Source: Sodiomyces alkalinus F11 (Eukaryota; Ascomycota; Sordariomycetes; Glomerellales; Plectosphaerellaceae). Taken from it: a stretch of 64,000 nt of DNA. Below the pieces are notes generated by a model. It made no database searches. It was not told where the DNA came from and saw only the letters and a list, made by a program, of their open reading frames with translations. The stretch spans positions 1,325,149-1,389,148 of the forward strand of contig NW_021167086.1 in NCBI RefSeq assembly GCF_003711515.1, in the 5' to 3' direction. Made by a program: the position numbers and the translations under genes. Numbering within the stretch: the stretch's first letter is position 1; every line of letters starts with the position of its first letter. Positions 1 to 64,000 of the stretch are shown piece after piece.

Positions 1-21
1 TAACCTGTCAGAGTTAATTAA

Positions 22-160
22 GGGCTTATCTCAGGCGCTAGTAAGGAATACTATTTTACTAGTAAAATGATAGGGCCCGCCAAGTATAATAAGCTACTAA
101 AGTACACACCTATTTTATATATACACTTCGAGTATCTAAATATAAAGATATAGTAGTGGA
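22..160 (+). repeat. Left terminal inverted repeat of the MULE
   Basis: Its reverse complement recurs at 2600-2738, with differences that are mostly C/T or G/A. The match fades near 160. The shared stretch includes the distinctive TATTTTATATATACACTTCG and CTAAATATAAAGATATAG blocks. Confidence 0.9.
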
Positions 161-1199
161 GAATTAATTAAAGCGTAAATATAAACTAAACCACTATAAT
201 AACTAGCACGATAACTCTATTTTCTAAGAATAGATAGCATCGCCTTTATTTCCTCTATCTCTTTTTTATCTTCCTGCCGACTAAGAGCATCTTATTTAGC
301 GCTCCTTAATAACGTATCTATTTTACTCTTAAACGTAGCAGAAATAAGCTCTAAATTATACGCCTCCGGGTTAGGCTTATCTATTAACTCTATAGCCTCG
401 AAAACTTGGGCAGACTACTAAGGAACCTATATACCCGCCTTATATAGGGTTAGAGCAGGGGGGGCCGTTAGTAGTAGGAGGGTACGGGGGGGGCCGTTAG
501 TAGTGGGAGGGTAGTAGGGTGGTATAGTATCGCGTTACTCTTCTATAGCCGCGATTTTAAAGGCTAAAGGAAGCCGTTTAGTACTATTCTTCCTTTCGCC
601 CTTTTTCTTCCCCGTATTAGATATCTTAATAGCGCCTTTTAGCCGGCCTTTTCCGCGTACCGTTATCGGCTCTAAGGGCCTAAGGCTTAGAGGCAGAAGC
701 GTAGTACTAGTAGTTATATCTTAACGATTCTATTACTAGTGCCGATTAATTAAGGTTATACTAATCGGCTCGGTATCGCGGCGGTAATGAAATAGTATAT
801 ACTAGCAAGGTAACCCTAAAGAGATCGTTATAGTATAAGGACTAGAGGGCCTTAGCGGCGGCCTAGGTAACTAGTCTCTATATACCTTTTCTAGGGTTAA
901 AAGCTTGAATTTTAGCCGTTTAAGAGCTTATAGAATAATTTACTAGTTAATAAGGCTAAAGAAAACTCTATTAGTAGGGAATTCCACTTTATTAACTCGG
1001 CGTTATCTCTCTAAAAAGAGGTCCGCCCGTCAGTTACTCTAATATAACCGTAGGCTACGGAAAATAGTGGTTAGATTGCCTATAAAGATATAGAGATACC
1101 GCTTAAGGCTAGTGTATAAAGACTCTATAATAGAGGTAGTTCGGTTACTAAATAAGGTATAGTATTTAAGAAGTAATCTATACTCTTCTCTTTAAAGGG

Positions 1200-1990
1200 A
1201 CTAATCTAAGCACTTAGGGTATAATTAACTACGTTTTCTGGGTGCTTAGCTTATTACTAGAAACTTTAGACTCGATCCGTGAATACCTCGACTATTAGAC
1301 TTAAAATTAATACGTTCTAGTCCTTTAAAAAGACATAAAACGAAGGGTAGAGTTTAACCCTGCTACTAGCTAGCCTTATAGGCTTAGGAAAAAAGCCTTT
1401 AGTCTTTACTAGTATATTTATATTAATATACTAATAGTATAGAATATTAGAAACCGAGCTTAAGGTTATATAGGATTTAAGGGTATTTATTAAGGTAAGC
1501 TCCTGGTTTATAATAATATATCGCGGTAACTATAAACCCTTACTTAAAAGATACTCTATTAAAGCCTCGAGTGCCTAAGTATATTAGTGCTCCTTTTCGT
1601 TATCTAGGAAAACGATCGTAATTAAGAAGGATCTACGTAGCGGCGATATCCTATAGAGATTAAGAAGCGGTATCTTAAACTTACTAGTCTTATAGATTAC
1701 GTCGATAATAAGAATATCGGGGGCTTATTATATAAGGGAGATTACTGATTTAGGCACGATAAAGAGATACTAGAGTCGGCCTAGTTAATTGCGTTAATCG
1801 CGAAAAAAGAAGCTATCTTCGGTATTAAGTTATTAGTAAGTTAGTATATAGTTAAGTATTAAGGGCAGGAGATAAACTCACTTCGTAAAGCTACTAAATT
1901 AGAGTCCTACTAGCGAGCTCCTCCTAGCAGTAACGAGTAAGTAGGTCTATGATATCCGACCTTATAATCTATCGAACTATATCTTTTTAC
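1200..1990 (-). pseudogene. MULE transposase, DDE core (broken)
   Basis: One minus-strand frame reads as the MULE transposase domain if TAA/TAG are taken as former Gln/Trp codons. It gives DILIIDVIYKTSKFKIPLLN, then FLITIVFLDNEKE, then ALEALIEYLLSKGL and the counterpart of the family's 'D-RELALMNA-K' block. The first catalytic Asp (in IIDVIYK) is kept at about 1701-1703. The second position reads INQEL instead of a D-x-EL motif, with the codon AAC at about 1505-1507, a G-to-A change expected from RIP. The CxWH that follows in the family is also lost. The full gene probably extended upstream: a minus-strand stretch at 2376-2579 without stops precedes it and may be its N-terminal part, but I do not recognise it. 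I also did not recognise a zinc-binding C-terminal region. Confidence 0.8.
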
Positions 1991-2599
1991 TAACCTGAAG
2001 AAGATTCCGAAGAGGATTCTAGGATCCGGAGCTTTATCCCGATCTCGCGGGGTCGAACGCCGCTATTCTATATACTAATAATCTTATCTTTATATACTAT
2101 AAGACCCCGAGTACGGAATCGATTGGAGGGATTAGCTTTAAACTAGCTATAGTTATAGTTTAATAGCTCGCCGCTACCTCCACGCTTAACTATAGCCTTT
2201 ATAACCTACCCCCTAAGCATATCGCGACAGCGTAGGTTAACTTTAAAAGGGTAGGCTATTATTTAGGTTCCGGTCCTCCGGCGCTTCGACTCGTGGGCTT
2301 AGGTATCTTAAGCTATAGGCGCCCGGTCTTTCCCGTATAGTACGCGATACGTATCGGATTTATATTACGGGGATACTATTTATTTATAATAAGACTATAT
2401 CTATTCGAGTAGGCGTGGGTAAGTAGGGCTTTAAAGCCCTGCTTATATAAGATATAAACCCTAGAAAGTAGGTCGGAGCTATAGGGATAGTCTTCGGCTA
2501 TTATAATCGCTAGGTGGTGGTTTTTAGTGGTGGTTTCTACTAGTAGTTTAGTAGTGCCTTTACTTAGCGGTGTATACAATAATAGATGGATTAAGGGGA

Positions 2600-2738
2600 A
2601 AAGGTGCTATATCTTTATATTTAGGTAGTCGAAGTGTATATATAAAATATGTTAGTATTTAGGTAGCTTATTATACTTGGTGGGCCCCACTGTTGTACTG
2701 GCAAAATAGTTATCTGTACTAGCGCCTAAGATAGGCCC
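2600..2738 (-). repeat. Right terminal inverted repeat of the MULE
   Basis: Inverted copy of 22-160. This is the 5' end for the transposase reading direction. TTAATTAA follows directly at 2739-2746, as it precedes the left repeat at 14-21. Confidence 0.9.
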
Positions 2739-2746
2739 TTAATTAA

Positions 2747-2940
2747 ACCACCTACGTTCTCTTAACGGGCTTAGACGTTTTAATCCTAGGCAGTGATAGT
2801 GGTGTGGGGCGCCTTTAGCGCTCTCGGCTTTTATGATTCTCTTTTTGATGTATACGCTATATAAGAAAATGAAAAATTTAAGTTAATAGGTGGAAATATA
2901 AGCTATTGTAACCGCGCAGATTGGTTGTTAGGGTCAATCT
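2747..2940. other. Short spacer between MULE and next element
   Basis: This is 194 bases between the MULE and the first LTR. I see no gene, repeat copy or element end in it. It is less mutated than its surroundings, still carrying several CA and TG dinucleotides, so it may be residual non-repeat sequence. Confidence 0.4.
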
Positions 2941-3198
2941 TGTCGCATTAGCACGAGCCTCGGGGGTGGACACGAGCCTTAGGGGTGGGCACAGGCCTCG
3001 GGGATCAGGAAATAATAAGGGTGGACCCACGGTAAAATACCGGATAGGATCTAAATAAAGCAGTACTTCCGGAAGAGTACTGCCCCTTATAAAAATAGGG
3101 TAAACGGTCTCGCACACGTTATAACTTACTATAATATATACACGCGAAGATTTCCCCTAAGTCACAAGAGTTAGAAAAGTGTATTTTAACATACGATA
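2941..3198 (+). repeat. 5' LTR of the gag-only element
   Basis: It starts TGTCGCATTAG and ends ATACGATA (ancestrally ..CGACA), the usual TG..CA with a short inverted terminus. Its first 45 bases recur at 4774-4818. It contains repeated CCTCGGGGGTGG / CCTTAGGGGTGG units, a near-palindrome around CTTCCGGAAG (3060-3083) and a TATAAAAATA box about 15 bases later. That box is a plausible promoter element. Confidence 0.8.
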
Positions 3199-3217
3199 GT
3201 TATAAGCCCGGTTTACA

Positions 3218-4762
3218 ATGCTTAAAAGCTATTTAATATCTTCTACACCTTTAAGCTATCCTTTTTACCCTTCCACTATAAAAGTAACTATAGTATAAGC
3301 ACCTCTTCTTTAATTAACCTCTTCGCTTAAGTAATAGAAGATATCCTCTAATATTCACCGCGATTAATAGATCCTAATTACCTAGAAGGATTAGATTATA
3401 TAGGAATATAGTATCCCCGGGAAGTTCTCCTCTCTTTAAAAGGAATACCTTAATCCTTAACTAGATAAGGATAAAGCAGAAGCCTCCCTGCTACTTAAGC
3501 CCACACTACCTAATATACGTAAGTACGAAGCCGCGAATAGCGTTAAGGCTCCTAAGTTAATAAACGACCTCTCCGACTAAAAAAGAACGCGATACCTTTA
3601 AGATCGCCGCGTTTACCGCGAAGAAAAGGCCGACTACGATAGTTAGCAATAAGAACTTAATAACCTACGCTCCTATATCCTAGACACGATTTACGACCCT
3701 CTTAGCGACCTCCTTAAAGTGTTACTAGGAGACTAAATAAATAACACGAGGGCGTGGATTACCACTCTTTATAAGCACGCAGCTCCTACGCCTATAGATT
3801 AACGCTATAAGGCTTTACATTAATATCGTTAGCTTGTTAAAACGCCGCTAAAGACTATCCCTAGGGATATAGATAGATAGATTACTAATTAGAAGACTAC
3901 CCTAATAGGATACTAATAAACTAGGGTTATCGAGATAGCTTTTATAGATCGTTAGGTATAAGATACGCTCGCCGCGATATATCCCGTTACTCGGGAATAA
4001 TATTATATCTATATAGTGACGAATAGGCAGAGGATTAATAATAACGAGCTATTAATTAAGGACCTCGCGTAGGACCTTAAGGTGCTATTTAAGTCTATAT
4101 GGGATATTTAATCTATTATTTCGGTAGAGGAATCCTATCGACACTACTATTACTGCAGAGATACTATCGCTATTACTATAAACCACCGTTATTACTACGA
4201 ACTAACCGTTATTACTACGGGACCTCGTAGAGAGATCTCCTCGTTATATCGGCACTGCTATTACTGTAGAAGATACTATCGGCACTGCTATTACTATAGA
4301 GATGCCCTCGCTACCGCTATTACTGCGGAACTATCGGTATTACTATTACTATAGAGATACCCTTGGCACTGCTATTACTATAGAGATATCCTCGGCACCG
4401 CTATTACTACAGAGATACCACTAAAAGATACCCATTAACGGCTACGCCCGCGGGAGATATAACTAACGGCTACGCCTATAGGGCGTGGATTTAAACGCGT
4501 TATTATTATTATAGGAGCTTCTCTAAAGCGTCCCTACGATATAATTAAACAGGCGGCGATAGACCTAATCGGACTAATTGGAAGCCGTGGATTAAGATTA
4601 AATCAAACGATTAAAAGGATCGGTTTAAGAGCGTTTTTAAAAGCCTTTTCGAGGATTATTTTTAAGATAGACTGTTTTTACGACAGAAAGGATTAAGAGC
4701 TATTCGGTTTAAACCGAGGCCTCTAATTAGCCGATTATCTCGGAAATGTGTATCCGTTCTAA
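3218..4762 (+). pseudogene. Copia-type Gag relic with repeat region
   Basis: One plus-strand frame of about 515 codons runs from an ATG 20 bases after the LTR, broken only by TAA/TAG at expected Gln/Trp codons. The middle (about 3590-4110) has the look of a copia-type Gag: REEKADYDS, then LDTIYDPLSDLLKVLLGD, then RYKALH-YR-LVKTPLKTIP. From about 4130 the frame enters a Tyr/His/Cys-rich repeat, then a basic tail. I see no convincing CCHC zinc knuckle. The ATG and the uninterrupted frame set the start. No protease or pol follows, so this protein would have had to be used with pol proteins supplied by another element. Confidence 0.6.
4130..4425 (+). repeat. Coding minisatellite in gag
   Basis: About ten degenerate copies of a unit around GGCACTGCTATTACTATAGA, roughly 24-27 bases long, arranged head to tail. 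Spacing is nearly a multiple of three. The units keep the gag frame for most of the array and encode variants of RHCYYCRD. Confidence 0.75.
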
Positions 4763-4773
4763 CTAGGGGGGTG

Positions 4774-4818
4774 TATCGTATTAGTATAAGCCTCGGGGGT
4801 GGGTATGGGCCTTAGGGG
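4774..4818 (+). repeat. 3' LTR remnant of the gag-only element
   Basis: 45 bases matching the start of the LTR at 2941 (TATCGTATTAGTATAAGCCT against TGTCGCATTAGCACGAGCCT). All differences are C/T or G/A. It is cut by the copia LTR at 4819. Confidence 0.8.
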
Positions 4819-5021
4819 TGTCAGATAAAGCGTAGTCAAAATCGTCACAAAATAGGTCAAAATTAACTGAGGCAATTATGTACAATCATAACTGTGTCAG
4901 ACCGTCAGGGAAACGCTGCCACTATATTTTATATAGTGCAGATTCTGTAAGCGTCCACCCCGTTTATACTCTTAGTAATCCGGCCTATTACGTAACCGAA
5001 AAGACTATAGTCTATTTGATA
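4819..5021 (-). repeat. 3' LTR of copia element
   Basis: 203 bases matching 10264-10466. This copy is less mutated at its 5' half (it keeps TGTCAGATAAAGCG and several CA dinucleotides), while the partner has TA at those sites. The two LTRs therefore took RIP independently. Confidence 0.9.
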
Positions 5022-5199
5022 CACCCTTTAATCGCCCTAAATCGTTAGTTAGACGATTAAAGCTATTTACAACTGGCAGATATAACGGGTATACGGCCTG
5101 TATAATCTCTTTGCTATAGCCGCCCTTAAATTCGTTCTTTAGGTCCTCTAAATACTCTATCCGGACTTCCTCTAGCTGTTTTTACTATAGCCGTTCCCG

Positions 5200-8100
5200 T
5201 ATATCTATTACTCCTACGTAGGACCTGAATATCTTAAATTTCTCACCGTATAACGCCTTCGTTAATCTGTCTACCAATATTTCCGCGCTTATAACGTACG
5301 TTATAAGTATTTACCCTTATTCCCTTACTTAACGTAACTAGTGGCCGTGGATATTAACGTGGCGGAGGCGCGTTATTAACGTGCTAATCTCCGAATTAAC
5401 TAATCGAATCGTTTAGTTATTATCGCATAAGATCCTTAATTCCGGATCGTTAAATTCCACTCCTATACTAAGTAATAGGCGTTATATAAAGATACCCTCT
5501 TTTACACCTTATACTAACGCTAATAGCTCTGCTTCCGTTATTAACATCGTGACCGTATCCTGCTTATTAGCCCGCCACGCGATTATACCACTAAATAAGC
5601 GTATCACGTACGCTTAACTACTCTTTCGATCAAGGGTATTATCGGCAAATAAGGCGTTAATATAGATTTCGATAGTATCACCACCCCCTAGTTCCAACGC
5701 AAACGATTAGCTATTAATCAGATAAAGGATTAGATAATCGGCGGCCTTATAGTAAACAGGCCCTGGATTAATATTAAATAGGTATAGCCTAGATACTATA
5801 AACGCGATATCAGGCCGCGATATCACTACTACGTATAGTATAGATCCTATCTTCCGTTAATAGCTTTTAACGTTAGTCGAGGTCCCTAAATAGGGTAGTA
5901 GCTCTATAACCTTAATTAGGTGTATTAGGCGATAGTTACTACTATACTTACTATTCGGCATTAATGGGCGTTCTAACTTAGTAATATAATCGCGTTATAA
6001 TAACCAGATTTTATAGGCGACGCGGTCGCGAATAACCTTAATACTAAGGAACCACTATAGAGGATCGCCACCTTATAGGTTATAGTGGCGTTGCAGGTTA
6101 TTAACGGCCTACTCTATCTACGCCTTATATTATTCCTTATAAGCAATAACGATATCGTTAATATAGAAGAATAGGATTAAACCGCGGCGCAGAAAATAAC
6201 ACGGTTCTTACGGTACTATCTAGAAGCTATCCGCTAAAAGGATCGCCGAAAAGTGCTTTTACTAAAGTAGTGGAGACTCCTTAAGTCTATATAACGCCTT
6301 TTTTAGGTATAAACGACTCCTAAGGGCTAGAAAGCCTAGCGGCGGGTATATAAAGATATCGTGGGGGAGGGGCGCGTGTATAAACGCGTTTATAACGTCG
6401 AATTATAATAACGTAAGGTTAAATCGGGCGGCGATAGCTATTAACGCGCGGAATAACCGTCCTACTAGCGTTACTGTGTACGTCTCCTCGAGTAAGGATT
6501 AATACTACTAATCTCCTTGTACTATAAGCCTTACCTTATATTTATATAGAAACCTATACTGATCGAATTTATATATTATCACCTATATTAAGTTAAGAAC
6601 CTAATATCCATCTACCACAGATACCGGCACCCGTATCTATAACCCTATCCCCTTATAGCTCTATAGGTAGTCTTCTTATACCTATCGGAATAAGTAGCCA
6701 TAAGGGTAAAAGGGTATATCGCGAGGGTTCTTCGGAGGAGGAGGGAGGTCTTTACAGTGAATCTTTATAGCCGCCAGGGTAACCGCCGGAGTTATATTTC
6801 CCGAGATAGCCTCCCGAGTTATACTTCCTGTGGCTACCGCTAGGGCCGTGGATTCGCAGGGTATTATTAAGCGTCGCTACAGCGTTATAGGCGTAGACCT
6901 TTTTAACCGTAATTTAGTTAGCGGAGTCCTATTTAATATATATATATTAGAGGCGTAGCGGCTAGCGTTAAACGCAATAACCTAATAGTCTCTTTTCCAG
7001 CTATCTCCTTACCTAATTAGTCGCGCTCCCCTATCCACAGGGAGCCCTATAGCTATAACTATAGGGGTATCGTAGCACCGTATTCCTCTATCTATAAGGA
7101 ACCCTACGGCTATAACCGTAAAGAATTCACGATTTCCTAATATCACAGCTACTATTAGCGCTATAACCGATAGTAGAGTTACTGATAAAGTAGGAAATAA
7201 TAGATCAGGCGGATATAGACGGTGATCAGGCGCTATACAGGCTAAATTATATAGTTCGTAACCTAAATCTTATCCTAATTAACTTAAGATAGCCTCCTCT
7301 ACCCCCTCACAGCCGGGTATTACGGACTATAACCTTAACGGTACAGCCGTTAAGGAAGGGGATCCGGGGGGAAGCTCCCCCGGTAAAGGGTTAAGTTCAA
7401 AATAAGCAGTTATATAAAGGGGGGGGGGTCCTTAGCTTATACGTCTATAAACGGCCGTGAATCTCTAGCCCTCTCCTACTCGATCTAATTAATTAGGTCT
7501 TCTAGTTACGCCTCGGTTAATTAACGGAGGTTATCCTTAAAGGTGGCGATATCGCCGTTAAAGAAGGCGTGTTTAGTAAAATCTATATCGCGCGTGCGAA
7601 TAACGCGGTAGTAGGTCCGGCCTAGTACCTAGAAACGGAAGATATTAGTGGAATCGTAGCCGATAAGGTAGCCGATATAGGCGCGGGGAGCGATACGATT
7701 AAATAGCTTATTAGCGCCCTTTTAGGCGTCCTTTATTATCGCGTACGCTTTATAGTTGTAAGCTCGAAGATATAATAAAATCGGCTTCCTTTTAAAGAGG
7801 ACCTTGTATAGCGTTTTCTAATCCTTTTACTGCCTTTATAGCGTCTGGTTATAGACGTATACAGCTATAGGCATAGCCTTAGGCTATATAAACAGCGGTA
7901 GTTTTACATAGATATTCATCGCACGACCTTTCGAAATCATTACTCTAGTAGGTTATTCGGCACCCCTATTCTGCACTTAAGTATTAGCAGCGGAGGCCTC
8001 TAAAAGGATACCCTCTTTACGCAGGAATTAAGTAATATCGTGGGATTAGGTTAGCTTATTATTAGATTCGAAAACGCGCACCTTATAGCCTAGTTAATAG

Positions 8101-10230
8101 TCCACCTAGACGAGGCATTCCTTACTTATTACGAGGATATCCACTACTAGCTTACTCTGTATAATATAGGTGGCCGTAAAAGCATTATAATAGTCTATAA
8201 AAAATATAAACCGCGAGTCCCCGTCGGATATTCGGTTATAATCCGTGAAATTAATCGCTTATCTCTCCCCTACGGAAGCAGGTACGGTATAAGGGTGCTT
8301 GCTAATATACCGTTTAATCTTTATAAGCTCGTAGGCCTCGTAGTCGATAGTTATTAGTCCCTTTATTTTAACCCCTTACGTCTGCTCTTCTAGGTGCCTA
8401 AGCGGTTTAGGGCCAGCGTGCCCTAGTCGTAGATACTATAAGATACCCTCCGCAGTGCTTAGATAGCGTATCGTCGACTTATAGACGGCTTTTCGGGTAG
8501 AAGAAGAGCCTAGAAAAGCAGCCGTAGATTAGTTAGAGGGTATATATTTAATAACGGTTTAATCGAAGTAGTGACTTAGCTACTATAGTATAGATCTATC
8601 GGAACACCGAAGACAGTTATTTAGTGGCTTCTAATCCTACTAGTATCCTCGTAGTCGTAACCGTTAATTTAAGATTAAATTACAGGTAAAATCTTTTTAG
8701 TATACGATATTTAATAGTCTAAAATCGAGGCCTCCTATTAGTCCGTTTAATCTCACGGTCATATTACCGTAAGCTTTAAAAGACAGCGATAAGCTGCCTA
8801 CGACCACGTAGTCTCCCTGCGTAGCGGGTACAAAATCAGAAAATCGGAAAAAATCGTTAACAATGTGAATAGTAGCGCCGGAATCGAGGATAGTAAAGGC
8901 TCGAAAAGGGTAACTAGTAGTAGCGACTCCTGCTATAAAGCTAGCGACGTAGGAGACACAGCTAGGGGCGAGTCACGCCTCTTTAAGCTATACGGAATCC
9001 CGGCCTACATCCTTCTTTAGCTTCTTTACGGCGCGCAGTTCTTCCACTTCCGCGCGTATAGCAGGGTCGTATTTAAGGATCCGGTCGATAGTTATTTTAG
9101 TGTTTTCGTAGGGTATTTAGCCGTCGAACGCTATCTCTGGAAAAATATAGTACTAGGCGTTAATATTATAATACGGCGTAGCATACACTCGATAGGGTTC
9201 CCCTTATCGGAGGGCAGATTAACGTCTTTTAGAAGAGGAACGGTTAGTTAAAGTAGTAGAAGGTATAGCTATAGATACCGCGGTAGTAGGATTCTTAGCT
9301 TTATTCTTCCCACGGCCGCCCTTCTTACGGGGCTTGGCCGTGGTATCTAAGGTATTTTCACCCTCCTCGCTTCCGGTATATAGTGCAGGGAATACTATAG
9401 CGCGGCGGCTACCGCGTTTTCCTTGGTCTTTAAGTCTAGTATTAATATATTTCTGGCCGAGGGTGTAAAGGTCTTCGGGTATAACTGCTTAGTTATCTGT
9501 AAGGCGTCCCTCGGCCTTAGTCTAATCGTGGCCGGTATAGGGGCGTATAGCTCTAAAGAAATCTATAACTTATATATACGTGGCGGGCTTCGAACCGGTA
9601 TTTTTATAGCTTTATAGTAGTAGCTACCACTTATCCAACCACTCCCCGAGCTTCTTAAGGCTATTCGCAGGGTAACGGGTATACTTAATATACTCTTTAT
9701 AGGTGTCGGTTTAGCGTGTGGCTAAGTATTAATCCGTATTACGTTTAACGGCTTCGTATACCTTACGAGGTATACCTCCTTATAGTAGTTATCTACGGTT
9801 TTAGTTAATAGTATTAACCTGCTAGGTTAGTATAGCGTTAATCCCCCCTAAGTAGCTATTATATTACGTTTATAGAATCTTCTAGCGCGCTATTTCGACG
9901 TCGTACGCCTTCTAGCCAGCGTCCGTAAGGTTAAGATATTATATAGGGGTACGCCTAAGCGTTATAGAGGGGAAAGAGTCGTAATTCGGTATTATAGGCT
10001 CCTTAGGGGATTAAGTCGGATCGACTAGGCGGAGAAACCGCCACACGGTATTATAGGTGGTAACCGATTCGTATAGGCATCGCCAGAGCTCCTAATCCTT
10101 ATAGGTTTTATACGTAATAGGGCTAAGATACAATATCTTAATAGTTATTTATAGATTAACACGCTATATCGGTGCGGCTAGATAGCTTCTTAAATCGATA
10201 GTAGTAAAGGTTAAAGGGTAGGTAAAATAG
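5200..10230 (-). pseudogene. Copia Gag-Pol polyprotein (broken)
   Basis: Read on the minus strand. The RNase H C-terminus (about 5250-5530) gives RILCDNN-TIRLVNSEIS and later HVNIHGH and LTKALYGEKFKIF, a typical copia ending (family: DNQSAIRLV...H..ID...LTK.L). The RT catalytic box at 6151-6165 reads LYINDIV, so the first Asp of YxDD became Asn. Integrase lies about 7500-8950, with the stretch HPYTVPASVGER near 8270 and FTDYNRISDGDSRFIFFIDYYNAFTATY downstream in two adjoining blocks. The Gag portion fills about 9000-10200 and is the least recognisable. Stops are TAA/TAG throughout, so the whole polyprotein is dead. Start and end are approximate. Confidence 0.85.
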
Positions 10231-10263
10231 GTATATCTTTACTTAGTAAGTAAGACTCTTAAT

Positions 10264-10466
10264 TATTAGATAAAGCGTAGTTAAAATCGTTATAAGATAG
10301 GTTAAAATTGATCAAGGTAATTATGTATAATTATAACTGTCTTAGACCGTTTGGGAAACGCTGCTATCGTATTTTATATAGTGTAGATTCTGTAAGCGTC
10401 TACCCGGATTATACTCTTGGCAATCCGGCCTATTACGTAGCTAAAAAGACTATGGTCTGTTCGACA
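10264..10466 (-). repeat. 5' LTR of copia element
   Basis: Partner of 4819-5021 and same length. It ends CTGTTCGACA on the plus strand. It is followed without a target duplication by the interior of gypsy A's RT. Confidence 0.9.
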
Positions 10467-12538
10467 GAAGCTTATCTCCGTAGTCGACGCTTAAGCCTTC
10501 TTCTACTAGTTCCCGGTATATAAGCCGTACCGTAAGAGGTTTACTATCGTTTTATATCGGGTATAAGAATATTCGAAGGTCGCTCTTATAGGCTTCCGTA
10601 ATTCGCCGGCCTATATCTAACGATATATAGATAAGCTACTCCGGCCGTGTAAGAAGTTCGCCGCCGCCTTTATTAACGATATTATTATAGCCTCCGATAC
10701 CGAGGAGGAATACGCCTAATATCTAGAAGCCGTCCTATCGCTATTTAGCTAGAAACGGATCTTTATTTCCCTGGGTAAATCCTTTATCGGTTACTTAGCG
10801 GTATAGCTCTTAGGATTCGAGGTCGACGCTTTAGGCCTCTTAATATAAAGGAACGTATTAGCGCCCTATAAAGGATCCGTCCACTATTATTACTCTAATC
10901 ACTTACGCAATAGATTAGTATAACCGCATAGCTACGGTACTTTATCCCGAGGTTCGCCTACCGAATTACCTCCCTCTAATAACGGAAGACTACCCTACTC
11001 GCCGAGGCTTATTAGCTCAGAAAGGACTAGGGCTAAGTATATAAGGCCTATACTAAATAAATAGTATTCGAGCTTATAGCCGAAGAAATAGCGTTATTTA
11101 AGAATATTACGGATACACTTACCTCTAATATCTGCTTTTTCTACTATAACCTCAGGAAAATCCTCTTTATCTAGTTAAACGCCTCTACAGAGCACGGATT
11201 CTTAACTATACTATTCTAGCTCGTCGATAAAACCAAATCGCTTACTAAAAGTATTATTAGTAAGACTCTTATTCGCCCGGTACTCTATATTAGTAAAGGT
11301 CTTAATATAGCCGAGTAGAAGTACTAGCCGACCGAATTAGAGGTCGTCTGCCTAGTATAGGCCGTTCGTAAGACCCGAACTATTATTTAGTCCGCTTATT
11401 ATAATCCGACCGTTATTCTTATAGACTATACCGCTACTATTAGTATTATAAAGTCCACCACGCTATCTAGCACGGATAAGACTAAGCTAAATATAAAGCT
11501 TATCCTCTCCTCGGAGTTCCTTAGCTAGTTTTTATTAGACTATCGGTATATCCCCGGTTAAACGAATATCGTAGCCGACGCCATCTCCCGGCTACCTATA
11601 ACGGACCCTCCAGAAGCGGAAGATAATAGCGAACTAGAACGGATTTAGCGTGATTAAGCTATTTATTATTTCTTTAAGCTTAAGATAAATACTAACCTAT
11701 AATAAAGAATTAATAATAGTTATACTAACGATACTAAATAAGGACCTATCCTTACCTAGGTATAAGACTATAATTCGCCGGTTCAGATCCCGTTTAAGTT
11801 AGATAATAGGCTCCTCTACTACCTAGAATAAAGCGGGAAATATTATCTTTATATCCTATTCTCCCTACGTTAGGAGTTTATCCAGGCCGCCCACGATAAG
11901 CGCTACTACTTCGGTGTTAAAAGAACCTGGTACGAGTTAGTTAGCCGTTTCGCTATTCCTAGGCTCTATACGGAAATCGAGTCTTATATCGCTAACTACT
12001 TAACGTACGCTACTAATTAGACTAATTACTAACGCCCGCTTAGCGAAATATAGCTAATTATAACTCCCTTTATTCTATTCCATACTATCGCTATAGACTT
12101 TATTATCGGCTTACTTCAGGTACCCTTAGCCGGTTCTCCCTAGTAAAAGGAGGGGTTCCCTTTATTCGACTCCTTCCTTACGGTAATAGATAGATTCACG
12201 AAGGCCACCCTTCTTATCCTTAGCTATAGCACCTATACGGCGGAGGACTAAACTTATATCCTCTTCTAATTCCTCTAGATTAGGAACTAGGGTATCCTTA
12301 GAGGTATTATCTCGGATTATAACCCTAAGTTTCTATTAGCCTTTTAAATAGTTCTTTAGAAAGAAGCTAGTATACTACTTAGGTTCTTAATAGCGTGGCA
12401 CCCGTTAATAAACGGGCTATTAGAATAAAAGAACTAAACGGTTAAGATCGCTATTCGTATATTCCTCGCCACTTACCCGGATATCCTATAGACAAAGGGT
12501 ACTATCGCCCTATAGTTTAACCTAAATAATGCCTTTAG
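10467..12538 (+). pseudogene. Gypsy A Pol: RT (partial), RNase H, integrase core
   Basis: The frame opens in RT with ALIGFRNSPAYI-RYIDKLLRP and FINDIIIASDTEEEYA, where FIDD has become FIND. LSLGKSFIGYLAV-LLGFEVDALGL follows in adjoining blocks, typical of fungal Ty3/gypsy (chromovirus-like) RT. RNase H lies about 11190-11650 (PTELEVVCLV, then DYTATISIIKSTTLSSTDK, and NIVADAISRLP at the end). Integrase follows (HD-x-zinc region about 11830-12010, core about 12060-12530 with FHTIAIDFIIGL and ISDYNPKF). The frame breaks at the SINE insertion after LNNAF, and resumes at 13318. All upstream gag, protease and the first half of RT are gone. Confidence 0.85.
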
Positions 12539-12539
12539 C

Positions 12540-12610
12540 GGGGGGATAGCGTAGGTAGTAGATACGCCTAGTGGCCGCGTAAGGCCGTGGGTTCGAATCC
12601 CACTCCCCTT
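12540..12610 (+). other. tRNA-like head of the SINE (pol III promoter boxes)
   Basis: The T-arm GTGGGTTCGAATCCCAC (12587-12603) is perfect. The flanking acceptor arm GGGGGGA can pair with TCCCCTT, with two G-T pairs. The D and anticodon arms do not fold into a standard tRNA: the sequence between is short and its best hairpin joins TACGC with GCGTA. I therefore read it as a tRNA-derived pol III promoter rather than a functional tRNA gene. Confidence 0.6.
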
Positions 12611-12702
12611 AATCGTGCGCGATTTTTTATAACAAAATTCCCGCGCGACCTACCCGGAGCTCCTGCACATTATAGGGGTCCCCGCACGTTCGGGGAGATA
12701 TT

Positions 12703-12985
12703 TATCGCACGTCAAAAGGCACTTGAATAATCAATTTAGTAGAGCAGAAATCTCGTGTGTGTGTATTATATCAAGTTATATCTAGGAGAGTCTCTTATAC
12801 CCTTAATTTAGGTGGTGAAGACTCTGTTATAGATACTATGTTATTTGGATCCTATCCGGTCTTTTCCGGTATCCACCACTATTATATCCTAATGCCCGAA
12901 GTCCCCGATATCCGGAGCCCTTAGTCTTAGAGTGGAACCCCCCTGGATCCCCTATAGACTATATCGTGGTCCTGCCTATGCGATA
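12703..12985 (+). repeat. Solo LTR inside the SINE
   Basis: 283 bases beginning TATCGCACGTC (ancestrally TGTCG) and ending TATGCGATA (..GCGACA). It is flanked by a perfect 5-bp duplication ATATT (12698-12702 and 12986-12990). It is the same LTR as the inverted copy at 27136-27397. No internal element sequence is present, so it arose by recombination between two LTRs. Confidence 0.9.
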
Positions 12986-13031
12986 ATATTTGTTAGCTTA
13001 CGCGCTGATAAGTGGAACCACACTGCCTCTA

Positions 13032-13065
13032 GTACGTACCCTCCTTAGGGGGGGAGGGTACGTAC
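13032..13065. other. Perfect 13-bp stem hairpin in the SINE body
   Basis: GTACGTACCCTCC (13032-13044) and GGAGGGTACGTAC (13053-13065) are exact inverted repeats separated by 8 bases. It may be a structural part of the SINE transcript. Confidence 0.8.
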
Positions 13066-13317
13066 CCTATCACGCGTAATTAAGTGCACCCATACACTTA
13101 CTACTACGATCGAGCCCTAGAGCCTAGGGAACTACAGGGAGCGCGCACCACCACTTAAGGATAAGCCCCGGACTAATAATTCTGCTTCGTATATTCTTTA
13201 CTTTTATATATAAGTTATATAAATAACTAGATACTCGTTATTGGCTTAGTCTCCTTAATAGACTCGTGCTATAGCTTTAGGGCTATATACACGTATTAAA
13301 TTAGAAAACAAAAAAGA

Positions 13318-14330
13318 AACGCTTTTAGGGAAGTCCTAGGCTACTCGCTAAACGAACTACTATATAGTATCCGAACTAATATCTCCCTTAATATAATTAG
13401 AGACGCAAACCCGTAATTCGCTCGGGAACTATTTTAGGAAAGCGCTAAGTTATCTATCGTATTAGCTTAAATATATATAAAGCGTTTATATAATAAAATA
13501 CACTATAGTATCCGGTTCGTACCGGGGGATTTTATATTCGTAAATCTCGGCTAAGGATACGTATTACCCGGTAAGCTATTTACTAAACTTAGTTAGTAAC
13601 GAATAGGTCCGTTTAAGGTCAAGAAGCAGGTCTTACCTTTAGTATATCGTCTAGATCTACCCGCCACGCTTAATATCTACCCGGTTATTAGTATTACCTA
13701 TCTTTAGCTAGCGAAGGAACCAGGCTCGGACCCGTTCCCGGGCCGGGAAGTCGGTAGCGGTCCGGTTCGCCCCGGCGACCTAGACGATAACGGGTATAAA
13801 TAGTAAGACCTATATAAGCACTATAATATTAACGCTATCCTAGATAAGAGAACTACTCGGAAAGGCCGGGATAAGCCCCGTACCGAGTATCTAGTTTAAT
13901 AGAAGGGATAGCCTAGTTAATAGAATATATAGATACCGAAGTAGGCGATAGACGTACCGGAAATAGTTAAAGCCTTTAAAGCACGATAAAGGGCCTTAGA
14001 GATACTATAAGCCACGGCAAAGGAAATAACGCTATATAAAACCCTAGAGCTAGAGGACGTTAAAGAAGTAGATAGGTTAAAGAATACCCGGGGTAAAGAA
14101 TCTTTAAGGGGCTTTAGTATAGCCTTACGGCCTTATTAGGCACTGAATAAAGAACCCGAGCCACCCTAGTTACCCCAGGTAACCATACGCTATCCACCTA
14201 TAGCGAACGGCCTTAGACTCGGGTAAGGGAAGGCATAAGGGTTACTATCTAATTTTCGAACGGTAAGCATATAAAAGAAAAACAGAGTAGTATAATAAAA
14301 ATAATATAAACCGCGATATTCTACTAGATT
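13318..14330 (+). pseudogene. Gypsy A Pol: integrase C-terminus and chromodomain
   Basis: This continues the frame cut at 12538: NAFREVLGYSLNELLYSI matches the family's 'NNA...GYSPNEILYG' link. Next comes GDFIFVNLG-GYVLPGK (about 13525-13590), the GPF/Y-type module RIGPFKVKKQVLPLVYRLD, and PVISITYL. Last is a chromodomain-like stretch with ILDKRTTRKGRDKPRTEYLV (about 13835-13900). The end is not defined; basic low-complexity sequence runs to about 14330. The chromodomain would have targeted integration to modified chromatin, consistent with this element sitting in repeat-rich DNA. Confidence 0.8.
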
Positions 14331-14590
14331 AGCCCGCCCACCTAACCGACTATAAAATTCTTCTTACACCTAATATCCTAGCTAGCCTTTCCCTATCTCT
14401 TACTATCGCGAATAAGCCAGGCCCTATCGTGTTTCCCTAACTTATTTATATAACACCGATCGCCCGTAGTTTAAGCCCTATCTCCCCCTCTAGTCTCTTA
14501 TAGTATTATATATATTCCGTGTTTCGCTTTTCTTCTCCCCTCCCCGTCTATCTCCCCTCGTTTATAGCTAGCACGCCCCTATACTATATC

Positions 14591-16294
14591 GTGGAATACC
14601 TATCCGATATATATCGATCTAAGGACCGAGAGTTCTAGTAGGAGTTCTCCCAGTACTTTACTAAGGGAAAATCAGGCGAGGGACTTATATTCAACGGTTA
14701 ATTCAGAGCCCTTACTCTATTTAATGATAAGAACTATAATATTATAGGGCTATAATCTACTAGTTTAGTGTTTAAGTAGTAGTAACGCGATAATAAAAGT
14801 ACTATTATAAGGTATCGCTAGTAAGCCGTCGACACTAGATACGATAACCCCCTTAACCGTCGCCTCCGCCATATAGTCTTCGCCCTAGCCGAGGAAGCAG
14901 AGCGTGCCGTCGCTATAAACATCGCGCGATAAATCGTCGCTTTATACCCTTAACCGCAGTTCTTACTAGATAATAATATCGATATCGCTAATTAGCCTTA
15001 GTATTCCTGAATATTCGAATAGTACCTCGCTATAGCTCGATATAACGCCCCTAAGGCGGTAAACGGCTAGTTCCTCCCTAATCCCCCCACTAATCGTCGT
15101 TTAGGCCCTATAGTTATACCCTTAGCCTCCCTACTACCGCGTAATACTATAGCGGTCGCTTAGACGCTAATCCCTAGCACCCCTCCCCTATAGCTACGTG
15201 ATACTATAATACCCGCCCGTATCCTATATATAGTCTATAATCTAGTATCCCTAAGCCTCGGACTAGCTAACTCCCTAGAAATACTATAAGGTAATAAGAT
15301 TAACGGTGCCGATTTTATCGGTAAGATAAATCACTACCCGGCTAATATTAAACCTTAGGCGGCTAAGTCCTAAGCTTTTCTATAATCGCTATAGACTACC
15401 CCCGCGCCGGTTATCTATAGTATAGCTAATATCCTCGCCGGGCTTCGACTCGGTGCTATCCTAAGCACCGCTAACGCCCCCTCGCCTATTACGGGCACTA
15501 AGCGCCCTTACCAGGGTTATATATTAATGCCTTTAGCTAAACGAATATTCGCCCGCTTTAGCCTTAAGGTGCTATACACCTAGGCCGCGAAGAGCTTCGC
15601 GGTGAGCCTAAATAACCTATCCTAGCTAGTATAGTTTACCGAGTTTACGCACGGGAATTAAATATTCGGTAAGATTAACTAGCGCTCCCGTGCTACCGTA
15701 CTACCGCTGCAGGTCACTATCTAGGCGGCCGCGTTTATTAACGAGTATATAGTTAACCACGATATCTAGAACGCCGCCGAGCTAAACTTATTCGTGGGCT
15801 TTTAGTATATAGGTAAACTAGTATACCTCGCTAAGTTAAATATACTCGGCGCGCTAGATGATAATAAGCGCGAATATTTAGTAAAATAGTATATTAACGA
15901 TACGGACCTTACCGAGGCAGTTATTCGGCGCGCCGTAGTAATAGCGCGCTACTACGAATCCTAGAGTAAGAAGGGCGTTATAGTCTCTTATAGAAACTTA
16001 TAGCTAATAATCGAGGACGAAAAGGCTAGCCTTACGGAGGACGATATAGCTATTATCCTTAATCGCGAGGTATTATATTAGAGTTTCCTAGATACTAACC
16101 CGTAACCGCTAAAGGTTACCGAGATCTAACTAGCGAAGGCTAGATAATAGAGGAATACCGTAATCGCCTAATAGGGCGTTATAAAGTACTTTAAGTTCGG
16201 CGTATAGTTTAAGTACTAGGGTTTCGGTATATTAGTTTACTATAAGTATTTAGGCACGGGCGTAGGAACGCACCGAGAAGATATATTCGGTTAG
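14591..16294 (+). pseudogene. Unidentified 568-codon frame downstream of gypsy A pol
   Basis: A single plus-strand frame runs about 1.7 kb with interruptions only at TAA/TAG, the RIP pattern, so a real protein of about 560 residues stood here. It opens near EYLSDIYRSKDREF and includes RRLRHIVFALAEEAERAV (about 14850-14905), LASLLPRNTIAVA, ILYIVYNLVSLSLGLANSLE, TGTKRPYQGYILMPLAKRIF and VIRRAVVIARYYES (about 15920). The makeup is mostly helical, moderately hydrophobic, without zinc-finger, RT, integrase or signal-peptide motifs. I do not recognise it. Some stretches recall capsid or nucleocapsid proteins in texture, but that is only an impression. It lies in the same orientation as, and about 260 bp after, the chromodomain, so it may be an accessory gene of gypsy A or a separate insertion. 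The first codon is unclear (GTG at 14591 where one expects ATG). Confidence 0.55.
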
Positions 16295-16955
16295 TTAGCC
16301 TGCTTTCTCTTATTTTTGTTTCTCTCTCTCGACTCTCTTTTTTTACTCCCTATCGCTACCTAGCAATTTACTTCCCCCTTATATATCTTATTACACAGAG
16401 TAGTAGTTAGCGTAGTTAGCGTAATATAGTATATTACTATAACCACGTTTTCCTTTCTATCGTGAGTATTATCGCCGCCCGCGGTTACTAAAGTTATAAC
16501 CGGGCGGCGCCGCCTTCCCGCAGCGTAGGAGTCTATACGCCTCGCGCTATTAGTTCCGTGTGGGTTACCGCCTGCGGGATATAGGGCTTTTATTACCTGG
16601 GGTATATAATATGCCTCTAGCGAGGATAGCATAAGCACTATCCGCTTACCTATAAAGCGGATAGCGCGGGCGCTATTCGCACGGATAGAGGATATATTAC
16701 TCCGGCACTATCCGTACCGATAGGGAATATATAGCGCCCGAACCACGCGCGGGAATAGAGTAGTATAGATACTCGGGTTATAGTTAGACCGGACCGGCCG
16801 AGGGATATACCCTCGGCGCGGTTCCCCCTTAGTTTAGTAAAGGATATCTTTATTACACCCTATTTTCTATACCTAAAGGTCGCTATTCCGAACTCTAGAA
16901 GCCCTGAGTCCAATAGTACTGGCTGTCCAGAGATATGCCTGGACAGGGCATATTA
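16295..16955. other. Non-coding stretch with inverted repeats, possible gypsy A 3' LTR
   Basis: I see no gene here. It holds a 10-bp stem CTATCCGCTT/AAGCGGATAG (16638-16647 and 16655-16664) with further CTATCCG/CGGATAG copies nearby. It also holds an 8-bp stem CTGTCCAG/CTGGACAG (16923-16930 and 16939-16946). The last 60 bases keep many CA/TG dinucleotides, unlike the surroundings. The position between the extra ORF and LINE1 would suit the 3' LTR of gypsy A, but no second copy is available to prove it. Confidence 0.4.
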
Positions 16956-18189
16956 TAGCTTGCCCTTATAGCCTCCGTGACTCTTTATACTACTGTCTTT
17001 ACACTCCGCCCGGTCCGGTTACCTATCTATCTTTCCTAGAGGAGCCGATACTCCTCCGCTATAGCGGCGATACGGTCGGCTAGTATCCCCTTAAGGACCT
17101 TACTTATCGTGTTAAGCGGTAATATCGGTTATTAGCCCTTTACTATCTCATAATCGGCCGGCGGCCGACCTTCCTTCTTAAGGACTACTATAGTAGTATA
17201 ACGGCACCTCTTCGGGTAATAACCTACTTCGAGGCACGCTATAAAGATAGCGCTTAGTCTTTAGTATAGAGGAGGTCTATATACTATAAGGAGCCCTGCT
17301 AAGAGCCTATCGGGTCCTAATACCGCCTAGGGTTTAGTCTTTTTAAGGCGCCCCTATATATTCGCTACGGTGATATCGTGGCGGATATCCTATTTAAGGG
17401 GAAATTCCGCGCTTAGGGGCCTAAGGGTAGTAAGGAGGGGGGGTAGGAAGAATTTCCGGTTAAGGACTTTAGCTTTCTCCACGTGTATAGTGGCTAGGCT
17501 ATCGCTATTATCTTAGCGTAGTGGTAGTACTAATAGGGGGTTTAGCGGTATACTCTCTTTTATTTATAGTTATTTCTATAATCGCTAAAGAAGGTTATCG
17601 TTCTTCCTAATCTTATATAGTAGGTGCTGTTAGTATAGCCGCTTCGCTACCGTTATAGCCTTATCGTGGCGCTTCTTCGCTTCCTAGAACTCGTCCTATC
17701 GGTTCCGTAACTTCCTATATATATATATACGGTAAAGGCGCCTTACTTTCTAGGTAAGGGCGGTTAGCTCCGCGTTCTACTAAGGGGTAGATAGGAGTCT
17801 AGGGGTGCCCCCGCGGCGGCGCTATACGGTCTTATTGGCTATAATCGTAAAGTCTCTGATTAGGCTATTTAGTGCTAAGTCGATATCTCCTAGAGTTATA
17901 AGGGGGCCGGTATACTATATTTACGTAGCTATAAGCCAGGGGACCTATAAGGGGTCGAAGTCCTTCTAGACCTAGCAGGGCCCGCCTGGGTCCCGCGGTA
18001 GTATCGTTACGGTGCTTAGCGTGGTATTTATCTCCGTATAGATTTAGGCCGTCTATAAGTAGTAGTCCGGTCCAATAATAGTCTTATCGGAGCCGCTAAA
18101 ATCGTAGCGGAGCCCCTGCGTCGCCTATATAAGGTTCATAGTACTAGCACGCTAGTCTAGGCGGTACTACCTAATAGTCCCGGGGGGGG
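16956..18189 (-). pseudogene. LINE1 ORF2 fragment: linker and N-terminal RT
   Basis: The reverse complement aligns with LINE2 60290-61510. It includes the counterpart of the RT opening (the 'SGYYPKRYRYAIIVILKKEG' region near 17150-17230, which precedes a D-x-R/LLxxxGK block). It joins to the rest of ORF2 at 25418 once gypsy E is removed. RT motifs beyond this point are absent. Stops are frequent. Confidence 0.7.
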
Positions 18190-18194
18190 GTTAT

Positions 18195-18408
18195 TATTAC
18201 GGGTTAACCCCGATATAGAGGATCCGGGTATACTCCGGATCTTCCTGACTACGCGCTTAGTCAACGGACCTATATCGCTAAACCATCGCTACCTTATAGC
18301 TAGCCTAGCGCTATAGACTTTTTCCTTTTTCCTTCTTCCTTCCTTAGTTCTAGATCATCTATTATTACGACCTTACTTAGTACCACGACCTATAACTAGT
18401 CGTTTATG
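18195..18408 (+). repeat. 5' LTR of gypsy E
   Basis: It starts TATTACGGGTTAACCCCGAT (ancestrally TGTTACGGG) and matches 25199-25412 over its full length. An inverted relative sits at 45092-45305 (gypsy D). Confidence 0.9.
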
Positions 18409-18439
18409 TATCTAGAACTTAGCGATATCCACGCGCTAT

Positions 18440-19790
18440 GCTAGCGATAGACTCGGATCCTAATGCTACCGCCTAATAACCTATTAGAATTAAATAGGTC
18501 GCGGAGTAAACAAACTAACGGTTCGAAGAAAACGAGTAAGCCCTAAACGTAAGACTAGGCCCTCTTTATAAATAATATACCGATATTAACGTAAGGCTCG
18601 CTCCGATATAAGAATATTACTCGGAAATACGCTAGTTTATTAACCGATAACGCGCGAGAGAAGAAGCTAATAAGCGATAAAGTTAGTTAGTCGAATAGCT
18701 TATAGCCTAGCTCCTAGGATCGCTTACCCCGTAGAACCTAATACCGCTTAACCTAAGTATTCCGGCTCCTTTATAAACCCTAATAATCTTTATACTAGTA
18801 GAATCTACCCTATTACCGACTCTATCGCCGGCGCTATAGCCGATAATAATAGCGGCCGCCCCGACCTTAATAGCGGCACCCCGTAAGACTATTAATAGCC
18901 TTATAAAGTTCTTAGGGAAATAAGCGTATTATAGCGCGTAGGCCTACGCGATACGGTAAAAGCTTATAATCGATAGCGACTTATTCTAGAATAATATACG
19001 AGCTTAATACACGATCTATAATTACTTAGGGCCCGAAGTATAATAGGTTATATCGGCCTTCTATAAAAGTGATAGACCGGGTAAACTTATAGACCCTAAC
19101 GACTTTATAGCGTGTCTTAATCGTACTTACCTTAACCTTACGGAATAATCGCGAGCTACCTAAGCCTTACGCACGATTTATTAACGGTCCGATAAGTCGT
19201 TTACCGCCTTCCTACCCTATTTTAAAAGATAAATCGCCTTTATAGGCGGGACTAAATAGGAAGCTACTATATAGACTTTATTCCTTAAAGGAGTAATTAC
19301 CCCGTGACTTAGGGATAAGCTTATCTCCGCCCATATCCTTATTAACCACTATACTATATAGGTTAACGGCGTGTAAGAGATTGCCGGGAAACTTAAAGGT
19401 TATTAATTTGAACGGAACTACGATAAATAAGCTTAAGACTATATAAGCGCGAAGATGGATACTAAGAGTAATATAAAGATAAGCGGAGTAAACTGTATTA
19501 GCGACGGGAAGGCGAAGTAAAAGACTCGGATATACTATAACTATAATAAGAAAAGGTATATCGCGTGGAACTATAAAAAGCTAAAAGAAAACTAAAACAC
19601 GGTCTAGAAGGTTAAAAAGACTCGCGCGAAGGATCGCGATAAAGGCGGAGATAAGTCGACTAGTAAGGATAACTCGGAAAAAGAATAGCTCTAACACGAA
19701 AACGGGCGTTAAAGCCGATAGCCGCGATATAGCGGGAGTAAAAGGCGTTTAAAATACGCGCTAGTAGTAATCCGGTATTTATAGTAGCTA
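18440..19790 (+). pseudogene. Gypsy E Gag with CCHC knuckle (broken)
   Basis: A plus-strand frame after the 5' LTR reads as Gag. Near its end (about 19520-19570) is a zinc-knuckle relic YYNYNKKRYIAWNY, i.e. CxxCxxxGHxxxxC with both first Cys and the Gly/His changed by G-to-A mutations. Basic sequence surrounds it. Start and end are approximate; the junction to protease is near 19790. Confidence 0.65.
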
Positions 19791-22700
19791 GAGTGAATAA
19801 ATAGCGTACCCATACCCTTATTAATACTAGTTATAATTACTACGCGGCTATAAGTAAATAGTTTACCTAAAGACTTTGATTACTATTAGTCGATAAGACG
19901 AATCGACTACTAAATAGCTTCTCGGAAGCTATGAAGACTATTAATAGCGCGGGGATTACCGTCTATAAGCTTAAGATCGGTGGTTACCCGTAAAGGATAT
20001 TCGTATATATAATACCCGGGCTTAATTAAGATATATTCCTCGGGAAGCCCTAGATAGAATAAAATAATATAACGTACTATACTAAGGATAAATAGCTTTA
20101 CTACGGAGCGGCTAAATTAAATATATAACTTTATTACGAAAAGGAACTTACCGGAGTATAAGTCATCCGCGACGCCTATTTAGTTACTAGATCCGTGTTT
20201 ACGGGTACTATCCGATAATTACGACGGAAGGGCGAAGAAGTCTCGGTCTAAGGAGTAAGCTTAAGGGATATCGAAAAAGTATTATAATAGAAGTAATAAA
20301 CGGACCCGAAGGACTTTATACCTAAAGAGCTATTATAAGAATTCGGCGATTTATTTACGCCCGATAAGGCTAACTAATTACCGTTATACCGACTAAGAGT
20401 CGATTATAAGGTAAATCTTATACCCAGAAGCGATAGTAAGGAATTATCGCTCCTTTAAGGGCCGCTTTATAATATATCGAGAGAAGAACTCCTAGTACTA
20501 CGAAAAATACTTACCGACCTAATAGATAAGGGATTTATCCGTGCTAGTAGTTTAAAAGCTATAGCTCCTATCCTTTTTATAAGGAAGCTAGGCGGAGGGC
20601 TTTATTCTTATTATAACTATTAAGCGTTAAACGCGATTACTAAGTAAGACCGCTACTTACTCCCTCTAATTACTAAGATACTATAAAACCTAAGCTAAGT
20701 AAAATAATTCACGAAGCTTAGTATAATCGCGGCCTTTTATAAGATTAGGATAGCCCTAGGATATAAATATAAGGCTATATTCTAAACCCGGTTTAGGCTC
20801 TTCGAGTAGCTTATCTACCTATTCGGCTTAAGTAAAGCTCCCGCCACTTTCTAGCGATATATTAATAAAATACTATAACGCTTCCTAGACGACTTTATTA
20901 CCGCTTATATCGATATTACCCTAGTCTACTCTAATAACAGTCGGGCCGATTATAAGGCGAAGGTAAAATAAGTACTCCGCGCGCTCGCGGACGCCGGCTT
21001 AAACCTATATCCGTCGAAGTACGAGTTTAGCGTGAAGATAGTAAAGTACCTAGGATTTATAGTCACCGTAGAGAAGGGCGTATTTTACGACCTAGAGAAG
21101 TTATAAGCTATCTATAAGTAGGAAACGCCTATATCGGTTAAGGGTATATAAAGCTTCTTAGGTTTTATAAATTATTACCGGATATTTATTAAGGACTTTT
21201 CGGGGGTCTTTACCCCGTTAATAGCGCTAACTAAGAAAGACTACGCCTTTTAATAGGGTCCTAAGGAAGAAATAGCCTTTCGCGAGCTAAAAGCGAGGTT
21301 TTAAGAAGGACCGATACTATAATAGTAGGATCTAGTAAATAAAATATTTATCGAGATGGATAACTCGGGGTTTACCCTCGGGGGTAGCCTAATATAAGAA
21401 GACGCGGACGTAAATCGCTATATAGTCGTATACTACTCGTTTAAACTTAATAGAGTAGAATATAACTATTTAATCTATAATAAGGAAATATTAGCCATTA
21501 TAAGTTATCTAGGAGTATAGCGAGCTAACCTTATTAGCTATAGATAATATATAATCCTCTCCGACTATAAAACCCTTGAATACTTTATAATAAAGCGAAC
21601 GCTTACCGAGTAATAAAGCCGATAGGCCGGCGAGCTTATATAGTTTAATTTTATACTCGAGTATCGGAAGGGAAAGGATAATATAATTACGGACGCCCTC
21701 TCGCGGCGATAATAAGATAAGCCCTAAGATATAACGGACGAATAGGAGTAATTATATTATATCTAATTAATCCCCGATACCGCGATTCTACCTAGTATTC
21801 GTTATATTAATAGCGGCTAAATAATCTTCGAAGCGGATTAAAAGCTATAACGATTATAGGATAAAACGCTCGCGCCCGATAAATAATATTAAGGAGCCCT
21901 ATCCGTAATCGCTAAAGAAGAATAATAGTTCCTATTATTATTAGAATTAAAGCTATACATAGCCGAGTACTTAGTCTTTATTACCGGGTTACTACTATTC
22001 CACGACCGAATCTAGGTACCCGGGTCTATTAAAGGGTTAGCGTTATAAGGGAGGATTATCTAGTTAATTCACGACTTAGTAATCGGAGGATACCCCGGAT
22101 ATAAAAACACTATCGCCTTAGTAGCGTGTCGCTTTTTCTAGCTAAGGATAAATAAGGATATCCGACGATTCGTCCGGAACTATAACGTCTACGGAAAGGG
22201 GTATATATAGAGGAACACTAAATAAGGCTTTTTACGCCCCCTCCTAATACTAGAACGAATATAGAGCGACTTATCGATAGACTTTATAACGGACCTGCTA
22301 TTAGCCGGCGAAAAGAAGGCGTGTTACTTTTAGATTATTATAGATCGCCTAACTAAAGCAATAACGTTAAAAGCGATAAATATAATAAAAGCCGAAGCCT
22401 ACGCGGAGCGGTTCTTATACTACTATTTTCGGTTTTATAGAATCCCTAGGTCGACTATTAGTAACCGAGGTTTAAACTAGATAAGTAGGTTTTAGAAATA
22501 CTTTTATAAGCTCGTATAAATATCGCGTAAGCTTAGTATAGTATACTACCCTTAGACCGATAGAGCTATAAAGCGGATAAACTAAGAAGTATAAGCCTAT
22601 TTACGAGCTTTTGTCTATTACGTCTAAGATAACTAGGATCGCCTATTACCCGCAGTATAACTAGCCTTAAATAATCGCGAGAGCTCTATAACGGGGTTTA

Positions 22701-23340
22701 GTTCTTTCTTCTTAGAATACGGCTACTATATCGACCCGATCTAGATAACCGAGGAGCCCTTTACGGAACCTAGAGTATTAGCGGCCTATAGCCTACTATA
22801 TCGCTTATAGGAAGCGACCGAGTTCGTTTAGGCTATAATTATATCGATATAGCTCCGGAATAAAGAGTCCGCTAATTATTATTGTATACCGGCTAAGCGT
22901 TATAAGGTTAACGACTAAATCTGGCTATTATTAGCTAATTACTTAACCCCGCGACTATTCTATAAGCTTAATTAACTTTATCGTAAATACCGAGTTATAA
23001 AGGTAATTAGCCTATACGTAGTTAAGCTCGCTATACTATCGTAAATTTACCCCTGATGTTATATAGACTTATTACGTCACGCTAGCCATAACCCCCTCCC
23101 GGGATAAGTAGTAGATAACCCTTAACCACTATCTATTTAAGAAGTAATTAATAGCGAAGAATAGGAAGTTAAGGAAATCCTCTACGCGAGGATAAAAAGG
23201 CGAGGTAAAGGATTAAGATATAAGGTATTAGTGCGATAGGTAGGATACTATAAGCCTATATAGGAACCGCTAGAACTATTAGCGTAAATACGGGTATTAA
23301 ATAAGTTTAAAAGGAAATTCGGCTTAGTAATAACGAATAA
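19790..23340 (+). pseudogene. Gypsy E Pol: protease, RT, RNase H, integrase, chromodomain
   Basis: The protease region ends with PGLN-DIFLGKPWIE (about 20010-20060). RT follows: KGFIRASSLKAIAPILFIRK, the FRLFE-LIYLFGLSKAPATF box, and the catalytic box AYIDITLVYS near 20905. There, one of the two Asp of YxDD is Ile. [18 protein letters not shown] comes next. RNase H ends with KGKDNIITDALSRR (about 21670). Integrase has SIDFITDLLLAGEKKACYF (about 22270-22330) and the chromodomain-like EVINSEE-EVKEILYARIKRRG (about 23140-23200). Stops are all TAA/TAG. Gypsy D is a second copy of the same pol. Confidence 0.85.
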
Positions 23341-23682
23341 TAGCCCGTCAAATACCTTCACGCTATTATAATATAGGAACTAATATATAAGCGATTATAT
23401 GGCGATAATCGGAAAAGGGTAAAAGTTAGATTTAGTTTAGGCCGGATAGGCCCCGCGCCCTAGCTATACTTAATATAAGCCTAGATCGATATCCTTAGCC
23501 TCGAAATCGCTATCCTTAGGATTATCGACTTCCGTAAAAGTCTTACCTTTATCGCCCCGCTATAGGTTGGAGTTTATCTCCTTAACCTTATTATTATTTT
23601 CGTTATTACCGTTATCGGGGATTATAACTACGCTAGCGATAATTATACCAGTAGGCATAAAAGCGCGCCTACGCTCCGCGTA

Positions 23683-24869
23683 TTATTAGAGTTTAGAAAT
23701 CACGATATTAGCACGACCGAGTACGAGTATCTCCCTAAATAACCGAGTATACTCCCTTAGCTTTAGAAGACTAAGGCGTTTAAAGTCTTTATCCGATAAT
23801 ATCGACCCTAATAAAGGAGTAGGAGTAATAGGATAGGCGTTCTTTTCCGCTATGATATTAGGAAGGATTAGGCCTAAAACTATTACCTTACCTATAACCT
23901 TATAAGGAGGAGATAAGGCTAGCTATTCCGCCCTAATAATAACCTCCTCCGGAGGTAATACGTTTAGTCCTAATACTATCTCTTCTACGACCTTTAAAGG
24001 AGGAGAAAAGACTAGTATAACTACCTCGCTAATAACCTTTATTACCGGAGGAAGTAAGGCTAGTTTAGTTACCTCGTTAATAACCTTAGAAACAGGTAGC
24101 GAGGCTAACTACGGTACTACCGCTTCTTAGACCTCCTAAGGAGGAGAAAGGGCCAGCGCGATTACTATACTAGGAGCCTCCGCGGGATATATAGCTATAG
24201 GTAATATCGCCGTTATCGCTTCGCTATAAGGGTATCCTAGAATACTATATAGGTATTAAGATACGGTTCTTACTCCTAGGAGAAGGTTAGCGACGTGGTC
24301 GCGACTATAAAGGGGGAGGAGGTCTTATAGGGGCGTTCGTATTATTATCGCTAATAAGGGTAACCGTCTCGAATAACCTCTACGCGTAGCCTTTAAGGTA
24401 TACTAGGAGAGGAGTATACTGGTATATCTTCGTAAAGTATATATAGTATTTCTTCCCCTAATTAGTCTAGCTATGATAAAGGCGCTTATACTTCCTATCG
24501 GCGATATCGCGCGTATAAAGGAGGTATAGCTTAGTATTAACACTACTAGGAGGGTACTTAAAAGGCCGACTACCCGCTAATTTCTTCTTCTTAGGCGGCG
24601 GCGAGGGCGATAACGCGAACTATTGTACGGTTAGTATCGCCTTAAGGCGTAAGAGTATTATACCTATATCGTTATCGGCGGCTTATTTACTATTATTATT
24701 ACCCCTATTTTCGCTAAGGGCTAACGCCGTCTATAAATACGATATAAGTTAGCGGAGGGTTCCTTACGCAAGATCGCGAGCGAGAGACGGCTTACCTTAG
24801 ACGGGGAACTCTTAAACTAACTAAGTATCACTAATACTACCTGAGGACGGGGAAAGTTAGAGGAGTCGT
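23683..24869 (-). pseudogene. Antisense accessory gene of gypsy E
   Basis: Between pol and the 3' LTR, the minus strand holds a frame of about 395 codons whose breaks are RIP-type stops. The same frame exists in gypsy D (45636-46826). Shared features in order: a KKKK basic patch, LLYTRDI...KYKR, then GKKYYIY..KIY.YTPLL.YLKGY, where several Tyr stand where Cys is likely (TGY to TAY). This suggests a C-x2-C...C-x4-C zinc module. Next come repeated Pro/Leu/Lys-Val units (LSPP..VI.K), and a C-terminal DF.RLSL..L.EYT.LFREIL. At the position of D's ATG this copy has ACG. I do not recognise the family. It is read opposite to gag-pol. It could be a regulatory or chromatin protein, but no function can be assigned. 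Confidence 0.6.
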
Positions 24870-25198
24870 CGCTATAAGGGAGAACGAATACGTACGGAAT
24901 CACTATTACTATTATTATTATTATTAAAGATAGGGAGGGGAACGGAGGAAAAGAGAGCCTATAAGGGAAACGGGGCCGATATATCTACGGATAGTATCTA
25001 CGCGAGGGGGGCCTATATTACTATTATCGGGCACGTGAATAAAGGTTAGTAGGCGACCTAAAATTACTTTAATATTAAGGTAAAGGCGAGGTAAGATAAA
25101 AGAACGCGATTATTCCTTTATTACCGCGACGTAAGGGGGAGCCGAGCCACGACAGTAATGCGCGGTTATATAACCTCTAAAGGGAGAGGAGGGGATAG

Positions 25199-25412
25199 TG
25201 TTACGGGTTAACCCTAATATAGAGGATCTGGCTATACTCCGGATCTTCCTAACTACGCGCTTAGTTAATAGACCTATATCGCTAAACTATCGCTACCTTA
25301 TAGCTAGCCTAGCGCTATAGACTTTTCCCTTTTGCCTTCTTCCTTCCTTAGTTCTAGATAATCTATTATTACGACCTTACTTAGTGCCACGACCTATAAC
25401 TAGTCCTTTACA
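25199..25412 (+). repeat. 3' LTR of gypsy E
   Basis: It starts TGTTACGGGTTAACCC, ends CCTTTACA, and is followed by the target duplication GTTAT. Confidence 0.95.
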
Positions 25413-25417
25413 GTTAT

Positions 25418-27135
25418 TAGGTCTAGGTTCTACCGGGCTATAAGGGTAAGTAGGGTATCGGCCCGGGGGTAGTAACGCGGTGGCTATATTTATAGGGGGT
25501 AGTATAGGTTAAAGTCCCCTATAAGGATATAGCGGCCCCGTGGTAGTACTATATCGAGTATATCTTATAGGGGTATATTTTAGTAGATCCTGGCTAACTA
25601 ATAATTCTCTAAGAAGACTAACTAGATTATAAGGGCGTCGTCTCTAGTCCTAAATATAGCCGTGTAGGTATTATAGTAGGCCCGCTATATCTACGTATAT
25701 AACGGGTATCTTTTATATATATATAGGAGGGCGCGGCCTCTTCCCTATATTAGCTGGTATGCCCCTTAGGAGGGGTAGGTAGGGCTTTTCGTGAAGGGGT
25801 TAAGGCCGGGTTCCTGGATTATTATTATATTATACTCCGCAAGATACTAAAGCGGGAGCTCCCGCTACGCCTAACTCCTCCTTATATTCTATAAAAGGAT
25901 ATAGATTCTTATTAGTTAGTAAGGGGGGGGGGGGGTTAAGATAATATACCCGGTATAACCGGGGTTTAGTCCTAGCTTTATAGCTCCTACTATAATACTT
26001 TACTAGCCCCGCGGGGGATTATAGAGGCGCTTATTAGGCCCGGTATCGGGGAGCCCTCCTATCCTTTAATCCTTTTCGGGGGGCGTCCCCGGCCTCTATA
26101 AAAAGGCCGGTCCTAGTCCTAGGCGATAATAATTGGGGGGAAGATCTACGGCTATTATGGGTATACCGCTTTAGTTTAGCGGGTAATATTAAAGTCTTTA
26201 GCTTAGTACTTATACGCTTCGCGAGTATTCTGAGCCTTTTTCCTTAATAGTCGGTATAAGTTATTAAAGGTATCGTAGTCTCCGGTATAGGCGGTATAAT
26301 AGCGGGATTAACCGGGTACTATAGCGTTATAGTATCCCAGTCTTTATAGGTACGCCGATTCGGGCTTAATATAGTAATAGTATACCATCTCTGCTATAGG
26401 GTAGCTATTAGCCTTATAGCCGAAGTATAGGTATTTATAGTACCTTAGGGGGCTAAGGTTAGGATTATATAGTTTATAGATATAGCTACCCCTTTTCAAG
26501 AGGAGGGTATTCCGGATAAGGCTTACTACCCCTTTTAGGAAAGCCGATTCGATAAGGAGGAGCGCTACCCTACTAGTGCTATAGCGGGGTATTTATTATT
26601 ATATTTAGAGAATTTTAGCCTCGGGGTTTATATTTTATAGGGATACTAATAGGTCCTCCTTAGATAAGGCGTTAAGGACCTCTTAGGGGATAGCCTTAAT
26701 AAGGATAGGGTAGGTTTATATAGCTAGGGTAGCTCCTTTACTAAAGGCCTTTTTAACCTATTATTCCATATAGGTAGTCTACTATTATGTCTTTTTAGTG
26801 AAAGGAAGGTAGATATCTCTATTAGGTAGCTTCTATACCGTTACGGCGTTATATCGGACAGTTGTGGCGTTTATAGCTTAAATACTTTCTTTTAGGGTCC
26901 TGGCTCTAAGGGGCTAGTCTTCGGGGAGGGTTTTTTAACAGACTATTAATTCCCGGTAATACCTAGTAGGGATTATTTTAGGGGGGGCGGGGTCCCGCGG
27001 CGGCGCCGCCACGGGTACTCGGGCTATAATATTAGCCTAGGTCTGTTTATACCGCTTATTCCTTTTTAAAGTTCCTTACGGATAACGTGGCGGACGGATA
27101 CGAGTAAGTATACTAGCGGTGGCGTGCCGACGTTA
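25418..27135 (-). pseudogene. LINE1 ORF1 C-terminal part and ORF2 endonuclease
   Basis: The reverse complement matches LINE2 58580-60290 closely, including the GC-rich CCCGCGGCGGCGCCGCC tract near 26993-27015 and the poly-G run at 25922-25934. The APE-type endonuclease GDFN region lies near 25500-25530, and the zinc-knuckle region of ORF1 near 26400-26470. The 5' part of ORF1 continues at 27398 beyond the solo LTR. Confidence 0.7.
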
Positions 27136-27397
27136 TGTCGCATGGGCACACGGACCACGACGTGGTCTATAGGGGATCCAGGGGGGATCCACGCTATAAC
27201 TAAGGGCTTCGGATATAATAGGGGCGGATACTGGAAAAGACCAGATAGGATCCAAATGACTTAGTACCCATAATAGAGTCTTCACCAACTAAATTAAGGG
27301 CATAAAAGACTCTCCCAGATATAACTGAACACAATACACACAAACGAGATTTCTGCTCTACTAAGTTGATTATCCAAGTGCCTTTTGACGTACGACA
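27136..27397 (-). repeat. Solo LTR, lightly mutated, in LINE1 ORF1
   Basis: 262 bases reading TGTCGTACGTC...CATGCGACA on the minus strand, with a perfect 5-bp duplication CGTTA (27131-27135 and 27398-27402). It is the same LTR family as 12703-12985. It keeps many CA/TG dinucleotides (for example ACACAATACACACAAACGAG), so it has had little RIP compared with the LINE around it. Confidence 0.95.
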
Positions 27398-27560
27398 CGT
27401 TATTACGGGTACTACGTATTATAATTAGTTCCTTTACTAGCTCTACGACGTATTTAATCGTGTTCTTATTAGCTAGTAGGGCCTAAATTTCTGCCTTAAT
27501 CGTAGCTAATTTTAGTTCCGGGGGGTGTGGTAATCCCTTTTTAGTCTTATATTAGTTCCG
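27398..27560 (-). pseudogene. LINE1 ORF1 N-terminal part
   Basis: The reverse complement aligns with LINE2 58430-58580 (the AKIKAEI-ALLA region, then RSTRN). It ends at the solo LTR target site. Together with 25418-27135 it forms one broken ORF1. Confidence 0.65.
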
Positions 27561-27800
27561 CATTATATCCTACCTTAGCAGGGGGGGGAGTATTTATATT
27601 ACGAAAAGTGGGTCCGTTATAAATTCTGTATAGTCGAGGTCAGGGCGACGCTATCCTACGACTTTTCCGGCTATATCGTAAGGCCGGTATTACGGTGCCG
27701 CTATGATAGTATCCCGGGAGGGAGGCGGTAGTTATAATCTCTATCCCGGTGGTTTTATAGATTTTACTCTTATTACGCACCCGTGGTTAATAGGCGTGTC
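27561..27800 (-). other. 5' region shared by LINE1 and LINE2
   Basis: The reverse complement is alignable to the sequence left and right of gypsy C (50680-50859 and 58350-58430). It can be read as a frame with RIP stops (DTPINHGCVIRVKSIKPPG), so it may be coding rather than a plain 5' UTR. Either the LINE family includes it, or both LINEs lie next to copies of the same older sequence. Confidence 0.5.
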
Positions 27801-27829
27801 AAAATCCTTTTAATAAAGGTAGTCTATTA

Positions 27830-28272
27830 CAATATTAGTAGTATACTAACGCGTAAAGTTATCTAGATAATATATACGATTATAAAAAGAGTATTTACTG
27901 CCCTAACTATTATAATAATAGCAGGCGTAGGCGTCCCGTATAACGGAACGGAGGGATAGTAGCGGCACTATACACCTAACTTGAAGACCGAAGCCGTTAT
28001 TATATCGACTATATAAAGAGAGAGCCTTGTCGCCGGCGACCTATAATATAACGGCGGTAACGTTCTAGCTACGGTTAGTGGTAAATTTACCCTTATTACT
28101 AGCAAAGAGTTCCCTCTTTGACGCTAGATCTATAAAGCGATAAACGGCACCGGTAGCTAGGCGAGAAAGGCTCGGAGTAAGATAATACGTAATATATTTA
28201 TATACTATTTTATAGTATTAGCTTTTACCTCTAAAGTATCCAGTAAGTAACGAACCTATCTAGGGCTAAGGC
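27830..28272 (-). pseudogene. DUF6589-like frame, downstream piece
   Basis: When gypsy B is removed, this minus-strand stretch continues in frame from 43332, with only RIP-type stops. Readable parts include TGAVYRFIDLASKREL, SNKGKFTTNRS and DKALSLYSRYNNGFGL. It has no copy elsewhere in the window. See 43332-44780 for the main part. Where the protein ended is not clear; the frame may run on into the region shared with LINE2. Confidence 0.45.
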
Positions 28273-28277
28273 TAGGG

Positions 28278-28629
28278 TATCAGGTGCCTGCAGCAGCGGT
28301 CATAATAGGTCCCAAGTCTAAACCCACAGGGGTCTAGGTATGCCTAGTCTAACACCCCTCGAGGCATAAATAAAGTAAGTCGTCACACTGTAAATAGGAT
28401 AATCCCTCGAAGTAAATAAGGCAGCCCTCGAGGAAGTAAATAAGTAGTCCTCGAGGAGTAGAGCGTAGTCTTAAGAAGCGAGGGAGCCTCCCCTTTAAAG
28501 AGGGAGGCCAGCGATTAATCTGATTCTTTAGCTATACCTACGTTCTACCCCAATTATAATCCTATTATAATTATACCTGGTTCCTTATTTAACCCTACCT
28601 TTTCACTCTTTACGACTACCTATTTAATA
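28278..28629 (+). repeat. 5' LTR of gypsy B
   Basis: 352 bases, TATCAGGTGCC...TTAATA, matching 42975-43326 at the same length. It contains a tandem ~25-bp unit around CCCTCGAAGTAAATAAGGCA / CCCTCGAGGAAGTAAATAAG. This LTR keeps CA dinucleotides that are TA in the partner. Confidence 0.95.
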
Positions 28630-28689
28630 TTTTAATCGCTTTACCCTCTAAGGGCGCGAAGACTATTAAGGAGAGTTACTAAGATATCT

Positions 28690-29708
28690 AACTATCATGA
28701 AATAAACGATCCTACCTTTGATTTTAACGAGGCTACTAGTTAGTTTGAAGCGATAGCTGCGTGATAGCGAAACCGCCTTTATAGAGGACGCTGACGAGGA
28801 ATACTATAGGAATACGCCGGGAATTAACACGGCTCCCGTGTTTACTACCGTATAGGCGCTTATTCCTGCTTTTATCCCTGCCCCCGTACCTATTCCTAGC
28901 CCTATCGCTGGTACTACCTTTACCACTGCCTTTACCCCTGCTACTATCCCTATCCCTCCTATAACCATAATAGAACCCGCGTATAACCCTAACCTGCCCC
29001 TATATATAAACATTAACCTAGTCACGCTAACGGAGGAATAACTAGACGAACGCGTTAAGTGGATAGAGGCGTAGAACCACCGTAAGCGTAAGCTCGCTTA
29101 TCTCGCTAAGCTTAAGGTAGATACTATTACCGTCGTTGCTACCGCTATTAACCCTACTATTAATCCTAACCCGGCTAATATCACCTACCGTGGTATAGCC
29201 GAACCTTAATATTATATTATCGTAACCCTATCGGGATCCTAGTATATGCACGATATATCCACGACGTTGTCTATACAGGGGTCCGCTATATAGGCTAAGT
29301 TTAATTTTCCCCTTCCGAAATAGGATAGCGTGTCCTAGGCTAAATATCGTATCTTTATCTAGGAGACTAACTAGCGGTTCGACCTGGATTCTTAATCCTT
29401 TCCTACGGACGCCGCGAAGAACTAGTTCGTTATATCGTGCCTCCCCTATCACCTTAAGGAGCGCTAGTAGGCGGAATTATAATATAAGTACGATAGCGAC
29501 TCTAATAGGGTTAGCTAGGCCGCCCTATAAGCTTGGTTATCCCGCTAGGTTAACGATAACGATACCCGCCTATAAAAAGTGGCGGTATAGATCTACAGCG
29601 AGTCTATCTTATCCTAAAGAGAGGGAGAGTCCTACGCTAAGTTTATAAAACGGTAGGAAGCCCTAGAGTCGGAATTACCGGGAGAGCTCCCAGATTAGTA
29701 GAGGATTC
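28690..29708 (+). pseudogene. Gypsy B Gag, first part (broken)
   Basis: Plus-strand frame with an Ala/Pro/Ile/Thr-rich segment (about 28830-28985), followed by KWIEA-NHRKRKLAYLAKLK (about 29060-29115). The conserved Gag core comes next: SAI-AKFNFPLPK (about 29285), FPTDAAKN-FVISCLPYHLK (about 29400-29455), and ESYAKFIKR-EALESELPG before the LINE3 insertion. It resumes after 35905. Confidence 0.7.
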
Positions 29709-29920
29709 TTTTTGTTTTTTGTTTTTTTTATTCATTACGCGCATGCAGCCCTAAAGCTATGGCGCGGCGCCTTTTGCCCTATAGGCTAGAGGCTAGAATA
29801 AGCTATAGTAAGGAGTGGAGTAGTAGTAATAAACAAAGGAAATCCTCCGTAACAGTCCGCCTAATATCCCGAAAAACAGGTAAAAACCAAAACAGATAAC
29901 TAGACCGCAGGATCTGAGGT

Positions 29921-32900
29921 TTACGTCCTATACCACTCTGCCGAGGCTATTTTAGTAGCTAAAAGATAGGCCTCAAAAGCCTGTATTCCTCTTTTAGTAC
30001 CGAATAATAGCGGTAGAGATAGCGGTAGGCCTGCTAGGGCTTTCCGCAGGGCTTTTCGTTCGTTTTTATAAAAAGGGCAGGAAAGGATAAGGTGGGCTGT
30101 ATCCTGTATAGGGGAGCCGGGACAGGGATAGCGGTTGTTAGCGTATTCACAAGCCCTTTTTTAGTGGGATTTTAGGTATCCGAAGCCGGTTTTTAACTAA
30201 ATAAAAGCCGATTTTACCCACCTAAGGCCCTGTATCGGCAGTGGTTTTCGGGAAAAGCGGAGATTCTCTCGGACTAGGCGTCTATAAAGGCGGCCTAATC
30301 GGACCGATTTACCCCTTCTTTCCGCCTCTTCCTCTTTATTCTATAAAGCCTTCTAGTCTCGAACTAGGGCCTCGTTAACCCGACGCTTTAAGTGACTAAG
30401 GGTAACTAAGCTAACAGATTTAGCAGCTTTTTTAGGGTCTAACGCCTACTTAGCTGCCTTATCCGCTAGTTCGTTCCCCTCTATCCCTATATACGAAGGG
30501 CACCACTATACAGAGACTAAAATGCCCTGTTATTTTAGTTATTAGATAAGGGTCTTAGCCTCTATAGCCCACTAAGAGGAGCGCTGAAGCTTCTGAATAG
30601 CCGCCTAGAAATCGCTAAAAATTTAGCACTCTAGGGGCCTAGACGACTACTCTAGGGCAGTCTAAAGGGCTTAAAGAATAGCGTATAATTCGGCGTCGGC
30701 GACTTCGGCAGAGGTCCCTAGGTTAAAGCCTATAGCTTTACAGGGCCTACAGGTATTAGCCCACTATATCATAGTGGCTACTGCCTATAAAGGCCCTATA
30801 GGAGGCCTTATAGAGTAGCCTAGGGAGCCGTCGGTATAGAAAACTAAGGCCCACTCGTCTAAGGATTACTATATATTCTTAAGGGCTTCGAGGTAGGCTG
30901 TTTTTAGGTCTTAGGTGCCGGAGTCGGTGTTTTTCGCGGTTATAGGCTATTCTTTTAAGGGAAAAAAGGGTCTAAGGTCTACTATAGGTTCGGAGGCCCA
31001 GGGGGCCTCCCACCTAGCTGCAGGGCCCTCTATTTCCCAGGACTACCCTACTAAAGCGGCTAATTCTAGGCCTAGCCTATAAAGCTATATAGTGGGCTAT
31101 AGGTCTTATAGGCGGGTAAGGTCTTCCCCTAGCTCCCCTAGAAGCTAGCGTCTTATAGGGTGGTTCAGTAAGAACTTTAAAGACCTAAAGGCATAAAGCC
31201 TATTAGATCTAGTTAACCGAATCGACGCTAGGGGCATTACTGCTTCTAGTTCTAGAGGCCGTAAGGGGGCCCCCCTAAAAGCCCCTTAAGCCCTGAGTAG
31301 AGCGCCGTACTATAGGCGTTTTAGGCGGTCGACTAGGTGCTTTTTAGGTGATTTAGGGTCCTACTATAGCTACGAGCCGAAGTTAGCTAGCGAGGCTATA
31401 TAGGCTATATATAGCTGCCGTAAGGCCTTAAAAGAAAGGCCCCTCTGCGAGCTAGCTAGCCTGGGAAGCCGGTTTAGGGCACCTAAAGCTGAATTTAGGC
31501 GCTTTACGATATGGGGTTTAAAAGATAGCTTAGGGTTAAACTAGACCCCTAGCTACCTAATAGCACCTAGAGCTAGTTTAACTAGGTGCCACCCGATACT
31601 AACCGGGGCGTCTTCTATAGAGCGTCTTCGGTGGAAGTGAATAAGCTCTGTTTTTTCCGGGTCGAAAAGGACGTGGTTCTTATTCGCTATATCGAAAAGG
31701 GAGGCCGCGGCTCTTTCTAGGATGTTATAGTTTTTCCTAGTAGACGTAGACGCTATAGATAGCTGAAAATTGTCTATATAGGATAACTAAAGACCTTTAA
31801 AATCCGGCCCCGCTATAACCTTCCTAATATAAATTAGGAATAGAATAGGGGAAACCGGGGAGCCTTATAGGACCCCTATATTTAGGGGGGTAGGCTGCTA
31901 AACCTAACCCTCGAAGGCTAGTTGGATACGCCTGTTTTCTATAAAGGAGACTACCTATTTAACTAGATTCGAGGGTAGTTAGAGCTCTTAAAGGGTTCTT
32001 AGTAGCTAAGGGCGGGCGACGTAGTCGAAGGCTCCTTTAATATCTAAAAATAGCGTAGAAATTACGGCGTTTTGCCGTGATTTACGCTGTTTTTCGATAT
32101 AGTAGAGGAGAAGAAGGGCCGTATCGATAGCGGATCGTTATTTTCTACCCCCTATCTAACTAGGGTGTAAAAGGGCGTCGCGGGTATTAGCTAAAAAGGT
32201 AAGCCTAGCAGCTATAACCCTCTTAAGGACTTTACCTAAGCAGTTTAGAAGGGCTATAATCCTATAAGATTTAGGACTAGAATAGTCCTTCTTCTCTGGT
32301 TTTAGTAGGACGACTCCTAGGGCCTCTTTCTAGTAGGTAGAGTAGTAGCCTGCTAAATATAAAGCTGAGTAGGCCTTTAAACAGGGCCCGAGAATAGCCT
32401 TATAGGCCTATTAGATCGGCTATAAGCTTATCCTATTAGGCCCTAGGGCTTTTCCCTTAGTAGCTCTAAAGATAGCGTGTTATAGTTCGGCAGCCTATAG
32501 GCTAGGCTCCTCCCGCGGTCTTCTAAGGCCCTTACTACGTGATCTAGGTAGGCTCTAGGGGCCGTTAGAAGGGTTAGAGTGGCCTAGGTCCCCCGAAGGG
32601 CCTATAAATATAGGGGCTTTAGGGGCGTCGGTGGCGGAAGGAAGAGGAAGAGGAAAAAGGGTCTAAAGAAGGGCGTTATATTTTTTATCGAAGGCGTAGG
32701 CTTTTTATTTCGTAGGCGTTTAAATCGGTGGAATCTTCGCGTTTAGGCCGCTTTTCGTATAGTTATATACCTTAAAAACCTCAGGGCCTTAAGTGTTAGC
32801 TAGGAAGGCCTCCTAGTAGTCCTTTTTTGCTATTTTTACTGCCCTATATTAGGCGTTTCGAGCCTCTTTCCAGGTAGTTTCTAGAGCCGCTAGTCGGGTA

Positions 32901-34050
32901 GCCGAGGCCTCCTTGTTAGCTTTTCTAAAAACCCTAGAAGCCCTATTCGCTGTTTTCCGTAGGGCTTTTAGCTTTAGGGTTTACTACGGTTTCGAACGCT
33001 CTACTACCCTTAGCTCCGGCACGGAGGCCTTAATAGCTAGGGAAATAGTATCCGATAGGTAGCGACTTATAGAGTCCTAGTCCGAGGCGTCGATAGCCTA
33101 TTATAGCTATTAGTCAAGGCTAGGTTCTAGGCTCTTTAGGGTATTAGTAAATAGGTTCTAGTCCGCTAGCCTATAGTTATAGGCCGGTAAAAGGGATCTA
33201 TTTATAGGACCTTTAGAGCCTAGAATAGAGGCTGAAATCAGGATAGCGCGGTGTAGAGAGGGAGTGTTTTCGATATATTCCTACTTATAAAAGCGGAGAC
33301 GATCGAAGCCGGGCGTGTAAAATGCTAGGTCTATAACCGACTCTTAACGAAGATTAGACCTAAAAAAGGTCCCCCCGTTTAGGTTAACGTCTTCAGGGTC
33401 CACTAAATAGGTGGCCTTAAGGCTGTTTAACTAGTCTATTAGGGCCTAGGCCTTAATAGACGCCTGATTCATAGCAGCCCCGTTCTACTACTAGTGGTTT
33501 CTGTTAAAGTCCCCTATCATATGGGTCGGTTTAGGGACCTGAAGGCCCTATAGCACACGATCTTTGGTCTAGGGTCGGCTTTTAGAGCCTGAAAAAGAAG
33601 GAAAAGAAGAAGAAGAAGAAGAAGAAGTTAAAGAGGTAGAGAGGGTAGGGCTAGGAGGCCTTATAGGCCCTCTACCTGTTGTCTCGGGGTCCTGCTCTAT
33701 CTGATTATAGACGTTTAGGATATAGAAGGTTTATGGATAATAGACCTCTATAACCTATGCGTCTATATTATCTAGAAGGTCTTCGCGGTGTGAAAAATCG
33801 ATACCCGAGCCCTTTCTTATATAAGTAAGGACCCTAGACTTAATAGGCAAAACCTGGGTTGTCCTAGATATAGGCGTGATAGTGTAGAAGGCTGGGTGGT
33901 TTCCAATATACTACCCTTCTGGTTTTAGGACGTAGGAGGGTTCCTGAAAAAGGATTATATTAACCGAAGCCTCTAAAGCCTATTCTAGGATAGCTTCCTG
34001 CGCTAGGCCCTGTTTATCGACGTTGTGTTGAATAAACCGGATTTCTTTCG
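29921..34050 (-). pseudogene. LINE3 ORF2: endonuclease, RT, RNase H
   Basis: APE-type endonuclease: HMIGDFNRNH at about 33495-33525 (the family's GDFN). RT: SYIDNFQLSIAS at about 31750-31785, where the catalytic FxDD has its second Asp changed to Asn. RNase H: W-CPSYIGIEGNELADKAAK at about 30445-30510. C-terminal part: CPGSPI-DTAHLILSCPFY at about 30065-30130, followed by ALAGLPLSLPLLFGTKRG and EWYRT with a TAA at 29921-29923. Internal stops are TAA/TAG. The 5' limit is approximate. The GAA-rich microsatellite at 33605-33627 lies between endonuclease motifs or in a linker. Confidence 0.85.
33605..33627 (+). repeat. GAA microsatellite in LINE3
   Basis: About eight tandem GAA units on the plus strand (TTC on the LINE coding strand). 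Confidence 0.85.
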
Positions 34051-34079
34051 AACTAAAAGACCCTTTATTTATAGAAATT

Positions 34080-35560
34080 AGGGTTTAATAGCTCGAAAGA
34101 CCTTCTAGCTTTATTATAAGGGGGGTATGCCCCCTCGTAGTTATAGCACTTATAGGTCATATATTCGCACTCACCGTATTCCTCGTATTCGCTATAGTAA
34201 TATTCTTCGTCGTCGTGGCCCTCCTTAGTATAGATAGAGTAGGTAGTAAGGCTTTTATAGGTCCCTCGGGTATACCCGAATTTCTAGTAGTTAGAGCACT
34301 GGGTTCTAGGGGTTATAGGCCTATATTTATAGACCTTTAGCCGCTGGCCGGCTATATAGAGCCCCTGTTTTAAGTAGTATTTCTGCTCTTTAGTAGTTAG
34401 CACTGAAATTATAATAGTGCTATAAGGCCCATCTAGGGTTCCTAGCCACCGAGGCTTCCCTACTACCCTAATAGGGTTAAAGGTACTGATCTTAGTGATT
34501 AGGTCCTTTAAACCTAGGCCCTGTTATAGGCTGCGGTTTAGGGCTTCTTACGGTGTGTCGGAAGGATTAGATAGTAGGGTTTCCCCCCCTCTAAAGGCTT
34601 TAGTAGGCACCTGTTTACTAATAAGCTTAAACTAGTCCCCTGTAGGTTAGGGGGGCTGAAGAGGCAGGTTTAGCTCCTTAAACCACTGATTCTATGAGTC
34701 TAGGAGCTACTAAACGCTATATTTCGGGCCCGGGGTTAAAATAAGGTTCCTATTAGTTAATAGGCTAATAGCCGTAATAGCAGGGATTTTTAGGGCCTTA
34801 TTTAGCCTGCTCCAAAGCTCGAGGGGGTCGAAATTCTCCCGGGGGATCCTTTCCCCTGCCGTAGGCTATAAAATAACCTTAGGGACCTTTTTGGGGTCTA
34901 TAGGGAGGGGGGCCGGGGGGGCTAAAGGTGCTAAGGCCTTTAGAGGGGCTTAGGGTGCCGTGGAGTCTATTTTTCCTGTTTTTCCCTTTAAAGCCTCGCT
35001 ATAAAGGGGTTTAGGCTATTCTATAAGCCTACGAACTGCTTACGCTAGTTCGTCGACCTTCTACTCGAGGGTAGGCGGCTAGGTCCCGTCGATAGTAGAT
35101 TTAAGCCCTATAGAAAGAGCCTTAATCTAAGGGGTAGGGTCGAGGTCGTAGGCCTATTAAAGCAGCTGAAAAGCCTACTGGAGGAGCCCCCTAGCCTAGG
35201 CCTTACTAGCCGAACTAGTCGACTTCTGGGGCGTAGTAGAGGGGTTTCTAGCAGTTCCAGGGGCCTTTTTAGCCTATTTAGAGCCTATAAGGCCCTGTTG
35301 TTCCGCAGGGGGCCTAGAGGGCTTTTTAAAGAGGCCTTCGGCCTTAGAGTCGGAGGGAGGCTCGGTTCGGGTCCTAGAAAACCTTCAAGGGGTTAGGGTC
35401 GAAGGGCTAAGCTGCCTTTTCGAATTAAGGGGAGTAATAAAGGTAGAAGTCCCTGTATTTACAGGGCTTTTAGGGGACTCCCCTATTTCTACCTCCCCTA
35501 AGCCCTCTATAATTATAGGGGGCTTAGGGTTAGTTCCGGGGGCGTTAGAGTGGGTTAGGG
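34080..35560 (-). pseudogene. LINE3 ORF1 with zinc knuckles
   Basis: A minus-strand frame with a Cys/His-rich region at about 34130-34330: T-CSNY-KFGYTRGTYKS, then TYSIYTKEGHDDEE, then GECEYMTYKCYNYEG. This is three CCHC-type knuckles in which several Cys have become Tyr by RIP. The upstream part (to about 35560) is Pro/Ser/Lys/Thr-rich and unstructured. The protein would bind the LINE RNA. Confidence 0.7.
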
Positions 35561-35904
35561 CGTTATTGTGGTTAGTATTATAGCTAGTGTTATGGCTGTT
35601 ATTATGGCTGGGGTCTTTTATGGGGTGCTAGGGTCGCGAGGCGCTGGTGGTTGCGGCTCTGCGCGGCTGCTTTATCAGCGGCGCACGGGCCACGTCAGAT
35701 TTTTCCCCTATACGCAGGGCACCTATAGGTGCGTTTCCAGGCGTTTGCGCACTTATTTTACGCCCTAAATAGCGTCTGCGCGATACAGGGCTATAGATAG
35801 GCGTATAGAGCTTAAAAAGAGCTATCGATTAATATAGCTTATAAGTGGTTTAGAGCGTTTGCGCGTAAAACGTAGGTCCCCCTAAGGATGGTATAAGAAG
35901 GATG
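35561..35904 (-). other. LINE3 5' region, hardly mutated
   Basis: GC-rich stretch that keeps TG/CA (for example GCTGGTGGTTGCGGCTCTGC), unlike the rest of LINE3. No gene is seen. It probably is the 5' UTR/promoter of LINE3. It ends at the target duplication 35905-35917. Confidence 0.6.
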
Positions 35905-35917
35905 TAGTAGAGGATTT

Positions 35918-36460
35918 AGATAGTATTAATAAGGGTCCTCCTATATATTCGGGACTATATAGTATTTATAGGGGTTCTTAAGGACTATTAGGACTTAGCC
36001 CCGGCCTATCATAGGGCTAAGGCCTTAACTATTACTAACGGCTTAGTTATCGGCCGGATAGACTTTTAGTCCGTTACCTAACGATATCGTCTCCGCTCGC
36101 GTGCCCACGGTTATAATCCCTATACTATAGCCTCCTATGGTTCTACTAGTAGCCCTCCTTATACCCCTATTTCTGCCCCTATTTTTATATCTGCCCCTAC
36201 GCCTATACTAGCCTCTGCTCCTAGTTACCCTATACGCCCTAGACTATCGTTATACCTTGATTCTATTACTTACTATAACTATAACTAAAAGGGGTATTAC
36301 GCTACTACGTGCCATAGCCCCTATTCAGAGTAACCCTCGAGTAATAGTAACCCGAATACCTAACCGGTATCCACCTCTCGCCCCACGGTTAGCCGTGTTA
36401 CGGGCGAGGTGCCCTAGGAACTATACCCGCCTCGGACTACCCTTATTACTATACTAGTAA
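35918..36460 (+). pseudogene. Gypsy B Gag, second part with zinc knuckle
   Basis: This continues Gag after LINE3. It has a Ser/Pro/Ala/Thr-rich stretch, then a zinc-knuckle relic YYNYN-KGYYATTCHS (about 36268-36315), i.e. CxxCxxxGHxxxxC with the first two Cys and the His turned to Tyr. Pol begins soon after (about 36480). Confidence 0.7.
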
Positions 36461-36479
36461 AGGCACACGTGTCTTTTCG

Positions 36480-39400
36480 CCGAGGTAGGGAATAAGTGTA
36501 GATAGCGGCTCTCCTTAACGGGGGCGCCGATATTAACGTTTTGGATCGGTCCCTCCTAGGACTTAGTTAGGTTCCTAAGGGGTCCCCGGTCCCGGTATCC
36601 TGGATTACGGAAGGATAAACGAAGATAACTCTCGGGTCCACCTATAGGATTATCGTCGCGATAGACTATTAGGGTTAAAAGAGGGTATAACGCGCCGAGT
36701 TCTATGTTATAAATCTTGTAGGCGCGAAGATAATCCTAGGAAGACCGTGGCTTATAGCCGTTAACCCTAATATTAATTAATAGTGTAGTATATAGACCTA
36801 TCACTTATCCTACCCGGAGCTTAGTATAGTTATATTATTAAGAGAACTACGTAGGGTAGTTAGATAAGCTAAGTCTATCCTTACTCTAACCTATATAGGT
36901 TCTACGGGGGTTCCTTATATCGGCTATATTAGCCTTAACGGCCTAGAAAACCCTTTAGTAGGATATAACGATAAATCCTCGGAAGTAGACGTAGAAGGAG
37001 GCCCTGTAGCCCCCGTGCTGCCGGAATAGTATTAAGATTTCGCTAACGTTTTTAATATCGAAAACGCCAGGAGGCTACCGATATACTAGTAGTAGGATTA
37101 CGCTATTAAGATCGAGGAAGGGAAGAAGCGGCCGTATAGTCCTATCTACCCTCTTGCTATATAACAGCTTAAGGTACTATATTAGTACTTACAGGATACC
37201 GTTATAAAAGGATAGATTAGACCGTCTACTAGTCTATCCGGCGCCCCTATCCTATTCGTCCCTAAGAAGGGTAGTAAACTACGCCTCTATATTAACTATA
37301 AAGAGTTAAATAAGGTGACCGTTAAGGACTATACCACCCTGCCCCTAATCCACGAAATTCTAGATCGGTTATCGTTAGCGTAGTACTATACTAAGCTAGA
37401 CCTTAAAGATACGTATTATCGGTTACGGATTCGGGAGGGTAATAAGTGGAAAATGGCGTTCCGGATAAAATATAGTCACTACGAGTACCTCGTTATACTA
37501 TTCGGGATAACTAACGCCCCCGCGAGCTTCTAATAATATATTAACTAGGCGCTAATAGGCCTTATTAACACTATTTACGTTATATACCTCGACGATATCC
37601 TTATCTATAGTAAAGACCTAGTCACCCACTATGTGTATATCCGCGAGGTCCTCGTAAGGCTTAGGTAGTAGTCCTTATATACTAACCCTAATAAGTGCGA
37701 ATTCGAGACTAAAGACGTTAAATTCCTCGGTTTTATTTATAGTCCTGATAGGGTACGTATAGATCCAGCTCGCGTTAAGGCTATCCGCGACTAATAACTT
37801 CCTAATAGTGTTAAGAAGATACAGGTCTTCCTAGGTTTTATGGGTTTTTATAGGCGCTTTATCCGGAATTACTCTAAGGTCGCCGTCCCCCTTATAGACC
37901 ACTTAAAAGAGGGATATATTAGGGTCCTCGTCCTTTCCTAGTAGGCCTAGACCGCGTTCGAGGAAATAAAGCTACTATTTTAGAAGGCACTAGTCTTATA
38001 GTATTTTAACCCCGCCCTGCCTATATGTATCAAACCCGACGCGTCTGCCTTTACAATTAGCGCCGTTATTAGTTAACTCCAGGATAGTTTATAGTGCCCT
38101 ATAGTATTTATATCCTGTAAGCTATATAGGGCGGAGCTTAATTATAGTACGCCTAACTCCGAGCTTATAGCTATTATCGAGTCTTTTCGGATATAGCACC
38201 ACTATATAGCCTATAGTTAGAGCCCTATAGTGGTCCTAATAGACCACCTAAACTATCGCCACCTACTAGATAAGCCGAAGCTTAAGGGGCAGCACGCACG
38301 GGGGCTTAAGGAGCTCGCCCCGTTTGATTTTAAGATTCGGTACCGCCCGGGGATATTAAACCCTGCAGATAGATTATTAAGGAAGCCCTAACATACGCCC
38401 TATAAGCGCGCCCTGGTTACTGACCGGGCTAAGACGGTAGAGCCTTTTTCGAAGCGTTTTATTATCGGCTATATCGGGAACTAGGGTAGTTCCCGTAATA
38501 GCCCCGGTTATGAATTTCCCGCTCCTCCTACCTTAGTGGTTAAGACGTAAGCGGATAACCTCTTTTCCTCTATAGAGTCTATTTCGAAGCGTTTTACCTT
38601 AGGCCTATATAGGATCTAGTATAGTACCCGCGCTATTCCCGCTCTTAACTCCCCTTTACCGGAAAAGGTAGTAGAGGTATAAACGGATAATCTTTCTTTA
38701 GAGCGCTTATTAAGGTATTTTATTTTAGGCCTTATCGGGAACTAATATAGTTCCCGCCCTGCCCCCGATTTTAACCGTAATTTCCCCGCTTTTAATACCC
38801 CTACCTTACTAGAAAAGGTGGTAAAGGCGTAAGCGGATAACCCTTTTTATACTAGATAGCGTAAGGCCCACGGTAATAATATAACGTACGGATATTAGTC
38901 TAGGAGTAGTAGTATCCTTCGTTATAAGAATCGCGTTTTTATGCTAGACTACTCTAGCCTCCGTTAAAAGGTCCTATAGTGTTGCTATAATAGGCCTAGC
39001 GTAGGGCACTATACGGTTACGAGGACTATTAAGAGGATTTCGGACTTCTACTTTTAGGATTATTTACCCAGGGATATCCGGTAGTTTATACCCACCCATA
39101 CTATCTATTAGCGTACTAAGCCGTGGCACTATAAGCCTTATAGCGAGCTAGCGAGTCTCCTAGTGCCCTAGCGCCCCTTTATAGAGATATCTATTAACTT
39201 TATCACGGGGCTACCGCCGGTCCACGGCCTAGGCCGTAAAAGGGATACTATCCTCGTAATAGTATACCGCCTAATAAAGTACTCAATTTATATACCCACG
39301 AGTAGTGCCCTAATAGTAGAAGGACTTACTAAGTCCCTATAGTATCACGTTTTTCGTACTTTTAGCCTGCTTAAGGGTATTATATTAGACTAAGGCTCGC

Positions 39401-40260
39401 TATTTATCAGCCGTTTTTAGGTAACGCTATATCAATATTTAGGTATAGCCAGGCGCCTATCTATAGCGTAGCACCTATAAACTAACGGATAGACGGAGCG
39501 GTAGAACCAGAACCTCGAGCACTATCTTCGTGTGTTCTACTCGTAGGAATAGGATAACTAGGTTAACCGGCAACCGTTAGCAGAGTTCACCTATAATATA
39601 GCGTGGTATTCTACGATACGTCATACCCTATCCGATACTCTAATAGGCTATAACCTAAGAGGACCTAATAAAGTATAGCTTCCGAGGGTAGGCGAGGTCC
39701 GCGCCGCCGAAGCTAAGACCCGGGCGGAACACCTTATAGCCTAGCGCCGGTCTATTTCGGATCTTATTAAGAGGGCGTAGGCCTCCTATAAACGGTATTA
39801 TAATAACGGCCATGCCTAGCGCTCCTTTAAGGTGGGCGAGTACGTCTTACTATCCACGAAGAATATCCGATAGAAAAGACCCTCGAAAAAGCTTAGCGAT
39901 AAGTTTAGTAACTAAGATCGTCGGCACGTATAGCCTAGCCTACTAGTTAGAACTACTAAAGGGTATAAGGATTTATAACGTCTTCCCGGTTTCCCTACTA
40001 GAACTATAGAGGTCCCGCGATAGGTTATAGCCGGAGCCACCCGTAATTAATATTAAACCAGATTCGGATAAGTATAAGGTCGAAGCTATCCTAGCCTATC
40101 GATATTAGGGTAAACGGCGCTAGTATCTAATTAAATAGGCCGGCTATAGCGATAAAGAAAATACCTAGGAGCCGAAGCGGAATATCCCCGACGAACTCGT
40201 CGACGCCTACTTTAAAGCGAGAATATTAGGGAACTAAACGGATTTATACACTATTTCTAT
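36480..40260 (+). pseudogene. Gypsy B Pol: protease, RT, RNase H, integrase, chromodomain
   Basis: Protease begins with ALLNGGADINVLDRSLLGL (about 36505). Here the D-S/T-G motif reads GGADINVLD. It ends with IILGRPWLIAVNPNINW (about 36735-36785). [22 protein letters not shown] (about 37215-37290), then an intact catalytic box VIYLDDILIYS (about 37579-37610), and [19 protein letters not shown]. RNase H runs about 37990-38380 (RYRPGILNPADRLLRKP). Integrase is about 38900-39660 (FIEISINFITGLPPVHG, HLQTNG-TER). The chromodomain is about 40065-40230 (VEAILAYRY-GKRR-YLIK). The RT Asp pair survives, but stops elsewhere make the frame dead. Confidence 0.85.
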
Positions 40261-40829
40261 AGGAGACCTTATAGACACGACGTAAGGCGTTACTCTATCC
40301 TTCCTCCTCCTTACAGATAATAAGACTTACTAGGAATATAATAGGTTCCTATACTATTCCCGTAGGGGACCTAATAGAGACACGGCGCACGTATCGGCTA
40401 TATTAACCTAGTAAAACCCTTTAGTGGGTCGTGGAGATAAATCCTTAGGCAGGGACCCCCCCTTAATCCAGATAGGGACCCTAGGGGCGTTATCGCCTTA
40501 TTTAATATTCTTCCTCTGTTAGCGTTTATTACCCTTAATTACCGCCCTTTTTATTATTAGGCGTCCTTACCTCGTTTACTATTCTTCTTTTTCTCGGGCG
40601 TAACGCCGACCCCGTTCTTATTCCTTTAGTGTGATAGCTTATCGCCCTTAAACTTTATTTACCTCTGCTTTTCCCCTTAATTACCCGTCACGATAGGACA
40701 CGATTATATTATAGCGAAGTATAGTTAGGACCGTTAGGGTTATAATAGGAATACCCTAAAGCTAGTTAAAAAAAAAAGGAAAACCTAACCCGAAGGCTAG
40801 TAAAAAACCTAAAAGAAAATCTATTTCCT
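40261..40829. other. Gypsy B spacer between pol and antisense gene
   Basis: No coding frame is recognisable. It contains short repeats of GGAGACCTTATAGACACGAC / GGGGACCTAATAGAGACACG (about 40262 and 40366), and an A-run (40768-40776). It would hold the 3' ends of both the sense and antisense transcripts. Confidence 0.4.
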
Positions 40830-42330
40830 CTATATATATTATTATAGCCCCTTTAGGGCGTCCTTAAACCCCACTAACTTATCGTCTAGAGGGGTAGGCT
40901 CCCGCCTAGCCACCTCGTTATTATTATCCTCTATATATACCTGGCTCTGCCCCGTAGTAGTAACCGCCGTTCCCCGCTCTTACCTACTACCCGCGGATAG
41001 TATCAAAGGCCGTAGAGATAGAGGCGTCTTCGCCTTCTACTACTTCTTCTTCTTCTTCCCTAATAAAGGAGTTAAGGGCGTTAGAGCCTTCTTCCCCTTC
41101 TTCACTAATAAGGCCGGCACTATATCGTTATCGTCGGGCACTTTATAAGAATCCAGGGGACCCTAGGGACCTTACGGCATAAAGCCTTAAGGTTACGCAG
41201 GACTACTATTACTAAATATATCGTTACCTGTAAAGATAACCCCCGCGGGGGCTAAGGTAGACCCTAAGGGTGTAGGCAGGTCTTCCTAGACCTAAGCCTG
41301 GGCTAGGTTAAGAGCGGCTATCTGCTTGAAAGTAGTAGCTATCCGCTCCTAGGCCGCGAGGTCGCGCTCGTGTAATATAAGGTATTATTATTTAATATCG
41401 AGGCGTTTTTACTTAACGGCTAGACGCTACTACTATAGCCCGACGAATTACTTAAGGATCGACTCTATACTATTAAGCCTCTCGTGGATATCTTCCGCCG
41501 TTTTTTAGCGGGCGTCGGTAACTTCTTTAGCTTAACGCCGAGTAGCTATAGCTTCCTTAGCAGATAACCAGTTAACTTCTAGCATTACTTAACCTAGAGC
41601 CTCTTTAAGGATAACCTGGTATCGGACTACTATAGCCTAGTACCGATTAGTAAGGGTACTATATAGGGTTAATAAGGGGATATAGTAATACTTATACGAC
41701 GGCTCTCGTTTAGGCTACCTTTCTCGATAGCGATAACTAAAACCTTTTATAGCTACTCGGTAGCGTTCTTACCGGCAATAGGGAGCTGTTATATATATTA
41801 GAAACGGGTCTACGGAGTGGTCTATAAAGGGAGGAACTATAGCTATAGGGATAATAATAAAGATATATAACTTACCACGCGGTATTTAAGGCTATTATAC
41901 TTAGAGTAGTAGTGGTATTTATTCGTACGCTGACCGTTATCGGCGTATCGGCACGTCTTGGCCTGGATAGTGTGCGTCTTTTCCTTAAAGTTAATCGTTG
42001 CTAACTTACCCGTATAACGTATATAGGGGGCCCTTAGATCCTCGCCTATACTGATATCTACTACCTTCTAGCGGGGAGCGACTAACGGTATAGTAGTCGA
42101 CAACGACGTAGCCGTAGTGGAAGTAGGAGGCTCTAGCGTAGCTGGCTACGGGGCAGACTGCCTAGCGGACTATACGGTCGACGCCGTAACCACGATCTTA
42201 ATCCTCTTAGAGGATCCCGTTACACTCGTAGGAGTGGCGGTGCGCTTATTATTATTATTATCTTCTTAGGAAGGTATAGTAACTATACTATAGCGTGTAG
42301 TTAGCCAGTATTATAGACTAGAGATATATA
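40830..42330 (-). pseudogene. Antisense spliced accessory gene of gypsy B
   Basis: The minus strand between pol and the 3' LTR carries a gene whose interruptions are RIP-type stops. Order: an Asn run and basic patch (EDNNNNKRTATPTS, GSSKRIKIVV, about 42180-42265); a conserved domain PYIRYTGKLATINFKEKT then TNKYHYYSKYNSLKYRV (about 41880-42030), with Tyr at likely CxxC Cys positions; an intron (41786-41875); LPIAGKNATE-L-KVLVIAIEK; then, in another frame, a long helical Glu/Lys/Arg/Gln-rich coiled-coil (EDIHERLNSIESILK, about 41480), a Pro-rich part and a Lys-rich stretch (KKGKKALTPLTPLLGKKKKK). The frame change after LPIAG also occurs in element F, so a second intron is likely. The true start is not visible. 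Homologues lie in elements C and F. Confidence 0.65.
41786..41875 (-). other. Predicted 90-bp intron in antisense gene of B
   Basis: On the minus strand: donor GTAAGT, a TTCTAATAT branch-site-like motif, and acceptor TAACAG. Removing it joins ..NSLKYRV to LPIAGKNA. Element F reads straight through as NSRRYNKLPIAGRN, with no intron, which supports both ends. The phase is 0. Confidence 0.7.
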
Positions 42331-42974
42331 GGGACTACTTATACGACGGAGGATTAATTGATTTATTAATTAAGACTATAAATCGTTAGTACGCGATATT
42401 TTGGATTAGGCAGGACTTACCGAAAAAAGGGTAACCCGACCGAAAAACTGAGTATAGAAGAAGAAGAAAAGAATAGGAAGAGGAAGAAAATAATAGAAAG
42501 AGGAATAACGGCAGGATTACGAGATATCCCTAATAGCAGTTATATAGGTACCTATTTTTAGTATAAAGGAGGAAGCTACGAAGTTCACAGAAGGAGTATC
42601 GACGGGCCCCATATAATACTAGCTTCGGAAATCTTTATAAGTTAATCGAAGGGATAACCCAGGAGAATAAAGGGGGTAGACCCGAAGGCCTTAAAAGGAA
42701 CTATCCTAGAACCTATTAGGGTCCCAAGTAGGATATTAGCTTTAGTAGTTTTATTACTAGAATAAAGGGAGGGGTATATACCCGGGTTAGAGCCACGGCC
42801 GAAAAGGCTCTATGTGGGGACTAAGCGGGGACCTAACAGGGCCATATTATAGAGGGCTCTAGGTCGGGGTATCGGGGTTTTAGGAGTCGGACTCGGAGAC
42901 TAGGTTTAGAGAAGCCAAGAGGCCGGCATAGACCGGGCGCTCCTAAGGATAGGAGTATCCGGGGGAGGTCGCTA
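42331..42974. other. Gypsy B 3' region: purine tract and LTR-proximal sequence
   Basis: It holds the likely promoter side of the antisense gene, a GAAGAAGAAGAAAAG-type purine-rich stretch (about 42455-42510), and the polypurine tract at 42958-42971. The last ~60 bases (CGCTCCTAAGGATAGGAGTA..) recur inverted at 62590-62650 in element F, showing that B and F are related at their 3' ends. Confidence 0.6.
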
Positions 42975-43326
42975 TATCAGGTGCCTATAGTAGCGGTTAT
43001 AATAAGTCCCTGGTATAAACCTATAAGGGTCTAGGTATACCTAGTCTAAGACCCCTTAAGGCATAAATAAAGTAAGTCGTTATATAGTAAATAGGATAAT
43101 CCCTCGAAGCAAATAAGGCAGCCCTCGAGGAAGTAAATAAGTAGTCCTCGAGGAGCAGAGCGTAGTCTTAAGGAGCGAGGGAGCCTCCCCTTTAAAGAGG
43201 GAGGCTAGCGATTAATCTGATTCTTTAGCTATACCCACGTTCTAACCCTATTATAATCCTATTATAATTATACCTGGTTCCTTATTTGACCCTACCTTTT
43301 CAATCTTTGCGACTACCTATTGAATA
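42975..43326 (+). repeat. 3' LTR of gypsy B
   Basis: 352 bases, partner of 28278-28629. It ends ATTGAATA and is followed by TAGGG. Confidence 0.95.
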
Positions 43327-43331
43327 TAGGG

Positions 43332-44780
43332 CTCCTTTTAGTTCTAAGGGCGCTTTTACTGCTACTTGTGTTTCTTAGGTCTTTTACCCGGTCCTAGTAC
43401 TAGAGTCAGTATAGTATCGTAGTATATAGATAGTAAACGAAAGAATATACGTCGCTCCTCTTCCGAAAAAGATAGGATATTGTATATATCGCGAGGTATA
43501 GTAATAGTAATACTAGTAACGATATTAACGATAAAGCGGCGCTAGTTATACTACTACTATAAATACTAAGGAGTTATTTAAATAAATAGCTTAAGGAGAG
43601 ATACTAGGTTTAGGGGTAACTACGGAAGTAATTATCACCTATTTCTTATTTTACTATTAGTTTTTATTATATTATAAGCCTTAGTATATAAAGATAGTAT
43701 ATATCCTATAGTATTACTTACTTCCGAGGCTATAGACTTAATATAATTACAGGGTAGCCACTTTATATAGTAGTTACTAACGTAGTTATTACTCTAATCG
43801 TCCTAGTTAAAGCCCTTAGTCTAAAGGTCGTGTTCTCTATTTATAAATAAACGATTGCCCTTCTTATAATACTTAATTATATCCTTCTTTTTAGCCGTAC
43901 TAGGCATATCCCCCTATTGACCGGGATTATAAGGTTTCTTAACACTATCGTTAAAATCCTCTAGACGTTTAAGAAGAGCTTCTTAGCTAAGCTTATAGAT
44001 ATCGGGTATATTAAGGATAGGGCCTTCGTGATACCGAGGACGTATAACTCCGTTATTATATAGCTTATAAGCATACTCTATAATATAATAGGCGGCCTGC
44101 CTATGAATATATATTCCTTTCTGCTTAGTTCTTAGGAAGCTTTCTATAGCCTTACGAATAATAGCGATATAGTTATTATTTAGAGCTAGTCTCTTAAAGG
44201 TGGATAAGATATCGTGAGTAGAGTTCTTATTATACTTAAAATCTAGCGTATACGATATATTAATATACTTAATTAACAGGTCGATAGCTTTATAGCTACT
44301 AGTAGCAGTGATACACTAAATAAGACCTCCTTATAGAATACTATTACATACCTTCCTGTCTAATATATCTGGATATAAGAGCCAGGCAAAATATATTATC
44401 TCTAGGCTATACTTCTACGATTTACTACCCTAAAAGAAGATAGGCAGCTAAGGGATAATATCGCGAAAGAGACTAAAGTTACTATAATATATAGCCTTAT
44501 ATACGATTAGTAGGACCTCGATATATTATAAGAGATGGTGGTGGCTACGAAATTCGACGTTAATAGTCCTATCTTCTAGTCGTGTAGTCTCGCTAGTCTA
44601 AGCCTCGAGTATAAATAACTTCGTCCAGACCTTTATAAGGCACTTATTAAGCTCGCTAGAGGTGATCTCCTTTACTACCTCTTGAATATTCGATAACGTG
44701 ATAGCTATCCCTTCCTTTTAAGATTTACTAAAAAGCTTATAGATAAGATAGGCTAGGATCCTTACCGTGGAGCTATAAAA
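43332..44780 (-). pseudogene. DUF6589-like protein relic (upstream piece)
   Basis: A minus-strand frame runs from about 44780 with only RIP-type stops. Readable blocks: VWTKLFILEA, EVLLIVYKAIYYSNFSLFRD, YSLEIIYFAWLLYPDILDRK (about 44365-44425), YKAIDLLIKYINISYTLDFK, NSTHDILSTFKRLALNNNYI (about 44155-44215), then a basic KKKDIIKYYKKGNR and ILSFSEEERRIFFRLLS (about 43450). The layout recalls the C-terminal half of fungal DUF6589 proteins (YAKELLHMYWLL-type block), often found in repeats. I hold that assignment loosely. Gypsy B splits the gene; the rest lies at 27830-28272. Confidence 0.5.
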
Positions 44781-44966
44781 GTGAGCGGGAAGGGCCTAAT
44801 AGTATTTAATAGTCTTACGATTAATATAATACCCTTACTACGGGAAGCACTAGCAGGCCTACCGCTATCTTTACCGCTATTATTCGGTAATAAAAGACGT
44901 ATACAGGCTTTAGAGGCCTATCTTTTAGCTACTAAAATAGCCTCCGGGGAGTGGTATAGGGCGTAA
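44781..44966 (+). pseudogene. LINE4 ORF2 C-terminal fragment (open frame)
   Basis: A stop-free stretch of about 60 codons ending at the natural stop of the LINE ORF2. It reads REALAGLPLSLPLLFGNKRR, then ALEAYLLATKIASGEWYRA, closely matching LINE3 (ALAGLPLSLPLLFGTKRG, AFEAYLLATKIASAEWYRT). The ATG at its start is fortuitous. It is the only open frame in the window that belongs to a real gene in its proper frame, and it is still a fragment. Confidence 0.8.
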
Positions 44967-45087
44967 ACCTTAATTCCTGCGGTCTAGTTATTCTATTTTG
45001 GGTTTACTAGGTAATTTATTACGGAGGATTTCCTTTATTTAGCACCGAGTTATACTATATCCAGCTTCTACTAGCCTTTAGCCTTTA
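44781..45087 (+). mobile_element. 3' fragment of a second Tad-like LINE (LINE4)
   Basis: Plus-strand sequence matching the reverse complement of LINE3's 3' end (29740-30060), running from the ORF2 C-terminus into the 3' UTR and cut by the gypsy D LTR. It is heavily 5'-truncated, or trimmed by rearrangement. Confidence 0.85.
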
Positions 45088-45091
45088 TGAC

Positions 45092-45305
45092 TAAAAACGA
45101 CTAGTTATGGGTCGTGGCACTAAGTGAGGTCCTAATAATAGATTATCTAGAACTAAGGCAGGAAGAAAGAAGAGAAGAAAAGTCTATAGTGCTAGGCTAG
45201 CTATAACGTAGCGATAACTAGGCGATATAGGTTCGTTAACTAAGCGCGTAGTTGGGAAGATCCGGAGTATAGCCGGATCCTTCATATCGGGGTTAACCCG
45301 TAACA
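45092..45305 (-). repeat. 3' LTR of gypsy D
   Basis: Its reverse complement starts TGTTACGGGTTAACCCCGAT and follows the gypsy E LTR for ~214 bases. The outer end is uncertain by about 5 bases. Confidence 0.85.
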
Positions 45306-45635
45306 CTATCCCCCCCCTCTTCCTCCGGGGGCTATATAACCGCGCGTCCGTGTTATAGCTCGACTCCCCTTTACGTCGCGGTAATAAAGGAATAGTCGTG
45401 TCCCTTTATCTTACCTCGCCCTTACCTTAATATTAAAGAAGCTTAAGTCGCCTACTAATCTTTATTTATATACCTAAAATAGGTATATAGGCCTTCCTTA
45501 TATAAATCTATCCGTAAATATATTAGGCCTATTTTCCTCGTAGGCTTTATCTTCCTCTATTCCTCTCCTTAACTTTAATTATAATAATAATAATAGTATT
45601 AGCAGTTCTGTATATACTTACTTTTCCTTATAGCG

Positions 45636-46826
45636 ATGACTTTTTCTGACTCTGTTATTTCCTAGCTAATATCTATCGATACTCGGCTAGTTTAAGAGCT
45701 CTCCGTCTAAAGTAAGCCGTCTTTTTCTCGCGATCTATTTATAAGGTACCCTCCGCTAACTTCTATCGTTTTATAGATAGCGCTAGCCCCTAGCGATAAT
45801 AAGGGTAATAATAGTAGGAAACGTACCGCTGATAATAATATAGGTATAATACTCTTACGCCTTAAGGCGATACTAACCGTATAATAGTTCGTGTTATCGC
45901 TATCGCCTCCGCCTAAGAAGAAGAAATCGGCGGGTAGTCGGTCTCCTAAGCAGCCTCCTAATAACGCTTATACTAAGCCGTGCCTCCTTTACACGCGCGA
46001 TATTACTAATGAAAAGTATAAACGCTTTTATAGTAGCTAGAGTAGTCGGGGGAAGAAATACTATATATACTCTATAAAGATATACCGGTATACTCCTCTT
46101 TTAATATACCTTAAAGGCTACGTGTAAAGCTTATTCGAGACGGTTATATTTATTAGCGATAATAATAAAAACACCCTTATAAGACCTCCTCCCCCTTTAA
46201 GGTTATAACCGTATCCCTAACCCTTTTTCTAGGAGTAGAAACCGTATCTTAACGCCTACGCGGCGTTCTAGGATACCCTTATAGCTAGGGAAGGGATAAT
46301 AGCGATATTGCTTATAGCTATATATCCCGCGGAGGCTCCTAACACGGTAATTACGCTAGCCCCTTCTCCTTCTTAGAAGGTATAAGAAAAGGTAGCACCG
46401 TAGTTAGCCTTACTACCTCTTTCTAAAATCGTTAATAAAATAACTAAACTAGCCTTACTTCCACTAGTAACGGAGGTTATTAATAAAGTAGTTACGCTAG
46501 TTTTTACTTCTCCTTTAAAGGTTATAGAAAAGATAGTGTTAGGACTAAACTTATCGCCTCCGGAAGAGGTTATTACTAAGACGGAATAGCTAGCCTTATC
46601 TCTTCCTTATAAGGTTATAGGTAAGGTAATAGTTTCGGGCGTAATCCCTTTTTAATATATAGCGGAAAAGAACGCTTATCCTATTACTCCTACTCCTTTA
46701 TCGGGGTTAATATTATTAGATAAAGACTTTAGGCGTCTTAGTCTTATAGAGCTAAAGGAGTATACTTAGCTATTTAGGGAGATACTTATACTTAGTCATG
46801 CTAATATCGTGATCTCCTAACTCTAA
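45636..46826 (+). pseudogene. Antisense accessory gene of gypsy D
   Basis: Second copy of the gene at 23683-24869, again opposite to gag-pol. It opens MTFSDSVIS (ATG 45636-45638; the E copy has ACG there, so this ATG may itself be a RIP product). It continues with PPPKKKKSAGSRSPK, then PCLLYTRDITNEKYKRFYSS and RGKKYYIYSIKIYRYTPLLI (about 45985-46110), LFETVIFISDNNK, Pro-Leu-rich repeats (KVIEKIVLGLNLSPPEEV), and LDKDFRRLSLIELKEYT near the end. Tyr in YTRDI, YYIY and KIY probably replace Cys. D and E agree at most positions across this gene, including outside the putative zinc module. Function unknown. Confidence 0.6.
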
Positions 46827-47240
46827 TAATACTCGGAGTGTATACGACGCCTACGGGTATAACTATTACTAGCGCGGTTATAATCCCCGATAATAACGAT
46901 AATAAAGGCGATAATAAGGTCAAGGAGACGGACTCTAACTTATAATAGGGCGATAAGGGTAAGACTTTTACGAAAGTCGATAATCCCGAGGATAATAATT
47001 TTAAGGCTAATAATATTAATCTAGGCTTATATTAAGCGTGGCTAAGGCGCGGGGCCTATCCGGCCTAAACTAAATCTGACTCTTACTTCTTTCTAATTAT
47101 CGCGATATAATCGCTTATGTATCGGCTCCTATATTATAATAGCGCGAAGGTATCTAATAGGCTATTATTCGTTATTACTAAGCCGAATTTTCTTTTAAAC
47201 TTATTAAGTACCCGCGTTTACGCTAATAGTTCTAGGGGTT
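46827..47240. other. Gypsy D spacer between antisense gene and pol
   Basis: It holds acidic/Asp-Asn codon repeats (GATAATAAGG-type units) on the plus strand that may still be coding in the antisense gene, then the 3' end of pol. I see no separate gene. Confidence 0.4.
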
Positions 47241-50200
47241 CCTACATAGAGTTATAGTATCCTACCTATTATACTAATACCTTATATCTTAATCTCTTAC
47301 CTCGCCTTTTTATCCTTATATAAAGGATTTCCTCGACTTCCTATTCTTTATTATCGGTTACTTCTCAAATAAGCAGTGGTTAAGGGTTATCTACTACTTA
47401 TCCCGGAAAAGGGTTATCGCCCGCGCGATATAATAAGTGTATAGAGAATCGGGGGTAGATCTACGATAATAAGATAAGCGGAATTATATATAGGCTAATT
47501 ACCTTTATAACTTAGTATTTACGATAAAGCTAGTTAAGCTTATATAATAATCGCGGAGTTAAATAGTTAGCTAATAATAGCTAGACTAAGTCGTTAACCT
47601 TAAAACGCTTAGCCGGTATACGATATTAGTTAGCAGACTCCTTATTCGTAAGCTATATCGATACGATTATAGCCTAGGCGAACTCGGTCGCTTCTTATAA
47701 GCGGCGTAGTAGAATATAGGCCGCGAATACTCTAGATTCTATAAGCGGCTCCTTAGTTATCTAGATCGGGTTAATATAATAGCTATAATCTAAGAAAAAG
47801 GGACTAAACCCTATTATAAAGCTCTTACGGTTATTTAGGGCTAGCTATGCTACGGGTAGTAGGCGATCCTAGTTATCCTAACCGTAATAGATAAAAGCTC
47901 GTAAATAAGCTTATACTTCTTAGTTTATACGCTTTATTACTTTATCGGTTTAGGGGTAGTATACTATACTAAGCTTATATAATATCCGTGCGAGCTCGTA
48001 AAAGTGCTTCTAGAACCTACTTATCTAGTTTAAACCTCGGTTACTAATAATCGACCTAGGTATTACGTAAAACCGGAAATAATAGTATACGAACTATTTC
48101 GTGTAAGCTTCGGCTTTTATTATCTTTATCGCTCCTAATATTATAGTCTTAGTTAAACAGTCTGTAATAACCTAAAGGTAGCGCGCCTTCTTCTCGCCGG
48201 CTAGTAGTAGGTCTATTATAAAGTCTATTAATAGGTCGCTCCGTATTAGTTCTAGTACTGGAAAAGGGCGTAAAAGGCCTTATTTCGCGTTTCTCTATAT
48301 ATACTCCTTTCTATAAACGTTATAGTTCCGGATAAATTATCGGATATCCTTATTTATCCTCGGCTAGAAGAAGCGATATGATACTAAGGCGATAGTATTT
48401 TCGCGTCCGGGGTATCCTCCGATTACGAAGTCGTGAATTAACTAGATAATCCTCCCTTATAATATTAACCCTTTAATAGACCCGGGCACTTAAATTCGGT
48501 TGCGGAATAATAGTAACCGGTCGTAAAGACTAAATACTCGGCTATTTATAGCTTTAATTCTAATAATAATAGGAAATTACTATTCTGCTTTAATAACCGC
48601 AGATAAGCCTCCTTAATACTATTTATCGGTTATAAGCGTCTTATCCTATAATTACTATAACTTTTAGTCCGCCTCGAAGATCGTTCAACCACTATTAACA
48701 TAACGAATACTAAGTTGAATCGCGGTATCGGGAATTAATTAGATATAATAAGATTACTCCCGTTTATCCGTTATATCTTAGGGCTTATCTTATTATTAAC
48801 GTAAAAGGGCGTCTGTTATTATATTATCCTCCCCCTTCCGATACTCAAGCACGAAATTAAACTATATAAGCTTATTAGCTTATCGGCTTTATCGCTTAGT
48901 AAGTATTCGCTTTATTATAAAGTATTTAAGGGCCTTATAATCAGAACGGACTATGAACTACTTATAGCTAATAAGCTTAGCCCGCTATATAGCTAAATAA
49001 CTTATAATTATTAGTATTTCCTTATCGTGGATTAGGTAAATATATTCTACCCTATTAAGTTTATAAGAGTAGTATACGACTATATAGCGATTTCCGTCCG
49101 CATTTTCTTATATTAGGCTACCCTTAAAGGCGAACCCCGAGTAATATATATCGATAAATATCTTATTTACTAGGTCCTACTATCGTAGTATCGGGCTTTC
49201 TTAGAACCTCGCCTTTAGCTTATAAAAGGCCGCTTTTTCCTTAGGACCCTATTACAAGGCGTAGTCTTTCTTAGTAAATACTATTAATAAGGTCAAGATC
49301 CCCGAAAAGTCCTTAATAAAGATCTAGTAATAATTTATATACCCTAGGAAGCTTCGCACGCCCTTAACCGTTATAAGCGTTTCCTACTCGTGGATAGCTT
49401 ATAACTTCTTTAGGTTATAAGATACGTCTTTCCCCGCGGTAACTATAAATCCTAGGTACTTTACTATCTTTACGCTAAGCTTATACTTTAACGAATTTAG
49501 GTTTAGGCTAGCGTTTACGAGCGCGCGGAGTACTTACTTTACCTTCGCTTCGTAGTTAGCCTAACTCCTATTAAAGTAGACTATGATATCGTTAATAGAA
49601 GCGGTAATAAAGTTATCTAAGAAGTATTATAGTATTTTATTAATATATTATTAGAAATATACAGGGGCTTTACTTAAGCTAAATAGGTAGATAAGCTATT
49701 TAAAAAGTCTAAACTAAGTTCGGAATATTGTCTTATATTCGTATCCTAAGGCTATCCTAATCTTATAGAAAGTAACGACAATATTAAGCTTTATAAATAA
49801 TTTCACTTAGGTTAGGTTTTATAGTATCTTAGCGATTAAAGGGAATAAGTAACGGTCTTACTTAATAATAGTGTTTAACGCTTAGTAATTATAATAAAAA
49901 TACAGTCGTCTGCCTAGACTCCTTATAAAAAGGATAGGAGCTACGGCTTCTAAACTACTAGCACGGATAAATCCCTTATCTAATAGGTTAGTAAATATTT
50001 TTCGTAATACTAGGAGTTCTTCTCTTAATATATTATAGAATAGCCCTTAGGGAAGCGATGGTTCTTTACCGTTACTTCCGGGTATAAGGTCTACCTTATA
50101 GTCGACTCCTGATTTATATAGCGGTAATTAGTTAGCCTTATCGGGCGTAAATAGGTTACCGAATTCTTATAATAGCTCTTTAGGTATAAAGTCCTTTACG

Positions 50201-50660
50201 TCCGCTAGTTATTTCTTATATAACGCTTTTTCGATATCCCTTAAGCTTACTCCCTAGACTAAGACTTCTTCGCCCTTTTAGTATAATTATCGGATAATAC
50301 CCGCGAATACGGATCTAATAACTAAATACGTATCGCGGATAGTTTATGCTTTAATAGGTTCCTTTTTATAATAAAGTCGTATATTTAATCTAGTTACTCC
50401 GTGGTAAAGCCGTTTATCCTTAGCGTAATACGTTACGTTATTTCATTCTATCTAAGGCTTCCCAAGGAATACGTCTTAATTAAGCCCGGGTATTATATAT
50501 ACGAATATCCTTTACGGGTAGCCGCCGATCTTAAGCTTATAGATAGTAATCCCCGCGCTACTAATAGTCCTAGTAGCTTCCGAGAAGATATTTAGTAGTC
50601 GATGTATTTTATTAACTCATAGTAATTAAAGTCTCTAAGTAAACTATTTACTTATAGCGG
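47241..50660 (-). pseudogene. Gypsy D Pol: protease end, RT, RNase H, integrase, chromodomain
   Basis: Minus-strand counterpart of gypsy E pol. The RT catalytic box reads SINDIIV near 49580-49600 (first Asp to Asn). The chromodomain region is near 47290-47360, integrase about 47600-48450, RNase H about 48800-49200, RT about 49200-50150, and the protease end about 50400-50600. Stops are TAA/TAG. The frame is cut at 50662. Confidence 0.8.
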
Positions 50661-50859
50661 CATCGATTTCGACACGTCTATTAACCACGGGCGCTTAATA
50701 AGAGTAAAACCGATAAAACCACTAAGATAGACATAATAGCTACCGCCTCTCTCCCGAGATACTATTATAGCGGTACCGTAATACCGGCGCTATGGTATAG
50801 CCAGAGGAGTCGTGGGATAGTATTATCCCGACCTTAACTATACAGAATTCGTAACAGAC

Positions 50860-51252
50860 TATCAGAATATACAGTGCTTAGACGTTACCATAGGACGAGC
50901 ACCAGACTTATACATAGATAGAGGGGTCGTAGTCAGGTTAGACCGTTAAAGATACGACGCGTCGAGGTCTAGTAAGCTAGTCAGCTTAGAAGTCAGCTTA
51001 GATCTAGTAAGCTAGTTACCTTAGGAACCAGCTTATACCTAAACTTAGTTCTAAGGAGGCCTCTCGCCACCCACTTAGTTAGAAGACCTTAGGTAAGTAT
51101 AAAGAGGGGAGTGTCTTCTATAGTTCCTAGAGTCTTAGAGGGACTTAATGAATAATCTTATTACGATAGCCCCTCTTTCATTCCTACTAATCCCTATATA
51201 ATTCTATATCGTCTAGTAGTTACCTATTACTCCTTATAGTATACCTATAACA
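50860..51252 (+). repeat. 5' LTR of gypsy C
   Basis: It starts TATCAGAATATACAG and ends CCTATAACA. The last 300 bases (50953-51252) match 58050-58349. It contains a duplicated GATCTAGTAAGCTAG / GGTCTAGTAAGCTAG unit. Confidence 0.85.
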
Positions 51253-51339
51253 TTTTATTCGGTCTTCCCTTTTACACGGGTATAATAACCAATAGGAATT
51301 ATAACGATTAATCCGACCTATATACCACTAAAAACCAAC

Positions 51340-52700
51340 TATTAATAAAACCCTAAAAGGCTATTATACCTTAACGCGCTAATCCGCTAGTTCCCCTTTT
51401 TATAGGACTTATAGATAATAACGACGAAGGATCCTTTTCCTTTTTACCCCCTCCTCCCTCCGATAATACCCCTAACCCTAATACTCCTAATCCTAAAGGA
51501 TAAAGGGATAACTGTGTAACGTGATATACTTACTTAGACCTTTAGAATCTCTCTATAATAAACCTCTAAGATACTAAACTTATAGCGGAGACCCGTTATC
51601 TCGAACTACGTCTTAAAAGGAAAAAGAAAAAACGCCGGCTTAAACTTCTACATAGCGGTATCGACCCCGATACTATCACCCCTATAACCTCCTAAGAGCC
51701 CTCCTAGTCCTTTTTAGGTATACTAATATAAGGTAATAAGGTAATTAAAATTAATATAGATATCCCTAAGTAGGATAGAGTATTCTATAATAGATATCTT
51801 ATTTTTATCGAGGATATTAAGTCCCGGATCGTATAAACCCTAACCGCTTTTATACCAAACTATCTAAAATATTCTACGCCTCTAATAGTCTCCTATAAAC
51901 TATTAAGTCATTATAGCGTTAGTATTGAGAGACTACCTTCGGATATATAAATTGTAAAAGAGGAGCTACTTAGGAAGATATAAAACAGTTCCTCGCTAGT
52001 CTACTAGTTAATAATAATACCCGGGAGATATCTATCACGGAATAACTATTCTCCGACTATCTATAGTAGAAACTAGACTAATCCTATAATAGATTCCTAG
52101 ACTTTATAAATAGACTCTTTATGGAAGTTCCTATTATTCTTAACGATAAAATTCGTATATAGTTAATTCTTAATAAGTTATAGAAGCCCCTTAAAGACCG
52201 GATCCGTGCTAGAGGATTACCGAAATTAATTAAAGAGCTCTATATAGCCGCCCGCTAGGCCTAGGTTACCTTAATCTAGAATACCGAGGATAATAACTAG
52301 CCTTATTCTTCCTTATTAGCTTATTAACGGGCTAAGCGTAACGATAAGCAGAAAAGATAGTTAAGCCCTTTACGTGGTTATAACCAGAATAACACTAAGG
52401 GCACTAAAAGATAAGATAAGGATATATCGGATAAACCCTAGAAGAACCCCCGTATTACGCTATTACCCCCTATTAAGGAAATCGAGTATTTTTACTATTA
52501 CGAAAAAGGCTATTATCGCTTATCGTGCCTAAAGGACCCTAGGAAGACGAATTAGAACGCTAATAGGCCTTAGAATAATACCCAGAATAAGTCGCCTAGT
52601 ACTAATTCCGTATTAGTAGATCCTAAAAGAAACACTATAATAGGTTAGGTATAGGTCATACTTTCTAAGGAACCCTTATAATAGGAACGCGCGCCATCTA
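51340..52700 (+). pseudogene. Gypsy C Gag with zinc knuckle (broken)
   Basis: A plus-strand frame with a basic segment (RKKKKRRLK-like, about 51615-51640), the Gag core (about 51930-52260, with FLDFINRLFMEVPIILNDK near 52100), and a zinc-knuckle relic YFYYYEKGYYRLSCLKDP near 52490-52540 (CxxCxxxGHxxxxC with two Cys and the His changed to Tyr). Ends are approximate. Confidence 0.65.
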
Positions 52701-52739
52701 TATTAGCACCTCTTTCCTATAATCCCCTAAAGGTATAAC

Positions 52740-55700
52740 TTAGTTTACGATAAGGCGGTATATAATAAGATAGCGAATAGACCTCCTACTATACTTATAT
52801 AGATTTAGGTTCGAAGTTAGATATTATTAATCGCACTAGCCTTCTACCCGCTTATAAACCCTTAGGACCTGCTAAGGACGTTGTATAGTTAATACTAGGT
52901 TAGTAGGGAAAGACCTACGGTATTATAAAATTAATCTACTAGATTATAGATAGTTAGGACAGGACCCGAGCTAAAACTATTATGTTTTACGTTATAGATT
53001 TAGATCCCAATAGCGCCTAGATTATCCTTAATCTTCTATAGCTCTAGTCCTATAGTCCTAGTATCCACTAAAAGGATAAGACGTGGACTTTTCGTCTTTA
53101 GAAGTCCGAAGTAACTCTTATTACTATAACCCGCTAGCTATATAAGGCTATTAACCACGCTACCACGGTAATCCCTTTAATAGTATAAACTACCACGGCC
53201 GTCTATCCTACGCGTTTAGGCCAGATTATAACTACTACCTAGAACCCTCCTTAAGACTACTAGGAGTATATCCAGAACTCCCTTAGCCCCCCTAATAAGG
53301 ATACCCTCTCTGCACTATACTATGATTTTACTAACGCTTTTAACACGGTTAAAGCCGGTCGCCTCCTATAGCATTATAAGTAAGACCACGTGATTAAACT
53401 TAATAAGGGTAAATCGCCCCCTTTGAGTTCTATCTACGCCTTAGCTAAGGAGGAACTCATAGCCTTAAGGGAGTATATTAAAGATACTTCGGCGAAATAA
53501 TAGATCCGGCCTTTATCTAGTCTAGTAGGCGCCCCTATCCTTTTTATCCTAAAGAAGGGTGGAAAGCTAAGACTATATATAGACTACTAAGGACTTAATA
53601 AGGTAACTAAAAAGGATCGCACACCACTCTCGCTAATTTATAAGATTTTAGACCGCCTATCTTATTTACTAATCTATCCGAAATTAGACCTTAAGGACGC
53701 CTATTACCGGCTACGGATCCGAGAAAGCGATAAATAGAAAACCGTATTCCGGACTAAATACGGTTATTACCAGTATCTAGTAATACCTTTTAGTCTTTAT
53801 AACGCTTTTACCTCCTTTTAACGGTATATTAATAAGTCTTTATAAGGACTTATAGATACTATTTACGTTATTTACCTAGATAATATCCTAATCTATAGCT
53901 CGGATATAGTATCGTATTAGCGATATATACGGAGTATCCTATAATAGTTACGGGAATAGTCCCTATACGCTAATCCGAAGAAATATACCTTTAAAATTTA
54001 ACAGGTAAAGTTCCTCGGGTTTATCTATAGCCTTTATAGTGTCTTTATAGACCCTAAACGGGTAGAAGCTATCCGAGATTAGGAAGAGCTAGACACGATT
54101 AAGACGATCCAGGTTTTTTTAGGATTCACGGGTTTTTACCAGCGGTTTATTAAGGCCTACTCTAAAATTATAGCACTACTAACTAACCTATTAAAAGACG
54201 GGGGAAGAGTAGGGGTCTTTAGATTAACCTCTAAGGAGCGGGATACCTTTCGGCTATTATACTAGAAATTTTAAGAGGCGCCCGTTCTTCGATATTTTAA
54301 CCTAATATTATTAATTCGGATTAAGCCGGACGTATCGAGTTTCGCCTTCGGCGTAATTATTAGTTAGCTTAATATAGACTAATAGTAAAGACCTCTAATA
54401 TTCTTCTCTAGGAAGCTATAATTAAACTACTTTACCCCGGATACCGAGCTTATAGCTATTATAGAAGCTTTTCGATAATAAAGACACTACGTCGCCTACG
54501 CGTAAACCCCTGTGGAGGTACTAACGGACTACTTAAACTACCGCTACCTTCTTGAAAAACCTAAGAGAAAGGCCTAGCACGCCCGATAGCTTAAGGAGTT
54601 AGTAGTTTACGACTTTATTATATAATACTAACCGGGTATTAGTAGCCCTATAAATAGCCTCTCAAGGAAGCCTTAGTATATAGTAAGAAGTCTTAACCTT
54701 CGTATAGAGTAGTAAAAGCCGGTTAAAGTATTCACGTAAAGGTTTACGGTCGGACCCGTTTACGCTACCCCTAATACTACCCCTACTCCTTACGAAGATA
54801 TAATAACATTATTACCTACTCTTAAGGATAATATTATAAAAGCCTAATAAAAGGACCCTTTTTATAAGTCGCTATAGAAAGGTACCCCGATTAACCCGTG
54901 GTCCTATAATAAATAAGGTCTAGTCTTTTTCCGTAATAGGCTTTTTATACCGAAATACTCCGGTCTCCGAGAATAAATACTATAGGCTTTCCCGACTACC
55001 TTCTAGCTAGATACTATAGAATCACGAGGACCCTTTAGCGTACTACGGACATCTTCTTTTAGGAAAATATAAAATAAGACGTTAAGACTTTCGTCCTTAT
55101 TTACCCTATTTATTAAAGGACTAAGCCTAGATATTATAAACCCTACGCGTACCTTTAGAGTCTCTCTATACTAGGCCGTCTATTCTAGGAAATTTTAGTC
55201 GATTTTATTACTAGCCTACCGCCCGTAATACACAGAGCTAGGAAAAAGGGTATTATTCGTATCGTTATATACCGGTACACGAAATTTACCCTATATATCC
55301 TATATAGCTTTAGTTTAAGTATAGAGAGCTTAGCAAACCTTATATAGTTTAGTATCTTCTTTATCTTTAGCCTACTAGATAGTATTATTTCTAACTATAG
55401 TTTTTTATTTATAAGTAAATTTTAGTTTACGCTATATAGGCGCTTAGGACTTAAGAGGCGACTATTAATAGTATTTTATCCGTAGACCGATAGTTAAACT
55501 AAGCGCTAATATTAGAACCTAGAGTATTACCTATAGACCTATTATACCTATTAGTAGGATAACTAGGTAGATTAGCTTTTATTAGCTTAGTTCACGTATA
55601 ATACCGCGTGGTATTCTACGATTTAGTAGTCCCCCGCTATAGTATTTATAGGCTATACCCCCCGAGGACTTAATAACGTTACGCTCCTTAAGGCTAATAG

Positions 55701-56260
55701 GTTTTACGCTATATTAGCCGATAAATATATTAAATACCTAATAACGCATAGAAGAATACTCGTAGACTTTATTAAGAAGGCCTAGGAGATATATATAAAG
55801 TACTATAATACCGATAAACTTACCTATGAATAAATAAAAAGTAATTATATCCTCCTCTTTACTAAGAATATTAAGTAGAAGCGTCCTAGTAAATAACTCT
55901 CGGATAAGTACTTAGGACCCTACGAAATTAAGGACGTTATAAGGAATTATAGCCTCGCCTATAAATTAAAGCTTCCGTTAACTATAGGAATTTATAATAT
56001 CTTTCCTAATTCCCTCTTAAAGCTATAAAGTCCTTGTATAGACGGCGTCCAGGTCCCCTAGGAAGTTAAGGTAAAACCTTAGGAGTCCGATAAGTACGAA
56101 GTTAAGGATATCCTAGCCTACCGTTATAATAGAAACCGCCGCTAATACCTAATTAAGTAAGAAGGCTACGGATACAAGGAAAGTACTTAGGAACCCATGC
56201 GAAATATCCCCGAATTACTCCTTTATAAGTATTATGCTAGGAGGTCCCGATATACTCCTT
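52740..56260 (+). pseudogene. Gypsy C Pol: protease, RT, RNase H, integrase, chromodomain
   Basis: Protease start near 52795 (YIDLGSKLDIINR; the D-S/T-G motif reads DLGSK). RT: GAPILFILKKGGKLRLYIDY (about 53525-53590), catalytic box VIYLDNILIYS (about 53870-53900, second Asp to Asn), and F-RYINKSL. RNase H about 54300-54680, integrase about 55180-55620 (FITSLPPVIHRARKKG), and chromodomain EVKDILAYRYNRNRR-YLIK (about 56098-56160). Overall order and length match gypsy B, but LTRs and sequence differ, so it is a related yet distinct family. Confidence 0.85.
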
Positions 56261-56469
56261 AGATAAATACTTAGAACGCCTTAGAAGTTTAATCCTAATA
56301 TAATAGGTCTAGGAAACACCTCACGTATTAGAACTTTAGGAATTTATATACCGAACCCGTAAACCTCCTAAATTAGGGTCTAGAAAATTAATTATTACCC
56401 CGTAAGGACTTATTATTATACTAGATAAAAAAACTAGAAAACGAAATATAAAGGCCTAAAGCCCCCTAA

Positions 56470-57480
56470 TATAAATACTTAGTAACTATATATTAACCAC
56501 CCCTTAACCCCCCTCTTACTACGGCTACTTACTAAGTAGGAACACGTATAAATATTCACCTATAGCTATAAAACATAGTAGCGTACTCTTTATAATCTCC
56601 TAATAAGACTAAGTATCTTAAACCGCCTCTTTAGCGGCGCGGCGGACTATAAGAGCCTTATTAAAGCCCTAACGGGTTTAAGCCTAATAGCCGCTTCTAG
56701 CCTTACCTAGTAAAACTTATAGCTTCTTTAATTCGGCCTATTACTAAGTTAGTAAAATATACTCTTTTAGGGGGTAAGATTTATTTATAAGCTACGTATC
56801 GGTATAATAGCCGTGTTTATTGGCCTTAATTAGATAACGCTATATACGGTTACCTAGTAACTTAGTCTTAAGAGTTATCTAGAAGTCTATTAGTAATCCA
56901 TGGAGTAGCTTATTAGGAAGGGGTTATAATTGCTTACCTTTACGTAACCCCGAGAACTATTACCTTAGTAATATTCGTATTTATACGAATTAATGGTATA
57001 CGCCTTCTTATAGGCGCTAAAGATAATATAGTCGCGACTACTATCTAGCTTAAGACGGAGGAAGTGCTACGTATAACGGTTATAAGGAGCGCGGGGGTAG
57101 GTGCCCTTTATACCCTCCTTAACCGTGTATATAGTATCCTCCTACGGCTTATTATCGCCTTTATAGGTATTAGCTATATCCTTATCCTTATCGACCTTAT
57201 TAACCATGTCGGGGTCCGTATTATCCTTATCCTCCTTTTCCTCCCCGTGGTTAACTATAACCACCTTACTACCCTCCCCCTTAAAGAACCTCTTAAAGGA
57301 ATCGTTATTAATTATAATAATACTATTATTATTATTCTCTTTATACTTATTAGGAGCGTACTCGCTACCCGATAATAGCTTAATAATAGGGCTATTACCC
57401 TAGTTAATTACTTTAGTAAGAGTATTATTATTATTATTCGTAATACTATCTTACTAGCCTAGTATTAGTCGTAGCGTTAT
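56470..57480 (-). pseudogene. Antisense spliced accessory gene of gypsy C
   Basis: On the minus strand between pol and the 3' LTR. Exon 1 has Asn runs and acidic/basic segments (SFKRFFKGEGSKVVIVNHGE, DMVNKVDKDKDI), then PRAPYNRYT-HFLRLKLDSS, RDYIIFSAYKKAYTINSYKY and EYY-GNSSRGYVK (about 56940-57090). The core parallels B (PYIRYTGKLATINF...YHYYSKYNSLKYR) and F (PYSRYAS-LAKINF...FYFRYNSRRY), with Tyr at likely CxxC positions. An intron follows at the same place as in B (56879-56937). Exon 2 is helical and Gln/Lys-rich (AELKKL-VLLGKARSGY, then ALIVRRAAKEAV). Start and end are approximate. Confidence 0.6.
56879..56937 (-). other. Predicted 59-bp intron in antisense gene of C
   Basis: On the minus strand: donor GTAAGC, a textbook TACTAAT branch site, and acceptor CTTCTAG. 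It lies just after the CxxC-like region, as does the intron of element B (41786-41875). Confidence 0.65.
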
Positions 57481-58049
57481 ATTCTCCTACCGGAGATTCT
57501 CTATATACTTTATAATAAGCGCTAACTAGTCTTTAGTTAGGTTATTAGATATAATAAAGGAGGATATCGGCGCGTTAATATTAGAAACTATTTAATATTA
57601 AAAATAAAGACTACCCCTTATTACTTATTAATCGTTAACGGGAGAAGTGTAGAGCTATTTACTTATAGTATAGGAGCTATAAATATACGCTTAGATTAGG
57701 AAAGAAAAATATTAGAAGAAAGTTATACGAGAAAATAGTTAATATTATTATTATTATTATAGTAAGAGATTAACTAACTCTAAAGAGCCGCGTATACCTT
57801 CTTTATATCTACTATGACGATATATTATACCTACTATTAGACCTCCTATATCCTTTGACTCTTACCGTAGTAAGATCCGTGCTAGTTAATAGTAACACTA
57901 TAGGCAATCTCTTTATATACTTACTTTAAGGATATTTTAGGTATATTATTTATTTATATAATAGTTATTTATAGATTCCTTTTCACTTCGCTTTTTAAAC
58001 TAATTATACTACCCTTAGGACCTTTATACCGAATAACGTCTTTATTGGA
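57481..58049. other. Gypsy C 3' region before the shortened LTR
   Basis: No coding frame is recognised. It contains AT-rich ATT/AAT runs (about 57740-57760), and would include the promoter side of the antisense gene and the polypurine tract, neither of which I can pinpoint. Confidence 0.35.
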
Positions 58050-58349
58050 TATAACGCATTAAGGTCTAGTAAGCTAGTTAGCTTAGAAGTTAGCTTAGAT
58101 CTAGTAAGCTAGTTAGCTTAGGAACCAGCTTATACCTAAACTTAGTCCTAAGGAGGCCTCTCGCCACCTACTTAGTTAGAAGACCTCAGGTAGGTATAAA
58201 GAGGGGAGTGCCTTCTATAGTTCCTAGAGTCTTAGAGGGACTTAACGAATAATCTTATCACGATACCCCCTCTTTAGTTCCTACTAGTCCCTAAGTGATC
58301 CTATATCGTCCACTAGTTACCTATTACTCCTTATAGTATACCTAGAATA
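58050..58349 (+). repeat. 3' LTR of gypsy C, missing its first ~93 bases
   Basis: Matches 50953-51252 and ends CCTAGAATA. The upstream 93 bases of the 5' LTR have no counterpart before 58050, so a deletion or local rearrangement removed them. Confidence 0.85.
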
Positions 58350-58429
58350 TAGACCCACTTTGTATGATATAAGCGCTCCTGCCCTCTAAGGTAGGATATA
58401 GCGCGGAACCGATATAAGACTAAAAGGGG

Positions 58430-59600
58430 ATTACCTCGCCCCCCGGAACCGAGAGTAGCTAAGATTAAGGCAGAGATTTAGGCCTTATTAGCTAACGGGA
58501 ATACGATTAAATAGGTTATAGAGCTAGTAAAGGAATTAATTATACTACGTAGTACCCGTAATAACGCTAGCATGCTACTATTAGTATACCTATACGTATC
58601 CGTCCGCCACGTTATCCGTAAAGAACTCCGAAAAGCAATAAGTAGTATAAAAGAGACCTAGGCTAATATTATAGCCTAAGCACCCGCGGCGGCGCCGCCG
58701 CGGGACCCCCCCCCCCCTTAAAGTAATCCCCGCTAGATATTACTAGGAACTAATAATCCGTTAAGGAACCCTCCCCGAGAACTAACCCCTTATAGCTAGG
58801 ACCCTAAAGAAAATTATTTAAGCTCTAAACGCTATAACTACCCGATATAACACTATAGCGGTATAAAAGCTACTTAGCGGAGATATCTACCTTACTTTTA
58901 TTAAAGGGGTATAGTAGTAGACTACCTATAAGGAATAATAGCTTAAGAAGGCCTTTAGTAAAGGAGCTACCCAAGCCCTATAAACCTACCCTATGTATAC
59001 TAAGACTATCTCCTAGGAGGTCCTTAACGCCCTATCTAAGCAGGACCTACTAGTATCCCTGTAAGATATAAACCCCGAGGCTAAAATCCTCTAAGTATAA
59101 TAATAAGTACCCCGTTACGGTACCGGTAGGATAATACTTCTCCTTATCGAATCGGCTTTACCGGAAGAGGTAATAAGCCTTATCTGGAATACCCTCCTCT
59201 TTAAAGGGGGTAGCTATATCTATAAACTATATAATCCTAACCTTGGCCCCCTAAGGTGCCATAAATACCTATACTTCGGCTATAAGGCTAATAGCTATCC
59301 TATAATAAAAAGGGTATACGGCTACTACGCTAAGCCCGAATCGGCGTACCTATAAGGACTAAGATACTATAACGCTATAATGCCCGGCTACTCCCGCTGC
59401 TATACCGTTTTACCGGATACTATAATACCTTAAACGACTTATACCGATTATTAAGGAAAGATGCTAAGAAGACTCGCGAAACGTATAAGTATCGAGCTAA
59501 AGACTTTAATATTACCCCCTAAACTAAAGCGGTATACCTATAGTAGCTATAGATCTTTACCCCGATTATTATCGCTTAGGACTAGGATTAGCCCTTTTAT
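58430..59600 (+). pseudogene. LINE2 ORF1 with zinc-knuckle region
   Basis: Plus-strand frame beginning near GLPRPPEPRVAKIKAEI (about 58420-58470). It passes a GC-rich Ala/Pro tract (58683-58715), then FIKGV- - -TTYKE and ISLIWNTLLFKGGSYIY. A Cys/His region follows at about 59245-59410 (CHKYLYFGYKANSYP, then YGYYAKPESAYL, RYYNA...YSRCYTVLP), i.e. degenerate CCHC knuckles. It is the RNA-binding protein of the LINE. Stops are RIP type. Confidence 0.7.
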
Positions 59601-62254
59601 AGGGGCCGAGGACGCCCCCTAAAAAGGACTAAAGGATCGGAGGGCTCCCAGATACCGGGCCTAATAAGCGCCTATATAATCCCCCGCGGGGCTAGTAAAA
59701 CACCGTAATAGGAGCTATAAAGCTAGAGCTAGACCCCGGTTATACCGGGTATATTATCTTAACCCCCCCCCCCCCTTACTAACTAATAAGAATCTATATC
59801 CTTTTATAGAATATAGGGAGGAGTTTGTCGTGGCGGGAGCTTCTGCTTTAGTGCCGCGCCGAGTACGGTATAATAGTAATCCAGGAACCCGGCCTTAACC
59901 CCTTTACGAAAAGCGCTGCCTACCCCTTTTAAGGGGTATATCGGCTAATCTAAGAAGGAGGCTACGCCCTCCCATATATATATAAGAGATACCCGCCATA
60001 TATATAGATATAGCGGGCCTACTGCGATACCTGTACGGTTATATTTAGGACTAAAGATAACGCCCTTATAATCTACTTAATCTATTTAGAGAACTATTAG
60101 TTAGCTAGGATCCCCTAGAATATACCCCTATAAGATATATTCGATACAGTACTATCGCGAGGTCGTTATATCCTTATAAGGGACTTTAACCTATACTACC
60201 CCCTATAGTTATAGCCGCCGCGTTACTACCCCCGGGCCGATACCCTATTTACCCTTATAACCCGGGAGAACCTAGACCTAGTGACCCCCCCCCGGGACTA
60301 CTATGTAATACCGCCCGGGCCGGCGCGCTAGTACTATTAACCTTATATAGGCGATATAAAGGCTCCGTTACGATTTCGGCGGCCCCGATATAACTATTAT
60401 CGGGTTAGACTACTACTTATAAACGGCCTACATCTATATAGAGATAGATACCGCGCTAAGCACCGCGACAATACTATTATAGGACCTAAGCAGGCCCCGC
60501 TAGGTCTAGAAGCACTTTAACCCCTTATAGGTCCCCTAGCTTACCGCTATATAACTCTAGTAGACCGGCCCCCTTATAATACTAAGTAATATCGATATAG
60601 TGCTAGATAACCTAATTAAGAACCTTATAGCCTTAGCCGATAAGGCTATACCGCATCGCTATAGGGGCACCCCTAGACTCTTACTTACCCCTTAGTAGAA
60701 CGCGGAGCTAACCGCTCTTACCTAAGAAGTATAGCGCCTTTAACGTAGGTATATATCCAGAAAGTCCCGGAACCGATAGGATAAGTTTTAGGAATCGGAG
60801 AGGCGCCGCGATAAGGATATAGCGGTAGTAAAGCGGCTATATTAGCGGTACCTGCTATATAAGACTGGGAAGAACGATAACCTCCTCTAGCGATTATAGA
60901 AATAGGTATAAATAAAAGGGGGAGTACCACTAAACCCCTTATTGGTACCGCTATTACGCTAAGATAATAGCGATAACTTAGCTATTATATATATAGAGAA
61001 AGCCGAAGTCCTTAACCGGAAGTTCTTCTTACCCCCCCTCCCTATTATCCTTAGGCCCTTAGGCGCGTAATTCCCGCCTAAATAAGATATCCGCCGCGAT
61101 ATTATTATAGCGGATATATAGGGGCGCCTTAAGAAGACTAAACCCTAGGCGGTACTAGGACTTAATAGGCTTTTAGTAGAGCTCCTTAAAGTATATAGAC
61201 CTCCCCTATACCAAAGACTAAGCGCTATCTTCATAGCGTGCCTCGAAGCGGGCTATTACCCGAAGAGGTACCGCTATGCTATTATAGTAATCCTTAAGAA
61301 GGAAGGCTAACCGCCGGCCGACTATAAGATAGTAAAGGGCTAGTAACTGATATTACTCCTTGATACGATAGGTAAGGTCCTTAAGGGGATACTAGCTAAC
61401 TGTATCGCCGCCGTACTAAAGGAGTATCGGCTCCTCCTAGAAGGATAGATAAGTAACTAGACCGGGTACAGTATAAAAGTAATAGTATAAAGAGTTATAA
61501 AGGCTATAAAGGCGAGCTAGGCCTATAGCGGTACCGTTTTAATACTCTAACTAGATATTAACGGCGCTTTTTATACTATCCTTTACTCCTGCCTTCTTAA
61601 GGTACTTAAAAGGAAGGGATTCTACTAATAGCTTATTCCCCTAATTAGTAGCTTTCTCTAAGACTATATAGCCTAGCTATTACTTAATAACGAAATAGCC
61701 CCCCCGCGATATCTTAATAGGAGTATACCGTAAGGCTCTCTAATCTCCCCTATCCTTTTTATCCTTTATATCTTTACCCTTTATAAAGAGCTAGAAAAGG
61801 TCCTTAAAACGATTATAGCAGGATTCGGTAATAATATAAATATTATCGCCTTTAGTAGATTAAAGGTATAGACGCAGTATTATCTCGCCGCCGCGTAGCG
61901 TACTTACTTAGATCAGGAGGTAACGAGCGGACTATAATTCGAACTAGCTAAGTACGTCTATATTCTTTTCACAAAATCACGCTAACCCTCCTTTACCCCT
62001 CTCCCTCTTAGCGCTATTTCGGTACCGGTAACGGAGGCGATAAGGCTCCTAGGCGTCTAGCTTAATAGCAAACTTAACTTCCAGTAATACGCTAAAAAGG
62101 TAGAAAGCCGATTAGCTATATAAATATATACCCTTTTAAGCCTTAGTATAGTAGTATAAGGGTATAGCTTCGCGGATATAAAAAGACTATACCTTATAGT
62201 AATAAGACTAGTAATAGCTTATTACGCCTTGGCTATCTCTAAGATAGGGGCCGG
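59600..62254 (+). pseudogene. LINE2 ORF2: endonuclease and RT (3'-truncated)
   Basis: Endonuclease: RDFNLYYPL at 60179-60205 (the family GDFN). RT: L-LDINGAFYTILYSCLLKV (about 61545-61605, a D of the A motif kept in LDINGAF), SIP-GSLISPILFILYIFTL (61718-61775), and the catalytic box GFGNNINIIAF near 61826-61860. There both Asp of xxDD read Asn. Then the thum-like stretch with IRLLGV-LNSKLNF (about 62037-62075). The frame ends at the LTR of element F. No RNase H is seen before the cut, so its presence is unknown. Confidence 0.8.
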
Positions 62255-62589
62255 TATTAGATAGATAGGTATAAGGAGTAAGAAGGTAGTAGCGAGAGGG
62301 TCCGAGGCAGAGAACAGGTATAGATTAAGTAGTGGTCATGGCTAATCCGAATATAGGTAGTCCTAAAGAATTAGAATAATCGCTGCCCTCTCTATACTAT
62401 AGAGGAGGCACTATATAAGCACTATATACTCCTAGGCCAACGCTAGTATACTTAAACGGATATCGTAAACGGATATCTACGCCTAAGCCTAGGCCACGTT
62501 AAGACAGGAGCCCGGTCTTATCTATACGGGAACCTATTATAGTCCTGCTCTATACCCGGCCTCTATCTCCTAGGTAGGGGCACCTAATA
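62255..62589 (-). repeat. 3' LTR of element F
   Basis: The reverse complement starts TATTAGGTGCC and ends TATCTAATA, like the gypsy B LTR (TATCAGGTGCC...TTTAATA). It shares the internal block AGCGATTA-TCT-ATTCTTTAG. It is diverged over the rest, so F is a different subfamily. Confidence 0.75.
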
Positions 62590-62649
62590 GGGCGACCTCC
62601 CCCGGAGTACTCCTATCCTTAGGAGCGGCTAATACCGGATAAGGCCACT

Positions 62650-63340
62650 TTTCCCGGCTATACCCGGCGTCGGCCTATATTCCGCCCTATCCTTCTATTA
62701 TTAATCCCGTATATAACCCCGTTATAGTCCTGTTATAGTCCTGTTATAGTCTTACCCTTAGTCCGGCACTCTATTCCTACTATCCTTCTATCGCTAATCC
62801 CGTATATAACCCTATTATAGTCCCGTTATAGTCCTATGCTTAATCCCTCGCTCCTATACTATAGCTAGCGCCGGCCTTCCTTTAATCTATATAAAGAACC
62901 GGCGCCGATATCCCTTTAATCTATATAATAAACCGGCGCCGTTATATACTATATCTAAAACTAGAAATTTATCTCCTTCCCTTTTATACCCCTTTCACCC
63001 TTATACCTTCCTTCTTTATAGGAAGGAATAGTGTCTACGTGCTCGCTTAGGGGATATCTTCCTTAACGGCTCCCCCCTATTTCGTTTTCTCTTTTGTCTT
63101 TTTTGTCTTTACGCCTCCGATTTCGACATTTTTCGTTATATCTGTAGCGTACCGTAAGTTAACCCTTATATATTTTACTTATAGGAGCAGGGCTTAATAG
63201 TTGTTAACCTTATTATAGCTTCTTAATTTTCCTAAATTTTCCGTATTATCTTATAAGTATCCTTCTAATATCTCTCCGTCCTAAGGAAAATAACTTATAT
63301 AGCTTCGCTAACTATCTTATATAGCTCCCTTAACTACCGT
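62650..63340. other. Element F 3' region with tandem repeats
   Basis: No gene seen. It contains repeats of TTATAGTCCTG/TTATAGTCCCG within a larger ~110-bp doubled unit (about 62685-62835), and a ~33-bp tandem CTTTAATCTATATAA..CCGGCGCCG (62878-62943). A pyrimidine-rich, less mutated stretch at 63070-63140 (CTCTTTTGTCTTTTTTGTC) may be the promoter side of the antisense gene. Confidence 0.5.
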
Positions 63341-63349
63341 TACTATACC

Positions 63350-63362
63350 TCCTAAGGAGACT

Positions 63363-63397
<35 letters not shown>

Positions 63398-64000
63398 GCG
63401 GCCGGTATCTAAGCTAGTAGCTAGTAACGCTTCTAAGAAGCGTAAAATAATAATAGCTATAGTATCGTTATCGTTAACTACCCCTTATCAAGAGGTAATA
63501 GACGTTAGGGAAGGGGCCACCGGGGGCTTAACTCTTAGGGACCCTTACTCCCGCTACGCTAGCTAGCTAGCTAAGATTAATTTTAGTAATAAGACGTCGT
63601 GTTTACAGTTCGAGTTATACCGGTACTCCGGTGCTATATCTGCTAAGTACGCCTTTTACTTTAGGTATAATAGTCGCCGTTATAATAAGCTTCCTATCGC
63701 GGGCCGTAATACCGCTATCTAATTATAGAATATCCTTATCGTCGCTACTACTAAGGATAGGATAAATAATAGCCGTCGCGTAAATTCTTTTTGGGGGGTA
63801 ACCCTAATATAGATATATACTAACCGTGCTATAGACTATATCTATAAAATACTAGAATATCCTTAAGGCCTCCTTAGGTAAGATTAGGAGGGAGATAACC
63901 TTTACCGCCGCCGATAAGTCTTATACCGCTTATCGGTCGAAGGAAGAAGTCAATAACGCCTATTAGAAAATAGCGGATAAAATCCTAAACTCTTTTTAGA
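63350..64000 (+). pseudogene. Antisense accessory gene of element F (runs off the window)
   Basis: Plus-strand frame, opposite to F. It has a run of eleven Asn codons and NKRPVSK, then the basic SNASKKRKIIIAIV. The conserved domain is LRDPYSRYAS-LAKINFSNK, then SAKYAFYFRYNSRRYNK (about 63550-63700), with Tyr at likely CxxC sites. LPIAGRNTAI-L-NILIVATTK continues without the intron seen in B. A frame change follows, then a helical KSYTAYRSKEEVNNAY like the coiled-coil start in B. The 3' end is outside the window. Confidence 0.65.
63365..63398 (+). repeat. AAT microsatellite encoding poly-Asn
   Basis: About eleven AAT units in frame with the antisense gene of F. Shorter Asn runs occupy the same place in the genes of B and C. 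Confidence 0.85.

What the first reader, a model, noticed from the sequence alone, without database searches (positions are those of the whole stretch)
40830..42330. A family of antisense accessory genes shared by three different Ty3/gypsy elements
Seen in sequence: elements B, C and F carry, between pol and the 3' LTR and on the opposite strand, frames whose only breaks are RIP-type stops. They share an Asn-rich and basic N-terminal part and a PY.RY core ending in a CxxC-like YNS.R/NSSRGY motif (B 41880-42030, C 56940-57090, F 63550-63700). The LTRs of B and C are unrelated. Established: plain Ty3/gypsy elements encode only gag-pol, and accessory genes in fungal LTR elements are known in a few cases. 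Inference: a conserved protein, perhaps DNA- or RNA-binding, made from an antisense promoter near the 3' LTR. It could regulate the element or its host.
Basis: partly seen in the sequence, partly recalled or inferred. Interest (0 to 1): 0.82.

Follow-up and report, generated by a model that had tools for sequence, protein, structure and literature searches.

The report
Spliced antisense gene in fungal retrotransposons
Three families of damaged fungal jumping genes carry, written backwards at their far end, a related extra gene, apparently with introns, for a protein of unknown kind, which suggests that such elements once made a third protein besides the two textbook ones.

Summary
The main observation holds. 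B and F (chromodomain Ty3/gypsy elements) carry between pol and the 3' LTR, on the opposite strand, one homologous gene (core and exon 3; about 430 codons in B). C shares the core only, more weakly. Net length changes among copies are multiples of three in the long exons (B 22/24, 19/23; F 22/25, 24/29), not in introns (12/28, 7/28; 5/20) or upstream (9/29, 14/29, 9/28): a reading frame once under selection. Splice signals and codon pattern favour the antisense strand; stop counts in exons 2-3 do not. No copy examined is open throughout; no transcript data. The kind is known: antisense genes occur in plant elements and, as brtn, in Botrytis Boty; homology to brtn could not be tested. Function is inferred: basic stretches suggest a nuclear nucleic-acid-binding accessory. 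A Scd6/LSM14-like Sm domain is a weak lead. The 'CxxC' motif is absent. The 3' ends of B and F are related although the pol of B is closer to that of C, which suggests exchange of 3' modules or fast change in C.

The parts
40833..42277 (-). Antisense accessory gene of element B, whole extent (3' end approximate)
   Evidence: last residues read in frame end near 40854
41876..42277 (-). B exon 1: Asn-rich/basic N-terminus and the PYxRY core (core 42067-41882)
   Evidence: 22 of 24 net length changes are multiples of 3 (21 of 24); lowest stop density of six frames
41786..41875 (-). B intron 1, phase 0
   Evidence: GTAAGT in 25 of 29 copies, AG 29 of 29, CTRAY 29 of 29; length change multiple of 3 in 12 of 28
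41696..41785 (-). B exon 2
   Evidence: 30 codons joining exons 1 and 3 in frame; 2 of 29 copies change length, neither by 3
41637..41695 (-). B intron 2, phase 0, position shared with F
   Evidence: donor GTAAGT 15, GTGAGT 4, ATAAGT 10 of 29; AG 27 and branch site 27 of 29; length change multiple of 3 in 7 of 28
40833..41636 (-). B exon 3: probable helical part, Pro-rich and Lys-rich stretches and conserved C-terminus (end approximate)
   Evidence: aligns with F exon 3, hhalign E 6e-23; 19 of 23 length changes multiples of 3
37258..40216 (+). B pol (RVT_1, RNase H, integrase zinc-binding below cut-off, chromodomain at 40073-40216)
42975..43327 (+). B 3' LTR (353 nt)
   Evidence: 91.5% to the copy at 28278-28630; 7 of 7 other copies end at 43321-43328
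42940..42972 (+). Inverted repeat and purine-rich tract before the B 3' LTR, shared with F
56500..57346 (-). Antisense gene of element C, ends approximate (core exon 57138-56938; probable intron 1 56937-56879)
   Evidence: intron read by eye
50951..58350 (+). Element C between its LTRs (50951-51253, 58048-58350)
   Evidence: pol domains
63345..63779 (+). F gene, first exon (N-terminus and core; no intron 1)
   Evidence: 22 of 25 length changes are multiples of 3
63780..63834 (+). F intron at the position of B intron 2 (end approximate)
   Evidence: donor GTAAGT 17, GTAAAT 7, other 6 of 30 copies
63835..64000 (+). F exon 3, continues past the window to about C8:1389747

Best explanation
The three chromodomain Ty3/gypsy families carried, as a regular part, an extra gene expressed from its own antisense transcript. 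That transcript started inside the element upstream of the 3' LTR and was spliced (two introns in B). In B and F the gene gave a protein of roughly 430 residues: Asn-rich N-terminus with basic clusters, a compact conserved core, then Pro-rich and Lys-rich stretches and a conserved C-terminus. Shown: a past protein-coding frame, intron places with antisense splice signals, B-F homology in core and exon 3, C homology in the core. Inferred: transcription and splicing; that the protein entered the nucleus, bound nucleic acid through its basic stretches, and served or tuned the element's own cycle, as is proposed for plant antisense accessory proteins and reported for HTLV antisense proteins.
For: Frame preservation in the long exons and not in introns or upstream DNA. 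Splice signals on the antisense strand, kept in most of the 29-30 copies aligned, both B introns phase 0 and joining the frames. B-F homology in core and exon 3; C-F core homology. Codon positions B vs F in exon 3 (21 of 30 copies of each): differences 0.491/0.398/0.584, position 2 lowest, as expected of the antisense frame; best sense frame 0.434/0.455/0.573. Transversions shared by two or more B copies favour third positions, 18/11/33. High copy number: 150 core matches with the B query, some of them F copies; 37 F-like rows of 108; 25 C-like rows of 28. Basic stretches are directly visible.
Against: No RNA or protein evidence. None of the 30 B, 30 F and 9 C copies aligned is open throughout. 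F within-family substitutions show no significant third-position excess, nor does B if singletons are counted. A sense frame has fewer stops than the antisense frame in exon 3 of B (4.73 vs 8.68 per 100 codons) and F (4.56 vs 5.11) and in B exon 2 (0.95 vs 5.76), and sense-sense similarity is also high (72 vs 88.6 bits). In the exon 1 core B vs F the codon-position contrast is small (0.414/0.426/0.563, and transversions do not favour position 3). No known domain passes a curated threshold. The function is not tested.
Confidence: 0.6

Rival explanations
1. The core is a Scd6/LSM14-type Sm domain, and the protein works on element RNA in P-body-like granules (translation, decapping, particle assembly).
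For: PF12701 is the commonest Pfam hit of B cores (13 of 26 copies, best E 8.3e-4; 18.4 bits for L020). Scanning all 43.4 Mb with PF12701 at E<=10 gave 7 matches: the host Scd6 and 6 more, and all 6 lie in B antisense copies (E 0.1-0.87). Profile comparison of B with LSM14 scored above all 200 shuffles; F aligns in the same register but 5 of 200 shuffles reach it. Yeast Ty3 depends on P-body proteins including the Sm-like Lsm1 (PMC4589538, abstract).
Against: The hits are far below the 30-bit cut-off and cover about 22-33 residues. None of 23 F cores and none of the three C pieces scanned has such a hit. Profiles A1, A2 and A3 find no LSM14 chain in the PDB at E<=10. The C match to LSM14 is out of register, 2 of 200 shuffles reach it.
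Confidence: 0.12
2. The coding strand of the exon 2-3 region is the sense strand (a further sense frame after pol), and the antisense match is its mirror.
For: Fewer stops in one sense frame of exons 2 and 3 and 72-bit sense-sense similarity B-F.
Against: Introns with antisense splice signals bound this region in frame; the antisense B-F score is higher (88.6 bits); position 2 is the most conserved only in the antisense register.
Confidence: 0.06
3. No protein: the region only makes antisense RNA that silences the element through dsRNA, and the frames are accidental.
For: The gene is convergent with pol, so read-through transcripts would overlap (inference); antisense RNA roles are discussed in PMC7264820 (passages).
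Against: Length changes in threes in exons only, amino-acid homology between families and shared introns need a translated frame in the past.
Confidence: 0.03
4. The gene is a host gene captured by one element and spread by recombination.
For: It has introns; B and F share their 3' module although the pol of B is closer to that of C.
Against: No copy outside the three kinds of element was recognised in the own-genome searches, though most matches were not inspected for context; no protein matched in two searches.
Confidence: 0.1

Closest known systems
brtn of Boty-like Ty3/gypsy elements, Botrytis cinerea and Sclerotinia (Zhao et al. 2011; only the title and citing passages seen)
   Same: Antisense gene in a fungal chromodomain LTR element, listed among antisense genes between pol and the 3' LTR in PMC7264820
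   Different: Host group differs; whether brtn is spliced or similar in sequence could not be tested: its sequence was not at hand
Plant antisense accessory ORFs (Grande gene23, RIRE2, Retand, PvRetro13)
   Same: Same place and orientation; [quoted passage not shown]
   Different: Retand proteins mostly carry TRP28 (PF04195), not found here; the word intron does not occur in PMC11963269
HTLV antisense genes (HBZ, APH-2)
   Same: Antisense accessory protein of an LTR element, nuclear (passages); that HBZ mRNA is spliced is recalled
   Different: No sequence relation was tested; virus of another host kingdom
Scd6/LSM14 N-terminal Sm domain (PF12701)
   Same: Short RYxGxLxxI...T pattern in B, in register in F
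   Different: Below threshold, partial, no other Scd6 domain found

Membership tests
Antisense accessory gene between pol and 3' LTR (aORF-3R class) | Lies between pol and the 3' LTR | tested here: met
   B and C in the window; F partly outside it, its 3' LTR placed by where F copies stop matching
Antisense accessory gene between pol and 3' LTR (aORF-3R class) | Opposite strand to gag-pol | tested here: met
   Splice signals and higher antisense homology; stop counts in exons 2-3 disagree
Antisense accessory gene between pol and 3' LTR (aORF-3R class) | Present in most copies of a family | tested here: inconclusive
   Dozens of copies per family, but pol copies were not counted for comparison
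Antisense accessory gene between pol and 3' LTR (aORF-3R class) | Transcribed from its own antisense promoter | not testable with these tools
   No RNA data
brtn | Sequence homology to BRTN | not testable with these tools
   Sequence not held; protein searches found no hit of any kind
Chromodomain Ty3/gypsy (chromovirus) | RVT_1, RNase H and chromodomain | tested here: met
   for B, C, F; integrase zinc-binding domain seen in B (below cut-off) and F only
LSM14 / Scd6 Sm domain | Match over Pfam gathering score | tested here: not met
   18.4 bits against 30 in the best hit whose score was shown for a single protein
LSM14 / Scd6 Sm domain | Sm fold | not testable with these tools
   Predictor off
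Retand TRP28 proteins | PF04195 domain | tested here: not met
   Not among the hits

The most novel reading that the evidence does not exclude
Fungal chromodomain elements encode, from a spliced antisense mRNA, their own Scd6-like Sm protein that steers element RNA between translation, decapping and particle assembly, and that travels with the 3' end as an exchangeable module.
Probability: 0.08. Interest if true: 0.85.

Novelty: new variant of a known kind. Interest (0 to 1): 0.52.

Why it matters
It gives sequence evidence that does not rest on RIP-sensitive sites (length changes in threes, splice signals) that extra antisense frames of fungal LTR elements were real genes, and it adds introns with places shared between families. 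Such introns can persist because the genomic RNA is the other strand (inference), so they mark antisense expression. It gives annotators usable marks (core, introns, C-terminus) and makes the open question of what these proteins do testable in less damaged hypocrealean relatives.

Tried and rejected
Within-family substitution tests: weak (B modest, F not significant, where the F first exon was cut short at 110 codons by my anchor), because RIP and neutral decay swamp them; length changes proved better. The line 'upstream 240 nt' (22 of 24 multiples of 3) is an artefact of slices cut at a fixed distance from the core; it was replaced by the control. Rfam gave one match, tRNA-like, at 12540. Protein search with the B first exon (0 hits at E<=1, 11 candidates) and the F first exon (0 hits at E<=10, 199 candidates): the control with host Scd6 shows that the database holds many fungi (601 hits, 120 listed), but the word filter limits reach. 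C second half as homologue of exon 3: rejected for want of support. Pfam hits to Colicin-DNase, NTF2_YvbJ, Glyco_hydro_4C and others: one to three copies each, taken as chance. Recombination against faster change in C as the cause of the B/F 3' similarity was not resolved.

Full report
What was checked. The window lies in a 43.4 Mb assembly (G000, contig C8). Its DNA is strongly RIP-marked: TA/AT 1.76 and (CA+TG)/(AC+GT) 0.27, against 0.67 and 1.19 at the host Scd6 locus. The host Scd6 found 601 proteins, of which the 120 listed are, where named, from Sordariomycetes; the best is from Tolypocladium (93%), with Fusarium and others at equal identity. So the host is probably a hypocrealean fungus (inference; family not settled; Tolypocladium lineage). 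The ORF tool found none of 120 codons or more in the window.

The three genes. The B core query matched 150 places; the weaker ones (about 38-55% identity) include F copies. The F query gave 37 F-like rows of 108, most others being B copies from E 2.4e-7 downward. The C query gave 25 C-like rows of 28; the other three are F copies at E 0.003-0.007. Pol of all three ends in a chromodomain and runs the other way.

Gene model. I aligned 30 of the B copies and 30 of the F copies. B has an intron after the core exon: GTAAGT in 25 of 29 copies, AG in 29, a CTRAY branch site in 29. A second intron has donors GTAAGT 15, GTGAGT 4, ATAAGT 10 of 29, AG 27 and a branch site 27 of 29. F lacks the first and has the second at the same codon (donor GTAAGT 17, GTAAAT 7, other 6 of 30). 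C keeps GTRAG one codon away from the place of intron 1 in 9 of 9 copies aligned, with a likely branch site and acceptor (read by eye); no second intron was seen in C. At the expected start none of the 30 B copies has an ATG, while F copy L046 does.

Frame test. Net length changes against the reference copy: B exon 1, 22 of 24 are multiples of three (21 of 24); exon 3, 19 of 23; exon 2, two changes and neither a multiple. F first exon 22 of 25, exon 3 24 of 29. B introns 12 of 28 and 7 of 28; F intron (with about 21 nt of exon 3) 5 of 20. Three upstream stretches of B 9 of 29, 14 of 29, 9 of 28. Copies are related, so these counts are not independent events, but the contrast within the same copies is large. 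Length changes do not tell the strand; the splice signals do, with support from codon positions in exon 3 and from the higher antisense score. Against this stand the stop counts: the antisense frame is the emptiest of six in the first exon of B and F (3.63 and 2.88 per 100 codons), but in exon 3 of both and in B exon 2 a sense frame is emptier.

Homology between families. hhalign: B core-F core E 1.6e-12; B exon 3-F exon 3 E 6e-23; C core-F core E 1.4e-4 over 55 columns in register; none of 100 shuffles reached these. C core-B core is weak (12 columns, score 19.2; 0 of 100). The second half of C did not match (68 and 16 of 100 shuffles as good). Exon 3 of B and F (18 sequences, 282 columns) has 26 invariant columns, one of them a stop column, and a lysine-rich stretch.

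What the protein may be. No Pfam model passes its cut-off. The one repeated lead is LSM14: 13 of 26 B cores, best E 8.3e-4. A scan of the genome with that model gives host Scd6 and six weak matches, all in B antisense copies. It covers only 22-33 residues, F and C do not share the hit, and PDB profile searches do not find LSM14. I keep it as a lead. Basic clusters near the N-terminus and the Lys-rich stretch suggest nuclear entry and nucleic-acid binding (inference).

Module history. Reverse transcriptase identity, one copy of each: B-C 65%, C-F 51%, B-F 45%. Antisense core: B-F 35%, C-F 28%, B-C only an eight-residue match. A 49-nt stretch at the start of the 3' LTR is 92% identical in B and F and was not found in C. 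Its 33-nt heart (an inverted repeat and a purine-rich tract, taken as the polypurine tract) occurs exactly at 33 places, 27 in the B form and 6 in the one-base-longer F form, with 0 in the reversed control. So B joins a C-like pol to an F-like 3' end. Exchange of the 3' module is one reading, faster change in C another; the shared intron 1 of B and C fits the second better. Both stay open.

Known precedents. PMC8365987 and PMC4227169 (passages) and PMC7264820 (passages) cite brtn, an antisense gene of Boty-like elements (Zhao et al. 2011, title seen in reference lists only). PMC11963269 (passages) reports antisense ORFs between pol and the 3' LTR in its Retand elements, 97% of clusters with TRP28. 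In PMC3248453, a survey of fungal LTR elements, the words antisense and brtn do not occur (passages). Of the searches, in an open-licence library and with capped lists (one search listed nothing), I recognised no paper on a spliced antisense gene in fungal LTR elements; I judged by titles and starts of abstracts.

Verdict. A real, apparently spliced, antisense accessory gene family in damaged fungal elements: a new variant of a known kind. My odds: gene reality about 0.9, antisense strand about 0.9, nucleic-acid-binding accessory role about 0.5-0.6, Sm-domain reading about 0.1.

Noticed in passing
window 42940-42957 (+) and 62608-62625 (-): Inverted repeat before the purine tract at the 3' LTR of B and F; the 33-nt block is exact at 33 genome places, none in the reversed control (an exact search cannot tell how many copies have changed).
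   Followed up: partly
L039 2634-2882: Four copies of a 63-nt tandem repeat between the F antisense gene and pol, as in about half of plant Retand elements.
   Followed up: no
window 28278-28630: A B-type LTR copy (91.5% to 42975-43327), apparently solo.
   Followed up: no
window 16956-27806 and 45079-61519: Large inverted similar blocks, mostly 82-86% identical, perhaps nested elements.
   Followed up: no
window 12540-12611 (+): tRNA-like match of 35.7 bits in RIP-marked DNA.
   Followed up: no
L069 2498-2761: A diverged relative of the F core (50% identity) near a contig end, perhaps a fourth subfamily.
   Followed up: partly
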